This document shows, one piece after another, positions 1 to 64,000 of a DNA stretch of 64,000 nucleotides. Source of the DNA: Coptis chinensis (lineage: Eukaryota; Streptophyta; Magnoliopsida; Ranunculales; Ranunculaceae); NCBI GenBank assembly GCA_015680905.1, contig JADFTS010000046.1, forward strand, positions 1-64,000, given 5' to 3'. The notes below the pieces were generated by a model. That model had not been told where the DNA came from, made no database searches, and was given only the letters and a program-made list of their open reading frames with translations. How positions within the stretch are numbered: position 1 is the first letter of the stretch; the number at the start of each line of letters is the position of its first letter. Made by a program: the position numbers and the translations under genes.

Positions 1-628
1 TTTGCTATTAAATACACACGCACCCCTTGGTATGAGTGGCCGAGATGTAATGGCGCACCCCATATATGTTTTTCTGTCGGAAACATTTTGTGACAAGAAA
101 ATAAATGTAGCTGACTATGCTATGTAAAAGTATTACCTGTAGTTTTAGATATTAAGGCGTTAATCTTTGTAAAATGTAGTAATTATCTTCAAATGGTTAC
201 CGAAAGCAGACAAAAGAACAAAAATGCCTCTCAAGTTCTGAAGGATTGACATGCATATCGTTGTTTCGTTGCCTGTATAGATGTGATGTGTGACCCTCCT
301 CTCATGGACCTCCATACAAATAGAATGTGCTCCGTTTGTCGATCTGTAGCTATCTGATTACATACTTTTCTGAAAGTAATATGAGGGGGGAGGGGGGCTG
401 TTGGATACACTTGCTGCACTTAAGGTTGCTTCATCAGTTTTATGTACATGCATCAGGGCGTAACAGATGTAGCAGATAATGCAAGGGTGAAGGGTCTCAA
501 TATAATAAAACATCATAAATAATAACCAAGTTCTTGCAGGGCATTTGACACTAAATGATTTATACATAGGATAATATAACTATGGAAACGAACTGCTACG
601 ATCCCATCTCCATTGCAATGAGCCAATG
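1..628. other. Intergenic, no gene seen
   Basis: No ORF here resembles a protein, and no RNA gene or transposon end was seen. There is a G-rich patch near 384-397. The region ends at the target duplication of the first retrotransposon. Confidence 0.6.
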
Positions 629-633
629 AGTAA
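629..633. repeat. Target-site duplication (left) of LTR element 1
   Basis: The five bases AGTAA lie directly before the TG of the left LTR. The same five bases follow the final CA of the right LTR at 12694-12698. Five base pairs is the usual duplication length for Ty3/gypsy integrases. Confidence 0.9.
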
Positions 634-1152
634 TGTAGGGGAGTGATATTCTCTATAAAGACGCCTTAATATAGGAACTAAGGCACCGAATTGCGATATA
701 TCAGTCGCGATCCACGAGCCAACAACGCCACAAGACGGTCGCACCATCACATTTAACTACATCAGGCAGTGACACATACTCCCTATCCATAAGCAATCAT
801 GACCGATTTGAGTACTTGCACTAATCCCGACTATCGATCATCGACACGGCCGCAAGCTACTTGCTCGACCATTATCCCTCACATCATCATCAGCAGACCT
901 ATGTAGATATTTCTCACATGCTCCCCATGATCCACACCCCACGCCAGTGATATCCTACACGCGGAGGGTGAGGATACACTCGAATCTATAAATACCACTC
1001 CCTATGAACTACGCCCGGACTGATTCTACTCGAGCCCAAATTTTGAGCAAGATCGTAGGCGATTCGCTCCAAAAAGAACTCCGGTCTCACCCATTTATTC
1101 ATATCGGTCCCCGAGGATCGTTTGTAGAGGAATAACACACCACACCTTTACA
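634..1152 (+). repeat. 5' LTR of element 1
   Basis: This 519-bp LTR starts TGTAGGGGAGTG and ends CACACCTTTACA. It matches 12173-12693 end to end. A TATA-like TATAAATA at 987-994 is the probable U3 promoter and is also in the 3' LTR at 12525-12532. Most differences between the two LTRs are 1-3 bp indels rather than substitutions. Confidence 0.93.
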
Positions 1153-1559
1153 TTGGCCCTCGTGGTCTCGATTATTTGAGAAGCCAAACCACCTTTACAC
1201 TAATCATTAGCAAAACCAAACCCGTAAAGATTCTCAAGCCCACGGCTATGGCAAGCCTCGGCTCAATTCAACTCTTTGGGCCGGCCGCCTAGGAACCATG
1301 AACGAACAAATTGCATTAACTCGGGCAAAAAAACGCCACCTTACGCGTGCCTGAAGTAGATACCAAAGCCCACTTAGCTGGCACTGACGACGACGCGCTA
1401 TCAACGCCGGTCCAACAAATCACCGAAAGCTAAATCAAAGGCTCGACAAGAATGCGGTCAAGAAAGATTCCACTCAAATAGTGCGAAAATGCCAAAACCT
1501 ATCGCTTCCATTCGCCGTAAAGTCCTTCATAAGGTCTCGCTCGGACTTCGTCCGACCCA

Positions 1560-2110
1560 CGCTTTCAGATGACGGTCGTATTCGGCCAGCGCCAAAGATA
1601 TAGCACGATATGCTTCAAAGCTTTCGCTCTACTGGTAAGGCCAGAGTTCGACCATCTCCAGCTGCAGACTCTTTCCAAACAAAATTTAAAGGACGCCCAC
1701 TCGACCGGTTTTTCTCCTCGAGCGGAGCTCCATACGAAGCTTCAACAAATTTCACCGAATTGCTCAGCGAACCAAGATGCGTAATAACGACGAAGGGGTG
1801 ATCTCAATTCACTCTTCCACCACTCTGGGCGAGGAAACCCATACCCTTCTGCTTCGGCTCAAAACGAGCTCTTTGGACATGGAAAGCGGCCTCGAGGAAT
1901 CATTTGCCGCGTAAAGGCTTTCATTAATCGCCGCTCCCCGCAACACCGCCTCACTAGGTCGCTCTTAAAAGACCAACCCGACACGTTGGTCGAGCCAGAT
2001 GCGCGAAAGTGGATAAATACATCAAGCCGCAAGAGGCTTTGTTAAAGCGTAAGCGGAAGCGGGGAAGCGGCAGCTGAAGAGAGGAAGAAGTTTACGGTCG
2101 TATCATCATC
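1560..2110 (+). pseudogene. gag remnant of element 1
   Basis: Frame is broken throughout. Near 2008-2045 the + strand reads a short KYI-containing stretch followed by an acidic/alanine segment and a basic tail. This resembles the end of plant Tat gag capsid domains (consensus like RADKYIN-EEA). The upstream part fits gag only by position and weak similarity. Exact ends are unknown. Confidence 0.4.
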
Positions 2111-2719
2111 TAGGAAACGACCACGACAACAAGGGCAACCCTCCAGACCCAAACCAAGAAATGATCGGGAATTCGCCGTGCTCACCAGATCTCCTAGTCA
2201 CATACTAGAAAAGATCAAAGCTGCATTCTACTGCCGGAGATACGATGACGGCCCCGGTGACGCCCGGATCGACCCATACTTCGCTTTCATCAACAAAATT
2301 GCCATGAGAGACCGGCGTCTGCGGGGGCTCAAGCATTACTTCTAAGACTCCGGTCGGTCGGCACATCAAACAGTACACTAACATCCCTGACGGCGACCTG
2401 CGCCACAAACTCATGGCCCGCAAGATTCGAAGCAGGTCCCCACCAAGAAGGAGCGCTCCGAGGTCTCACAGTCGCCATACCGAGGGCGCCCCCGAACAGC
2501 GCCTATCCGTGATCATCGCCAGTCAGCCCGTAAGACGCCGCGAGCACGCATGAACCATCCACATGATCACTTCCAAGACGATTCCGCTCTCAAGTTCACG
2601 CGAAAAGCTGGCGCGACGAGTTCTTCATGAAGTATACAATTTCTCTTCACAAGCCGCTGCCCATGCGCGCCGCTGATTCCGGGAAGAAGAACGGAGATAT
2701 CACCTTCCGGTGGTCGACC

Positions 2720-3160
2720 CTCAACAAGGTCCGCCTCCGCATGCTGATAACGATGCACTCGTGGTCCACGTCAAAATCGATGACCGGACCGTCAAAGCGA
2801 AGTTTTGATCGACCGTAGTAGCTCGTCGATATTTTGTTCTATCACACGATCCAGGAGATGAACTTACCAAAGTCGGTCTTCATAATTCCCATTGACCCCT
2901 CTTTCGATTCAACGGCTCGAGAGCCGATCTGATAGGAGACATCATCCTCCCGTCGGTGGGATCCCTGAAGACAAAGTCGAAAACTTCAACACGCGGCCGG
3001 TCCTAGATACCAAGTCGGTCCTACAACGCCATTCTAGGACGACGTTGGATACATCGATGCGAGGCATTACCATCCACGGCGCATCGTCATCCGTTTTCCT
3101 GCCCAGTGGGAATGATGGAACTTCAAGCAACCACCGAAGCCCGTCATTGTAACCAAATCA
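2720..3160 (+). pseudogene. Retropepsin-like protease remnant of element 1
   Basis: Around 2740-2880 the translation reads DALVVHVKID, then VLID followed by a serine run and VDILF. This is the active-site region of Tat-type aspartic proteases (family pattern VLIDTGSSADILF), here with a changed active-site triplet. Near 3020-3070 a YNAILGRRW-like motif in another frame marks the protease end. The fragments lie in different frames, so no intact enzyme is encoded. Confidence 0.6.
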
Positions 3161-3699
3161 TTGTCGCAACCAAGGCGAGGAACCTCCCATCTCGGAAACT
3201 TAACCTACCAACTACACTGGCCAAGGATTTAGTGGTTTGAGGTGAGCCCTTGCCAAAAAAGCGATGACGCGGGAGCTCCGGAAGAAGAGTTTTCTACCAC
3301 CCGACCCGATCTCAACCACTACCAAAGCACTTGGCATATCGGCGGTTCAAATCCTGATCGCCCATTAGGCGACATCACGAACAAGCATGACCTCGTCTAC
3401 CACCACCACCTCCCCCAACCCGGTGAGAATGTCGAACTACCCGGTTCTGTTGTCACGCCAACAAAGAACCAGCCGACCTTTTGTCGTAACCACGACCGGA
3501 CGTCCGGTTCCTCTCGACTCATCGGCTTCCGGCAACACACCAAGATGTAGCCTGCATTTCATCAGCCCGAGCGCATTTCGAGCCAAAATTTACTCAAGAC
3601 AAGCGAAGAAGTGAACCTCCGGAACCGAAGGCGACCCTAAACTTCGTCTATGTGGGAGCCAACCTAGACCCCACACTTAAAGAACTCAACTTGTAAACT

Positions 3700-4480
3700 T
3701 TCGTCCATGAATAAAGATGTGTTCGCAGTGGGTATATTGATGTGCACGGTATAGACCCTAGTGTCGCATGCCACCGGTTAAACGTCGACCCCGGTGCCAA
3801 ACCGGTTCGACAACGCCCTAGCGATTGTCACTACGCTTTCAAAAGCAATCAACGGCCAGGTAGATAAGCTCAAAAAAAGTCGGTTTCATCCGCAAGGTCG
3901 ACTACCTAATGGATCGCCAACATAGTGGCGGTCCAGAAAAAGAATGGCACCGTCCGTTTGTGGCGCGTCGACCGCAACGTCAATCAAGAAACTCGAAAAG
4001 ACGGCTTCCCCTACCAAGAATCGACCGGCTAGTCGACCCGGACTTGTGGAGGCACGAAATGCTATCATTCATGGGCGCGTAGATAAGCGGGTACAATCGA
4101 GATACCACTAGCCAAGAAGATCGAGGAAGACATCATTCATCACCCGAACAAGGAACTTCTTTGTTACAACGTCTTCCCATTCCGGACTAAAGAACGGGGG
4201 CGACCTTATCGTGACTAGTAACTAACATGTTCCAGGACATGTTAGGGGGATACCATGGAGGTTACATTGACGACATGGTTGTCAAAAAAGCAAAAAGCGA
4301 CCGACCACCTCACCTCGAGCAAAGCGTTCTCCGGACTACGACGAACCTGAATGAAACCGAACCCGAGAAGTGTCTTTTTGGTGCGTCCTCGGAAAAAATT
4401 TCTCGGATGCTCGGTCTCGCGAACGAGGTATAGAAGCAAATCCAGACGAATTCGGTTCATCGACATGCCGACCCTCAAAC
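3700..4480 (+). pseudogene. Reverse transcriptase remnant of element 1
   Basis: HRLNVDPGAKPV at about 3775-3810 matches the entry segment of gypsy RT (family HKLNVDP-KPV). At 4227-4433 the catalytic YxDD box is read as YIDDMVV, followed by HLE and the PEKCLFG segment that precedes the RT thumb. Motif order is correct, but the frame changes several times, so the element is not expected to make RT from this sequence. Confidence 0.75.
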
Positions 4481-4599
4481 AAAGAAACAGATACAAAAGT
4501 TGTCGTATGGTCGTGTTGACTCAACCGATTCATATCCGAGCATCGGACAAGTCGCCAGCCATTCTTACAAATACTCAAAAGGCGAGCAATTCTCATGGA

Positions 4600-5440
4600 A
4601 CGATCACGATGCCGCAAGCATTAAGCCACCTCAAAGAGTACCTCCTGACACCTCCGTCCTCGCTAAACCAACCGACGGAGAAACTCGGGGCTCTATCCGG
4701 GCGATCCGATTTCATTTATCGGTTCGGTCTGTTCAAGGATCGAACCACAATCGAAAAAGGCCGATCTACTTCCAAAGCAAGACACTTTCCACCGGTAGAA
4801 GAACTACTCTTATATAGAAAGAGCGGTCCTTGCTTTGTTATACTTCGGCAAGAAAATTCAGACCAGATTTCCGGGCTCATCCAATCAAAGTGCGAGCGAT
4901 CTCCCTTTGAAGAGGATTCTTCACAAAGACAACAAGACTACCGGGATGGCAATATGGGCGTAAGAGTCGGGGCGAACACCATATGGACTTCGTCCAAAGC
5001 ATATCCGCGGAAGGGTCCGGTCGTTCGCGGACTTCCTAGCGGATTTCCCATTGACGACCCTAATGGGAGGTCGAAGCGAGAGGTCGGTCGCAAGAAAGGA
5101 GCACGCAAAACGATCTGGTCCCTACGTCGATGGTTCCAAAGAACCACGGAGGCGCTGGTATGGGAATCGCCCTAGTCTCCCCGAGGAGCTATGGTAGAGA
5201 AGGCGATTCGGATAGACTTCGCAACGTCAAACAACGGCGAGTACGGCACTAATAATGGGAATCGCTACGCGATCCAAATTCGGAGTAAAGGAGATCCAAA
5301 TCTTTAGTGACTCATGAATCGGTCGTTCGCCCGGAGTTGCAAAAAGAGTACACTACCGTGGAAGGTAACCTCTCTAAATACCTTCAGTTGTTAACAATTT
5401 GCTTCCGCCATTTAGCGAGCGCGTCGATACACCATTTTTT
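4600..5440 (+). pseudogene. RT connection and RNase H remnant of element 1
   Basis: LKEYLLTPPSSL at about 4629-4664 matches the connection segment between RT and RNase H. At 5110-5290 another frame gives YVDG-like sequence, then GGAGMGIALVSP, then an ATSNN-EYG stretch. These are typical of the RNase H fold of plant gypsy elements. A 274-codon open stretch covers 4351-5175, but it mixes the true frame with out-of-frame segments. Confidence 0.65.
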
Positions 5441-5779
5441 GCGTGGCGAGAACCGTCCGCCACGCGGATAGCTTGGCATATCTAGCTACCCGGACGCGGT
5501 GCGGTCCCCGACAACCGATTATCGGCGAAGTCGACCGACACGCACCTGGCAAGGGACCAAGTCTTGACAATTAGCGACTGGTCCCACTCTGCAAGATCGA
5601 CGAAGTCACTCATGGATGCGACCTATTATACAAGATACATCCGGACGCGGCACACTCAGGAGCGCACCAAGGCCAAGAAGGTTCCACACCAAACGCGTGC
5701 TATTGTTTGGTGAACGACAAGTTATTCCGCGAAATCCGCAGCGGACCTCATCATCGAGATGTATCGACCCGAGCAAGGC

Positions 5780-6540
5780 GGCTAATTTTTCTTTGAAATT
5801 CACGGAGGAGAATCGGCAACCATGCCGGCCTCATTAGCCCACAAAGCGATCTCCCGAGGGTACTTCCGCCTCGTATGCGAGATCCATGCTAAAGCGTATG
5901 TCCTCAAATGTATCAAATGCCAAACATTTGGTCACAACATCATCTGAACCAAATTTCGCGGAATCGATTAACATTGCGAGTCCTCGCCGTTCCACATGTG
6001 GGGCATGGACATTATGGGACCATTCATCCTCGAGAGAGCACCGGCTTCCGGCTTTGTCCTAAATCGCCGCGACTACTTCACTAAGTGGGTTGGCAATTCC
6101 GTTAAGCGCCGCGTCCAAAGAATCACATGTCGGAAATTTCATTTGGACTCATCTCTAAATCACCCGGTTTGGCTCTACCACATACATGGTGATGGATAAT
6201 GGCTCCAGTTCAAGGGCAAAAGCAGGTCAAAGAGTTTCGCCAAATGGAAGATCGCTTCATGCATTCTCTACACCCCACAAGACGCGACAAAAGTAATGGA
6301 CAAGCAGAGGCCCGCGAATAAGGCCATTCCGAGAATTTGAAAAGAAAATTGAAAAGAACAAAAGCCGCGGGCTCCAATTTGGAGAACATACTGGGCTCAT
6401 CGCCTTCTACAAATACTCAAGCACCGGGCGAAGTCACCATTCTCCTATGCTATGGGTACGTAGCCGCCATACCCACCGAAATGACAATCCGACAACCCGA
6501 TCAACTTGTCGAACAGCGGGCCTATCTTTTTCTCGAATCT
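5780..6540 (+). pseudogene. Integrase remnant of element 1
   Basis: The catalytic core entry is read at 5996-6090 as MWGMDIMGPF and then DYFTKWV, the classic gypsy integrase block. Upstream, around 5880-5950, KCIKCQTFGH-type residues fit the HHCC zinc-binding domain. The C-terminal part around 6420-6540 contains a YGYVAAIPTEM stretch matching the family YG-EAVIPVE motif. Its last codons merge into the first unit of the tandem repeat. Several frameshifts are present. Confidence 0.75.
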
Positions 6541-7332
6541 CGCTAAGTTGGGGGCATATACTTTTCGAATCAACTAAGCGAGAACGCGAACGGGCGAAGC
6601 ATAACTCGGGGGGCTAAACACGCCATCATATCGCGGGGCGCCTCGAGGAGCTTACACAGGCTCAACGCTTCTCGTCTCGCTATAAGTTGAGGACCTATAA
6701 TTTCTGGATCAACTAAGCGGAAACGCCTTCACCGAGCGTAACGCCCTCCGGGGGGCTAAACACGCCATACGCCGCCGGGGCGCCTCGAGAGCTTACGGGG
6801 CTCAACGCCCGAAGTCTCGCTAAGTTGAGGACCTATACTTCTAGGATCAACTAAGCGAAACCTTCAGAGCTAACGCCGGGGCGGCTAACACGGGGCTATA
6901 CGCTGCGGGGCGCCTCGGGAGCTTACGGGCTCAACGCTTTCTCGAAGTCTCGCTAAGTTGAGGACCTATACTTCTAGGATCAACTAAGGTGAACGCCTCC
7001 GGGAGCGAAACGCCCTCGAGGGGGCTAAACACGCCATACGCAGGACGCCTTCTCGAGGAGCTTACGGGGCTCAACGCCTCTCCGAATCTCGCTAAGTTGG
7101 GGGCATATACTTTTCGAATCAACTAAGCGAGAACGCTCTCAGGAGCAGAACGCCCTCAGGTGCTAAACACGCGCTCATACGCGCAGGACGCTCTCAGGAG
7201 CTCATAGGCTCATCGCCTCCCCGAGTCTCCCTAAGCTGCGGGCATCCCACTTTTTCGACTCAACTAAGCGAGAACGCTCCCAGTGAGCACCATAGCCCAC
7301 GAACTCACAGGGGCAAAGCCCCCTTGTCGTCC
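6541..7332 (+). repeat. Tandem repeat, about 140-bp units, 5 full plus 1 partial
   Basis: Units start at 6541, 6678, 6818, 6951, 7090 and 7229, giving lengths 137, 140, 133, 139 and 139. Each opens with CGCTAAGTTG (the last, partial unit is altered here), then a short ATATACTT-like stretch and ATCAACTAAG. Each also carries the gene-like word GGCTAAACACGC. The array starts exactly where integrase ends. Tandem repeats in the 3' untranslated part of Tat-lineage elements are known and can seed satellite DNA. Confidence 0.9.
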
Positions 7333-10300
7333 TAAACGATCAAACGCTCACACAGCGTATTCCCATACATTATCATAGCAGCACAACATGTAGCAAGAAT
7401 ACATTTCGTAATCCAAAACATATACAAGATTAATCCGATCCGCAAAGCACCGACTGGTGGGTCTACCCGTAAAATCCAGTCGGCTACCGAATCGCGAAAT
7501 ACCAAAGGACCGAATCGCCACTTGAGTGGAAACCAGTTCTCCAAAATCAAAAGAAGCGAATCGCCGGGCAAGCCCGAAAATGCAAAATCTTAATGTTTAA
7601 CCCTCATAGGGGCAAGAAAACACACGATCAAAACAGACAAATCAAAAGCCGATCCTCACCAATAAACAAAATCAAGATCACGGTGCGACCACATGTTTAT
7701 CCTCGAACAAATACCGGGTTGAGGGAACATATCCGAAGCTCGCGAGCAACAACACGATACCGGGCCTCTTGAAAGCACCATCCGCTTCTTCACCGACAAT
7801 ATTTCGTCCAAATTTTGGCATACTCACTCAGTAAAGGCGGTGGTATACGCTGCGTTACGAGCCTTTACGAGCAACCTCCTCCGCATTGCTTCGCGTACTC
7901 GGTCACCTCCGTGATCTCCATTTGCAAGTCAACAACAGACGCAGCAAGTTTTTCATTTTCGTCAGCAGCAGCACGACACTTAGCCGACATAGCTTCCAAA
8001 TTTCCTCTTATGCGCTGCCGGATTTCATCCATCCCAGTACTCGACTTCGGGCATCAACATCGCGAGCAGAGCCGCGTTACAACGCTCTTCAAATTATCAT
8101 AACCAGCAAGAAACTGCAAGCACGAAAGTACAATGAACATCAATCAGAGAGAACGACTGAGAAATTAACAAACAGCGTACTCACCAAACAGCTCGCCATG
8201 TCCATAGTCCCCAGGAGCGTGTCCATATCTTCGTCCTCAACCTCCGCTTTGTCCCCGCCCCAAAGACGATGCCCCTCGAAGATCGGTCGCTTATAGCGCA
8301 GAGTGGAAGCCGCAGTCGACGCTTTTACAAAGACGCTTCTTCCCCGACCTCCCGACGAAGAACTTCGCCCCCCGCGTCCCCAACGTGGAGAGCGAGAACT
8401 CCCACTAGCGACGTGGCCCCTTGCTCCAATCGCCCATCCGTTCAAGAACCCGGGGGGGCCGCCCTCGATGGGGCTTAATCACCACCACACTTCCAGTTGG
8501 TTCGCCCGACCTCCGGCCGTTTAGCTTTGGACCCGCTACTCTTGCCTTCCTCTTGCCACGGCCGGCCGTGCACATGTGGATGAAATTCCATCTCCTCCAT
8601 CGCCAGAGGAGAGCTCTCTTTTAACGCCTTCTCCCACACCAAAAGCGAATAACGAGCCATATGAATGCGGCTAAAGCAAAAAGAGCAAATCGAGGAGGCA
8701 AATGAGGAAGAGATAACACCTTTACAATGATCAAAAGAGAGAGAACCACCATACCCGAAGATGACCACCAAAAGCAAACACGTTAAAAGCGGGTGAAGAT
8801 AAAGCAAAGAATAGAAATCCAAATGCCATCGCTCTCCCGAGCGCTTTATTTATACAAAAGAAACGCCTCTTCCCGAGGCGACTCATTAAGGCATCGAGGC
8901 CGCCAAACGCCAATCCAACCGCAACCATCATTTCATATTTCGCGAAATCGTTTCATCTCCGCGCGACACGCGGGCACGCGATCGAAATGGAAGTGACCAT
9001 TGCTCACAGGGCGCTTCCAAAATGCACTAATACTTGAAGTTACTAGAGGACGCTTACCCCGCCTACACGCATAAACCGCTCAGATCGACCAAGTCGACCA
9101 ACCTGGGCATACAAATCAAACACACATACAATATGCAAGAGCTTAAAAACAAATGGATAACAACATAGCATTAATATAAAACAATTAGCAACCACGAAGA
9201 CCACAAATCGAAGTCGCCAGATAAGCAGAGTCTTTGGGTCTACCCAAAATCCAAACAGTTAAAACATCGATTATCATAAGCACGCATTAAAGAAAAGACG
9301 AAAGACCTGGTAACCCCGAAAACAGCCCTATTGTTTTAGGCGGAGGCCGCTTACAAATGCAAAAACGCATCCTTCAACTTTCAAACAACATCTTCAAAGC
9401 CTTCAACCGTAGGGGACGCCCAAAGACTTGGGAAATGTTCCGGATCACCAGAGACGCCCATATCGCTTCGGGGCTTAAGCGTCCCACCCGCATCGCTAAC
9501 GCACGGAGGTTGATCCGCGAACCACTTCACCAGGAGCAAGAACGACCGGCAGAACCAAAGACGACCGACCTCGAGCGAAGTCGACTGCCGATCTATTGCG
9601 TCCTCGAAATGGGTTCCTCCGGCAGTCGCCATACCTCGCCTCCAGTTCTTCTATTTCAAAGACGGATGGCAAGATAGGCCGCCGCCTCCATTGCGGTAGC
9701 TTTACAACGGCAACGAAATGATTAGCAAAGAATGTCTTCTTCTTCACCATCGACCTCATGTCTCACCAAATTTCGCTTTCGTTCACGGCCGACGTCCTCT
9801 CCGAGAGACAGAGAACTAACCATTGTTTCTTCCAGATCCAAATCCACCTTCTCCGATTGAGATATCGCTTCCGGAGATCGGAGATCTCGAGCCTCGCGGA
9901 CTCAACCTCCGACTTCCATCTCGGCCAAACAAGGCAGTTGTCTTCAATTTCTCGATACCCGCAACCATCCGGCAGCGGCAGCCATTATAGTACCACAAAC
10001 ACACGATAAGCAACGATTAACAATAAGGGGATAGCACAAGCGCATAATAACACTACCACTTTACCGGCAAATCGCCTTTATCCACTCGGGCTCGATTCGA
10101 CTCTAGTTCCTTGGAGTCAAGGTCCTTCCTATCACCATCAAGCGTCATCCCTTCCAACAAGCAAGCGGCTATGGGTGCAGACTTGTAGCTGCAGTCTGAC
10201 CTCTTCACATAGCGCTTCTTCCCAGTTACTTCTTCCACATACATCGTCATACCCAAATTGGTCCTTTCCGGTCTGGGCGGCCCCTTACCGCGTCTCCGGA

Positions 10301-11720
10301 GCCAACCTTCCCTTCATCTTGCCCGAGGCATCTCCAACCACCCGGGTCGAATGACCTCCGGGCAACCTCCGAGGGCGCCCCTCGGCTAGAACGGCGAAGT
10401 CGCATCGGCCTGACGACCTCGGGTTGCATGAGTCGCCAGCTCCCTCCCATTCGCACCTCACCACCCCGCATGCGATTCGGGCCACCCTCGCAGCCTTTAG
10501 CGGTGTCGGTACTCCGAAACATCGAAGGAACGCCCTCAACGCCGGAAGGAGCATCCTCCGACCCATGCCCGACCTGCACCGAGGCCCCAAAGACTTCGGG
10601 GGTCGCTTCACCCCAAGACGGACCCCGGTTTCTATCCTCCCCGGTCACCAAATCACTTCCACGCTTCCATAACACGTGACTTTGACGCTCCCTTACCACG
10701 AGCCCTACTTTTTTCGAAGCTTCTCTTCTTTCCGAACGACGACAGTCCTCCACGCCCTTAAAGAACTTCGGGCGACCTCCGGCAACTTGGCGATTTTCGT
10801 CGTCCGAAATCGTCACCGAAATAATCTCTCGATCACCGCTTTCGGTTAGATACAAAATGCGGTATCCAGTACAAACGACAAAACAACAAATGTTCGATCA
10901 AGACAAAATCAATCGATATCAAATAAAACCTAAGAAAGCGTCATCGGTACCCACCAGGTGAAATCACACGCTTTCACGTCCACACCAACTCCGCCGCGAT
11001 GAGTTACCGACTAGCGAGAACGGTCTTTTATCCCAAGACTTCGTTACTTTCACTCCATCCGTAACGGGCGCAGTAGCTTCGGGTTTGCAAGCTAAAATTG
11101 TATGCCCTAGATCGCTTCAAGGTGAAGTGCTCAATAATATCAGCGACTTCGATCTGGTATTCACCGCTGGCGTTCAACAGGTCGAACACCTTTAACAACC
11201 GCCAGGTGTTACCCACGAACTGCACAGGCGCTTTGCCACAGCGGTTCAAAAATTGACAAACCAACTTCGAAAAGGGTATCGTCATGTGGGCCCTCAAATG
11301 CCCAGACGATCACCCCCCGCGGTGCGATTGGGGCATCTATCGCTAAAGACCAGGGGCTTCCGGTCGGGGCTCGTGGATCTCCGGACTTCTACGGTTATAC
11401 CATATCTTTTCCTCGATATGGAAACGCCTCAAGGCGTGTTTATCCACAGACTAAAGCGGCTACTTCGCGAAGCCGACCTCACCGCCACGTCGCCGTGCCA
11501 ACGTCGGAACACGTATGCATCGAGCATCGCGCTTCTTCACTCTTCACTTCAAATTTCATCCCTATCTTCCTCACCCAAATTTACCACCGGTGATTCATCC
11601 GCTCTCCTCCTCCTCTTCCCAACCAAGGAAACTTCACGACTTCGTGCGAACGAGTGTCATCGAATCCGACATTCTTCTCCTCTAAACGTAACAAACCTAG
11701 CTACCGGTATCTAACAGAGC
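7333..11720 (-). pseudogene. Antisense extra ORF region of element 1 (gypsy-type putative transposase-like)
   Basis: The - strand, opposite to pol, carries protein-like segments over about 4.4 kb. The clearest is 11028-11297, with IPFSKLVCQFLNRCGKAPVQ followed by FVGNTWRLLKVFDLL. It resembles the plant protein domain called 'putative gypsy type transposon' (PF04195), whose core pattern is P-F---VL---GLAPSQL-PN-WR-L. Further - strand open stretches are 10247-10855 (about 200 codons, Arg/Gly/Ser rich) and 8475-8822. Frame is broken between them. Extra ORFs, sometimes antisense, have been described for Tat elements. Their function is unknown and the name 'transposase' is historical. Confidence 0.55.
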
Positions 11721-12162
11721 ACCCTAACTACTCTAGCACGGAAGCTTAACACTAAACAAGGGAAACGGGTTCAAAATGGCGTAAAAAACTAACCCGAGGG
11801 GTTGATCGCTTAATGAAGTTCTCTACCAAACGGTAGCCAAATGAAGCCTCGACCAAGCAAGTAAGATTTTTGAACAACCGCCCTCAATTTCAAAGGCATT
11901 ATGATTACACCGTAGCCTCTAGCCCCCACGACTTCCAAGTAATCGCCTTTGTCTTTTCACATCCCAAAAACGGGCTTCACGTTCCTTTGTCGCGAATCGC
12001 CAGATCCCGCCACGTCGTCGCATTAGCGTCCACACGATCACATCTAACCAACTTACGCTTAGCAGCACTAGTCGTTTCTACAATCGATCGTGGGCGATCC
12101 CCAACTATCACATAGTACGCTGCGTGTTACCGTTCTCTCAAAGGTCGTTTTTTCAACCTACT

Positions 12163-12172
12163 AAGAGGGTCG
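12163..12172 (+). other. Candidate polypurine tract of element 1
   Basis: The purine-rich AAGAGGG lies immediately before the 3' LTR, where plus-strand DNA synthesis is primed. It is short and followed by TCG, so the call is weak. Confidence 0.35.
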
Positions 12173-12693
12173 TGTAGGGGAGTGATATTCTCTATACAAA
12201 GACGCTTTTAGCAGTGGAACTAAGGCACCGACTGCGGATATCGTCGCATCCACGAGCCAACAACGCCCCACAAGACGACGCACACCATCACACGAACTAC
12301 ATCAGCGGTGACACATACTCCTATCCATAAGCAATCATGACCGACGGAGTAATTTGCACTAATCGACTATCGATCACATCGATCACGCCGCAAGTTACTT
12401 GCTCGTGATCACCTCCTCATCATCACAAAGGACCTATGTAGATATTTCTCACATGCTCCCATGATCCACACCCCACGCCAGTGATATCCTCTACACGTGG
12501 AGGGTGAGGATACACTCGAATCTCTATAAATACCACTCCTATGAACTACGCCAGACTCACGATTCTACTCTCGAGCCCAAAATTTCAAAGATCGTGGCAG
12601 TTAAGCTCCCAAAAAGCGAACTCGGTCTCACCCATTTATTCATATCAGTCCCCAGAGACTGTTTGTAGAGGAATAACACACCACACCTTTACA
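12173..12693 (+). repeat. 3' LTR of element 1
   Basis: This 521-bp partner of 634-1152 has the same TG...CA ends and a TATAAATA at 12525-12532. It is followed directly by AGTAA. Confidence 0.93.
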
Positions 12694-12698
12694 AGTAA
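12694..12698. repeat. Target-site duplication (right) of LTR element 1
   Basis: AGTAA, identical to 629-633. Confidence 0.9.
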
Positions 12699-13296
12699 TA
12701 TAAAAGATGTAGGGAACTGGCCTGGAGACGATGCAAGTATGCAACCAGCCAACTGTGACAACTTAATGACACTATCACGAGTTTCGACCACAAGGTTTAG
12801 GATAAGCTTATCCCATCGCATCCCCTTTTGTGACCAGTTTACCACCCGACTTCGCTCCACCATAAGATCAAGGTCCCACTGTTCACTAAAACTTCCTTGA
12901 CTCTGAGGTATACCATATACATGCATTATGCATATGCAGTGTGTACAAATCTCTCCTAGTGTAATCGCTTCGAAATTTCTAATGTTATTGAAATGCAATT
13001 GAAACTTGAAACACAACACACAACACACATGGTTTTGCATTTAAAGATCCAAGGTTTCATGCAGTGAGTCAATGTTTCGCATGTCTACCTTTTTGAATGG
13101 TAATTTCTGTTGTAAGACACTAGAGGGTTTTATTTTCCTACTTCCACTGCATCTTGTTCTATGCATATAAGTTAATAGTTAATTCTGTCTGGAGTAAGGA
13201 CTAAGGACTATGCTACTGTGAGCACATACATGTGCGAAGAACAGAGGATGTAACGAACTAACTATTAGTGTTTTGGGGGATGCAACTGTTACTCCT
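12699..13296. other. Intergenic, no gene seen
   Basis: AT-rich spacer between the retrotransposon and the germin-like tandem array. The open stretches on either strand match no protein I recognise. Confidence 0.6.
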
Positions 13297-13515
13297 CATG
13301 TTAGAATAAGGTAAATTAGCTAGGAAGTTATGCAAAACACAAAGAAATACTTCTTAGACTTGCAAAACAAAATTAAATACTTCTTAGACTTCTGATAGTT
13401 GGTTTCAAACAGCACAAATCAAATAGATTAACAGAGCTTCACAAATCACATTTGATTAAATTCGAATAATCATAGCTCATACAAAACATCAAAGAGCTAA
13501 GTGGCCAAGGATGGA

Positions 13516-14144
13516 TTAGCCGGTGCCACCAAGGACACCCTTAAGCTTCCTCACTTGAGCATCATCAAGGAAAGTAGTTTTCACAACAATTTCAGTAGGC
13601 AAGTCATTGGCAAAAAAGGCGTAATCAGTGAGTTGGAGGCCAGGACTTGGACTGCTGAAGGTAACAGTGGCAATTGCAAGAGACCCACCACCATTCAGCT
13701 GGAAATGTAATAAACCTTGAGGAAAAATCATGACGTCCCCCTTCTTAAGTGTTTTAAGAAAAACAGTATTAGCTGAATCCACAAAGCCAGCAAATATAGT
13801 ACCCTGTAAATGACAAGTAGAAGTTCGTTTCCAGCTGGGTGAGTGTGAAATGGGATAACACCACCGGGGGCAATGTCTAAGCGTCCAATTGAGATTCCAA
13901 GGCCATTCAAGCCAGGGAACTGGGAAACGAATGCTGGAGTAACGGCGGCCTTAATAAGGTTTGTGGTGTTCCCAGCCACAGCTAACCCCGAAAACACGAA
14001 GTCATCTACAGTGACATTAGTCTTACAATTGTATCCTGCAGGGCTTGTAGGGCCCTTGAGGTCTCCAACACAGTAGTCTGCTGCATTAACACTGTAGGAG
14101 AGGAGAAGGGCAAAGAGGAAAAGAGTTATATGGAACATCTTCAT
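13516..14144 (-). pseudogene. Germin-like protein (ABP19/20 type), copy 1, frameshifted
   Basis: Same product as the intact copy at 20238-20864. Start, signal peptide and the first cupin box (H-T-H and the Glu ligand) are in frame. After the LLLVI stretch, two extra bases (GTAAATG here, GTATG in copy 3, near 13808) shift the frame. Translation then runs into an unrelated tail. The downstream half is still readable in its own frame and ends LGGTG-stop. The span is 629 bp against 627 in the intact copy. A C-to-F change is also present just after the indel (ATATTTGC instead of ATATGTGC). TATATATA lies at 14209-14216. Either a decaying copy or a sequence error. Confidence 0.85.
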
Positions 14145-14208
14145 TTCGCTAGTACGAGAGAGGTTTCTTTGAATTGGGTTGGTCTTAGTGAGATTGCTAC
14201 CATTTACT

Positions 14209-14216
14209 TATATATA
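14209..14216 (-). promoter_or_regulatory. TATA box of germin-like copy 1
   Basis: TATATATA, about 65 bp upstream of the ATG. The same element at the same distance precedes copies 2 and 3. Confidence 0.6.
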
Positions 14217-15440
14217 GGGAGGCAGGATGCTTGCTGGCTGGTCCAATAGACCCTGCACCATGCAAGAGAAGAGATCCCGAGCAAGGTTAGCTTGACAGAG
14301 CACGTAAGAAAAGACATAAAATTTATTTGTGGTCCATGTAGTCTTATAAATCAATTCTCCATACAGACAAAAAAGCCTTTTCTAAGTGGAAAGGAAATGT
14401 TTTTTACTTTTCTCTACAATAATAGGATACTATCATTTCTTTCCTGACAAATTTTTTTTGCTTAACTACTTCAGAGTATATCTTCCCTTTCAAAAAAAAA
14501 TGTGGAGGAGCTAGCAGTAAAGTGTTGCAATTGGATTCCCCATTATATTTATATCATTAATGTTGAACCTTAGAGAAAATATCATCTCTCTCAATTCAGG
14601 CGTTTCAGCTAGTGCAACTCTTTAACTAAAGAAAAAGCTCATTAACCATACTCTTTGCTGGAAACAATGTTAACGATTAAAGTAAATGTAGAACAATTTT
14701 AAGGCGTGCAAATGTGCAATACTATAAGATAATGCATGCTGATTTTCATGACAATCATCTACACTAGAAAATTGCACTGTAGCCGATTAGCCGCTAAAGA
14801 AGAAATAAATCAACAACAAATGTACTGTGACGTTTGATAACAGCTGGAATGCAACCCAAATATACCTTTTAAGGAAGTTCATAATACATAGTTTTACTTC
14901 TTAATTTAAGATTCATCCATGATATAAGTTCTTCACAAAAGATTCTAATAACAGCTGCTCTTACAGCTTTACCCTTAATTAATCAACTATTTTCAGAATA
15001 AGATAACGAACTTACCTGCAATGAAGTTTCAGAATGTTCCCAAAGGCAAACAATCAGAAAATTCGATTAGGTGGTCCGTTACTCGTGCACATGGAAGAGG
15101 CCATAAGAAGACATCTCTTAACAGCTAAAAAGGTGTCACTGCAAGTCTTCCTGCCACTTCAAAGGATAACCATATGAAGTGTGTGGATTGTAATGGTTCC
15201 CTCCCTCGGAGGGTTCATGGATTATATTGATCCATAAGCTGTTTTCCAACTTGTTTGCATTGTACGCGCATACCATCAGCTCAGACAATGTCAGCTCGTA
15301 TTTCACAATATCAGTTAGACAGTTACATGAGTGAGCTTTGTACGAATCCAAGTAATATGCTCTCTATTCACTCTCATGAGCCTCGATTCTCCTGGTCAAT
15401 TTCATTGGATCGATTAGAGACACGTTGTCGTCCAATTTTA

Positions 15441-16277
15441 AGGTATTATTTATGAAGGATTGTTTTATTATTTAAATTGGTCGAGTCTGAACAAAATTTC
15501 ACTGGGATTGTGTTGGAGCCATTATGGAACACATATCCCCGTATTGGTTGGTTCAAAAGAGAGGTCTTTTTATAAATAGGAAAGGCATTGTTACGCAAAA
15601 TATTTTGGTGGCATGTTCATTTGACTTGCAGTTTCAGTATGTACTTGCTAGTTAGGAAGGTTCTGCCACAGATTCACGTATTTTGACTTTGGCATTAACA
15701 AGAGCAGACAAATTACATGTACCAAAAGGTATATTACACTTATATTTGTTTATCATTGAATATAGATTTTCTTTCAAAGCTAACAAATAGTTTTTTTGCT
15801 TTCCTAATTAATATAGGTAAATATTATGGTGTGGATGCCGGGTATGCCAATACACTAAGTTTTATTGCTCCATTTCGTGGCACTCGCTATCACTTGAAAG
15901 AATATGGTGTCTTGGAACCTACAAATAGCAAAGAATTGTTCAATCTGCGACATTCATCGTTGAGGAATGATGTCGAGGGTATCATTGGTATCTTAAAGAA
16001 GTGTTTTCCTATTTTGACCCTTCCTCTTCCATATCCATTTGAAACACAATTGAAGATAGTAATAGCATGTTGCATTCTACACAATCACATACGAAGAGAG
16101 AAAAACGTATGATTTACTTTTTAACTTGGAAGATTTTGAAGGCCAACAAGAATCTGAAGTAGTGCATAACAATGGGGGTGTGGAAAATATTAGTAGAGAA
16201 AGAATACGAGAAATGGCAATAGAGTTTAGAAAATCAATTGCTGATGCAATGTGGAGTGACTATGAAAGTTCAAAATG
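15441..16277 (+). pseudogene. PIF/Harbinger transposase (HARBI1-like) fragment, copy A
   Basis: The C-terminal part of a DDE_Tnp_4 transposase. The conserved order is visible: SFDLQFQYVLA (first Asp), a GT-AG intron at 15729-15816, GKYYGVDAGY (second Asp), FRGTRYHLKEYG, FNLRHSSLRNDVEG (catalytic Glu), and CCILHNHIRRE. An in-frame TAG at 15653-15655 replaces the Trp codon of the usual AGWEGSA motif. A run of five A near 16106 (four in copy B) shifts the frame just after HIRRE. The N-terminal half is missing or eroded. It cannot encode a working transposase. The fragment sits inside the duplicated unit and travelled with it. Confidence 0.85.
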
Positions 16278-16879
16278 ATGTAGTACTTATGGAATTTTCT
16301 TTTTAATTTATTTGTTTAATATATATGAAGAATGTAATAGTGATACTTATTTTGAATGACTTATATAAGTGCTTTTACTTGTTTAGATTTATATTTATTT
16401 TAACTTTTCTTATTTTGTGCATTTCATTTCATATTTATTTGAAGTATACACGTAAAATGAAGAAAGAATAACTTACTGCTAATATGTTGTTCATGACAAA
16501 CAAATTGCAGTGTCAACCAAACACAGGACAAGTTAAAACCGTGACAAAATAATTGAAGACCAAACAGCTTTCAGATTAATCATCTTTATGTAATATATCT
16601 GCAGAATTGGAACACCTAATCAGTGTTGAGCAATACAAAATCTTCTGCGGCCAAACAGAGCCTTCATGTTGGAATAAGGTAAATAATTAGCTAGGAAGTC
16701 ATGCAAAACACAAAGAAATACTTCTTAGACTTGCAAAACAAAATTAAATACTTCTTAGACTTCTGATAGTTGGTTTCGAACAGCACAGATTAACAGAGCT
16801 TCACAAATCACATTTGATTAAATTCTCGAATAATCATAGCTCATACAAAACATCAAAGAGCTAAGTGGCCAAGGATGGA

Positions 16880-17505
16880 TTAGCCGGTGCCACCAAGGAC
16901 ACCCTTAAGCTTCCTCACTTGAGCATCATCAAGGAAAGTAGTTTTCACAACAATTTCAGTAGGCAAGTCATTGGCAAAAAAGGCGTAATCAGTGAGTTGG
17001 AGGCCAGGACTTGGACTGCTGAAGGTAACAGTGGCAATTGCAAGAGACCCACCACCATTCAGCTGGAAATGTAATAAACCTTGAGGAAAAATCATGACGT
17101 CCCCCTTCTTAAGTGTTTTAAGAAAAACAGTATTAGCTGAATCCACAAAGCCAGCACATATAGTACCCTGTATGACAAGTAGAAGTTCGTTTCCAGCTGG
17201 GTGAGTGTGAAATGGGATAACACCACCGGGGCAATGTCTAAGCGTCCAATTGAGATTCCAAGGCCATTCAAGCCAGGGAACTGGGAAACGAATGCTGGAG
17301 TAACGGCGGCCTTAATAAGGTTTGTGGTGTTCCCAGCCACAGCTAACCCCGAAAACACGAAGTCATCTACAGTGACATTAGTCTTACAATTGTATCCTGC
17401 AGGGCTTGTAGGGCCCTTGAGGTCTCCAACACAGTAGTCTGCTGCATTAACAGTGTAGGAGAAGAGAAGGGCAAAGAGGAAAAGAGTTATATGGAACATC
17501 TTCAT
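16880..17505 (-). pseudogene. Germin-like protein (ABP19/20 type), copy 2, frameshifted by one base
   Basis: Nearly identical to copy 3 except that CCACCGGGGGCAATG has four G instead of five near 17228. This breaks the frame at the Gly-Gly just before the metal-binding H-T-H box. The span is 626 bp against 627. All residues of both cupin boxes are still encoded in the restored frames. Because the only disabling change is one base in a homopolymer of a long near-identical repeat, a consensus error is as likely as a real null allele. TATATATA lies at 17570-17577. Confidence 0.85.
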
Positions 17506-17569
17506 TTCACTAGTACGAGAGAAGTTTCTTTGAATTGGGTTGGTCTTAGTGAGATTGCTACCATTTACT

Positions 17570-17577
17570 TATATATA
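17570..17577 (-). promoter_or_regulatory. TATA box of germin-like copy 2
   Basis: TATATATA, about 65 bp upstream of the ATG, as in the other two copies. Confidence 0.6.
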
Positions 17578-18800
17578 GGGAGGTAGGATGCTTGCTGGCT
17601 GGTCCAATAGGCCCTGCACCATGCAAGAGATCACGAGCAAGGTTAGCTTGACAGACAGACAGAGTACGTAAGAAAAGACATAAAATTTATTTGTGGTCCA
17701 TGTAGTCTTAAAAATCAATTCTCCATTCAGACAAAAGCCTTTTCTAAGTGGAAACGAAATGTTTTTTACTTTTCTCTACAATAATGATACTATCATTTCT
17801 TTCCTGACAAATTTTTTTTGCTTAACTACTTCAGAGTATATCTTCCCTTTCAAAAAAAAATGTGGAGGAGCTAGCAGTAAAGTGTTGCAATTGGATTCCC
17901 CATTATATTTATATCATTAATGTTGAACCTTAGAGAAAATATCATCTCTCTCAATTCAGGCGTTTCAGCTAGTGCAACTCTTTAACTAAAGAAAAAGCTC
18001 ATTAACCATACTCTTTGCTGGAAACAATGTTAACGATTAAAGTAAATGTAGAACAATTTTAAGGCGTGCAAATGTGCAATACTATAAGATAATGCATGCT
18101 GATTTTCATGACAATCATCTACACTAGAAAATTGCACTGTAGCCGATTAGCCGCTAAAGAAGAAATAAATCAACAACAAATGTACTGTGACGTTTGATAA
18201 CAGCTGGAATGCAACCCAAATATACCTTTTAAGGAAGTTCATAATACATAGTTTTACTTCTTAATTTAAGATTCATCCATGATATAAGTTCTTCACAAAA
18301 GATTCTAATAACAGCTGCTCTTACAGCTTTACCCTTAATTAATCAACTATTTTCAGAATAAGATAACGAACTTACCTGCAATGAAGTTTCAGAATGTTCC
18401 CAAAGGCAAACAATCAGAAAATTCGATTAGGTGGTCCGTTACTCGTGCACATGGAAGAGGCCATAAGAAGACATCTCTTAACAGCTAAAAAGGTGTCACT
18501 GCAAGTCTTCCTGCCACTTCAAAGGATAACCATATGAAGTGTGTGGATTGTAATGGTTCCCTCCCTCGGAGGGTTCATGGATTATATTGATCCATAAGCT
18601 GTTTTCCAACTTGTTTGCATTGTACGCGCATACCATCAGCTCAGACAATGTCAGCTCGTATTTCACAATATCAGTTAGACAGTTACATGAGTGAGCTTTG
18701 TACGAATCCAAGTAATATGCTCTCTATTCACTCTCATGAGCCTCGATTCTCCTGGTCAATTTCATTGGATCGATTAGAGACACGTTGTCGTCCAATTTTA

Positions 18801-19637
18801 AGGTATTATTTATGAAGGATTGTTTTATTATTTAAATTGGTCGAGTCTGAACAAAATTTCACTGGGATTGTGTTGGAGCCATTATGGAACACATATCCCC
18901 GTATTGGTTGGTTCAAAAGAGAGGTCTTTTTATAAATAGGAAAGGCATTGTTACGCAAAATATTTTGGTGGCATGTTCATTTGACTTGCAGTTTCAGTAT
19001 GTACTTGCTAGTTAGGAAGGTTCTGCCACAGATTCACGTATTTTGACTTTGGCATTAACAAGAGCAGACAAATTACATGTACCAAAAGGTATATTACACT
19101 TATATTTGTTTATCATTGAATATAGATTTTCTTTCAAAGCTAACAAATAGTTTTTTTGCTTTCCTAATTAATATAGGTAAATATTATGGTGTGGATGCCG
19201 GGTATGCCAATACACTAAGTTTTATTGCTCCATTTCGTGGCACTCGCTATCACTTGAAAGAATATGGTGTCTTGGAACCTACAAATAGCAAAGAATTGTT
19301 CAATCTGCGACATTCATCGTTGAGGAATGATGTCGAGGGTATCATTGGTATCTTAAAGAAGTGTTTTCCTATTTTGACCCTTCCTCTTCCATATCCATTT
19401 GAAACACAATTGAAGATAGTAATAGCATGTTGCATTCTACACAATCACATACGAAGAGAGAAAACGTATGATTTACTTTTTAACTTGGAAGATTTTGAAG
19501 GCCAACAAGAATCTGAAGTAGTGCATAACAATGGGGGTGTGGAAAATATTAGTAGAGAAAGAATACGAGAAATGGCAATAGAGTTTAGAAAATCAATTGC
19601 TGATGCAATGTGGAGTGACTATGAAAGTTCAAAATGA
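18801..19637 (+). pseudogene. PIF/Harbinger transposase (HARBI1-like) fragment, copy B
   Basis: Duplicate of 15441-16277. The stop that replaces the Trp codon is shared (19013-19015), so it predates the duplication. The intron is at 19089-19176. Without the extra A of copy A, the C-terminal part stays open from 19177 to a stop at 19635-19637, through an acidic segment to MWSDYESSK. The N-terminal DNA-binding half is absent. Confidence 0.85.
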
Positions 19638-20237
19638 TGTAGTACTTATGGAATTTTCTTTTAATTTATTTGTTTAATATATATGAAGAATGTAATAGTG
19701 ATACTTATTTTGAATGACTTATATAAGTGCTTTTACTTGTTTAGATTTATATTTATTTTAACTTTTCTTATTTTGTGCATTTCATTTCATATTTATTTGA
19801 AGTATACACGTAAAATGAAGAAAGAATAACTTACTGCTAATATGTTGTTCATGACAAACAAATTGCAGTGTCAACCAAACACAGGACAAGTTAAAACCGT
19901 GACAAAATAATTGAAGACCAAACAGCTTTCAGATTAATCATCTTTATGTAATATATCTGCAGAATTGGAACACCTAATCAGTGTTGAGCAATACAAAATC
20001 TTCTGCGGCCAAACAGAGCCTTCATGTTGGAATAAGGTAAATAATTAGCTAGGAAGTCATGCAAAACACAAAGAAATACTTCTTAGACTTGCAAAACAAA
20101 ATTAAATACTTCTTAGACTTCTGATAGTTGGTTTCGAACAGCACAGATTAACAGAGCTTCACAAATCACATTTGATTAAATTCTCGAATAATCATAGCTC
20201 ATACAAAACATCAAAGAGCTAAGTGGCCAAGGATGGA

Positions 20238-20864
20238 TTAGCCGGTGCCACCAAGGACACCCTTAAGCTTCCTCACTTGAGCATCATCAAGGAAAGTAGT
20301 TTTCACAACAATTTCAGTAGGCAAGTCATTGGCAAAAAAGGCGTAATCAGTGAGTTGGAGGCCAGGACTTGGACTGCTGAAGGTAACAGTGGCAATTGCA
20401 AGAGACCCACCACCATTCAGCTGGAAATGTAATAAACCTTGAGGAAAAATCATGACGTCCCCCTTCTTAAGTGTTTTAAGAAAAACAGTATTAGCTGAAT
20501 CCACAAAGCCAGCACATATAGTACCCTGTATGACAAGTAGAAGTTCGTTTCCAGCTGGGTGAGTGTGAAATGGGATAACACCACCGGGGGCAATGTCTAA
20601 GCGTCCAATTGAGATTCCAAGGCCATTCAAGCCAGGGAACTGGGAAACGAATGCTGGAGTAACGGCGGCCTTAATAAGGTTTGTGGTGTTCCCAGCCACA
20701 GCTAACCCCGAAAACACGAAGTCATCTACAGTGACATTAGTCTTACAATTGTATCCTGCAGGGCTTGTAGGGCCCTTGAGGTCTCCAACACAGTAGTCTG
20801 CTGCATTAACAGTGTAGGAGAAGAGAAGGGCAAAGAGGAAAAGAGTTATATGGAACATCTTCAT
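20238..20864 (-). CDS. Germin-like protein, ABP19/ABP20 (auxin-binding germin) type, intact
   Basis: A single-exon 208-residue cupin protein, the usual length of the family. Germin-like proteins are secreted, Mn-binding, hexameric apoplast or cell-wall glycoproteins. Members have superoxide dismutase or other activities, and the ABP19/20 branch was found by auxin binding. Residues 1-21 form a signal peptide ending VNA. Cys25 and Cys40 form the expected disulfide. Possible N-glycosylation sites are Asn43 and Asn59. Cupin box 1 has His100, His102 and Glu107. Box 2 has His146 in [10 protein letters not shown]. All four metal ligands are present. The protein ends in the family's [13 protein letters not shown] at 20862-20864 is the first of two close Met codons. 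TATATATA lies at 20929-20936. It is the only uninterrupted copy of three. Whether it binds auxin is not shown by sequence. Confidence 0.95.
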
Positions 20865-20928
20865 TTCACTAGTACGAGAGAAGTTTCTTTGAATTGGGTT
20901 GGTCTTAGTGAGATTGCTACCATTTACT

Positions 20929-20936
20929 TATATATA
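20929..20936 (-). promoter_or_regulatory. TATA box of germin-like copy 3
   Basis: TATATATA on the gene's strand, about 65 bp before the ATG and conserved in all three copies. Confidence 0.65.
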
Positions 20937-22147
20937 GGGAGGTAGGATGCTTGCTGGCTGGTCCAATAGGCCCTGCACCATGCAAGAGATCACGAGCAAG
21001 GTTAGCTTGACAGACAGACAGAGTACGTAAGAAAAGACATAAAATTTATTTGTGGTCCATGTAGTCTTAAAAATCAATTCTCCATTCAGACAAAAGCCTT
21101 TTCTAAGTGGAAACGAAATGTTTTTTACTTTTCTCTACAATAATGATACTATCATTTCTTTCCTGACAAATTTTTTTGCTTAACCACTTCAGAGTACATC
21201 TTCCCTTTCAAAAAAAAATGTGGAGGAGCTAGCAGTAAAGTGTTGCAATTGGATTCCCCATTATATTTATATCATTAATGTTGAACCTTAGAGAAAATAT
21301 CATCTCTCTCAATTCAGGCGTTTCAGCTAGTGCAACTCTTTAACTAAAGAAAAAGCTCATTAACCATACTCTTTGCTGGAAACAATGTTAACGATTAAAC
21401 TAAATGTAGAACAATTTTAAGGCGTGCAAATGTGCAATACTATAAGATAATGCATGCTGATTTTCATGACAATCATCTACACTAGAAAATTGCACTGTAG
21501 CCGATTAGCCGCTAAAGAAGAAATAAATCAACAACAAATGTACTGTGACGTTTGATAACAGCTGGAATGCAACCCAAATATACCTTTTAAGGAAGTTCAT
21601 AATACACAGTGTTACTTCTTAATTTAAGATTCATCCATGATATCAGTTCTTCACAAAATATTCCAATAACAGCTGCTCTTACAGCTTTACCCTTAATTAA
21701 TCAACTATTTTCAGAATAAGATAACGAACTTACCTGCAATGAAGTTTCAGAATGTCCCAAAAGACAAACAATCAGAAAATTCGATTAGGTGGTCCGTTAC
21801 TCGTGCACATGGAAGAGGCCATAAGAAGACATCTCTTAACAGCTAAAAAGGTATCACTGCAAGTCTTCCTGCCACTTCAGAGGATAACCATATGAAGTGT
21901 GTGGATTGTAATGGTTCCCTCCTTCGTAGGGTTCATGGATTATATTGATCCATAAGCAGTTTTCCAACTTGTTTGCATCGTACACCCATACCATCAGCTC
22001 AGACAATGTCAGCTCGTATTTCACAATATCAGTTACATGAGTGAGCTTTGTACGAATCCAGTAATAAGCTCTCTATTCACTCTCATGAGCCTCGATTCTC
22101 CTAGTCAATTTCTTTGGATCGATTAGAGACACGTTGTCGTCCAATTT

Positions 22148-24227
22148 GATAAGAGCCCAATACACAAGAAATTTGAGGTATTATGACTTCAAATCATAGG
22201 TTCGATATGCCATTTTGCCTATTGTTTACATGTTTCATCTAGTAGCTATTAGGAATTAATTTCATGGGAACAGCCGAACAGGGGCTAGAATACCTGCTCG
22301 TCTCTTCCTATACCACATTTTCTTTTACCACTATGGCACTATCACTGTTTTCAAAATTTCTTCAGGTGCAATCCTCATGTATTTGCTTGGCAAACAAAGA
22401 AAGCAGAACTGTTTTCATTCATTCTTCAATAGTTTTATACACTTGACCTTGAAAACCCGCTCTGCTACCCATATCAACGTCTTCATTTCTCTCAAGTCTC
22501 AATGTAGTTCCCTCTTCTCAATGAACTCACTGAAGGTGCTCTAAAGCAGTAGAACAAATGGCTACATAAATAGCCAGTGTTTCTAATATAGTGAACCAAA
22601 GGTATCGCTATTCGGTTTCGGTTTGGCATTTCCAACTTGACCTATGCTTCTACCAACATTGTAACTTCAAACAGTACTTCGAAGTGCTGAGGCCCTGTGT
22701 AAAAAGTAACAATGTCACATGATCCACACTTGACACTTCCATGACACCTGGATATGCACACCAGTCAGTGTGTCGGTGGGCATATGAAGGCAACAAGGAC
22801 CAAAGCGAGAAGGCTCTATGACTTAATGTATGCTAACTGCGAGAATAGTTTGATGTAACTTATTACACTACAGTACTACACTACTACCACGGATCAACTG
22901 AACCCCGCATCTATATCTTAAATGGCCCTTCTTCAAAAGACATACCACATCATTTTACAATTTACACCGGTGTTGGAATCATTGCCATGTACCGATGTAA
23001 AATAACAACATATAAGCCTGAAATGAAATTTCAAGATCAATTCCTTGCAGCCTAAAATAGTTAGTCCTACATATCTCGTAATGGACCTAGCAGACCATTG
23101 CAATGTTACAATACAATATCAAATCTATACTACTTTAAAATGCGGTGTGGGGGAGCTAGCCATTTAAGCATGACAAATACCGTTCGCACCTATTTTTTCC
23201 TTTTTTTTTTTCTCCTAAGGACCCCACGATCTATAAAATCAGGTGTTTAACCCAAAGTGCGACACATGTGCACAATACTAGTTTATATTAACTCACTGAA
23301 TCCACAAAAGATGAATAAAAAAAAGTATAATCCCTTAATAACATAACAATTTTTCATGAAAATGAATTAAAAGATAAATAACCACTGCCATATAATAAAT
23401 CAAAAGTGCAAGAAACCGTTTGTATATTGAAATTAATAACAGCTCTAGTTAGCTAGTAAATTTGTGGACGGCAAAAGTTCGATACAGAAATTATTCGCCT
23501 AAGATTCGAAATGTTTAACAATAATACTTTTAAATATTCTGTCCAATAAAACGCTAACGGCAAAAAAACGATATACGTGTTTTAAACGGGTATAATACGA
23601 ATGCATTCCTTTAAAATTCGGCTATATATTTTACATTTAAAACTTTGATATATAAGTATATAACGTTTTTATTTTTATTTTTACAATTTTATTCATGAAA
23701 AAATAATATAGATGTCAAATTTTTGGTTCTACTTACTATTACTAACACTAACAAAATTAAAAACGTACAACCAACACATCCATTCCTGGTAAACAAGATT
23801 GCTTTTGAGTTTTGATCTTCAAGGCTATGGGTTATGGCTTCAAGAACTAAAAAATGGTGGAATCTGTTTTCTAGTTATGGCTTAAAGCCTTCAAGAACTA
23901 AACACATGCTTTTCTTATTCTTTAGTCTAAGCATTTAGGGGTTCTTTAATCTCTACTTTTTTAGTCGGTTGAGTTTTTCCAAGTATTAAAGTACGAGAGT
24001 TTCCATTTCAAGTTTCCAACTTTTACAATAAAAGCCCCGTTTTTTTTAATTTCAATAATTCGGACATTATAATTTGGCGATAATAAGCACATCCCAAGAA
24101 ATTTGCGTATTAAACCACCATTTTTCAAATATTCGCCGTCTTGTTCGTTTTATACGGGAATCCTTATAATACGTGCATAATTCGCAAATTAAACAGTAAA
24201 TTACTAGCTATGAGCTCTACCAGTCTT
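22148..24227. other. Intergenic, no gene seen
   Basis: AT-rich spacer between the germin array and the 3' end of the J-protein gene. Open stretches are short and unlike known proteins. No clear transposon ends were found. Confidence 0.6.
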
Positions 24228-27200
24228 TTAAGCCAAAATCTTGGAATCATGCGAAGACATATCTTTTCTCGAAGACATCTTCTGTTTCCTTCCTGTCCGC
24301 CTACCAGTTGCTCCTTTCCCTCTTGAATTCATTACTTGTGCATTACCTTCCATCTGCAATTAATCGAATGCACATTTTAGAATTTAAATGATTTTAGCCT
24401 ACTTCAAGGTAGCAATAAAAGGGTACAATTTTGGAATCATAAGAAGCTAGAAATAGTAGGATTGTTTAGAAACCTGTCTATAGTACAGATGGGTTTCATA
24501 TGACTAGGCCTAACTAATAATTGCTGATTGTTTCGGGAAGACCTCTCCAAACAGAGGGAATTTGACAATATCCACATTTAGACTATAGCATATCTTGTAG
24601 CACATAAAGGACACCTGTATGACATTATTCAATTAACACGTGCAATGCTAAGTGAGATTGACACGGGTACATGTATCTATATCCAATTCTGACATGAAGT
24701 ATCCAACACGGTAAAATAGCAAAAGTTAAAGGTACATGACGTTTAATAGGTCCATGTATCGTATCCAAGACGGATAGGGGATACGTATCCGACAAGGATT
24801 TTTCCTAAAATACAGAGTTGTTAGATACGTGACATGATAAAGCACATAGCTCGCCCTAATGGTCATGCACAACATGTAGTGTTTTTAATGTATGAGTAAT
24901 GCACTTCACTTTACTGACATGTTTTCTATATTTGGCCTTGATGAACATATATAATAAAGCCGCATATAATCAACTAACTGCATGTTTTAAAATTTTCATT
25001 TTTTTTCTTTATTGGGTACATACAAACATTTGCTCAGGTGTGTGCAGTGTGTGTTTAAATTCTGTATGTGAAACCCATTCATTTTAAGATTAAAGTAGAC
25101 CAAAATGATTAAGATTAAGATTCGTTTTAAGGTTACCCAAAAATGATTAAAATGAGACAACAGAGAGAATACTTGACAAAAGAAAACTCACCCCAACACA
25201 GAAGCTACAGAAATCAAATGACTCCATATTAAAGTCCACGTTGGTCTTTTCAGAGCTTATGCTTGAACAGTTCTTCTTCTTGCTGGTATTGAAGTTGTCG
25301 TTGTAAGAAGAGCAAGAGAATCCATGGCTACTACTATTGTTTGGTGATGAGCTATAAGATGATGGATTGAAATTTTCCTCATCTTTATGAAACATTTCCT
25401 GGAAAAGATTCTGAAGTTCTTCAAAACTTTGTTCTCCATTCTCCTGCAATTAGTTCATTTTTCATTAAAGAAAAAACTTGAAAATATATATAATTTTCTG
25501 AACTAGGAAAATCAAAGATCAAGAGAAAAAGTAACGCCAAATCATCCACTTCAACCCTTAGGTGAAACAAAAGCTGATCCCAAAATGTTGGCTTAGACGA
25601 CAAACCTTATCCTTTCCCCAAGCTACATTATTTTGGAGCTTCTTTGGATCATGAGCATCTAGAAATGAATGAAACGACTGATGTAAATATGAACATCTTT
25701 GAGTACCTCGTCCCTTCATCCAACCTATTCAAAACTAAACCCCTCTTCCAGTAAACCCATGTTTTTTATTTCCTAACCTTTTGCCAATACAATGTTGAAG
25801 GTCCACCTTACGTTCTAGCAGGGGAGGTAAGAAGAATGCTGCAATGTAAAAAGCACGCAAAAAACAACAGTTCCATCTAGAAGTAAGGATCAGAAAATCC
25901 TTATTTGTATCCTTAACAGCTACATTCAGCACTTTTCTACCTCAATTATGGCACTCACACTCCCCCTAACACTGTAATCCTGGCCTAGCCCCTTTTCAAC
26001 AAACTGAAAAGAAACCAACTACACTTGGTCTGGAGGCTCCAAAAGCTTCTTGTGGGGTTCCCCTTATACTTCCAAAGAACCTCTAGACTCACACCGTCTA
26101 GGTACTTTGTGCCTCAGACTAAAGAATTCATGACCAAACGCCCGAAAAGACCGTCATCAGGAACTAATTCACCGAAAGAAACGTGTTGTTGAGATAAATA
26201 GTCCAACATTGCGAGTTTAAAGCCTTGCCAACTAATTTTTAAATTCCAAGGACCACCCCACTCACTGCCACAAGGTTTTGAGTTTGATGTTCCAAATTTT
26301 AAGAGATGCCCATCGAGATTTGTTGGGGGTAGGGGGTTGATAGAAAATCTACTGGAAACCTTTCCAAATGTGTCGTGCACCACTCCAGTTAATTAAGATA
26401 GATTGGTTGTGTTATAGCTCTTATTGACCAATCAGATAAAAAAAAATCTCCTACTTCTGAACAAGTACACATTAGTTCCCACGATATCTCATCGTCTCAA
26501 TGAAAACATAAGAAAACATAGATTAACTTGAAAAATATTGGCAAGATCACCCTAAAATTGCCAATTATAGCCAATGTGGTGCAGTCAACAATCACAATAT
26601 TAAATTGTATTTAACAGCCCGTTTATAATTTCCACTAGTTTAAACTTTAAACGAAACTAGAAGAATTTAAAAACTCACACGTGGCTTTGTTTGTCGCATC
26701 ATAACCACCATTTCTCCCAAAAAATCACACATACCCTGCACATATTCATATAAAAAAAAAAAAGGAAAAAACTGCAAGTAAAATTTATACAGAGAGAATT
26801 CATTATTTAATAAAAGCTCGAATTGCCATCCCATAAATTCAAAAGAAAAAAAATATAAACAATTTCCGTAATACTTACATTTTCGTCATCATCATTATTG
26901 TAGACACCTACGTCATACAGCATTCTTTTGTTCTCGTCCGATAGTACTACAATAACCCAACAAAAAATAAAAAATGGAAAATAAAAAATGAATATTTTTT
27001 TTATTATGAGTTGCAAATAGTTACCAGAATAAGCTTCCTGTACTGCTTGAAAATTCTTCTTTGATTCTTCAATGAAGTTGGAATCACCTGAAGAAGAACA
27101 CCTATCTGGATGCCATCTCTGCAAAACCAATTCAATCATAAATATCAAAATAGGAAGTAAACAAAGCAAAACAAAGCAGGCAATATCTTCAAATCATCAT

Positions 27201-27405
27201 AATAACTTACATAAAACTATATAAACTAAGCAGTATGGGAAAAAGATAACAACTTGACCCATCATCATAATAACAACTATTTCATCAGTGTATGTATACT
27301 AACCAAGGCAAGCTTCTTATAAGCATTTCTAAGTTCGAAATGTGAACAGTTCTTCTTCAGTCCCAAAACTGCATATAAATCACTCCCTTCTTCTTCACTG
27401 GCCAT
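24228..27405 (-). CDS. J-domain (DnaJ-like) protein, six exons
   Basis: A small plant J protein that should stimulate the ATPase of an Hsp70 partner. I join exons 27304-27405, 27025-27118, 26879-26946, 26679-26735, 25192-25443 and 24228-24353. All introns are GT-AG, and the total is 699 bp, or 232 residues. The J domain spans about residues 8-78: DLYAVLGL, AYKKLAL, the essential HPD at 37-39 (RWHPDRC), then FQAVQEAYSVLSDENKRMLYD. The rest has a short GMCDFLGEM segment, a long Ser/Asn-rich linker (about 108-190) and a basic C-terminus (GRRTGRKQ). There is no Gly/Phe region or zinc fingers, so it is not a DNAJA/B chaperone of standard type. The start at 27403-27405 gives the usual short N-terminus. 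An in-frame open stretch upstream to 27534 could extend it, but that part is low-complexity. Confidence 0.9.
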
Positions 27406-27966
27406 TACTGCTTTTACTGAAGAAGAAGAAGAAGAAGAAGGAAGAACATTAAATATCGACGAATTTGATACAAATATTTTAGAAACTACAACATGACGAT
27501 ATCTCAGAAGCTGAGATTTTGAGATATTTTGCAATTATGTTGGATTCGCGAAGCTTCTTTGTTCGGGGAGTCAATTTTGGGCTGCGACTGAAAACCAGGG
27601 TCCAACGGCCAACCTTCAAGTTGGCGGGGGACCACTGTGATTGGGAAAAGGACATTTTCTGTATTGGATGGGCTAATATCTTCATTGCCAATGGATGGGT
27701 TAAAGCCCAATTAAAGTTAATCTGTCCTGACTCCTGAATAATATTTGACAAGTGCACGAGTTGAAGTTTTTACTTAAGCATTCACAATTTGAGGGTCTGT
27801 CATGCTAGAATATTTTACATTTTTACACAGACCGATTTTAGATTTTAGATACAGTAAAGTTCCAAACTAGTACTGCTAACCTAAACAGTTAAAATCGGTT
27901 TTTGAAACTAATCGGGTCGAGGAAGTGGACCGAATCCGAGGCTATGACCGAAAAATCTCGGAGTGA
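27406..27966. other. Upstream region of the J-protein gene, no other gene seen
   Basis: Contains the likely 5' UTR and promoter of the - strand J gene, including a GAA/TTC triplet run near 27421-27440. No TATA box stood out. Confidence 0.5.
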
Positions 27967-28078
27967 TATGTAATTGGTAAAATTTATGGGTTATGATACT
28001 GTAGGGTCCGAGTTCAACCCCGCCACACACTATTGAAGTTCTTGATCTCTTTAAAAATAGGTTTGCCCACACATTTAA
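27967..28078 (+). mobile_element. tRNA-derived SINE-like copy, degenerate
   Basis: Homologous to the next copy: TTGGTAAAATTTATGGG, ATGATACT, a box-B-like GAGTTCAACCCC, then CTTGATCTCTTTAAAAATAG. The box A region has decayed. Confidence 0.55.
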
Positions 28079-28208
28079 GGCAGGTGACGACTAACAAAGT
28101 CGGTAAAATCTTTGGATGATGATACTAGAGGTTTGGGGTTCGAATCCTGCCAGCATCAAAGAGTTACTGATCTCATTTAAAAACAAAGTTTACCAATAAT
28201 AAAAAAAT
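28079..28208 (+). mobile_element. tRNA-derived SINE
   Basis: Has an RNA polymerase III box A (TAACAAAGTCGG, 28092-28103) and a perfect box B (GGTTCGAATCC, 28137-28147), at tRNA-like spacing of about 33 bases. A non-tRNA tail reading CAAAGAGTTACTGATCTC follows, then an A-rich end. A related copy lies at 56203-56335. Confidence 0.75.
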
Positions 28209-28222
28209 GCGATTAATCGGCG

Positions 28223-29313
28223 ATTTAATCAGTTATATCTGATGTATATATTTCACACTTTCAAAATATATAATAATATAATCATACAAAATATTTCCAA
28301 ATAATTATCCGAGATGCAATAAAAAATATCAAATTTTCATAATCATATCTAATCAACTCAATTTTAGAGTAATATAGAGATGTCAAACACAACAATTATG
28401 TTAAATATTTAAAAGAATAAAGAGAGAGAAGAGATAATATATATTAGAGAAATATTACAATGATTTGTATATTTAACATTCGTTAAGAGAAGAAAATAAG
28501 TTAACTCTTAGTTGTGTGTGTTTATTAGGTTCTATTACTATTAATACGGTTTAAAATTTCAATTTGTTAATTTTACGTATTTTTTTGGGTGGGGAACCGA
28601 TATTTTCAATAAATTTTTTTCTCAGTTTAGTAAGAAATCGATAATCTCGGTCAATTAATCGGTCAATTCGGTTCAGTGAGAAAAGTTTAAAAATCAGTCA
28701 AAAATAATCGGAATACAAGCGATACGCAATTAATCGGCCAATATAACCGATATTGATAGCATAGGCTGCAAGATAAGACATTGCGTTGTCGAAAAAATTT
28801 AAATAAATAAAAAGAGACACGAAATAATATGGGCCAAGAAATCAAAGTAAACCATGAAGACATAAAGTTCTATCATGTGGCAAAATGACAACTGAGTGTA
28901 CCAACATGTATAGGATCTTTTTCATATATTAAATTGATCGCAATACAATCACCAAACTATTAACACTTCCAATACCCATACCATCAACTCAAAGGAAAAC
29001 CATTTCGTCACCACGGAGCATAACTAAAACTATTACCAGAAAGACAACTATGCGCACCTTGTAAGTTGTAACCTCAAAAGAAACAGTATTCACTCACTTT
29101 CCTTTTAAACCGGAACTGTCATTCCGTGATCGTCGCCATTGCCATATCAAGCGCCCGATATTCTAAGGATGTGAATGACCATATAAAAGCAATATCTTTG
29201 ACGAAATCTATCTTTTCTAAGATGTTGTCCAACTTTTAGTTTCTTCTCTCTACAACTCTTCCAACCTCCAATGGCATTCTTATTGCCTATGATCAAACCT
29301 ACTTCTTTCTCCA
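28223..29313. repeat. 1.09-kb tandem duplication, unit 1
   Basis: Direct repeat with 29314-30310, starting at ATTTAATC(A/G)GTTATATC and ending at CTTCTTTCTCC. No ORF of note. The last 260 bp (from about 29056) are the best conserved part of the pair. Confidence 0.85.
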
Positions 29314-30310
29314 ATTTAATCGGTTATATCGGATGTATATATTTTACACTTTTAAAATATATAATAATATAATCATACAAGATATTTCTAAATGGTTATC
29401 TGAGATGCAACAAAAAATATCAAATTTTCATAATCATATCTAATCAACTCAATTTTAGAGTACTACAGAGATGCTAAACACAATAATTATATTAAATATT
29501 TAAAAGAATAAAGAAAGATAGAGAGAGAGAGAGAGAGAGAAGATAATATATATTATAGAGATATTATAATAATTTGTATATTTAACATTCGTTAAGAGAA
29601 GAAAATAAGTAAATTCTTAGCTTGGTGTGTTTATTAGGTTTTATTATTATTAATACGGTTTAAAAATTCAATTTGTTAATTTTATGTATTTTTTTGGGTG
29701 GAGAATTGACATTTTAAATAAATTTTTTTCTCAGTTTAGTGAGAAATTAGGCGGTCAATTCAGTAATTAAATCAGTTTAGTGAAAAAAGTTTAAAAATTG
29801 GTAAAAAAATAATCAGATTAAAAGCGATACGGGATTAACCGGGTCAATATAACCCATATTGATGGCATAGGCTGCAAGCCTGCAAGATAATATAAGACAT
29901 CGTATTGTCGAAAAAATTTAAATAAATAAAAAGAGGCCCAGAATAATATGGGCCAGGAAATCAAAGTGAACCATGAAGACATAAAGTCATAAAGTTATAT
30001 GACGTGACAAAATGGAGTGTACCAACATGTATAGACTCCATATATAAAATTGATGGCACCTTGTAAGTTGTAACCTCAAAAGAAACAGTATTCACTCACT
30101 CTCCTTTTAAACCGGAACTGTGATTCCGTGATCGTAGCCATTGCCATATCCCCCGATATTCTAAGGATGCGAATGACCACATAAAAACAATATCTTTGAC
30201 AAAATCTCTCTTTTCTAAGATGTTGTCCAATTTTTAGTTTCTTCTCTCTACAACTCTTCCAACCTCCAATGTCATTCTTATTGCCTATGATCAAACCTAC
30301 TTCTTTCTCC
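29314..30310. repeat. 1.09-kb tandem duplication, unit 2
   Basis: Second copy, about 95 bp shorter. The main deletion corresponds to about 28940-29055 of unit 1. A (GA)n run at 29521-29541 is expanded relative to unit 1. The unit ends just before GGTAAGTTT at 30319-30327, a possible splice donor of a 5' UTR intron for the SAUR gene downstream. Confidence 0.85.
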
Positions 30311-31070
30311 AGTTAATAGGGTAAGTTTATTTCCTTGTTTTATGTCCTTTAGCTATATCTGAATTTTATATTATTCTTGTTTATAGTCTTCTTATTGTTG
30401 GTTACATGCATCTCGATCCTGCTTAACTGTATGGCGCGACATTTGAGATTGTTTCATATCAAGATTGGATCTGAAGAAGATATAAATACCTTTTACGTAT
30501 TTAGTTTTTGTTACAACGAGGTGCTAAACAAATGTATGTGATCGGACGAGTTGGTTATATTGGGCCACATGACATTTTCAGTTCTAGAATTATTTCGGCG
30601 TCGTGGAGATCATTGGACAATTTAACTAAGTCAGGATTTCATACATTCTTATCAAAAAACAAAAGAAAAAGGATTTCATACATTGTCTAAGATAATAAAA
30701 GATCGAATACAATTTTCAAATTTTGAATGGTATATATGGTTTTTTGGCATGCCAAAACTTTCTGTAAGATAGTATTCTATTACAATTACGATTACTATGC
30801 AATTGATGAATTGATAGTTATAAGTGCTCTTTTCTTTAGTTCAAAGATATGAAAACAGGTTCGTGCATGACACTAGAGACATAATTTTGATTAGAACTTC
30901 ACCACTTTTTATTTACCCGGACAGAGCTGATTTATTGTTCTGATTCTTTTGGTACGTTGTTAATCATGGATGATTCCAATATGTGTATGAATGAAGATCT
31001 GATAGGTTCGTCTCATCTAGAATCAAGCAGTATACAATTGAAGTTGGTAAACTGATTGATGCATCTCGCC
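30311..31070. other. Upstream region of SAUR gene 1, no other gene seen
   Basis: About 760 bp without a recognisable coding region. It may hold promoter, 5' UTR and a leader intron, but no exon-intron structure can be fixed from sequence alone. Confidence 0.5.
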
Positions 31071-31947
31071 ATGGCTGAGGATGGGAACCCCAAATTGACT
31101 GGAATTCGGCAGATAATCCGGTTAAAGGAGATCCTCCAAAAGTGGCAGTCCGTAACACTTAGCCCAAAGAGTAACAGCCCGCCACACCAACATGAGAAAA
31201 CCCTTGCAGGCATCTCTCCAGCCATCAACAAACGCTTAAGAAATACATACATTGCTTGTGATTCTGATGAGGAGGGCTGTCCTAGCCCAGAACCACCACC
31301 AGATGTCCCAAAAGGATATCTGGCAGTGTATGTTGGGCCTGAGCTTCGGAGGTTTATTATTCCAACGAGCTATCTTAGCCATCATATGTTCAAAATGCTG
31401 TTAGAGAAGACTGAGGAGGAGTTTGGCTTCGACCACAAGGGTGCACTCACTATTCCTTGTGAGACCGAGACCTTCAAATATCTCATTAACTGGATGCAAT
31501 GCCACCCCAGTGTCGATATTCATCTTGAAGACGATCCTGGTAATCCCTCAACTTACACTTCAATTCTTTCTTTCTAAGTTAACTTCTAACAGAAGTATCA
31601 TGATGGTGTTGACAAATTGAATATGCTAATGGCCATGTTAATATATTTACATGATAAGTAAATGAAATGAAAACTAGTAAGACAGAAACTTAATGACACT
31701 TAGGATAGACTGGCTGAGGCTTATCAACGATATACTTCTGAGATGGCTTATCAGCAAAATTTAAAATCCATATCATTTTGACTCGAAGTTTTTGTATAGT
31801 TAGGATTATATTATTTCGTTTCGTGCGCACAACAAGACCATCTAATACTATTTTGACCGAGTTAATTAAGATTTTGTAGAAGAAGATGCTGAAGATGCAG
31901 AGGCAAAGCATGATGCAGAACAAAAACAGGACGACACAGAAGAATAA
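31071..31947 (+). CDS. SAUR-family auxin-responsive protein, long type, two exons
   Basis: Small auxin up RNA proteins act at the plasma membrane, where many inhibit PP2C.D phosphatases and so promote H+-ATPase activity and cell expansion. Proposed exons are 31071-31539 and 31871-31947 (intron 331 bp, GT...AG), giving 181 residues. The N-terminus has [19 protein letters not shown] (9-27), then a CDSDEE-PSPEPP linker. The SAUR domain is at about 78-145: [43 protein letters not shown]. The linker and N-terminus are those of the Arabidopsis At5g20810/At3g43120 group. Exon 2 adds an acidic tail ending DDTEE. Without splicing, the ORF stops at 31577, so exon 2 is an inference from frame and composition. 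ATG at 31071 is preferred over an in-frame ATG at 31059 because family members start close to the KLTG motif. Confidence 0.9.
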
Positions 31948-32765
31948 AGGCTTATGGGCTTGTACAGAAGTGCAAATTAATTTAGAAAAGTTGCTTTGCT
32001 GGTGTTCTTGAGATTTGATTGATTTTTTATATTTTTTCCCCTTTTTATGATCACGGGCAATAGGACTTAGTTAGAATTTTCGAAGTCGAATGTTTGGCCA
32101 GAAGCAGAGGAGAGGAATTATGAGTGAATCTCAATCCCTGAATCTTTTTAGCATCACATTTGATATTATATGAAAATTTTGACATATGTATGTGTTGAAA
32201 CCTTTGTAATGTTTATGTGACTATTAACATGTTTCGATTTACTATTTCTTGTTTGTAGGATTTATATATTAAGTTTTATCTTTTCCATTCTATTTTAGAT
32301 GCTATTCGTATGTATTAAAGATAGATGAGTACTCTTTGAGAGATAACTTACTAATAATTTTTCCCAGTAATATTATGGCATGTCATTTTCAATGACATAT
32401 GACAGATGATTGTTCATGTTCACGCCCTTAAGAGACAACTGGAATAAAATCTTGCAAGGAAGTAGAGATCTCTATTCTTCTTTTTCGCTCAAAACCAAGA
32501 TCACATAAATGTTGTTGTTAATAAATAATAATCATTATGTCATTCGGTAGTGTTGATAGAGATGTAAATATATTATTTGCAATCAACTTTGTGGACACGG
32601 CATGCTGCTTCCCTATTCAAAACTATTTATATAAGCATTTGAACAAGTAATCAAGTGATGAATATCACATCACACTAACGTAGTTTATCAACACCCTATT
32701 GTAGTATAGTTAGAGTCTATATCGCCGTCCCTCTTAGTACACAAGGACACATAAATGCACGGCTT
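31948..32765. other. Intergenic between SAUR genes 1 and 2, no gene seen
   Basis: AT-rich spacer with no coding similarity. Holds the 3' UTR of SAUR 1 and the promoter of SAUR 2. Confidence 0.55.
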
Positions 32766-32772
32766 TATATAT
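32766..32772 (+). promoter_or_regulatory. TATA box of SAUR gene 2
   Basis: TATATAT, 94-100 bp upstream of the ATG and directly before the 32-bp repeat. Confidence 0.5.
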
Positions 32773-32836
32773 GCATGGCTATTGGTTAAGTTGGAGACTA
32801 AGAAGCATGGCTATTCGTTAAGTTGGAGACTAAGAA
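32773..32836 (+). repeat. Two 32-bp direct repeats in the SAUR 2 leader
   Basis: 32773-32804 and 32805-32836 differ at one base (ATTGGTTAAG against ATTCGTTAAG). They lie between the TATA box and the start codon, so at least the second copy should be in the 5' UTR. Confidence 0.85.
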
Positions 32837-32865
32837 ACCAGGCGAGCTCATAAGGGGTCATAGTA

Positions 32866-33177
32866 ATGGGTGTAAAAGCAAGTAAGTTGAGCAAGATCAT
32901 GAATGGAAATAGTTACAAACGCTTGAAGGGGTCTCCCTTGGCACCAAGAGGATATGTTCCAGTGTGTGTCGGTGTGGAGAACGAAACAAAGTGCTTCATG
33001 GTCCATAGGAACTCACTTCGCGAGACTGAGTTTGTTGAGCTTCTCTACAGATCTGCAGAGGAATATGGATTTCATAATCAAGGCGTCCTTAGGATCCCTT
33101 ACAACGCCAAAGACTTTGAGGAATGGATGATCAAAGCAGCAAGGAGAAGAAGGATGTTACGGGTCCTACCGGCCTAG
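32866..33177 (+). CDS. SAUR-family auxin-responsive protein, short type, single exon
   Basis: This 103-residue intronless protein has a SAUR domain at about 26-90: APRGYVPVCVG, then FMVHRNSL, ELLYRSAEEYGFHNQGVLRIP. The motif order and single exon are typical of SAURs. VPVCVGVENETK replaces the more usual AVYVG-E-RRFVIP, so it is a divergent member. A short basic C-terminus (ARRRRMLR) follows. ATG at 32866 is the first in frame after the leader repeats, and the stop TAG is at 33175-33177. Presumed role is auxin-linked growth control, as for the family. Confidence 0.88.
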   Translation: MGVKASKLSKIMNGNSYKRLKGSPLAPRGYVPVCVGVENETKCFMVHRNSLRETEFVELLYRSAEEYGFHNQGVLRIPYNAKDFEEWMIKAARRRRMLRVLPA

Positions 33178-36100
33178 AAACTGAACTATAGGAAATTCTT
33201 ATTAGTATATATGCATGTTTATCATACAATTCTATAGTTCAACTTAATTAGCATGTTAGTCATGTTCATTAACTGCGCTCTTGGGTTTAGACAGTGGTAC
33301 GGTGTAATAGCATTGATTGATCGAAGTCATTTCTCCATTCTCCAGTAACCAGTTTGTAAAGGTAGTCTGCTTCAGTCTTTATCAACGCTAACCAAATGTA
33401 CATATACAGTATATCATATATTCATATATATGTTTATTGCCACAAAAATGCTTGAAGAACACAACTTTTGGAAGGAATTGGTTCATCATAACAGGTGCTT
33501 AAAAATAAAGAGATCGGCCTCCTTGCTTGGAGATGGTTTAGACTTTAGAGTGTTCAAGATATATGGACTTTTTTATGTTTTTTGTTTGCAACGCAACTAG
33601 ATAGGGGTCATCTCAATACTTTTTTTTTGAGAAGTCATCTCAATACTTATTCAGTAGATTAACCAAAAAAAACCTCAAAGAAAATTGACATCATCTTGGA
33701 ATTTAATTACTTCATATAAATAAACCAATAGTCCACACTCCACACACTCGAGATTTACTTAGTAAATAAATCGTACCAATAGTCTTTTACTACTGTCCAT
33801 GGAAAAACTCTAAGAAATGCGACAGTGTTCAACCAAGACAATAGTCTTTTCGAGTTTTTGTAGGGTGCCCACGGAATAAATCTTGTTACGACTTAAAAAC
33901 CTCTAATAATTGGCCGGAAGCATTTTTGGCAGAGTCATAGCCTATTGCCGACTTAAAAAAATGTCAGAAAACATCGAATGTGAAGGAAATTGGCGTTATT
34001 ATCCGAACTTTGAAGTAGGGTAGACCATGGTTCGGAATCGGATTGGGAATTTCGCTTGAAATACTAGCTTAGATTATAGAACAATTTGGTACATGCCAAA
34101 CAGCCAAAGTACCAGTATCGAAGTCTCTGGGGTATGCAACGTACTGGATCTCTACATATACAGATACATTTTGCACAAAATTTCTTTTTGGAGGTAGACT
34201 AAGACTTAAGAATGTGTAGAAGATCAAATTTAGCTGACAACATGATAATTATTGTTCTATCCATATTCTAATTAGCAACACAAAAGAGAGCAAAATTCAT
34301 CTAAAGACAAATATAGCAGATTTTGAAAAACCCTATACAATGCACAAACAACAAAATACAAACTTAGCAGTTTGTTGAACCCATGCTTACTCCCACGTAC
34401 ACCGATATAAAAAGAAAATGTAGGATAGAAGAACGTAGTTCGATCATGTTACTTTCGGCGAATTTTTGTCCATCTAAATTCATTAGAGGAGACCAGAAGG
34501 ATGATGAAATAGAGACCAGGTGATGTGTGTGATATGATTCGATCAATTAACTCCAATGAAGAAAGAACAAAAGGCATGACACGTGAATCTCAAAGAAAAG
34601 AACCCCAACAACCAAACCGAACCAAACCAAACCAAACCAATGGCGCCTACAGCATTTTTCTTATACCATTTGCCAAGTTGCTGGACCTTTTTCAGTCCAA
34701 CAAAGGCAGCATTTTTTTGTGTTTTTTTTTAATATTACTTGTTTTCAGTTTGTGTAATATGTAAGGTGTAAGTGTAATTCATTGGTAGAAGATTAAACAA
34801 ATTGACACGATTTATTTTTAACCATTTAATTGACGTGATTCCCCAGAAATTTACTGATTTCTATTTACTGATTTCTTTTCTTCATCATATCACTTTTAGA
34901 ACTTATACATAGTTACATACATCCATATAGTTCAAGATTTTGGAATCGTCGGAATTCCAACAAATCCAAAAACTGGAATTCCGGTCCTTATTTCCCTATA
35001 TTCTGAGTGTATTTCAAAATTTTATATTTTTCGAACTTTTAATCCAAATTTCAAATTTCTCAAAAATCGAAATATTTGATGAAATTCCGAAAATTCCATT
35101 GAAATCACGAACTATGATATGATATGAACCCCAAACCTATGATATGATCACCCAAAGAATTTAGCAACTTTACTAGTTGATGAATGTGTTTTCTACTTAA
35201 ATTATGTATATTTTCTATATTTCTTGTGGGCTAATATAAACATCCATCCAAAGTCCAAACTAAGTACAATGGCTGCAGAGTTCGTTAATTGAGCCCTCAA
35301 ATCTCAAAATAACTGCGCGTATGTTTGAGTGTGATTGTTTTTCTGGGGAGAGGAAGTGTGCGCTGCAGTAATACTTACGAAAAGCCCTCCAAGCCAAAAG
35401 GACCATGACAAAGGATTGAGTCCAAAATGAAGCATATACAGCTACACTCGCTCTTATAGCTTCTTTTAGGGCTCAAAAGCGAACATTCTCTGTAAGAAAA
35501 ATTCAAAAGAGGCATTGACTTTGAGTGGATCAAAGCTAAAGAAGATTTTCAGTGTGGATTCTAGTCAGTACTTTGTCAAAAATCATGCACTTTTTTGCAA
35601 CATGGATTTGCACTTACTCTTCTTTACAACGGTTTGTAAATAATACCTTTTGCCAACTTGAGAATATTACTCTGTCAGTCTATCCTTATGTTTCCATGTT
35701 TGCAACATCTAACACTAGTCTAGCAATCTAACAGGGAAAGTCCAAACTTCAAGCAACTAATACATTACTTTATAGAACGAATGTTCATTACATAAAATTG
35801 TTGTATGAGATCATAAAACCAGTGGTTATGTTACTTATAAGCATGAAAGATGTTAATAAAGTAGGGAACTAAGTAATTTGAAACTCTCTTCCGGTGATCA
35901 GATTACAAGTCCTCGCAATTCCAACAAGATAAATGTTCATTCTTGTACATATATACAAGTTCAGTACTACAATGACGCCATATTTTCTATTAGTAGACAG
36001 CGCAACCGTGAAGTAACGTGCATTGTAGATGATGAATTATTGAATTGAGATGGTACTATAACTATAAATATCAAATTTGTCTGAATCTCAATCTCCTAGA

Positions 36101-36682
36101 TAGAAGGCTGGCATTCATCTTTAGCTATGGAGCAACCGTGCATAATTACATTGCCAGTACTAAAAGTCACGGCCAAAAGAATTTAAGGAATTGCTATGGA
36201 ACAAGCTTCGTTTGCAGTTATAATGCCAGTATTAGAAGGTCCTGAAAAGAATGTAAATTGTAAATGACTGCTGGTTGACTGGTTCCGATGAATATATTCA
36301 AAATGATCAGAGCTCGAAACAGAATTGGTAGAGTGCTTATATTAATGTCTTATAACTCTGTACAAATATGACAAAAAACAATTTGCATTTTCCAAACGAG
36401 ATCATTTTATTAAATACAACAATTAATTTGACAGAATTGATGAAGGAACGACAACAATTAAAACTTCCCATCAAGTTCACTAAGATAGTAAATAGGTTAA
36501 TCCTCAGCGTTCAATAGGAACTTTTACATCCCTCAAATCAAATCTCTTAGGCTCTCTCTACACAGCTACCAATTATTGCCTTGAAAATTTTTACAAATTT
36601 CTAATGTGTGATTAAATTCTTAATGACATAATAACTCATCATAGACATAGTCATTCTTCGTTGTTATTTCTTCATGGCCAAC
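33178..36682. other. Intergenic, no gene seen
   Basis: About 3.5 kb of AT-rich DNA between SAUR 2 and SAUR 3. Besides a pentanucleotide repeat at 34611-34640, it holds an imperfect inverted pair around 34928-35116 (ATAGTTCAAGATTTTGGAAT against CACGAACTAT). The second resembles the termini of the element at 43050-43617, but no target duplication was found. Confidence 0.55.
34611..34640. repeat. Microsatellite (ACCAA)6, one base changed
   Basis: Six tandem 5-bp units. The second reads ACCGA. Confidence 0.9.
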
Positions 36683-37057
36683 TTAACACGCGTAAAATTC
36701 AACAAGTTCATCAAGAGATTCCGGCTGTGGATCAGCATTATCAAGCATCCAAAGCAAATGTTCGAAAAGCACAACCTCGCAATCTACGGTGAACTCATCC
36801 GAGCCACTAGACCGGCCCACGAGTTCTCGAACAAGAGGATTTTCAATAACATCGGCTGCGATAAGGTACCGTCTTCGGGATTTTCCAACGTAGACGGCGT
36901 GAAGATCACCAGAATGATTCTTGTCTGCTGAGAAAGAGTACTCGTCTTCTGAAGTTGCTGCTGCAGAGATGCTGGAGTTGGAACGTCCTGCTTTACTCAT
37001 TGAGTTCCATTTCTTTAGAACTGATTTCAGCTTCATTAACTTGCCTCCTTTTGCCAT
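36683..37057 (-). CDS. SAUR-family protein, SAUR76/77/78-like, single exon
   Basis: A 124-residue intronless protein. The N-terminus MAKGGKLMKLKSVLKKWNS is characteristic of the Arabidopsis SAUR76-78 group. A Ser-rich linker (about 24-48) precedes the SAUR domain at about 51-107: LHAVYVGKSRRRYLI, PLVRELVGRS, FTVDCEVVLFEHLLWML. It lies opposite in strand to SAUR 1 and 2. In Arabidopsis, At5g20810 (SAUR70) and At5g20820 (SAUR76) are neighbours. The same two types lie 4.7 kb apart here, which suggests an old cluster. ATG is at 37055-37057 and the stop at 36683-36685. A TATA-like element is at 37175-37181. Confidence 0.92.
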   Translation of the reverse strand: MAKGGKLMKLKSVLKKWNSMSKAGRSNSSISAAATSEDEYSFSADKNHSGDLHAVYVGKSRRRYLIAADVIENPLVRELVGRSSGSDEFTVDCEVVLFEHLLWMLDNADPQPESLDELVEFYAC

Positions 37058-37174
37058 TTAAATAGACGGAGTGTTAACGGAGGAGAAGTCGGTTTTTGGC
37101 TTTTAGAAGCTATACAAGTGACTTTTGAGAGAGAAGGGGAGTGGAATGTGAGAAAGGGGAGGGAAGGTTCGTGC

Positions 37175-37181
37175 TTATAAA
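37175..37181 (-). promoter_or_regulatory. TATA box of SAUR gene 3
   Basis: TTTATAA on the - strand, about 118 bp upstream of the ATG. Confidence 0.5.
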
Positions 37182-38507
37182 ACAAGGGAGGGAAGGGTAA
37201 CTTAGGAATAAACAAATATTGTTGGGCCGAAATTCGTTGTGTGGTAATTTTTTAGGCATTACGTGAGGGGACCATTGGATTTGTAAACCCAGCTGCGTTT
37301 TTGTTATTCTTTGCAACTTGTCCGTGCAAATACATACATTGGAAATAGAGATAACTGTAAAATCCACTACAAGCCACGGAGGCTCTAAGGCTAAGTCCTA
37401 CAGTTTGGTGAACCACAAGAGCATAGTGTTTGTATACAGATAACGAGATGGTGTTTATGGACCTAATGGATTTTAAAAATAATCCATCCTAGCCGCCATT
37501 GATAATGGCATGTGGAGTGTAAAAAACAAATTTTGTTTTGCTGCCTGCCACTTATAAAGGCGTGTGGAGTTTTAGCATTAAATCATCTATCTATTTTGCC
37601 TTTTCTTCTAACTCTCTCTATATAAAATATTGTCGATAAAAAGATAATTGGACAAACTTAATTATTTAAAATCAAATTTAGTCAACACGTTTTCTAGTTG
37701 CTTTTGATAGTGGCGTGTGTAAATGTTTTCTTTTCTACCGCCACTCATACTAGTATGCAAACCATATGTGATAGCGTTTGCGGGATAGTGTTTTTACGTA
37801 CTATTGGATCTCAATTTTCCTCATATTTCGTGGGATGGTGCACCATGGGACATAGCCGAAAACAGAAAATTTATTGGTCGGATAATAATAAAAAAATTAT
37901 TACCTTTTACTATTTGGAAACATCACCCGAAAATTATATAAAAGTATTTTGTTGTAAAAGCTCTTTAAGTAGTAAAACCATAAAAAATTCCTTTATAAAT
38001 TTTTTTATAAAAGTATCTTATCATAAATGTTTCTATGCAAAGAAGATTCTGAGTAAACACCGCAATTTGTTTTCGTCTAGCTTGCTTTTCTTTTCTAACA
38101 TTCTTCCTTTCATAATCTACCAAATACAAATATCAAATTCCTCAAGAAAAACTCGTTTTGTGGTAACATTTATCAATGATGTGAGTGTTTATTGCGAAAT
38201 AAAATAAAATAAGTACCAACTAAAAGCTTAGCGAAAAAAAAGGTATGACCTACAAAGTTGAAAGTTCTTGCTACTAATTAAATTGTTAATGAATTCGGAA
38301 TATTGGTACTGACTACTGAAAGTGACAGGCATGTGCAAGGGCTTTGCAGAAGTCTGAAGCCTAGTGCCAAGTTTATTGTTATTAATTAATTATCGGAAAA
38401 AAAAAAGGTTTATTGTTATTAATTTAAGACTAGAGACATTAGATAGGTTTATTAATATATAGATTGAAGGATCCCTAGATTGGATAGATTAAAGGGTTGT
38501 CCATCGG
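37182..38507. other. Intergenic, no gene seen
   Basis: AT-rich. A 169-codon open stretch at 37698-38207 is low-complexity (Phe, Ser, Ile, Lys), unlike any family I know, and probably chance. Confidence 0.55.
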
Positions 38508-38553
38508 AAAATAAAAATAAAAATAAAAATAAAAATAAAATAATAATAATAAT
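38508..38553. repeat. AT-rich microsatellite (AAAAT)n then (AAT)n
   Basis: Tandem AAAAT units pass into AAT units, directly upstream of the foldback MITE. Confidence 0.85.
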
Positions 38554-38568
38554 AGATTAAAGGGTTAA

Positions 38569-38779
38569 CTAGTATTACCCTCCACTAGATTAGCCAATTA
38601 AGATTTTCCCTTCTAGACTAGAGGGGGAAATTAGAGTCTTCCCTCTAAATATACGGAAAAAAAATTCAATTTGGATTGATCGTGTTTTTTTTGTGTGTAT
38701 TTAGAGAAAGACTCTAATTGCCTATTTAGTAGATAGAAATCTTAATTGGCTCATCTAGTAGGAGTAATACTAATCCTAG
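38569..38779. mobile_element. Foldback MITE with about 84-bp inverted arms
   Basis: The left arm (38569-38652) starts CTAGTATTACCCTCCACTAG and contains GCCAATTAAGATTT and AATTAGAGTCTT. The right arm (38697-38779) is its imperfect inverse (AAATCTTAATTGGC, AAGACTCTAATTG, TAGTAGGAGTAATACTA). The loop is about 44 bp and AT-rich. No coding capacity. TTA lies just outside both arms (38565-38567 and 38781-38783), compatible with a 3-bp duplication, but the exact ends are uncertain and I cannot assign a superfamily. Confidence 0.7.
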
Positions 38780-39099
38780 ATTAAATTTGCAAAATATATA
38801 GACGCCACCTTCCATCCTTTTGACCAATCAACAGTAACTACCATGATTTATATATTGTTTTAGTAAAAAGTATTATTTTTATATATACCCCTTGAACCAT
38901 CTATTAACTGGTGTTAACCATAGTTTTTTTTTGCTGGATAAGTTAAATATATTAAAAATATAAAAAAAGAAAAGAAAATGCAAAAGAATTGATGAGTATT
39001 TGGATAACCCAAATACCCAATACTCAAATACAAGCTCTCTCTCCATAGTGGACATCCAAACAGGTGTATTCCCTATTAGAACAACAACTAGATTTTGGA

Positions 39100-39117
39100 C
39101 CCGGGCATACGCCCGGG
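39100..39117 (-). other. Helitron 3'-terminal hairpin
   Basis: CCCGGGC and GCCCGGG form a perfect 7-bp stem with a 4-base loop. It lies 8 bases inside the CTAG terminus and is GC-rich in an otherwise AT-rich element. It is presumed to act as the rolling-circle termination signal. Confidence 0.8.
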
Positions 39118-39170
39118 ATATATTAAATATTTTGTGTGTTGAAAGGGCTTTACAAAATGTCACACAAATT

Positions 39171-39590
39171 TTCGAATCAGAATATATTTTTATTGAAAAT
39201 AAACCGAAATACGTTAATGAGCAGCGATTATGGTGCATAAGTATTTGGGAACTAAGGGATGATAGCCTCTCCACTTTGTGATTTAGGATATTAATCTATA
39301 ATTTTCAAATATAGTTATCTTAAACTCGATCTAGCTTGTATAATAGTTTTCTTAGATTTATAGTGATTTAGCGGTAAATTTTCGAATCAGAATATATTTA
39401 TATTGAAAATAAACCGAAATACGTTAATGAGTAGTAATTATGGTGCGTAAGTACTTGGAAACTAAGGGATCAAATTGAGATAGACTCTTCACTTTGTGGT
39501 TTAGGATATTAATCCGTAATTTTCAAATAAAATTATCTTAAACTAAATCTAGCTTGTATACTAGTTTTATTATATTTATGGTGATTTAGT
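39171..39590. repeat. Two 210-bp tandem units inside the Helitron
   Basis: The second unit starts at 39381 with the same TTCGAATCAGAATATATT word as 39171. Both contain AAATAAACCGAAATACGTTA and AACTAAGGGAT. The pair is clearly diverged by substitutions. Confidence 0.85.
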
Positions 39591-40074
39591 GGTAAATCAT
39601 CACCACTCGGCTTACGTACTAATGTGTACAAATCACTAAAATAGATTGATTGTTTTCATATTCTCAAAGAATACACTACTCCCACTTGAAAAGATTTATC
39701 ACATTAACGTGCCCTACGAACGGGTGTCATTATATTAAATTATTCTAAAAAATATTAGCAACTATGCATAGCTATGAGATATTAAAATTATATTAATTAC
39801 TCATTTAAATTTCTTGCACCACTCTCTATAAAAAGGAAGCATCAAACCTTGATAAAACTCATCGACTTCTTTTTATTGTTAGGTTTAACAATAGAAGTTT
39901 GATTGAAGTTTTGTGAAAATGCCCAATGTGTCGAAGATAATATTGAAGTTACTTGAATAGCAAAACATTCCTAATCACAATAAAAGAATTATGATAAACA
40001 CTACTTAAAATTCAAAACTATATTTGTCGAGACATTTATTCCCCCTACATATAATACAAATATGTTTTAGGGTT

Positions 40075-41560
40075 ATTAGTTCAATGCATTTGCATAAAGT
40101 TTATGATTTTCCATTAATTATTCTTTGAGGTTAGTTTAATGTAGTACGTTGCATCCAATTTCCAATTTCTCATTAATTATTCTGTTAGGTTAGTTCAATG
40201 CAATTGCATCAAGTTTCCGATTTATCGTTAATTATTATTTGAGGTTAGTTCAGTGCAATTGCATCCACTTTATGATTTCCCGTTAGTTATTCATTTAGGT
40301 TAATTCAGTACAGTTGCATCTAGTTTTCGATGTTTCGTTAATTAGTATTGAGATTAGTTCATTGCATTTGCATTCAGGTTCCAATCTCCCATTAATTACT
40401 CTTTGAGGTTAGTTCAATACATCAGCATCCAGTTTCTGATTTTCCGTTAATTATTTTTCTAGGTTAGTTCGATAGTTTACAATTTCTATACAATTTGCAT
40501 ACAAGTAAGAGTATGTTTTTATAAATTCACTTTCGTTTTGGGGTCCTAATTACTCGTAATTACTCATGTGAGAAGGCTAAAAAAACGGACATTTATACTT
40601 TGAGGTCATTGCGATGCAGTTACATCCGACTTTCGATTTTCAGTTAACTATTTTTTTAGGTTATTTCAATGCATTTGCATCCAATTTCTGATTTCTTGTT
40701 AGTTAATCTCTGATTTTAGTTTAATGCAGTTGCATCCAGTTTTTGGTTTTCCGTTAATTATTCTTTGTGGTTGGTTCAATGCAGTTTATTCCAATTTATG
40801 ATTTTATGCTAATTGTTCTTTGAGATTAGTTCAATGCATTTGCATCAAGTTTTCGATTTTCCGTTAATTATTTTTTAGGGTTAGTTCAATGCAGTTACAT
40901 CAAATTTATAATTTCCCGTTAATTATTCATTTAGGTTAGTTCAGTGCAGTTTCATCCATTTTTCAATGTTTCGTTAATTAGTTTTTGAGATTAGTTCATT
41001 ACATTTGGATCCAATTTTCGATTTTCCGTTAATAACTCTTTAAGGTTAGTTCAATACATCTGCATCTAGTTTATGATTATTTATTCTTTTAGGTTAGTTC
41101 GATGCAATTATATTCGGTTTTTGATTTCCCATTAATTATTTTTTGAGATTATTTCAATGTAATTACATTTAGTTTTCGATTTCCCACCAATTATTTTATG
41201 AGGTTAGTTCAATGCAATTACATTCGGTTTTTGATTTTCTATTAATTATTTTTTGAGTTTAGTTCAATGCATTTGCATCTAGTTTCTGGTTTCCCATTCA
41301 TTATTATATGAGGTTTGTTTGATATATTTGTATACCGTTTCCGATTTCTCGTTAAATATTTTTCAAGGATTTGTATCCAATTTCTAATTTCTCGTTAGTT
41401 ATTATCTGACATTAGTTTAATGCAATTGTATCCAGTTTCCGATTTCTAGTTAATTACTTTTTGAGTTTAGTTGATTGCATTTGCATAAAGTTTCCAATTT
41501 TCCGTTAATTACTCTTTAACCTCAGTTATGTATTTGAATCCAGTTTCCGATTTTCTTTTA
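40075..41560. repeat. Minisatellite, about 55-bp unit, array 1
   Basis: Roughly 25 imperfect units. Each has GGTTAGTTCAATGCA, TTGCATCCAGTTT, a CGATTTCCCGTTAATTATT block and TTTGA. Many units contain the 12-bp palindrome ATGCAATTGCAT or a one-base variant. The array is interrupted at about 40470-40610 by other sequence. Confidence 0.9.
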
Positions 41561-42104
41561 ATTATCCAATGTGGTGTGTAATACCAACTTCTACTGATCC
41601 ATCTGTAATGTCATTGCAAACATGACATAAAAAGTAAATTATGCTTGATTTACTATGTGGGGTCATCGAAGATTATTCAGTTCCCGATTTCCCATTAATT
41701 ATTCTTTAAATTATGCATGACTCACTATGTGAAATCTTAAAAGATTATCTACGAACAGGTGTTGTTATATTAATTATACTGAAAAATATTTACAAATATG
41801 CAAAACTATTATATATTAATATTATATTAATCACTTAACCAAATTTCTTATAACATGAAAACCTCACTCTCCATTAAAAAAAATAACTCACCTTTGATAA
41901 ACCCTTTAATTTCATTTTGTTGTTTAATAAAAGAAGTTTAATTGAAGTTTTGTGAGATTGCCTAATAAGGTGAAGTTTATATATATTGAAGCTACTTGAA
42001 TAGTAAAGAGTTCACAATCATTTGGAAAGAGATAAGATAAACACCATTTTAAATGCAAAACTATACTTATCGAGACATTCCCACAACATATAACCCAACT
42101 ATGT

Positions 42105-42590
42105 TTTGAGGTAAGTTTAATGCATTTGCATCCAGTTTTTGATTTTCCATTATTTATATTTTGAGGTTAGTTCAATGCAATTGCATCTAATTTCCAATTC
42201 CCGTTACTTATTTTTTGAGATCAGTTCAATGTAGTTGCATCCAGTTTCTGATTTTTCGTTAATTATTATTTTCGGTTAGTTCAATATATTTGCATCCAAC
42301 TTTCAATTTCCTGTTAATTGTTCTTTGAGGTCAGTTCAATACATTTGCATCTAATTTTTGATTTCCCGTTAATTATTATGTGAGATTAATTTAATGCATT
42401 TGTATCCAGTTTCTGATTTCTCGTTTATTATTTGATAAAGTTGCATTTGCATCTAGTTTCCGATTTCCCGTTAATTATTGTTTGAAGTTAGTTCAATGAA
42501 TTTGCATCCAATTTCCGATTTCCTATTAATTATTTCTTAAGGTTAGTTCAATGCATTTGCATCCAATTTATTTTTTGAGATTTGTTTAGT
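42105..42590. repeat. Minisatellite, about 55-bp unit, array 2
   Basis: About nine further units of the same family. A spacer of about 360 bp (41748-42104, from CTACGAACAGGTGT) precedes it. A homologous spacer precedes array 1 at 39715-40074 (from CTACGAACGGGTGT). So spacer plus array was itself duplicated within the Helitron. Confidence 0.88.
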
Positions 42591-42765
42591 GCAATACTCA
42601 AACTCTCCAAAGAAGTTCCATGTACTTGGGATTGTAGGCTATTAAAAAAGACTATCTTTCATATTAGAGTGACACATAGGAGAAAGAAAAAACTAACTCT
42701 CATATTAGAGTGCCACATAGGAAAGAGAAAATCCTCCATTAGAGGTCTCTGCTTTAGTATATAGA

Positions 42766-43040
42766 TAGTATATAGCATAATCTAACAAACTTGCTAAAAA
42801 GATTTTACCACTTGTGAATCAATGTAGGGTTGCCTACCATGTGTACGACTTTCTGTTGAGCTAAACTTGCTCCAACTTTGGCAAAAGTATCTGCAGAAAT
42901 ATTAGCTTCCCACCATACATGAGATATGGCCATCGAATGAACCTTGAGCTTGCACTCCCGTCATCTTGACTGAAATTGCCATGGTATGTCACCACTAGTG
43001 AACGAAGCCATCACTTGCGGTTGAATCGGACTTCGACCAA
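42766..43040. other. Intergenic, no gene seen
   Basis: Short spacer between the Helitron 5' end and the next element. Confidence 0.5.
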
Positions 43041-43626
43041 AGTCTTAACCATAGTTCATTATTCTGAAATCCTCCAAATTCTGACGGGCTGAAAAATTGA
43101 AATTCAGTTCGGAATACCAAGGACCGTGTCAAAATTTGCAAGATTACCCTAATTTATAACAACTATTGATTTTTTAGATCTGAAAATCCAATAGTCTTAG
43201 ATTTGTTCCCATTTAAAAACCCTATCAATTTCTAGTTTCTCCCTTTCTTGGTGGAGAAGATAGGTGAAAAAGATGTTATTAATGTGATTAGAACATGAAG
43301 TGAGAGTTTTCAACATACCATCAATGGTGGATGATATCGGGTCTACTTTTCTTCAATTTTCTCCTTCTTCAATTTATGATTTTTTTTTCACTTAAAAACT
43401 TTCAATTTTGATAGTGTGTCAAATATTTGGATCTAGAGTTAGTTATTTTTTAAAAATTGGTTAGTGAACTATGTTTAATGATTAATTCGCTTTTTAATCT
43501 TTTTAAATTTTTAATTTTTTTTTTGGGAATTCCAGTAGTGTATCGTTTTCGGTTTTTTTAAAAACCAAAATATCCAATGGAATTCCGAAATTCCGTTCGG
43601 AATCACTCACGAATCATAGTCTTAAC
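43041..43626. mobile_element. Small element with 9-bp target duplication, Mutator-like MITE candidate
   Basis: AGTCTTAAC is present at both 43041-43049 and 43618-43626. The enclosed 568 bp start CATAGTTCATTATTC and end with the inverse of ATGATTCGTGAGTGATTC. That is an imperfect inverted pair containing TT(C/A)...ATTC(T/C)GAA. A 9-bp duplication is typical of Mutator-like elements. No coding capacity. Confidence 0.6.
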
Positions 43627-44067
43627 TAGCTAATGCACTATTTTGCAAGCGCCGGTTCTTAATTTGTAGCTCCATTCAGTATTTTTATTTTAATTTCATT
43701 GAACAGCACCACTTCTTCATACTTCATATTAGACAGACAATAACCTTTATGTTGAACGCTTAATCTCTATCATAGTGTTAGAAAGCATGCCCTCCACAGC
43801 AAACTGTTTTGCTTCATTAAGCTGTTTGCCAATTGATGTTGCTAGACAATTGGCATGAAACCGACATTAGATTCAAAGCACTGGTATCATGTAGCTATCT
43901 TACACATGCTTTGTTGTTGCAAAGCCAAAAACATATGGGAAAATTCATTGAGTATCCACTTACGTTTTTAATTATGGAAATGGAAATTTGATAATGTCCC
44001 CATTGACATATAATCGATATGTTTCACTAAAACCATTGAATCAATCAGTCGAGGCCAAACAGTGATT
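43627..44067. other. Intergenic, no gene seen
   Basis: About 440 bp without recognisable features before the second LTR element. Confidence 0.5.
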
Positions 44068-44072
44068 GTCTA
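44068..44072. repeat. Target-site duplication (left) of LTR element 2
   Basis: GTCTA, identical to 53769-53773. Confidence 0.9.
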
Positions 44073-44369
44073 TGTATAATCAGATTTTACAACCTTCGAA
44101 ATCCCTATGTAATCTCTGATCTTACAGCCTCTCTCCTCTCTCTCCTCAGTTCTTTTTCTTCTTTTTCTCTCTTTTCCTTCTCTCTTATACTCCCTAACCG
44201 CTAACTGCTTCCTGATTCCACGATCTCCACCTCACCAGTTCATAACCGCTAACCGTCCACTACTGCCTCAAGTACCGCGGCCTATATCCTGTACTCTCAC
44301 TCTGGGTTTCTTAAGTTACCTCGGTCTTTGAGACATGTCATCCCCATGGTCATGAATTTGGTAGATACA
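44073..44369 (-). repeat. 3' LTR of element 2
   Basis: This 297-bp LTR pairs with 53476-53768. On the - strand it starts TGTATCTACC and ends ATTATACA. Indels dominate the differences between the two copies. Confidence 0.92.
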
Positions 44370-44390
44370 ATGCCCCCCTCGGCCCCCGAA
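44370..44390 (-). other. Candidate polypurine tract of element 2
   Basis: On the - strand, GGGGGCCGAGGGGGG lies three bases before the 3' LTR, as expected of the plus-strand primer. Confidence 0.6.
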
Positions 44391-44394
44391 CCTC

Positions 44395-47284
44395 GTGAAA
44401 AACTTCGTTTGGGGGTCCGAGATATTCTCAAATTTATCAATCCGGCCCCTACTTCTTTTACTTAATGATATCAACGTGTGCTTTCTCTCAACGGCACGCG
44501 TGCTATCTCTCAACGGACACGTGCTTGCTCTCGTTTCTCTCACACGCAGCGTGCTTAGCATGCCCATGCGCGTCATGATTACCCTCGCGAACCTCGACAC
44601 CTCGTTCTTCGATATCCACGTGAAAGCCCATCCTCGGACCATTTCTCTTGACCTTTGGATATCACTCTCCGAATATTACTTGCTTGCCCCTCGATGCCTC
44701 GAATCCCGCTCAAACCCTCAAACCCTTCATCTTTCTCATTATTCTTCCATCTTTCATTCTCTAACCTCAAAGACCTCTCTCTCTTCTTCCTCTTCCTCTG
44801 CTCGCTCTAATTGTTCCCGCTCTTCTTGTTAGCATCTTCCTCCAGCGTTCTCTCACCGGTTCTTGTCTCCGCCATTTGTGCTTTCTCTTCCTTGCTTGCG
44901 GCCGCATTGAAGGTCGTTAAGCTCTCCTTCCTCTTTCCTCTTTTCCATTCTTGGTTTTTATTTAGTTCCGATCATTTGTTCATCTCTTTTCCACGCCCAT
45001 TAAAGCCGTGGGATATCTTTATCTTGATCGAATTTTGGAAATCCCCGCTTCTTTGCCTCGCCCACTCTCGAATATCATGTGCGCCGGAGTCCTCGAACTC
45101 TCGTCGTCCGATCTGATCGATCGGAGACCCCACCCTCTAGATCTAGTAACACCATCGCTGACGGATCAGACTCTCCCCCTCCGCGGCGACAAGCCCTGCC
45201 GCTATCCCTTCTACCTCGGGAGATCGTTTAAGCTTCCCCACCCCCACACTACCGCAGACCAACCTAGACGCAGCGGTCAAAGCCGCTTATGGCATCCCGG
45301 ATGATGTCTTTGTTAGAGCATGTGTCGGTGTAACTCACTTTCCCCATCTTGTAGAACATGCGGCCGGGGAGCCCGGTCGTTACCGTTAAGGCAAATAGTA
45401 GCCGGCTTAAGGTTCCCCTCGCCTTTGCTTGGACGTAGAAGTATGCAATCACTTCAACATTCCGCCATGTCAAGGCATTGGCAATTTTGGCATGTCATGT
45501 ATGCTGCCAACTTTTACAACAAAACCAACTCTCCCCGGATCAAACTCCGGCATGTCATCGCCCATTACTTCATCAAAAAGAGTACCAAGTTTGGCGATTA
45601 GGCTATCAATCCTTTTGTAGTCGCCCACGAAAAGAAATCTTTCATTCTTCACATCACCACCTCGATAAAGTGTGGCACCATTACCCTTTGTATGTGTCCG
45701 AACTTTCTCGTCGGTCCGGACATCCCTTCCGAGGTTTCTAAGGCACTTACACTTTCTCGTGAGCGGTAAGTGTATCCGGCGAGCAAATTGTGTCCTTGTA
45801 TTCATTCTTATCCGTCTTTGACCTCGCCGCTAACTTTCTTTGTCACAGGTTGGAGGCCCGATTCTCATTCACAACTTTACAACGGCGTCTACTCCGCAAT
45901 CTTTCAGAAACTCCGCGATCCGAAACGCGACCAGGTCGCCTTCTAGGCATTGATCCCCGTGCCAAGCCACTCGGCTCCTTCTCGACCCAACCCTCAAAGA
46001 CTTCGGCCCGTATCAAGGCCCTTTCTACCGTCTGCCTCCACCTAAAGAGAGATTGCCCAAACCTTCTCCCCCCAAGACTAAGAAGAGAGGCTACACCAAA
46101 AAGATCTCTCATTCACAAGCCGAGGCCCTAAGAGCCGCCGCTGCACGGACCAAGAAACCCTCTACCGCTGCTCCAGACCCATCCACCCCAGCAGGTGTCC
46201 CCGGCTCATATTCTTCCCTTGCTGATTGGGAGGACGATTTTGCGCTCCTCCCCTCCGCCCACCCAGAACATGGATGTCAACAAACTCAAATTGTGGGACA
46301 GCGACCCTGAAGATGAGCAGACCGACTCGGCGCCGCAGGGGCCACCCGCCAAGAGGTGTAGAACTGCGGGAAACACCTCCACTCCTGCTGCCCCATCCGC
46401 CCGATGCAAGCGGCCCACGGCCGTTGGTCCCATCACCGCCGTCATGGTAAGGATCCGGTGCCGTTGGGCTGAAATCGCATCCCGAAGTTCAAGGCCAGGG
46501 ATCGCCCCGTCACCACTAGAGACTCCGCTTTAGACAATGCCGCGGTGGCTGCCTCTCTGTTCTTCTCATCCCATCTTCCACGAGATCAAGCCTACGGTGA
46601 CTCGGGAACGTTCTTGTGCCGCTACCGCCATCTACACCGGGTGGGAGAAGGTGAGTCTCATCTTGATTCTTTTGCCTTGCATCATTACTTTGTGTCACCT
46701 CTAACTCCTCTCGTGTTGGTTGAGGAGCTGGATATAGGCTACGCCATCCGGGATTGACTAACACCTTGGACACCCCGAGACGCGGGAAGGGAGATCCATG
46801 GGCGGGGCAGACGGCCGGAAGGCAAAATATGCCAAGTTGGAGAAAGAACGCGATGACTATCGTGCTCCGCCCTCAAGGCACACAACGACAATAAGGTCAC
46901 GAAGGGGCTCTCCGTCAAGAAATAGCGGACCTTCGTGCAAACCGACTAGTGAGAAGGCAAAGAATGGAGGCCGCCAAGCAAAACCACCTCTTGAACAATC
47001 CTCGGCGGCAACGCCTCGACCGCTTCCGCACTCTAGCGTAAAAGAAAATCGCTAGGAACTGTCGGATGGTCGAAGCTTTCCCGCTTTGGGGGAGACTTCT
47101 TCCCTCGCCGCCTCCTGCCCTTGACCAAGCTGCCGATCCACCTGCTACCTCCCCTCCGCTGTCCGACAAGGAGCCCGGCACTGTCCCGGTGGCCACTGAT
47201 GAGGTAGTAAACATATCCGAAGGCTCACCCCAGAAAGAGATGCCCGAGGACACCTCTACTCCCGCACCCGCCGAGGAGCAGTGA
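44395..47284 (+). pseudogene. Antisense extra ORF of element 2 (gypsy-type putative transposase-like)
   Basis: Runs opposite to gag-pol. In order, it has a Ser-rich N-terminal part (to about 44830) and a segment around 45290-45360 reading IPDDVFVRACVG. Then around 45400-45530 come LKVPLAFAWT, VCNHFNIPP and FWHVMYAANFYNK in shifted frames. This matches the core of PF04195 proteins (GIP--V-VR..., GLRLPL--F...VL-HFG-AP). A Pro/Ala/Glu-rich tail follows (46050-47284), ending in PAPAEEQ-stop. The C-terminal 72 codons (47066-47284) are open. At least three frame changes separate the conserved blocks. The function of this family is unknown. Confidence 0.65.
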
Positions 47285-47584
47285 TCGGAGTTCAACCTCT
47301 TTGTTTTATAGCTCAATATCTTTTGTAATATACTTGTTCTTTACTTGGTGTTCTGGATATTATGCGTGTCCCGTATTTCTGGGTGTTCCCAGCGGGCTCA
47401 AAACTTTGCCAATTAACGATGTATTCCAGATATTTTTGGGGAAAATGTTTTTCCAAGTTGCTCAACTATATTATGCTTAGTCGCCGCGGACAATTTGTTT
47501 TCGGGCCGCCGCAACCCGCCCAAAATTTGTTTACCACCACCGCGATCCGCGGATGGCTTCCCTCTCACCGCCTATGGCAGCCGT

Positions 47585-47885
47585 AGGCTATTTGGGGCGC
47601 CTTAGTTCGCCCCGGTTGGTTTCGGACCTCGCCGTCCGCGAAGGGCTCGCTCCTCCCCTCCGTTATCTTTCTCAGCCACCGGCTCTTTGGGGGCGGGGGT
47701 TTGCCCCGCTTGGTTTCGGACCTCATCGCCCACGGCGGGCTCGTCCCTCCGTTATCTCTCACCAGGCTCTTTTCGGGCAGCCGGGTTTGCCCCGCTTGTT
47801 TTGGACCTCATCGCCCACGAAGGGCTCGTCCCCTCGGCCGCTCTCTATATTTGTTAGGGGCCGGGGTTTGCCCCCATGGTTTGAG
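47585..47885 (-). repeat. Tandem repeat, 86-93-bp units, about 3.5 copies
   Basis: GGTTTCGGACCTC recurs at about 47619 and 47712, and as GTTTTGGACCTC at 47798. Each is followed by CGAAGGGCTCG-like sequence and CCTCCGTTATCTCTC. The array lies between integrase and the antisense ORF, the same position as the 140-bp repeat of element 1, but the sequences are unrelated. Confidence 0.85.
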
Positions 47886-48097
47886 TGTTCACGGCCATTA
47901 CACCGCCAAATTCTTTGGTCTCGATTGCACTTTTCGATTGACAAAGATGGGCACACATAACATCATCATACACTTAGATGAGAATCTCTCTTGATTCCGT
48001 GAGCTTGTCTTTAATTAAAATAAAACTGCATACAAAGCATCACTCATAAAATTTCTTCAACATTCTTATGTTCCAAGGTCTCGCGATGTCCTCCCCT

Positions 48098-49110
48098 TCA
48101 GTGATGTAGAATCGATAGGTCCGCCCCGCCTTTTTCTCGACCACGGTGTATGGCCCTCCCTCCTAGGCCCTTTCCGTTCTTCCGTTCTTTTTCTCGGTGG
48201 TCGGGGTTACTCTTCTCGAACGCGGTCCCCACTGAACTGCGCCGTGGCTTCACCCTCTTGTCATACATCGCCTCGCATCTCGTGGTACTCTTCCAACTTG
48301 ATGCGCCCATATCCCTCCCTTTCCTCCTGTAAAGGTTCGGTCCGCCTAAAATAACTTCATTGACTCCTCCCTCTACGGCTCGGGTTCTCGTTGCCGCCTC
48401 CACCATCTCTACGGGAATCACCGCCTCCACTCCATAGGCCATGGCAAATGGCGACTCTTGAGTGGAAGTTCGTGGTGTTGTTCGCACGCCCATAAACCTT
48501 TGATTCAACTCGTCTCCCCGGCCCACGCCCCGATCTTCTAACTTCTTCTTCAAATTATCCATTATTGTCTTGTTAGAGGATTCTCGGCCATTCATTCCCC
48601 TCCGGATTTGTAAGGAGCTCGAGAATCCTTGCTTCACCTTGAATGCTTGGAGGAATTCGCGTACTTTGCCCCCCATGAATTGAAAATACCGTTGTCTGCG
48701 ATTATGGTATCGCAGCCCAAATCGGCAAATTATATTTTCCCCACGAAATTTCTTGACTTGCTCCTCCTTAACCTTCGCTGCGATTGCCACACCCTCAACC
48801 CATTTGGTGAAATAATCCGTCGCGCTAAACACGAACCTTCGCTTTCACACGCCAAGGGGAGCGGTCCAACGATATCGGCCCACATGGCGAAAGGCCAAGG
48901 ACTGAATACCTTATGCAAAGACATCACGGAGGGCATGTATCGGTGGTGAGAATCTTTGGCATTTCTCACACCTCTTGGCATACTCGTTCGTCCCCGCTTC
49001 ATGTAATGCGGCCAAAAATACCCTTGAGATAATAATCGATGTGCCGCCGTCCTCCGCAGAATGACTCCCACAATCCCCTCATGAATCTCACTCAAGACCT
49101 CTTACTGTTT
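48098..49110 (-). pseudogene. Integrase of element 2, frameshifted
   Basis: Two overlapping open stretches. The N-terminal one (48730-49095) has the zinc-binding region and the WADIVGPLP entry to the catalytic core. The second (48098-48832) has DYFTKWVE, NGRESSNKTIMDNLKKKLED, RTTPRTSTQESPF and YGVEAVIPVEM. The second catalytic Asp (ADNGIF) is read in a neighbouring frame near 48685. Motif order is complete, but two or more frameshifts break it. Confidence 0.85.
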
Positions 49111-49559
49111 AAAGCCCGATGCATTTCAATAACGGTCCGTGACATTAGCGTCTGACAAGTCACCATCTATCGAGTGTATCTTTGAGACACTGTTCCATTC
49201 TTTTCTCTCCGTTTGTCCTCGATCTCCGACCCCCGCAAGTAAGGAAACTCTTTATGGGTTCCCTCCACCTCGCCTCATTCTCGGTGACTCCCAAAACCGT
49301 TTCACCCTCCGACGTGCTTGGTTTGTTCAAAGACCCTAATTTCGGCGGCTCGGCCCTCGCCTTCGGTAGCACCGCCGCCACATATGCTAACGCGATCGGC
49401 GTGTCGGTTCACCAAGCGGCCCGTGGGCGAACTTGATCTGAGTAAACTTGTTAGCCTTTTCTCGTAATACCTCTAAATATTTTGCCATCCGGGGCACCGG
49501 GCCGCAAACTCTCTCGCTTCATTTGACATATTACCAAATTGGAATCTGAATACACCGTT

Positions 49560-49960
49560 AATTCATTCACCCCAAGATCAGGCCGCCATTTCCAACCCTC
49601 GCTATCACCGCCTCATACTCGATTCATTGTTCGCCGCGAACCCCAACTTCATCGATAATTTAATCGGTTGTTCTCCGGTGTAACCAACACCACCCCCGAT
49701 CCCGCTTCCGTGTCGGTCGCGGATCCATCTGCAAAGACCCTCCACCCGTTTCTCATATCCCAAGCGGTCGAATGGATCATGACTAGGATCGCCTCTCGTT
49801 CCATAACCATTTCCTCTCCCCATGTGGTCCTCGGCCGGAATTCGCCAGAATTTCGCCATAGCCCGCCTTTCTCACCGCCCCCGACTGGGTACTCTATGTC
49901 GTTATGAACTTCGGACTACCGCCCACTTCAACATTCTTCCCCGACTTTTCCGCTTTGGGG
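49560..49960 (-). pseudogene. RNase H domain of element 2
   Basis: The - strand reads GSGIGGGVGYTGEQP followed by KLGFAANNES. These are the plant gypsy RNase H pattern (GSGAGVVL-TPE, KLGF-ATNNE-EYEA). Frames change around it. Confidence 0.6.
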
Positions 49961-50261
49961 CTGCTTTGAGTGGTAAATTTGTCACCACCACTACCGAAAG
50001 TGAGCATCGGCACGGTTTTAGTTTCAAAGTGAGAAAACCAACGCCGGAGCGAATTTCTCGATCCCGCTATATCCGGTTTCGCATCTAACATGGTTTTGCT
50101 CAAAATACACCGCCTCTCTATCTTGTCCACCACCCTTATCAACACGGAGCTGATTCGTGCTCTCAGACACCCCCAAGTACTGATACAGTTTTTCTCCTTG
50201 CCCCGTCGCGATAAGATAGGGGCTCTTCCCAAATAAACCTTTAACTCCCCGGAAAGCTTTT

Positions 50262-51300
50262 TCACACGCCGGTCCATTGGAAGTCCGTTGTTTTCCGCAA
50301 AGAGAGCGTGTATGAGGGTCTACACTTGTCCGAGGATTTTGAAATGAATCTGCTGAGAGCCGCGATTCTTCCCCGCCAACCTCGGACCTCTTTCACATCC
50401 CGGGGTGATTGCATCTCTACCAAAGCCCCGATCCGGTCCGGATTTGCTTCTATTCCGCCATATGTGGCGATGTAACCCAAGAACTTTCCCGACGTCACCC
50501 CAAAGGTGCATTTGTCAGGGTTCAACATCAGCTTGTAGGTCCGTAATATTGCAAACGTCTCCTTCAATCCCTCCAGATGTTCCTCCTCGGTCATACTCTT
50601 TTCCACCATGTCATCTATGTAGATTTCCATTCCCCTTCTGATCTTGCTCTCAAACATCTTCTCACCTATCCTCTGAAAGGTAGCCCCGGCGTTCTTCAAG
50701 CCGAAAGGCATTCGGGTATAACAGTAAACTCCCCCCTCTACTATAAACGCGGTTTTGTCTTGGTCCGACTCATACATGAACACCTGATTGTATCCCATAG
50801 ATGCGTCCATGAAAGAGAAGAACTTAAACTCCGCAGTCCGATCCACCAACTCGTCTATCCGCGGCATTGGGTAACAATCTTTCGGACATTGTAAATTGAC
50901 ATCCGTGAAGTCGACACACATTCTTACCTTTCCATTCTTTTTTGGAACCGCGACAATGTTGGAGAGCCATTCCGTGAATTTGCATTCGCGAATAATCCCC
51001 GCCGCTTTCAACCTATGTATCTCCTCCCGTATCCCTCATGATACCGCGCTTTAAGCCTCTCATCTTTTGCCGGATGGGCTTGGCCCCTTCTCTCATATGC
51101 AACCTGTGACAAGCAAATTCTGGATCCAAATCCACCGGATCCTCCACGCACCATGCGCGAACACATCATTGTTCTCCATCAACAAGGCGGTCAACTTTGC
51201 TTTCCAACTCTCCGTAAATCGGCCCCAATAGACACCCGTTTCTCCTCCTCTCAAGATTTACGTTCACCGTCTCCACCTCATCCATTGTCTTTTCGCCCCA
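50262..51300 (-). pseudogene. Reverse transcriptase of element 2, mostly open
   Basis: A 249-codon open frame (50262-51011) contains the RT palm. It has VDFTDVNLQCPKDCYPMPRI, FFSFMDASMGYNQV, TRMPFGLKNAGATFQ, the catalytic YIDDM, LNPDKCTFGV, and KFLGYI-GIEANPDRI. Upstream, about 51011-51300 holds the N-terminal RT part in other frames. It copies element RNA into DNA in active relatives. The frame is lost at both ends, so the polyprotein is not intact. Confidence 0.88.
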
Positions 51301-51434
51301 TCGGCAACTCTGGGACCGTTACGCGATCGTGATTGCTACGCCCGCCCTCTCCGCCCTCTTTCCTCCCGTCATTGCGCGGATCAACTCTCGAACCACCACC
51401 TGGTGTATTCTTTGAGCCGCGGCTTGGTCTCCTC

Positions 51435-52196
51435 TTATCTCGTACATTTCCTCCCTTTAGTCGGGAAACGGATCACTTGATAGTAGGTGGATGGAATTGC
51501 CTTCATCTCGTGAATCCATCTCCTTCCCAAGATGGCATTGAATTGCGATGTGGAGTCCACAACCATGAAACGGGTGAACACCGTTACAGGACCCGCAGTT
51601 ACTGGTAGCTCCAGTTCCCCTATGGGTTCGGTCATGCTACCGTTGAATCCAAACAGATTGGTCCGGGGAGGCTTCAATTGTTTCTTCTCAATATTCATTT
51701 CCTCCATAGCACCGCTAAACAACAAATCAACTGAGCTTCCGCAATCTATTAACACCCTCTTCACCATGTAATTACCCACTGCAATTGTTATCACCAGCGC
51801 ATCCTCGTGGGGAGAGATTACCGCTTCCAGATCCTTTGGTGAGAATTCTATCCTACCATCCCCTCGCGGGCCCCTGCACCGGTCGCGAATGCTCGAGACC
51901 TCATTTATCTGGCTGTAAGTCGGACGCCCCCTCCCGACTTTGTCCCGATGAGCATTCCTTCCCTCTTGTTTCCCCATCAAGATGACATTGATGGTTCCTA
52001 GGATCCTCGCTACGGCCGGGCGCTTCTTTGACCGGATGTGCCTCCCCGGATGAACTCTCTCAAAGAACCCTTTTCTATCATTCTCTCTACCCAACCACCG
52101 CAAAGCGAAACACTCATTGGTTCGTGGTTTCGATCCGTGGTACGCGCGAAAACGGCTTCTCTTCCAGTTCTCTAGGCGTGCTTCTCGGACCTTCAA
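51435..52196 (-). pseudogene. Aspartic protease region of element 2
   Basis: A 253-codon open stretch. The active site is read as VLIDCGSSVDLLF, so the usual Asp-Thr-Gly is Asp-Cys-Gly here. FNGSMTEPIGELELPVTAG and FNAILGRRWIHEMKAIPSTY follow, the family flap and C-terminal motifs. Upstream of it, the open frame covers the gag-protease linker. Confidence 0.85.
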
Positions 52197-52529
52197 AATA
52201 TCGCATCCCTTTGATTAACGGCAATATCTCCTCTAAAGTTTTGTTCAAAGGAGTTGTCGCTATATCAGCGGTATGGTTTTCTCTCATGAAAATCTCTCCT
52301 CGCTATGTCTCCGACCTCTCTCGACTTTGTGTGTCTCTTCCCTGTAAGATCCCCTTCACGGACGCAGCCTTTCCTCTGTCTTTCCGGCCGTTACGTCCTA
52401 CACTATGCACCGATTTCTCCGTCTTCCTAGGCTCCTTAGCGGTTCTCGCAGATATCCTCATATCGTATGTATTTCGACCTTTGGATCTGATTGCATGTAA
52501 CGCCGTGACTTCGATTTTGGACCGCATTC

Positions 52530-53275
52530 ATGGACTCTAGTACCTCGCTTCAACCCATGCCGGAATGCTATTATTTGCGGTGTGCTCATCCAAATTCTCT
52601 ACCCTCAACGCTCCTCCTTGAACCCTACACAAAATTCCCTCGGCTCTCGCGCGGTTTACGTTTGACATTGAAGAGGTCCGCGATATCCACTATTCTCCGC
52701 TTACGATGAATGAAATGGTCCACGAATGCCTCGCTCCAACTCCTCGAACTTCTTTTTATACCGCGACGTCAATCGGTAATACCAATCCGAAGCTCCCCTT
52801 TCGGACTAGCGGAAACATCATGCGCCGGAGTCCGCCATACTTACTCTCTTGCCCGCAGCCGCATCTCGCGCTTAAAATGGTGTAAGTGGTCCGCAGGATC
52901 ACCCTTCCCGGCCATATCGCCGAACCTCGGTTGCGTAAACCTCTTTGGTACCTCGAATTCCAAACCAATCCGCTAGCGGTTCTCGATTAAGTCCGCTACT
53001 ACCTTCCTCACCACCCCTTTGGCTTTTTTTCCGCCCGTCCGACTTATTTCTCTATCCTTTTCAATCATCGCCTGGATCACCTCCAGCGTGACCGCTCCCT
53101 CGAGATCACCTCTTAGCCCTTGAGGCGCTTCCTCACTCTGTTCCCCCATCTCGCTATTCTCTGGCTCTCTAGTCCCCTCCCCTCTTTGTGTAGTTTCCCT
53201 TTCTCTTCTAAGATCTTCATTCTCCTCCCTCAATCTCGCTTATTTCTTCCCCGCAAAGAGTCCGTTTGCCTCTCG
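52530..53275 (-). pseudogene. gag of element 2, frameshifted
   Basis: The N-terminal 86 codons (52973-53233) are charged, Glu/Arg rich. Downstream (to about 52530), neighbouring frames read DPADHLHHFKREMRL, VDHFIHRKRRIVDIADLFNV and KPRESRGNFV. These are the capsid-like Retrotrans_gag pattern of plant gypsy elements. Confidence 0.7.
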
Positions 53276-53475
53276 CCGTCGCTGTCTTGAACTTCCTCCG
53301 GTGTTTCTTCCAACTCCACACTCGTAGCCTCTCCCTCATCGATTCCCTCTCTCACTTTTTTTTTTCCTCTCCCTCCCCTTTCTTAGTCATCGTTGTCATC
53401 CTATAACCCTTTTCTTCTTTGTCTCTAAACCGTAGGTCACTTTCGTGATCCCCCCACGACGCGGCGGCTTTCAAA

Positions 53476-53768
53476 TGTATAATCGATTTTTACAACCTTC
53501 AAAATCCTATGTAATCTCGATCTTACATACTCTCTCCTCTCTCTCCCTCGGTTCTTTTTTTTCTTTTCTCTCTTTTCCTTCTCTTATACTCCCTAACCGC
53601 TTAATCGCTTCCTCGATTCCACGATCTCCACCTCACCATTCATAACCGCTTAACCGTCCCACTTGCCTCTCCAAGTATCGCCTATATCCTCCCTCTCACT
53701 CTCGGTTTCTTAAGTTACCTCGGTCTTTGAGACATGTCATCCCCATGGTCATGAATTTGGTAGATACA
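53476..53768 (-). repeat. 5' LTR of element 2
   Basis: 293 bp, partner of 44073-44369, with TG/CA ends. Confidence 0.92.
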
Positions 53769-53773
53769 GTCTA
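53769..53773. repeat. Target-site duplication (right) of LTR element 2
   Basis: GTCTA, identical to 44068-44072. Confidence 0.9.
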
Positions 53774-53905
53774 CTAAAACACAAAGCCATTACATTCAAA
53801 TTAACATCCTTGTAATGTTGTTGGGGTTATACTTAAAACTAGAAAGTAGATCCATACATACGCACTGGCTATTTTAAAAACAATCGTAAATATATATAAA
53901 ATATA

Positions 53906-54121
53906 AATCATTCTCCTATTAAAACAGAAATTTTTCATCTATTAGAAAAAAAAAATTCTAGCACTTCTGATTAAAACATGAATCATTCTCTTATTAAAAC
54001 GGTATCTCTCCCCTAGTTAAAAAACAGAGATACCGTTTTAATAAGAGAATGATTCATGTTTTAATCGAAGATCTTAAATTTTTTCTAATAGATAAAAATT
54101 CGTTTTAATGGAGAATGATTT
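53906..54121. repeat. Long hairpin, 41-bp perfect core stem, about 216 bp in all
   Basis: 53969-54009 and 54026-54066 are perfect inverse copies over 41 bp, with a 16-base loop. Outer arms (53906-53968 and 54067-54121) pair with a few mismatches and bulges. The word ATCATTCTC(C/T)TATTAAAAC occurs in both the inner and outer arm, so each arm is itself a short repeat. No coding capacity. Could be a foldback transposon or a small-RNA-producing hairpin. Confidence 0.85.
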
Positions 54122-54866
54122 CTATTTTAATTAGAAATGCCTAAAAAAAATCAATAGAAAAAAAAAATCCGTTTTAATAGGAAATAATGATGTTGAATTT
54201 TAATAGAGCTCGAAAAATATCTCATTTGAAAAGCTTTAATATTAAGATATAGATGTGATTAAATAATTAATTGACGTTCTCGACGGCGTTTTGTTCCCCA
54301 AATTTTAGGTACCAACTTATTAAAAAAATATACCTTCAAAGTGAAATAAAGAGATAAAAAATTATTAGAAGTGGAATAGGAAGTTTATTTTAAGAAAAGT
54401 ATATACTATAAAACTAAAGTGAAGAGAGGAAGACAAATGATGTTTTAAAGATTCTCCACGTCCAAACTAAAGCTAACCTTCCAAAAGTTTTGTTTTCAAA
54501 AATTTAATTTTTTATTTAATTTTTTCATTTCTTTAGTGAAAGCAAAAGTCGAAGGTGAGTACGTCAAAATCTCATGAACAGATGTAGGTTTTGGAAGGTA
54601 GTGCAATTTGATTCTCTTTTGATTTAAAAACAAGAATTGAGCAATGGCAGGTGTGACCAACCAAGAAAATATAAGGAGGCACTGGACGCATCCCCCACTC
54701 TCTCACTATCAGAAGAACAAATGTATTCATGTTAGATATTCATGGGACTAGACCATGTGGTTAAGGATCACTGTGATGAGATACTGAATATTTGGGACCA
54801 TGTGCCACTGGATTTTCAGCTGGTATTCAGTTCTTAGTATCTAGATGTACTGTTCAACAGTCAGTC
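54122..54866. other. Intergenic, no gene seen
   Basis: AT-rich. One more diverged copy of the hairpin arm word lies near 54160-54185. No gene recognised. Confidence 0.5.
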
Positions 54867-55765
54867 TCAGAGCAAGTCCAATAGAATGCTGCTAAAAGGA
54901 GCTGCTAAACCTTTGCCACATACGATTTTTAGGGTTTTTAAGTAGTGTTATCAGACTCGGTCCAGAAATTAATCCTGTAAAGGAATTGGGTCACTGGGTT
55001 AGGGGTTGGACCAATGAGACATTGGTTGGACCAGTGGATCACTATTTATAGTAAATGTATATATATACCTACATATATCAACAATACTTTGTGGAAAATA
55101 TGGCACATCAATTGAAGAATAAGATAAGTTGGTAGTGGAACCAAGGTTTGAGTCTATTTGTAAACAAATTATTTTAGATTTCTAAAAATAGCAAAATTAG
55201 CCAGACTGGTATCTTAAACGATCTAATCATAAACCAGGCTAAATTTCGTTTCAATCGTTTTTTGTGTTTTAAAGTGCTAAATGGATATGGACGACACAGT
55301 TTTTGTCGTCCGACTATTAGTTTGTAACTTAGGTTGAATTTTGTTTGGACAGATGGTTTCTGTCGCCTGTCGAAATTTAACACACAGGGTCAATTGCTTA
55401 AACGATCTGATAATAAACTGGGCTAAATTTCGTTCCAATCGTTTTTTGGTGTTTTAAAGTGCTAAATGGATATGGACGACACATTTTCTGCCGTCCGACC
55501 ATTAGTTTGTAACTTAGGTTGAATTTTGTTTGGACAGATGGTTTCTGCCGTCTATTGAAATTTAACACATGAACGGCATAGTACGACAAAAATTGTGTCG
55601 ACCTAAACCCGAAACTTATTATGGTAGTTGCTAGACAAGGCCAAAAATTTGGTTGGATTTATCACACTAGCCAAATTTAAGAGCATTCTAATAGTTTCAC
55701 TGGAATGACATTTTGGTTTTTGGGGTGCTATATGGCATTTTAACACCCCATAGGACTTGCTCTCA
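54867..55765. mobile_element. TIR DNA-transposon candidate, non-coding, 3-bp target duplication
   Basis: GAGCAAGTCC at 54870 is matched by its inverse GGACTTGCTC ending at 55762. TCA lies directly outside both ends. The match continues imperfectly (CAATAG against CTATGG). Size 893 bp. No transposase coding. A 3-bp duplication fits PIF/Harbinger or CACTA, but CACTA ends are absent. Confidence 0.5.
55213..55571. repeat. Two 184-bp tandem units
   Basis: The second unit begins at 55397 with the same CTTAAACGATCT start. Both carry AAGTGCTAAATGGATATGGA, GACGACACA and TTTAACACA. Lies inside the TIR element candidate. Confidence 0.9.
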
Positions 55766-56202
55766 TAGAGGTATCAAATTCGACTTTCATGGGTACGCCT
55801 CCAAAAGTGGCCCTACCTCCCAAGTCCCAGCCATAAGCGAGTTTCGATTAGTGCCCAAGACCCAACCTTATCACGTCGACACCAAGTACACTTGCCTTGT
55901 CTAACGCTCATGAATCATGATCACAACTAACACATACTACACACAAAAATGGCACGCAAGGAGTTAGCCCATCATGCATATTAGGCATAAACCCACCCTC
56001 CACCATGTATATGCCAAAAAACGGTTTACCCTTCGGATTCATTTATGACTCGATGAGAACCACTATTTTGTTATTTCAACATGCCTCTTGGACGGCTCAT
56101 GATTGAATACCTCCTAAGGAGTTGCAGTACATAAAAGTGTTTTAGCTCAGGGATACCCTCACAAGTCACAATAAATCAACAAGTTGATGCATAAATTTTT
56201 TT
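55766..56202. other. Intergenic, no gene seen
   Basis: A few conserved-looking words (for example near 56010-56100, recalling degenerate retroelement protein) are too short to assign. Confidence 0.4.
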
Positions 56203-56335
56203 ATGGCAAATACCGACTAGCAAAGTCGGTAAAATCTTTTGATAATGATACTGAGGTCCGGGGCTCAAAACCCGCCAACATCAAAGAGTTACCAATCTCA
56301 TTTAAAAGCGAACTGCCGATAAAAAAAAAAATCTT
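56203..56335 (+). mobile_element. tRNA-derived SINE, third copy
   Basis: A perfect box A, TAGCAAAGTCGG (56218-56229), then TAAAATCTTTTGATAATGAT, a decayed box B (GGGCTCAAAACCC), and the shared tail CATCAAAGAGTTACCAATCT ending in an A run. Same family as 28079-28208. Confidence 0.75.
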
Positions 56336-58650
56336 CATGCAACTTTTAAAGCGTAGATTATTTGATTCACTTGCCAGAAAAGTTTTCGAAAGCTAGTGTA
56401 TGCTTGATGCTTACCAAGAGATTAGCATTATAGGCAAGGAGCGCCTATTGCCAAGTGGTGCTATTTGCTTTTGCCAATGGCCTTTTTTTTTATCTTATTT
56501 GACCAAATTACTATTATTTGTGAAGACTAAAGAGGCATACATCATCAATTACATGATTTCCTCGTTTTAACAAGATGAAACAAGAAAAAGCAATAAAAAT
56601 AAAGCGCCAATGAAAATGTTACGAACAACTCGTTACTTGTAACTATGATATTAAAGTAAGGATTCCTTTGGAAATCCATCCGGCCATAACCCATAATCAC
56701 ATGTCAATCAATGAAGTCATTGTTAGCGGTGACCAAACAAATCTTATAAGGAGCAGAACATTGTATTTTCCACTCTAAAACCTTATTGTACGTGTTCACT
56801 CACAATTGATGGAAAACTATGAGAATAAGATTAGAGTTTGGAGTGGAGACCTCAACTCAATATATATGGGTGCATTTCTATTATAAGCCCATCATAGTAA
56901 TAGAAATAGGTTTGAGTCGTAAAAAGTATCCACACATAGTTAATCTCATGCATACTCACCTTATACATATGTCATGACTAACACGTGATTTGAGACGAGT
57001 TAATAACTTGGTCATGTTACTTTATGATCATTGTTTAATAGGTCTACCAAATGTCACTCTAACATAGTTCAATAAGTAATAGTTGTGTAATGCATATGAT
57101 CTATGTAGGTCCCACCCTAAAGGAATAAAGTTATAACAATTAACACTATTCTTAAAAAAACCCAATAACAATGTTGAGAACATCTAGTAACTATAATTGT
57201 AGGGTACCCAATTACCAAAAAAAAAAAAAAAAAAAGGTACCCATAATAGTAATATTATAGAGGCCTTAATTATAGGACGCAGATGCCACAGAAGTTAATC
57301 ATTCCATTCATAACTTCAATGTTGGTCATCAATAAGGGCATCTCCAATGGGGGGTGTAAAATAACACTTCTACATAGGCTCCACCTAGGTGTCATTAGGA
57401 TTTTACAACTCTAATTGCAAATTATTGTATAGCCTATAAATATCCACTCTTTATTGTTCCCAATGGAGAAGTGTAAAAAAATTCAGATTTAAACTCGAAT
57501 AACACTTGAAGTGACGTCCCTCTTTAATAGTGTCATCCGAGTTTAAAATTTTCAAATTGCGACTTTAGAAATAGATAGGGATAACACTCCAAGTGACGTC
57601 CAAACATTTCTTTTGTTCAGACGTGTGTTCAAGTGTCGTCCGGGCTATTTATTAACTGATAGCAAGATGGAAAATTTCCCACCCCGACCCCTCTATCAAC
57701 TAATAGTCTATTACTTACGGTTTAACACCTCCATTTAAGGGTGGCAATGGGTCGTGTTGGGTCGGATTCGTGTCGTGTCATATTCGGGTCACGTGTTAGG
57801 AGAGCAAACCCAAATCCGACCCAATTATTAATCGTGTCGAGTTTGTCAAACCCAAACCCAACCCGCCTATATAACATGTTACCCAACAGGTAACCCGCTA
57901 AGCCAGTGGGTCAATTTCATATTAGTTTTCGGATTGGATTCATAGATAACCTGTATGCAAAATATTTAATATTTCACGATTTTATTTATCAAAAAAAAAT
58001 ATAAAAAAAATATATGTATTAATTTTCAAAAACCATCAATAATTTAATTACATATTAATGAAAATTGAATAATGAAACATATCTTTTTCGAATGAATCAA
58101 TATGATAGCTAATCTTTTTTCTTTTAGTCGTTTATTTTAGGTAGTTGGAATGATAGATGAGATTTTAGATCAGTTCCGAATCGGATTTACAGACAACTTG
58201 TATGCAAAATATTTAGTATTTTACGATTTTATTTATCAAAAAAATATATATAAATATAAATATATAAACACAAATTTAGTGAGTGTCAATAATAATAGGA
58301 CCCTTATAAAATTGTTTTATTCACAAGTCGTGGGCCCCAATATTTAGAGAAAAATAGACATGCCGTGGTAAAACATAGGAATGAGACGTTGAATAAGTGT
58401 CTCACTCGTGCAAGGAGGTTAGTGTAGTTTAATTGTTTAAAGCCGAAGTACCCTGCATTCCCGTCTTCTTCTCTTTCCACATATTTAAGTTTTAACCCGA
58501 TGTTCCCCCGAGATCTTCATTTGAAGAAGCAATTTGAGGAGTCATTAAAGCGTAATACGTCTTGGCATTACATAAACTTTGCATCAAGTACCGGCATTAC
58601 AAAATAATAATAATACAAAAGATAGACCAGCTAAATTTCAAAATGGACAA
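56336..58650. other. Intergenic with degenerate repeats, no gene seen
   Basis: Contains a 20-bp A run near 57216-57235. A GC-richer block at about 57735-57915 begins AGGGTGGCAATGGGTCG, a word widespread in plant repeats of hAT-like origin, but its second end was not found. Two related segments at about 57940-58015 and 58178-58263 share TGTATGCAAAATATTTA. Confidence 0.5.
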
Positions 58651-59150
58651 CTATGAAATCTGAACTTTCACTGTTTTGGCCTTTGCAGTTGGAGGAAGTT
58701 TCTCAACTGTAAGAGCAAGTACTCCGTTTTCACATTTCGCAGAGATTGTGGACACATTACTATCCTCAGGTAAGCGAAATTTCCTCAAGAATTTCGGTGC
58801 AGCTTTCCTCTCTAGTCGAATGTACTTGCATCCTTCCTCTTCTCCATCTTCCCTTTTCCTTTTACCATTGCTTCGAATCACAAGAGTTTTCTCATCTTCC
58901 ACACTTACCTACATACCAACCAACCAAAGGTAAATAAAACTCGATCACAAGTAAAGTATACCAAACCAACAAATCATACCTGAATATCGCTTTTCGAAAG
59001 CCCTGGCACATCGACGAAGAAAATATACTCCTTGGGCGTGTCAAGTATGTCAACCAGAAGACTTGACGACATCCCCTTGCTCTCACTGTTATCATCAGTC
59101 CTTAAAGATGGGATTAATAACTTCTCATGCAAGTGCAACAGTTCACTCAT
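58651..59150 (-). CDS. Class III small heat-shock protein (HSP17.4-III-like), two exons
   Basis: An ATP-independent holdase chaperone of the Hsp20/alpha-crystallin family. Class III members are reported in the nucleus. Exons 58980-59150 and 58651-58908 join across a 71-bp GT-AG intron to give 142 residues. The alpha-crystallin domain starts near residue 32 with VDILDTPKEYIFFVDVPGL. It continues VSVEDEKTLVIRSNGKRKR (58-76), YIRLERK, FRLPE (101-105) and the GVL motif at 119-121. The C-terminus VKVQIS carries a V-x-I. SNGKRKR, the intron position and the PKEYIF-DVPGLSKSDIQ block are those of class III, not classes I or II. The N-terminal arm is short. Heat-shock elements at 59263-59272 and 59291-59310 indicate heat induction. 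A TATA-like TTTTAAAA lies at 59242-59249. Confidence 0.93.
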
Positions 59151-59262
59151 TCTGCAATTCCGAATTTGTTAAAAACTTAAATTTTGTGCTTGGCGTTGGT
59201 GAATCGAATTGAATTGAAAGAGCTAGGGAGTTAACTGTGTGTTTTAAAAGGTTAAGAGGAAA

Positions 59263-59272
59263 GTTCGAGAAG
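59263..59272 (-). promoter_or_regulatory. Heat-shock element, two units
   Basis: GTTCGAGAAG fits nTTCnnGAAn, about 115 bp upstream of the small HSP start codon. Confidence 0.65.
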
Positions 59273-59290
59273 TGAGTTGTTGCACTCCCC

Positions 59291-59310
59291 AGAATGATCC
59301 AGAAGTTTCT
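59291..59310 (-). promoter_or_regulatory. Heat-shock element, four contiguous 5-bp units
   Basis: AGAAT GATCC AGAAG TTTCT: alternating nGAAn and nTTCn units with one imperfect. HSF trimers bind three or more such units. It lies about 140-160 bp upstream of the ATG. Confidence 0.8.
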
Positions 59311-59742
59311 TGCTTTGATTTGTCTTCACATATCTTCGGCAGTTCAGCGTATCCACGTTAGACTTTGGTCAACACGTGTCAATTAGTACCTGGGTTTGTA
59401 AGTCTAAGCCCATATTCATGCGTGTACGCAGTTAAGTTTTGGTGGAAACAAAATCAACTAACAAAGCCCAAGCTATGCTGAATATGTAAACTAACAGAGT
59501 CTATATTCCATTATTCCTCTTTCGAGTTCTTCAACTTGCACTCCGTTGATTTCTTCAGTTTCAACTACTTGCGGGAAATGAATATGTAAACTAGCCTGTT
59601 ATAGCTTAAATTTGCATGGACATACTTACATACAAACACTTAAAAAACTGATTACATTACAATCAAATAGCATAGGATTGTAGAATTATCTAAAAATAGA
59701 TAAGTCTAACTATACAACAAATGTTTCTGATTCAAGTGATAA
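59311..59742. other. Spacer between the small HSP promoter and the DUF1350 gene, no gene seen
   Basis: Expected to hold the remaining promoter of the small HSP gene and the 3' UTR of the next - strand gene. Confidence 0.5.
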
Positions 59743-62700
59743 TCAATCAAGACTTTCAAACCAGTCAAGCACCGTCCTAGCAAGCACCCGAGTATCGTTT
59801 AGTGAGAGAGCTTTTAATCCTTGTGCAAGAGCATCCGCAGGAGTATAAGCGTAACCTACTTGCCATCTCAGATCCTATGAACAACGGAAAACTTCAGTCA
59901 GTTAAACAAGGATATCCAGATGCTTGATTTATAGGCTAAACATGAGAATCACTAGTGTACATGGTCATTATAGGTGACAGCCACTGAGAAACTGTGATGA
60001 GTAAGCTCACATTGTAGTATCAGATATGGCCAATGAACCCGAATAATTGTCATGACAAAACAGTCTGTCAGAACTATTACATTTATGATTTATCAGTTGA
60101 TGATCACAGCATGAAGAGTTTCCTATTTGAAGTGAATGGTCCTTCAAATCATACCATCTATACAAGGGAAGAGGGTCTTAAGTCCTTGCTGAAATGCACG
60201 TCATCTAAGCATGAGACTATGCCAGCTGAAATCAAGTTAGTTTGCTGATTTGAGGACATGCGGGACAAATTGCTTGAGGTTTCCAAACCCTGCTCTGGGT
60301 AGGTATCTGTTTCAGGAATGCTCAATATTCATTCTTAATTCTTTGTGTTGTTCACACGACATGATCAATTCAAAGAGAGGAAAAGGATAGGCAGCCTAGG
60401 TCCAAAAGAAATAATTTATTTCATTTTATCATCTGAGGTATAGACACACAGACATCAAGTCACCACTAATTCATATATAATGAGTAACTTTATTTTAATT
60501 CTCATAAAAAGATACAGTACTGAGAAACAATCAGTAGCTATACCTGTATGCAAGGGGTTAGATGGTTTCCATTTAACGAGACCTTTTCTAGTGTTCCACC
60601 AATAGACTGCACGAGGCTTCAACATTTCTTCAACTAGATCCGTCTCATCAATGGCGTCTGAATTAAACTTCACCTGAAAAGTTCAAAAGCCACGATAAAA
60701 AGTAAGATAACCACAAGATATCTTATTGCCTCAGAAAATATCTCACGAGATTAATCATTTCAAAAGTACCAGTAGTGTGTGAGAGACATTGTAGGAATTT
60801 TTTAAAACATTCCACGGTTTTCAGCAGGAGTTGGTTTGAATTCTGATACCCCCTGGGTGACCTGATGATAGAGAACAAAATGATAAATTCAGATTTCTAA
60901 TGGTAATTGCACTAGGAACTGAAGAGAGTCAAGAAGATACTAAGGAAACATGTTGCTGGTGGAGTATCACACTGGGGATGGGGAATGCCAGAGTAACAGT
61001 CAAACAACATTAATACAAATAATCAAAACCATTCTCTGTTTCTCACTAGTCACTACCCACCGAGCTAACCATCTGTCAAGCTCCTCCGACAGCATGGATT
61101 CATCTCAAGTTTTAGACAATTCAATTAATGATTCTATTTGTGGATTTCACCATATGTCTATCTACTCGACAAATTGTTAATACAGGAGAGTTTTATACAA
61201 ACTCTTTTGAAGGATATGACAGTCGCCGCACACTGCATTATCCATAAAGTTAAAGTAACTACATGACTTTAGAGACCTGATTCATCACCAATGGCAACTG
61301 ATCGACAAACTTATTCAAAGACACCACAGCTTCCTCATTGTACTCTTTTATCACTGCTCCAGCCATGTCAAGTAGAGTTTTCCATGCGTCTCCTACATAG
61401 TTGAAGTCATATTGAGATTATTAAAATAAAATTAAGGTAACTAGAGCTTTTCTTGAAAGTTAGACTGTTTGGTTACATCCATGACATTTGATCACACTAT
61501 GCAAATAGAACTAAGGAAGCATGGGAACTTCCCTTCACTTCCCTCTTCTACAGAGTCACGGAGCATAAGATGGTAGCACATGCATCACAGACTTTTCTTA
61601 AGCAATAGGAGTAGATGCAGCAAGTTCTGATATGCTGCCCATACTCGTATTAATCGAGGAGAGAAGGGAGGCATACAGAAGATGGCATCCTAAGACAACA
61701 CATGTTAAAACCGATAAGAAAAATATAGGAAACCCTTTTTAACTCTAATTATTGCAGGTTTTCTTGCGCTTAGTTTCACACTTTCACTTGCCAACCATTA
61801 ATTATAGAGGTAAAATTAGGTGTAGCAGGCACCCAATGAGTATTTGAGGAATGCCCAATAGAGTCTGCAAAATGCAAGGGACTGCCTGGCCATGGGTTTT
61901 CTCCCTATATTTCCAGGTCATTGAGAGAGACATTAAAGCTAAAACACATGGATGAAATCAGAGCGTGATCATGTACCTGAAGCATTTCTAGCCATTGGAT
62001 ACATTGGGGGCAGCTTCTACAACCCGGTACCATCTGACTAATTAGAGGACCAAACTGCATGACAATTTCACAAACAATTAGGTTCAACCCGATGATCAAC
62101 AAAACTTCGTCAAAGATGTCTAACCAGCTAAATGAATCTTCATGAACCAACAGGTAAAAGTTCAATGAAACTTAGAAATAGCAGAAACAAGAACAGTATT
62201 TTACCTGCTCAAAGTATGGGACTGCCTCTGATGCTGGTCTGTTGTTGAGCGAAGATTATGGCATTTGCCTTATACAAGAGATATGTGAAATTTCTTTGTT
62301 ACACTCCACGAAAAGCTTCAATTATTCTAAACTAAAGGGAACTTCAAACTCTGCACTCTGATTTCCAGAATCTGATTTGTATGATGCCTTTATTTTCAGA
62401 AAGTAATATCACGTCTCCACTCAGACAAAGTTAAATGCTGGAAATGGAAATATAAGCAGACCTTTGGTATCTTCTCACCAAAATAGCTTCCTGTGAGCAG
62501 TTGTAGTAATGCACCATTGCTGCAGTGAATCAATAATAATAACATGAGTTAAAATTTAGGCCAATGTAATAAATCAATTACCGTAAGCATACCTTTTTAA
62601 ACATGTAAAAATTTGTTAAGATACTAAAAAGTAGTGATGCTGGAAAGTTGTTGTGACATGTATGAAAATCAATGATTTCAAATATCATACTAGATACTAG

Positions 62701-64000
62701 ACGTGCTAACATGCCCAACTAGGTTCTTTTCTAATACTAAGATCCTATGACATGATCGACAAGTACCTTAGTAACCCGCCTCCACCACCATTCCTATAGA
62801 CAACAAAGATGTCTCTGAAGAAACATGAAAACATTTTGAAATAGGAAGCCCACTATAACAAATGGGAGCATAGCTTAATCTCTCCCTCTGATAAATAGAT
62901 AGGGGCATGAGTTGAGCCTGCGTCCCTATACAACCAGACCTTACAAGCCATATAAAGACAAAGAAGAGTTGAAATATAAATCTCACTATCTACCACATAT
63001 TCACATCTCAAGATTAGATTATGGGCCTTAATTTCCCCCATAAAAAGAACTTAGTGCTTACATATAGTGGTCACTTGGTCAGAAGTTTGAGCAAACTATC
63101 TTGAGCACATAAATAGAAATGATATATGGCAAGCCCTAGTGTGGTCTGGGATGCTGAAAAACTTTATGTGGTAGACATCCGAGCATTTTTATTCATTTTC
63201 GGCTTCGACATAGCATCACTTTAGGGATAAGAAACAAACTAGCGGAAAAAAACTACCATCAATGTGGTCTACTAAAAGTATTCTGCTATATCATAGTGAG
63301 GTTCCCTATTCCCCATGCAGTTGCTGACAACTATAAGTTGTAATACAAACAGGAATATATATTGTGAATAAATAGTCTTTTTAATGATCCAAACTTCCAC
63401 ATAAATTGCACCAGAGACCAAGTGATCTCACCTATGACCAACAGAATAAAGTGGAAGTTGAGCAATCTCTTGGGCTGTTAAATGAGCATCAGGTAGTCCA
63501 GATGTTAAAACCCTGTCTAAGCACGCATTGAATCTCTCATATATTTCTCTGACAGCTTTGGCATGATCAAACGTCACATTGTATGGTACAGAAATAATAA
63601 GATACCCTTCTTTGGATAAAAGCTCAATAAGATGGCTGCATTAACAGAGAAACAGAATTAGAGCATAAACTATCTGTTTTATGTCAAACCAATATGTGGA
63701 GTAAATCCTGACATATTACTAAATTTACCAGGATATGATTCATGAGCATGCAAAAGTAAAAAAAAAATGTTTCTTGCCTGTACGTAACCTCAGGAACTGC
63801 TCCAACAAAAGCACCTCCCAAGAACTTGATAATTGCACGTGGCTTCTTCCCTTTAGGTGGGGGAATCACCAAACAAGAATCTAGCCTTTTGTAAATTTGA
63901 TTTTTATTATCTTCCGTTGCAACATATCCATTAGAAACCATCTTCAAAGACGGACTCAACGAACGGGTCCAAAACTGATTTGCCTTTCCAGAAGAAACTC
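59743..64000 (-). CDS. DUF1350-family alpha/beta-hydrolase-like protein, partial, frame broken in four exons
   Basis: Conserved from cyanobacteria to plant plastids; function unknown (Arabidopsis relative At3g43540). Nine exons are visible: 63778-64000 (continues off the window), 63432-63635, 62462-62519, 62205-62268, 61977-62054, 61277-61392, 60770-60861, 60544-60673, 59743-59874. Landmarks are IIKFLGGAFVGAVPEVTY, YLIISVPYNVTFDHAKA, VGHSNGALLQLLTGSYF (a GHSNG elbow), FGPLISQMVP, DAWKTLLDMAGAVIKEYNEE, EFKPTPAENR, VKFNSDAIDETDL, NGNHLTPCIQ and DLRWQVGYAYTPADALAQGL. Exons 1-3, 6 and 9 are clean. Exon 4 has one extra base, exons 5 and 7 two each, and exon 8 lacks two. Phases of adjoining exons fit exactly if these are corrected. 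The first intron uses a GC donor (CAG|GCAAGA). The product either is dead or the consensus is wrong. Confidence 0.85.

Follow-up and report, generated by a model that had tools for sequence, protein, structure and literature searches.

In cucumber, the available text on the Femaleness (F) locus (PMC7072070) describes a tandem repeat, CsACS1/CsACS1G, in which unequal crossing over alters the copy number and the distal promoter of the added gene copy is recombinant; three-unit versions are described for the Gy14 assembly version 2.0 and, by qPCR, for AM297. The germin-like array of Coptis chinensis that we analyze here resembles the F locus, as described there, in its copy change attributable to unequal crossover, in the recombinant distal promoter of the extra copy, and in having a three-unit version; however, the F locus, with its 30.2-kb unit, was examined through fiber-FISH, qPCR, and large populations (PMC7072070), whereas the Coptis array has a 3.36-kb unit and is known from sequence alone. 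Similarly, the accessible part of a study of wheat chromosome 2D describes a 285-kb indel at an NLR pair, with a recombinant gene formed from copies 96–98% alike (PMC6097286). There, as here, putative breakpoints were read from an alignment and a second genome was compared, but the wheat case is the reciprocal product (a deletion with one recombinant copy), whereas the Coptis array is the duplication product. In rice and Arabidopsis, germin-like protein clusters are reported to have grown mainly via tandem duplication; in the available text of that study, in which the term "unequal" has 0 occurrences, single events are neither dated nor mapped, in contrast to the event mapped here (PMC5085655). 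A literature search found no paper whose title concerns an unequal crossover of germin-like genes.

In an old array, the trace of any one unequal crossover is difficult to make out once later exchanges have overwritten it. In Coptis the mechanism is ordinary and the evidence is unusually clean. We suggest, with a probability of roughly 70%, that the middle unit of the array arose through a single, very recent unequal crossover (non-allelic homologous recombination, NAHR) in a two-unit array of the form A-S-C, in which A and C are repeat units and S is the spacer. The window, that is, the whole 64,000-nucleotide stretch analyzed, contains no ambiguous bases (N) and makes up most of a 67,888-bp contig, here called C63. 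A second contig of the same assembly, C91, is collinear with C63 at about 1–2% divergence; its array has two units (76418–78617 and 80105–82245), one A-like (A9) and one C-like (C9). In C63, the array lies at 13297–22147, as the earlier note on this DNA had correctly placed it, and is laid out as follows.

13297–15437, no strand assigned: repeat unit A (left copy of repeat R), in which +AA at 13808 breaks the germin-like gene
13516–14144, minus strand: germin-like gene of unit A; B, C, and the two C91 copies lack the frame-breaking +AA
14427–17786, no strand assigned: duplicated period, copy 1 (A-right, S1, B-left), with all three private homopolymer indels
15438–16663, no strand assigned: spacer S1, holding a PIF/Harbinger-type transposase fragment (domain scan done on the S2 copy)
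15717–16275, plus strand: transposase fragment in S1; an extra A at 16101 breaks the frame
16664–18797, no strand assigned: chimeric unit B, with C-type sequence left of 17786 and A-type sequence right of 17812/17827
16880–17505, minus strand: germin-like gene of unit B, C-type in sequence; a 4-G run at 17227 breaks the frame
17787–17826 (17787–17811 if the T8/T7 run is trusted), no strand assigned: exchange interval, in which A = B = C except for that run
17787–21145, no strand assigned: duplicated period, copy 2 (B-right, S2, C-left), the same as C91 at the three indel sites
18798–20021, no strand assigned: spacer S2; against S1, 0 substitutions in 1,224 aligned bases and two one-base indels
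19077–19637, plus strand: transposase fragment in S2, a 186-aa open frame (DDE_Tnp_4, E 9.3e-11)
20022–22147, no strand assigned: repeat unit C (right copy of R)
20238–20864, minus strand: germin-like gene of unit C, intact, 208 aa, Cupin_1

By domain and motifs, the unit C gene is predicted to encode a germin-like protein. This protein has a Cupin_1 domain (PF00190, E 7.5e-35), carries one copy of each of the two germin boxes (residues 94 and 135), motifs that provide metal ligands, and aligns with oxalate oxidase 1fi2 (E 2.5e-34). An inverted-repeat search in and around the spacer gave seven short pairs (12–24 nt, 71–92% complementary), none of them placed so as to terminate a complete Harbinger element, and the spacer therefore seems to hold a fragment rather than a complete element. 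Scans of the window with Rfam (gathering thresholds) and for tRNAs gave 0 matches.

The central observation is a single switch of variant type within unit B. A base-by-base alignment of the three units, starting from base 13310 of unit A (first 13 bases omitted), contains 49 variant events within the repeat, 48 of which separate A from C. Across these 48, B is C-type at 22 and then A-type at 26 without interleaving, as the earlier note had proposed for the left and right parts of this unit; under random order, a single switch has P = 7e-14, although clustering is expected from any block exchange. In B, the C-type variants end with the AG deletion at 17785/17786; the A-type variants begin with the T8/T7 run at 17812, and the A-type substitutions at 17827, so that the switch falls in a tract of 25–40 bp (17787–17811/17826) shared by A and C in register except for the T-run, in line with the interval of about 30 bp (17785–17817) suggested before. 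The five diagnostic strings quoted in the note all lie where it had put them, with one further occurrence of GTATATC at 33409. To the left of the switch, B and C show 0/1,123 substitutions; they also differ by one base in the G-run at 17227 (four G in B; five in A, in C, and in each of the C91 copies), a point absent from the note. To the right, the note had A and B differing only in homopolymer lengths, which is true of the spacer (16101 and 16300), whereas inside the repeat the two right halves are identical (0/988 substitutions).

The same comparison extends to a full period of the array. Positions 14427–17786 and 17787–21145 differ by 0 substitutions in 3,361 columns and by three one-base homopolymer indels, all in copy 1 and inside 16101–17227 (16101, 16300, and 17227). 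These data agree with the claim that the event is very recent: the clock-free bound on its age is less than 8% of the C63–C91 divergence (95%), which is better than a clock date of less than about 69,000 years, an order of magnitude only, based on a substitution rate of 6.5e-9 per site per year.

Comparison with C91 places the event relative to a second sequence of the locus. Its two-unit array appears to match the predicted A-C parental form and, because its sequence differs from that of C63, to represent a relative of the parent and not the parent itself; C91 may be an allele of C63, with a recent segmental duplicate as the alternative. In a five-way alignment of A, B, C, A9, and C9 (48 A/C variants scored, events left of B 16666 omitted), the A/C split is retained in C91 (A9 = A, C9 = C) at 36 of the 48 variants, and the parental types are therefore older than the exchange. 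B-left has all six C-private variants of C63 and none of its four A-private variants (0/4), B-right has both of its A-private variants (2/2), and the two halves differ from their C91 counterparts by 5/1,121 (B-left versus C9) and 4/988 substitutions (B-right versus A9). Since B shares private variants with C63's own C (six) and A (two), it arose after the C63/C91 split and from one haplotype. The order of events can be read, from the sequence, as the A-C duplication, then the C63–C91 split, then the frameshift in A and the third unit, in either order. Had two haplotypes as diverged as C63 and C91 been joined, 3,185 bases should contain about 36 substitutions; 0 are seen. For the spacer, this expectation used the right part only (27/1,075 differences); alignment of the whole spacer gives 98 differences, a number inflated by misaligned extra C91 sequence in the left part, its length of ~320 bp being judged by where the flanking matches end. 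A 1.5-kb query found no paralogs beyond C63 and C91 among the candidates scored (5/5), in a search that skips very common words.

In our model, an array A-S-C would be the starting point, and unit C of one chromatid would pair with unit A of an identical or near-identical chromatid, most simply the sister. A crossover within the shared tract of 25–40 bp, which lies some 300 bp upstream of where germin-like translation would start, would then give A-S-(C/A)-S-C, that is, a tandem duplication of the 3.36-kb period. What NAHR predicts is found in the window, namely the order A, C/A, C, the identical spacers, and a continuous identical period, with the three one-base homopolymer indels as the exception, and the predicted two-unit A-C relative is found in C91; the proposal of an A-C array in which C paired with A and crossed over once is thereby supported. 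Unit B has one switch, the period is identical, C91 is a two-unit relative, and B descends from C63's own A and C; we infer that the exchange was a cellular event rather than a product of assembly, and that sister chromatids were the partners.

The main competing explanation, unlikely in our view but carrying real weight, is a homotype false duplication, in which the real C63 haplotype is A-S-C and the assembler looped through the repeat once more, writing the 3.36-kb period twice from the same reads. Such duplications are described, in the text available, as near-identical extra copies without heterozygous k-mers; the Coptis array is like them in its near-identical extra copy and unlike them in its seam without a gap, gaps between copies being one listed mark of same-scaffold false duplications (PMC9516828). 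The copies differ by zero substitutions and by one-base homopolymer indels only, all in copy 1, and these differ in kind from the A-C differences: 12 of the 48 A-C differences are indels and three are one-base indels, giving a chance for three out of three of 0.016 (any indel) or 2e-4 (one-base indels). Copies that differ only by sequencing-type errors are, however, equally expected from a very recent real duplication. The two units of C91 fit a false duplication, as does the small size of C63, the right end of which looks poorer in quality (gap events reach 32 per kb at 65 kb versus 0–3 per kb in the compared array parts). Contig size and end quality also count against the crossover itself, as do two further observations. 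The switch lies in a short identical tract despite A/C-identical tracts of 331, 282, 206, and 202 bp elsewhere in the repeat, and the three private indels cluster in copy 1, as in a poorly polished or patched stretch. Conversely, an overlap error would more easily fall in those longer tracts than produce an exact switch within 25–40 bp; this argument and the gapless seam are suggestive only.

The earlier note had also allowed that the extra unit might be an assembly artefact; in the form of duplication within one haplotype this alternative stays, while mixing with the C91 haplotype finds no support. A heterotype false duplication, in which the other haplotype's allele was joined into C63 as the third unit, could draw on the presence of the locus twice in the assembly, but is very improbable: B equals C63's own A and C (0 substitutions) and not A9 or C9, S2 equals S1 in substitutions and is without the extra sequence of the C91 spacer, and the idea could be saved only by a third haplotype that hardly differs from C63. 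An origin by gene conversion or repeated exchange inside an older array that already had three units, to which the few A-C differences in the germin-like coding part might point, is equally hard to credit, because the identity is unbroken over A-right, spacer, and C-left and would need a 3.36-kb tract ending at exactly corresponding points, while C91 carries two units. The sequence comparisons speak strongly against both conversion in an older array and mixing of the C63 and C91 haplotypes. Crossover between different homologous chromosomes would likewise yield A, C/A, C, but its copies should then differ as haplotypes do, by about 36 substitutions at the C63–C91 divergence, and 0 are seen, which makes it most improbable, although homologs that are almost the same, such as those of a selfed line, would fit.

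Scarcity of A-C differences in the coding part holds for substitutions alone (3/36 versus 10.6 expected, P 0.002), a comparison made because selection purges indels from coding parts, and for all events (4/47, P 5e-4), while indels alone give 1/11 (P 0.12); a test in a 629-bp window gave P 0.00035 with a width picked post hoc. Earlier exchange of sequence between A and C may therefore have occurred.

The exchange point lies about 281–322 bp upstream of the ATG, so that in B the gene and the proximal promoter are C-type and the distal promoter is A-type. Under the preferred reading of one very recent crossover, we infer an extra C-type gene under an A-type distal promoter, which could work only if the four-G run of B reflects an error in the consensus. 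A bolder reading, less likely than not, is a very young three-unit allele that segregates, formed on one of two haplotypes in the last tenth or so of their separation, and that would supply a second working germin-like copy, under a hybrid promoter, to a chromosome where A has been lost by frameshift. The assembly holds five germin-like units at this locus, across two collinear contigs, and gene counts made from it at this locus need care. Because its exchange point can be placed to 40 bp or less, a two-unit relative accompanies it in one assembly, and the order of events is readable, the Coptis locus would, if reads confirm three units, be a clean case for how new tandem genes start.

The window contains a 2.1-kb repeat (R) in three direct-orientation copies, each bearing a minus-strand germin-like gene. 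Between them lies a 1.2-kb spacer, present twice (S1 between units A and B, S2 between B and C) and holding in each copy a PIF/Harbinger-type transposase fragment.

Units of the germin-like array
13297-15437, gene on minus strand, R copy, unit A
16664-18797, gene on minus strand, R copy, unit B
20022-22147, gene on minus strand, R copy, unit C

Scored from A 13310 onward, the base-by-base alignment of the three units contains 49 variant events in R, 48 of which separate A from C. Along unit B these 48 run as 22 C-type states followed by 26 A-type states, bearing out the earlier note's description of B as C-type on the left and A-type on the right with one switch; the 49th event is a G-run specific to B (4 G versus 5). 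The switch, previously put near 17785-17817, lies right of an AG deletion (17785/17786) and left of a T-run (17812), or of a substitution at 17827 if the T-run is distrusted. The tract common to A and C at this place is 25-40 bp, and elsewhere the two have common tracts of 331, 282, 206, and 202 bp. Because the exchange falls ~281-322 bp upstream of the ATG of unit B (17505), whose gene has a TATA-like site near -72, B combines a C-type coding part and C-type proximal promoter with an A-type distal promoter.

The window is positions 1-64000 of C63, a contig of 67,888 bp in an assembly of 935.6 Mb and 116 contigs. Apart from C63, the repeat was found on a second contig alone (C91; 250,153 bp), at 76.4-82.2 kb and in two units (5/5 candidates scored). 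Among the matches listed for a 2-kb flank query (best 40 of 498 candidates), full-length matches were on C63 and C91 only; the other 42 listed were shorter and of 84-94% identity, consistent with a dispersed repeat. Counting matches of at least 400 bases, C91 is collinear with C63 at 197-622 and 12694-38823 and then piecewise to 67888, with substitutions mostly at 0.55-2.4% and at 4.2% in the last piece. C91 is most simply the other haplotype of the locus, while a recent segmental duplicate is a conceivable alternative; because the locus appears on both contigs, gene counts here would be inflated. The C91 array is A-S-C. Its A-like unit (A9) is nearest to A (8/2,140 substitutions), its C-like unit (C9) is nearest to C (6/2,124), and the two differ at 35 of 2,125 positions, so that both the two-unit arrangement and the distinction between A and C types most likely predate the C63-C91 separation.

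The C91 span matching the window is C91:75409-118715. The C91 spacer has ~320 bp of extra sequence (C91:78617-79018); part of this looks, by eye, like the window's first 100 bases, as expected of a small dispersed element. The 3.9 kb at 38823-42772 of the window, which include an AT-rich 55-bp tandem repeat array (40076-42569), have only ~0.2 kb at the collinear place in C91.

A single crossover after pairing of C with A would double the period between exchange points and make it equally young along its length. Over 3,361 columns, the two copies (14427-17786, A-right + S1 + B-left; 17787-21145, B-right + S2 + C-left) differ by 0 substitutions and three one-base homopolymer indels; S1 and S2 differ by 0/1,224 substitutions. 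A single event would thus be enough for the array, in agreement with the proposal that one crossover yielded A, C/A, C. All three indels fall in copy 1.

One-base homopolymer indels in the period
16101 (+A), in S1; S2 and C91 spacer agree against S1
16300 (+T), in S1; S2 and C91 spacer agree against S1
17227 (-G), in B; A, C, A9, and C9 all have 5 G

Because indels of any kind make up only 12/48 and one-base indels 3/48 of the A-C differences (chance of 3/3, 0.016 and 2e-4, respectively), these three are unlike accumulated mutation, and we take them as probable consensus errors.

In a five-way alignment (A, B, C, A9, C9; three events at the extreme left edge left out), the 48 A/C variants comprise 36 with the same split in C91, 6 private to C, and 6 private to A. 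The left part of B has 6/6 C-private and 0/4 left-hand A-private variants, and its right part 2/2 A-private variants; since B carries variants private to C63, the sequence indicates that it formed after the C63-C91 separation, out of C63's own A and C. Joining haplotypes as unlike as C63 and C91 would be expected to leave 36 substitutions in 3,185 bases (4 + 27 + 5), and none was observed, which points to sister chromatids or near-identical homologs as the partners in the exchange and lends no support to an origin of B by mixing with the C91 haplotype. The 95% upper limit on divergence since duplication is 8% of the C63-C91 divergence over the same stretch.

PMC9516828 sets out kinds of false duplication. 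We give about one chance in four to the third unit being a same-haplotype duplication written by the assembler. This likewise predicts zero substitutions and error-type indels, and a patched stretch would also place all three indels in copy 1; however, no gap is present, and the switch is exact, in register, and in a short tract. C63 agrees well with C91 at 13.0-15.5 and 18.9-22.9 kb, showing 0-3 gap events per kb and no one-base gaps there, a comparison that omits 15.5-18.9 kb, where the three indels lie, versus 32 gap events in kb 65 at its right end. That end (64163-67888) has just 91.7% identity to C91 with 112 gap openings, as expected for a contig end with poor coverage and no polishing.

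A and C may have exchanged sequence earlier. Their coding parts (13519-14144 vs 20241-20864) resemble each other more than the flanks do, with few of the A-C substitutions (3/36; expected 10.6, P 0.002), whereas indels taken by themselves are not clearly depleted (1/11; expected 3.2, P 0.12). The C91 pair follows the same pattern (4/624 substitutions within the coding part vs 31/1,501 outside). Because both coding substitutions ahead of A's frameshift alter amino acids, protein-level selection alone would not seem to account for the scarcity of silent changes, although the numbers are small. That gene conversion once acted between the two units is a fair guess, and it would suit a recombining array.

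Two LTR elements also lie in the window. The 12-kb element at 634-12693 has, on our reading, TG...CA termini flanked by a 5-bp target duplication; it is absent from C91 and should be young because C91 has the empty site, yet its LTRs (634-1152, 12173-12693) are only 85% alike. In seven paired elements of its family (14/20 LTR loci; best 40 of 1,044 candidates), within-element LTR identity is 84.8-93.9% (mean 89.6), and the between-element mean, 88.3%, is hardly lower. The differences are concentrated at short hot spots around CG (0.167 vs 0.058 per base), which ranks first among the 16 dinucleotides (0/499 shifts reach its value), without excess of C-to-T/G-to-A changes (141 vs 156 for the reverse). 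We guess at methylation-linked base-calling errors surviving in repeats that cannot be polished; if so, LTR dating is unsafe in this assembly. The second element (44072-53768, judged by its outer repeats, a pair 89% alike) has a reverse transcriptase at 50265-51035 on the minus strand. It falls within 43740-54026 (vs 2.1 kb in C91), for which no C91 match was among those listed (at least 400 bases). An open frame at 31056-31574 encodes an Auxin_inducible (SAUR-type) domain (E 5.9e-26).

That tandem copies cross over unequally is well established in plants, as reported for the cucumber F locus (PMC7072070) and a wheat NLR pair (PMC6097286), and the third germin-like unit would be a well-resolved instance of this known process. 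Like unit B, the duplicated gene at the F locus is described as having a recombinant distal promoter (PMC7072070). Rice and Arabidopsis germin-like families are said to have grown mainly by tandem duplication (PMC5085655).

The unit C protein is intact (208 aa) and matches Cupin_1 (E 7.5e-35) and the oxalate oxidase 1fi2 (E 2.5e-34); the two germin motifs each occur in it once. In C91, either copy has an open frame of 208 aa. The frame of unit A is disrupted by +AA at 13808, which could be a consensus error, and that of unit B by the 4-G run (17227). If this run is an error, the exchange would have added a second functional C-type copy to the haplotype, either earlier or later than the loss of A; if it is real, the newly made copy is itself broken.
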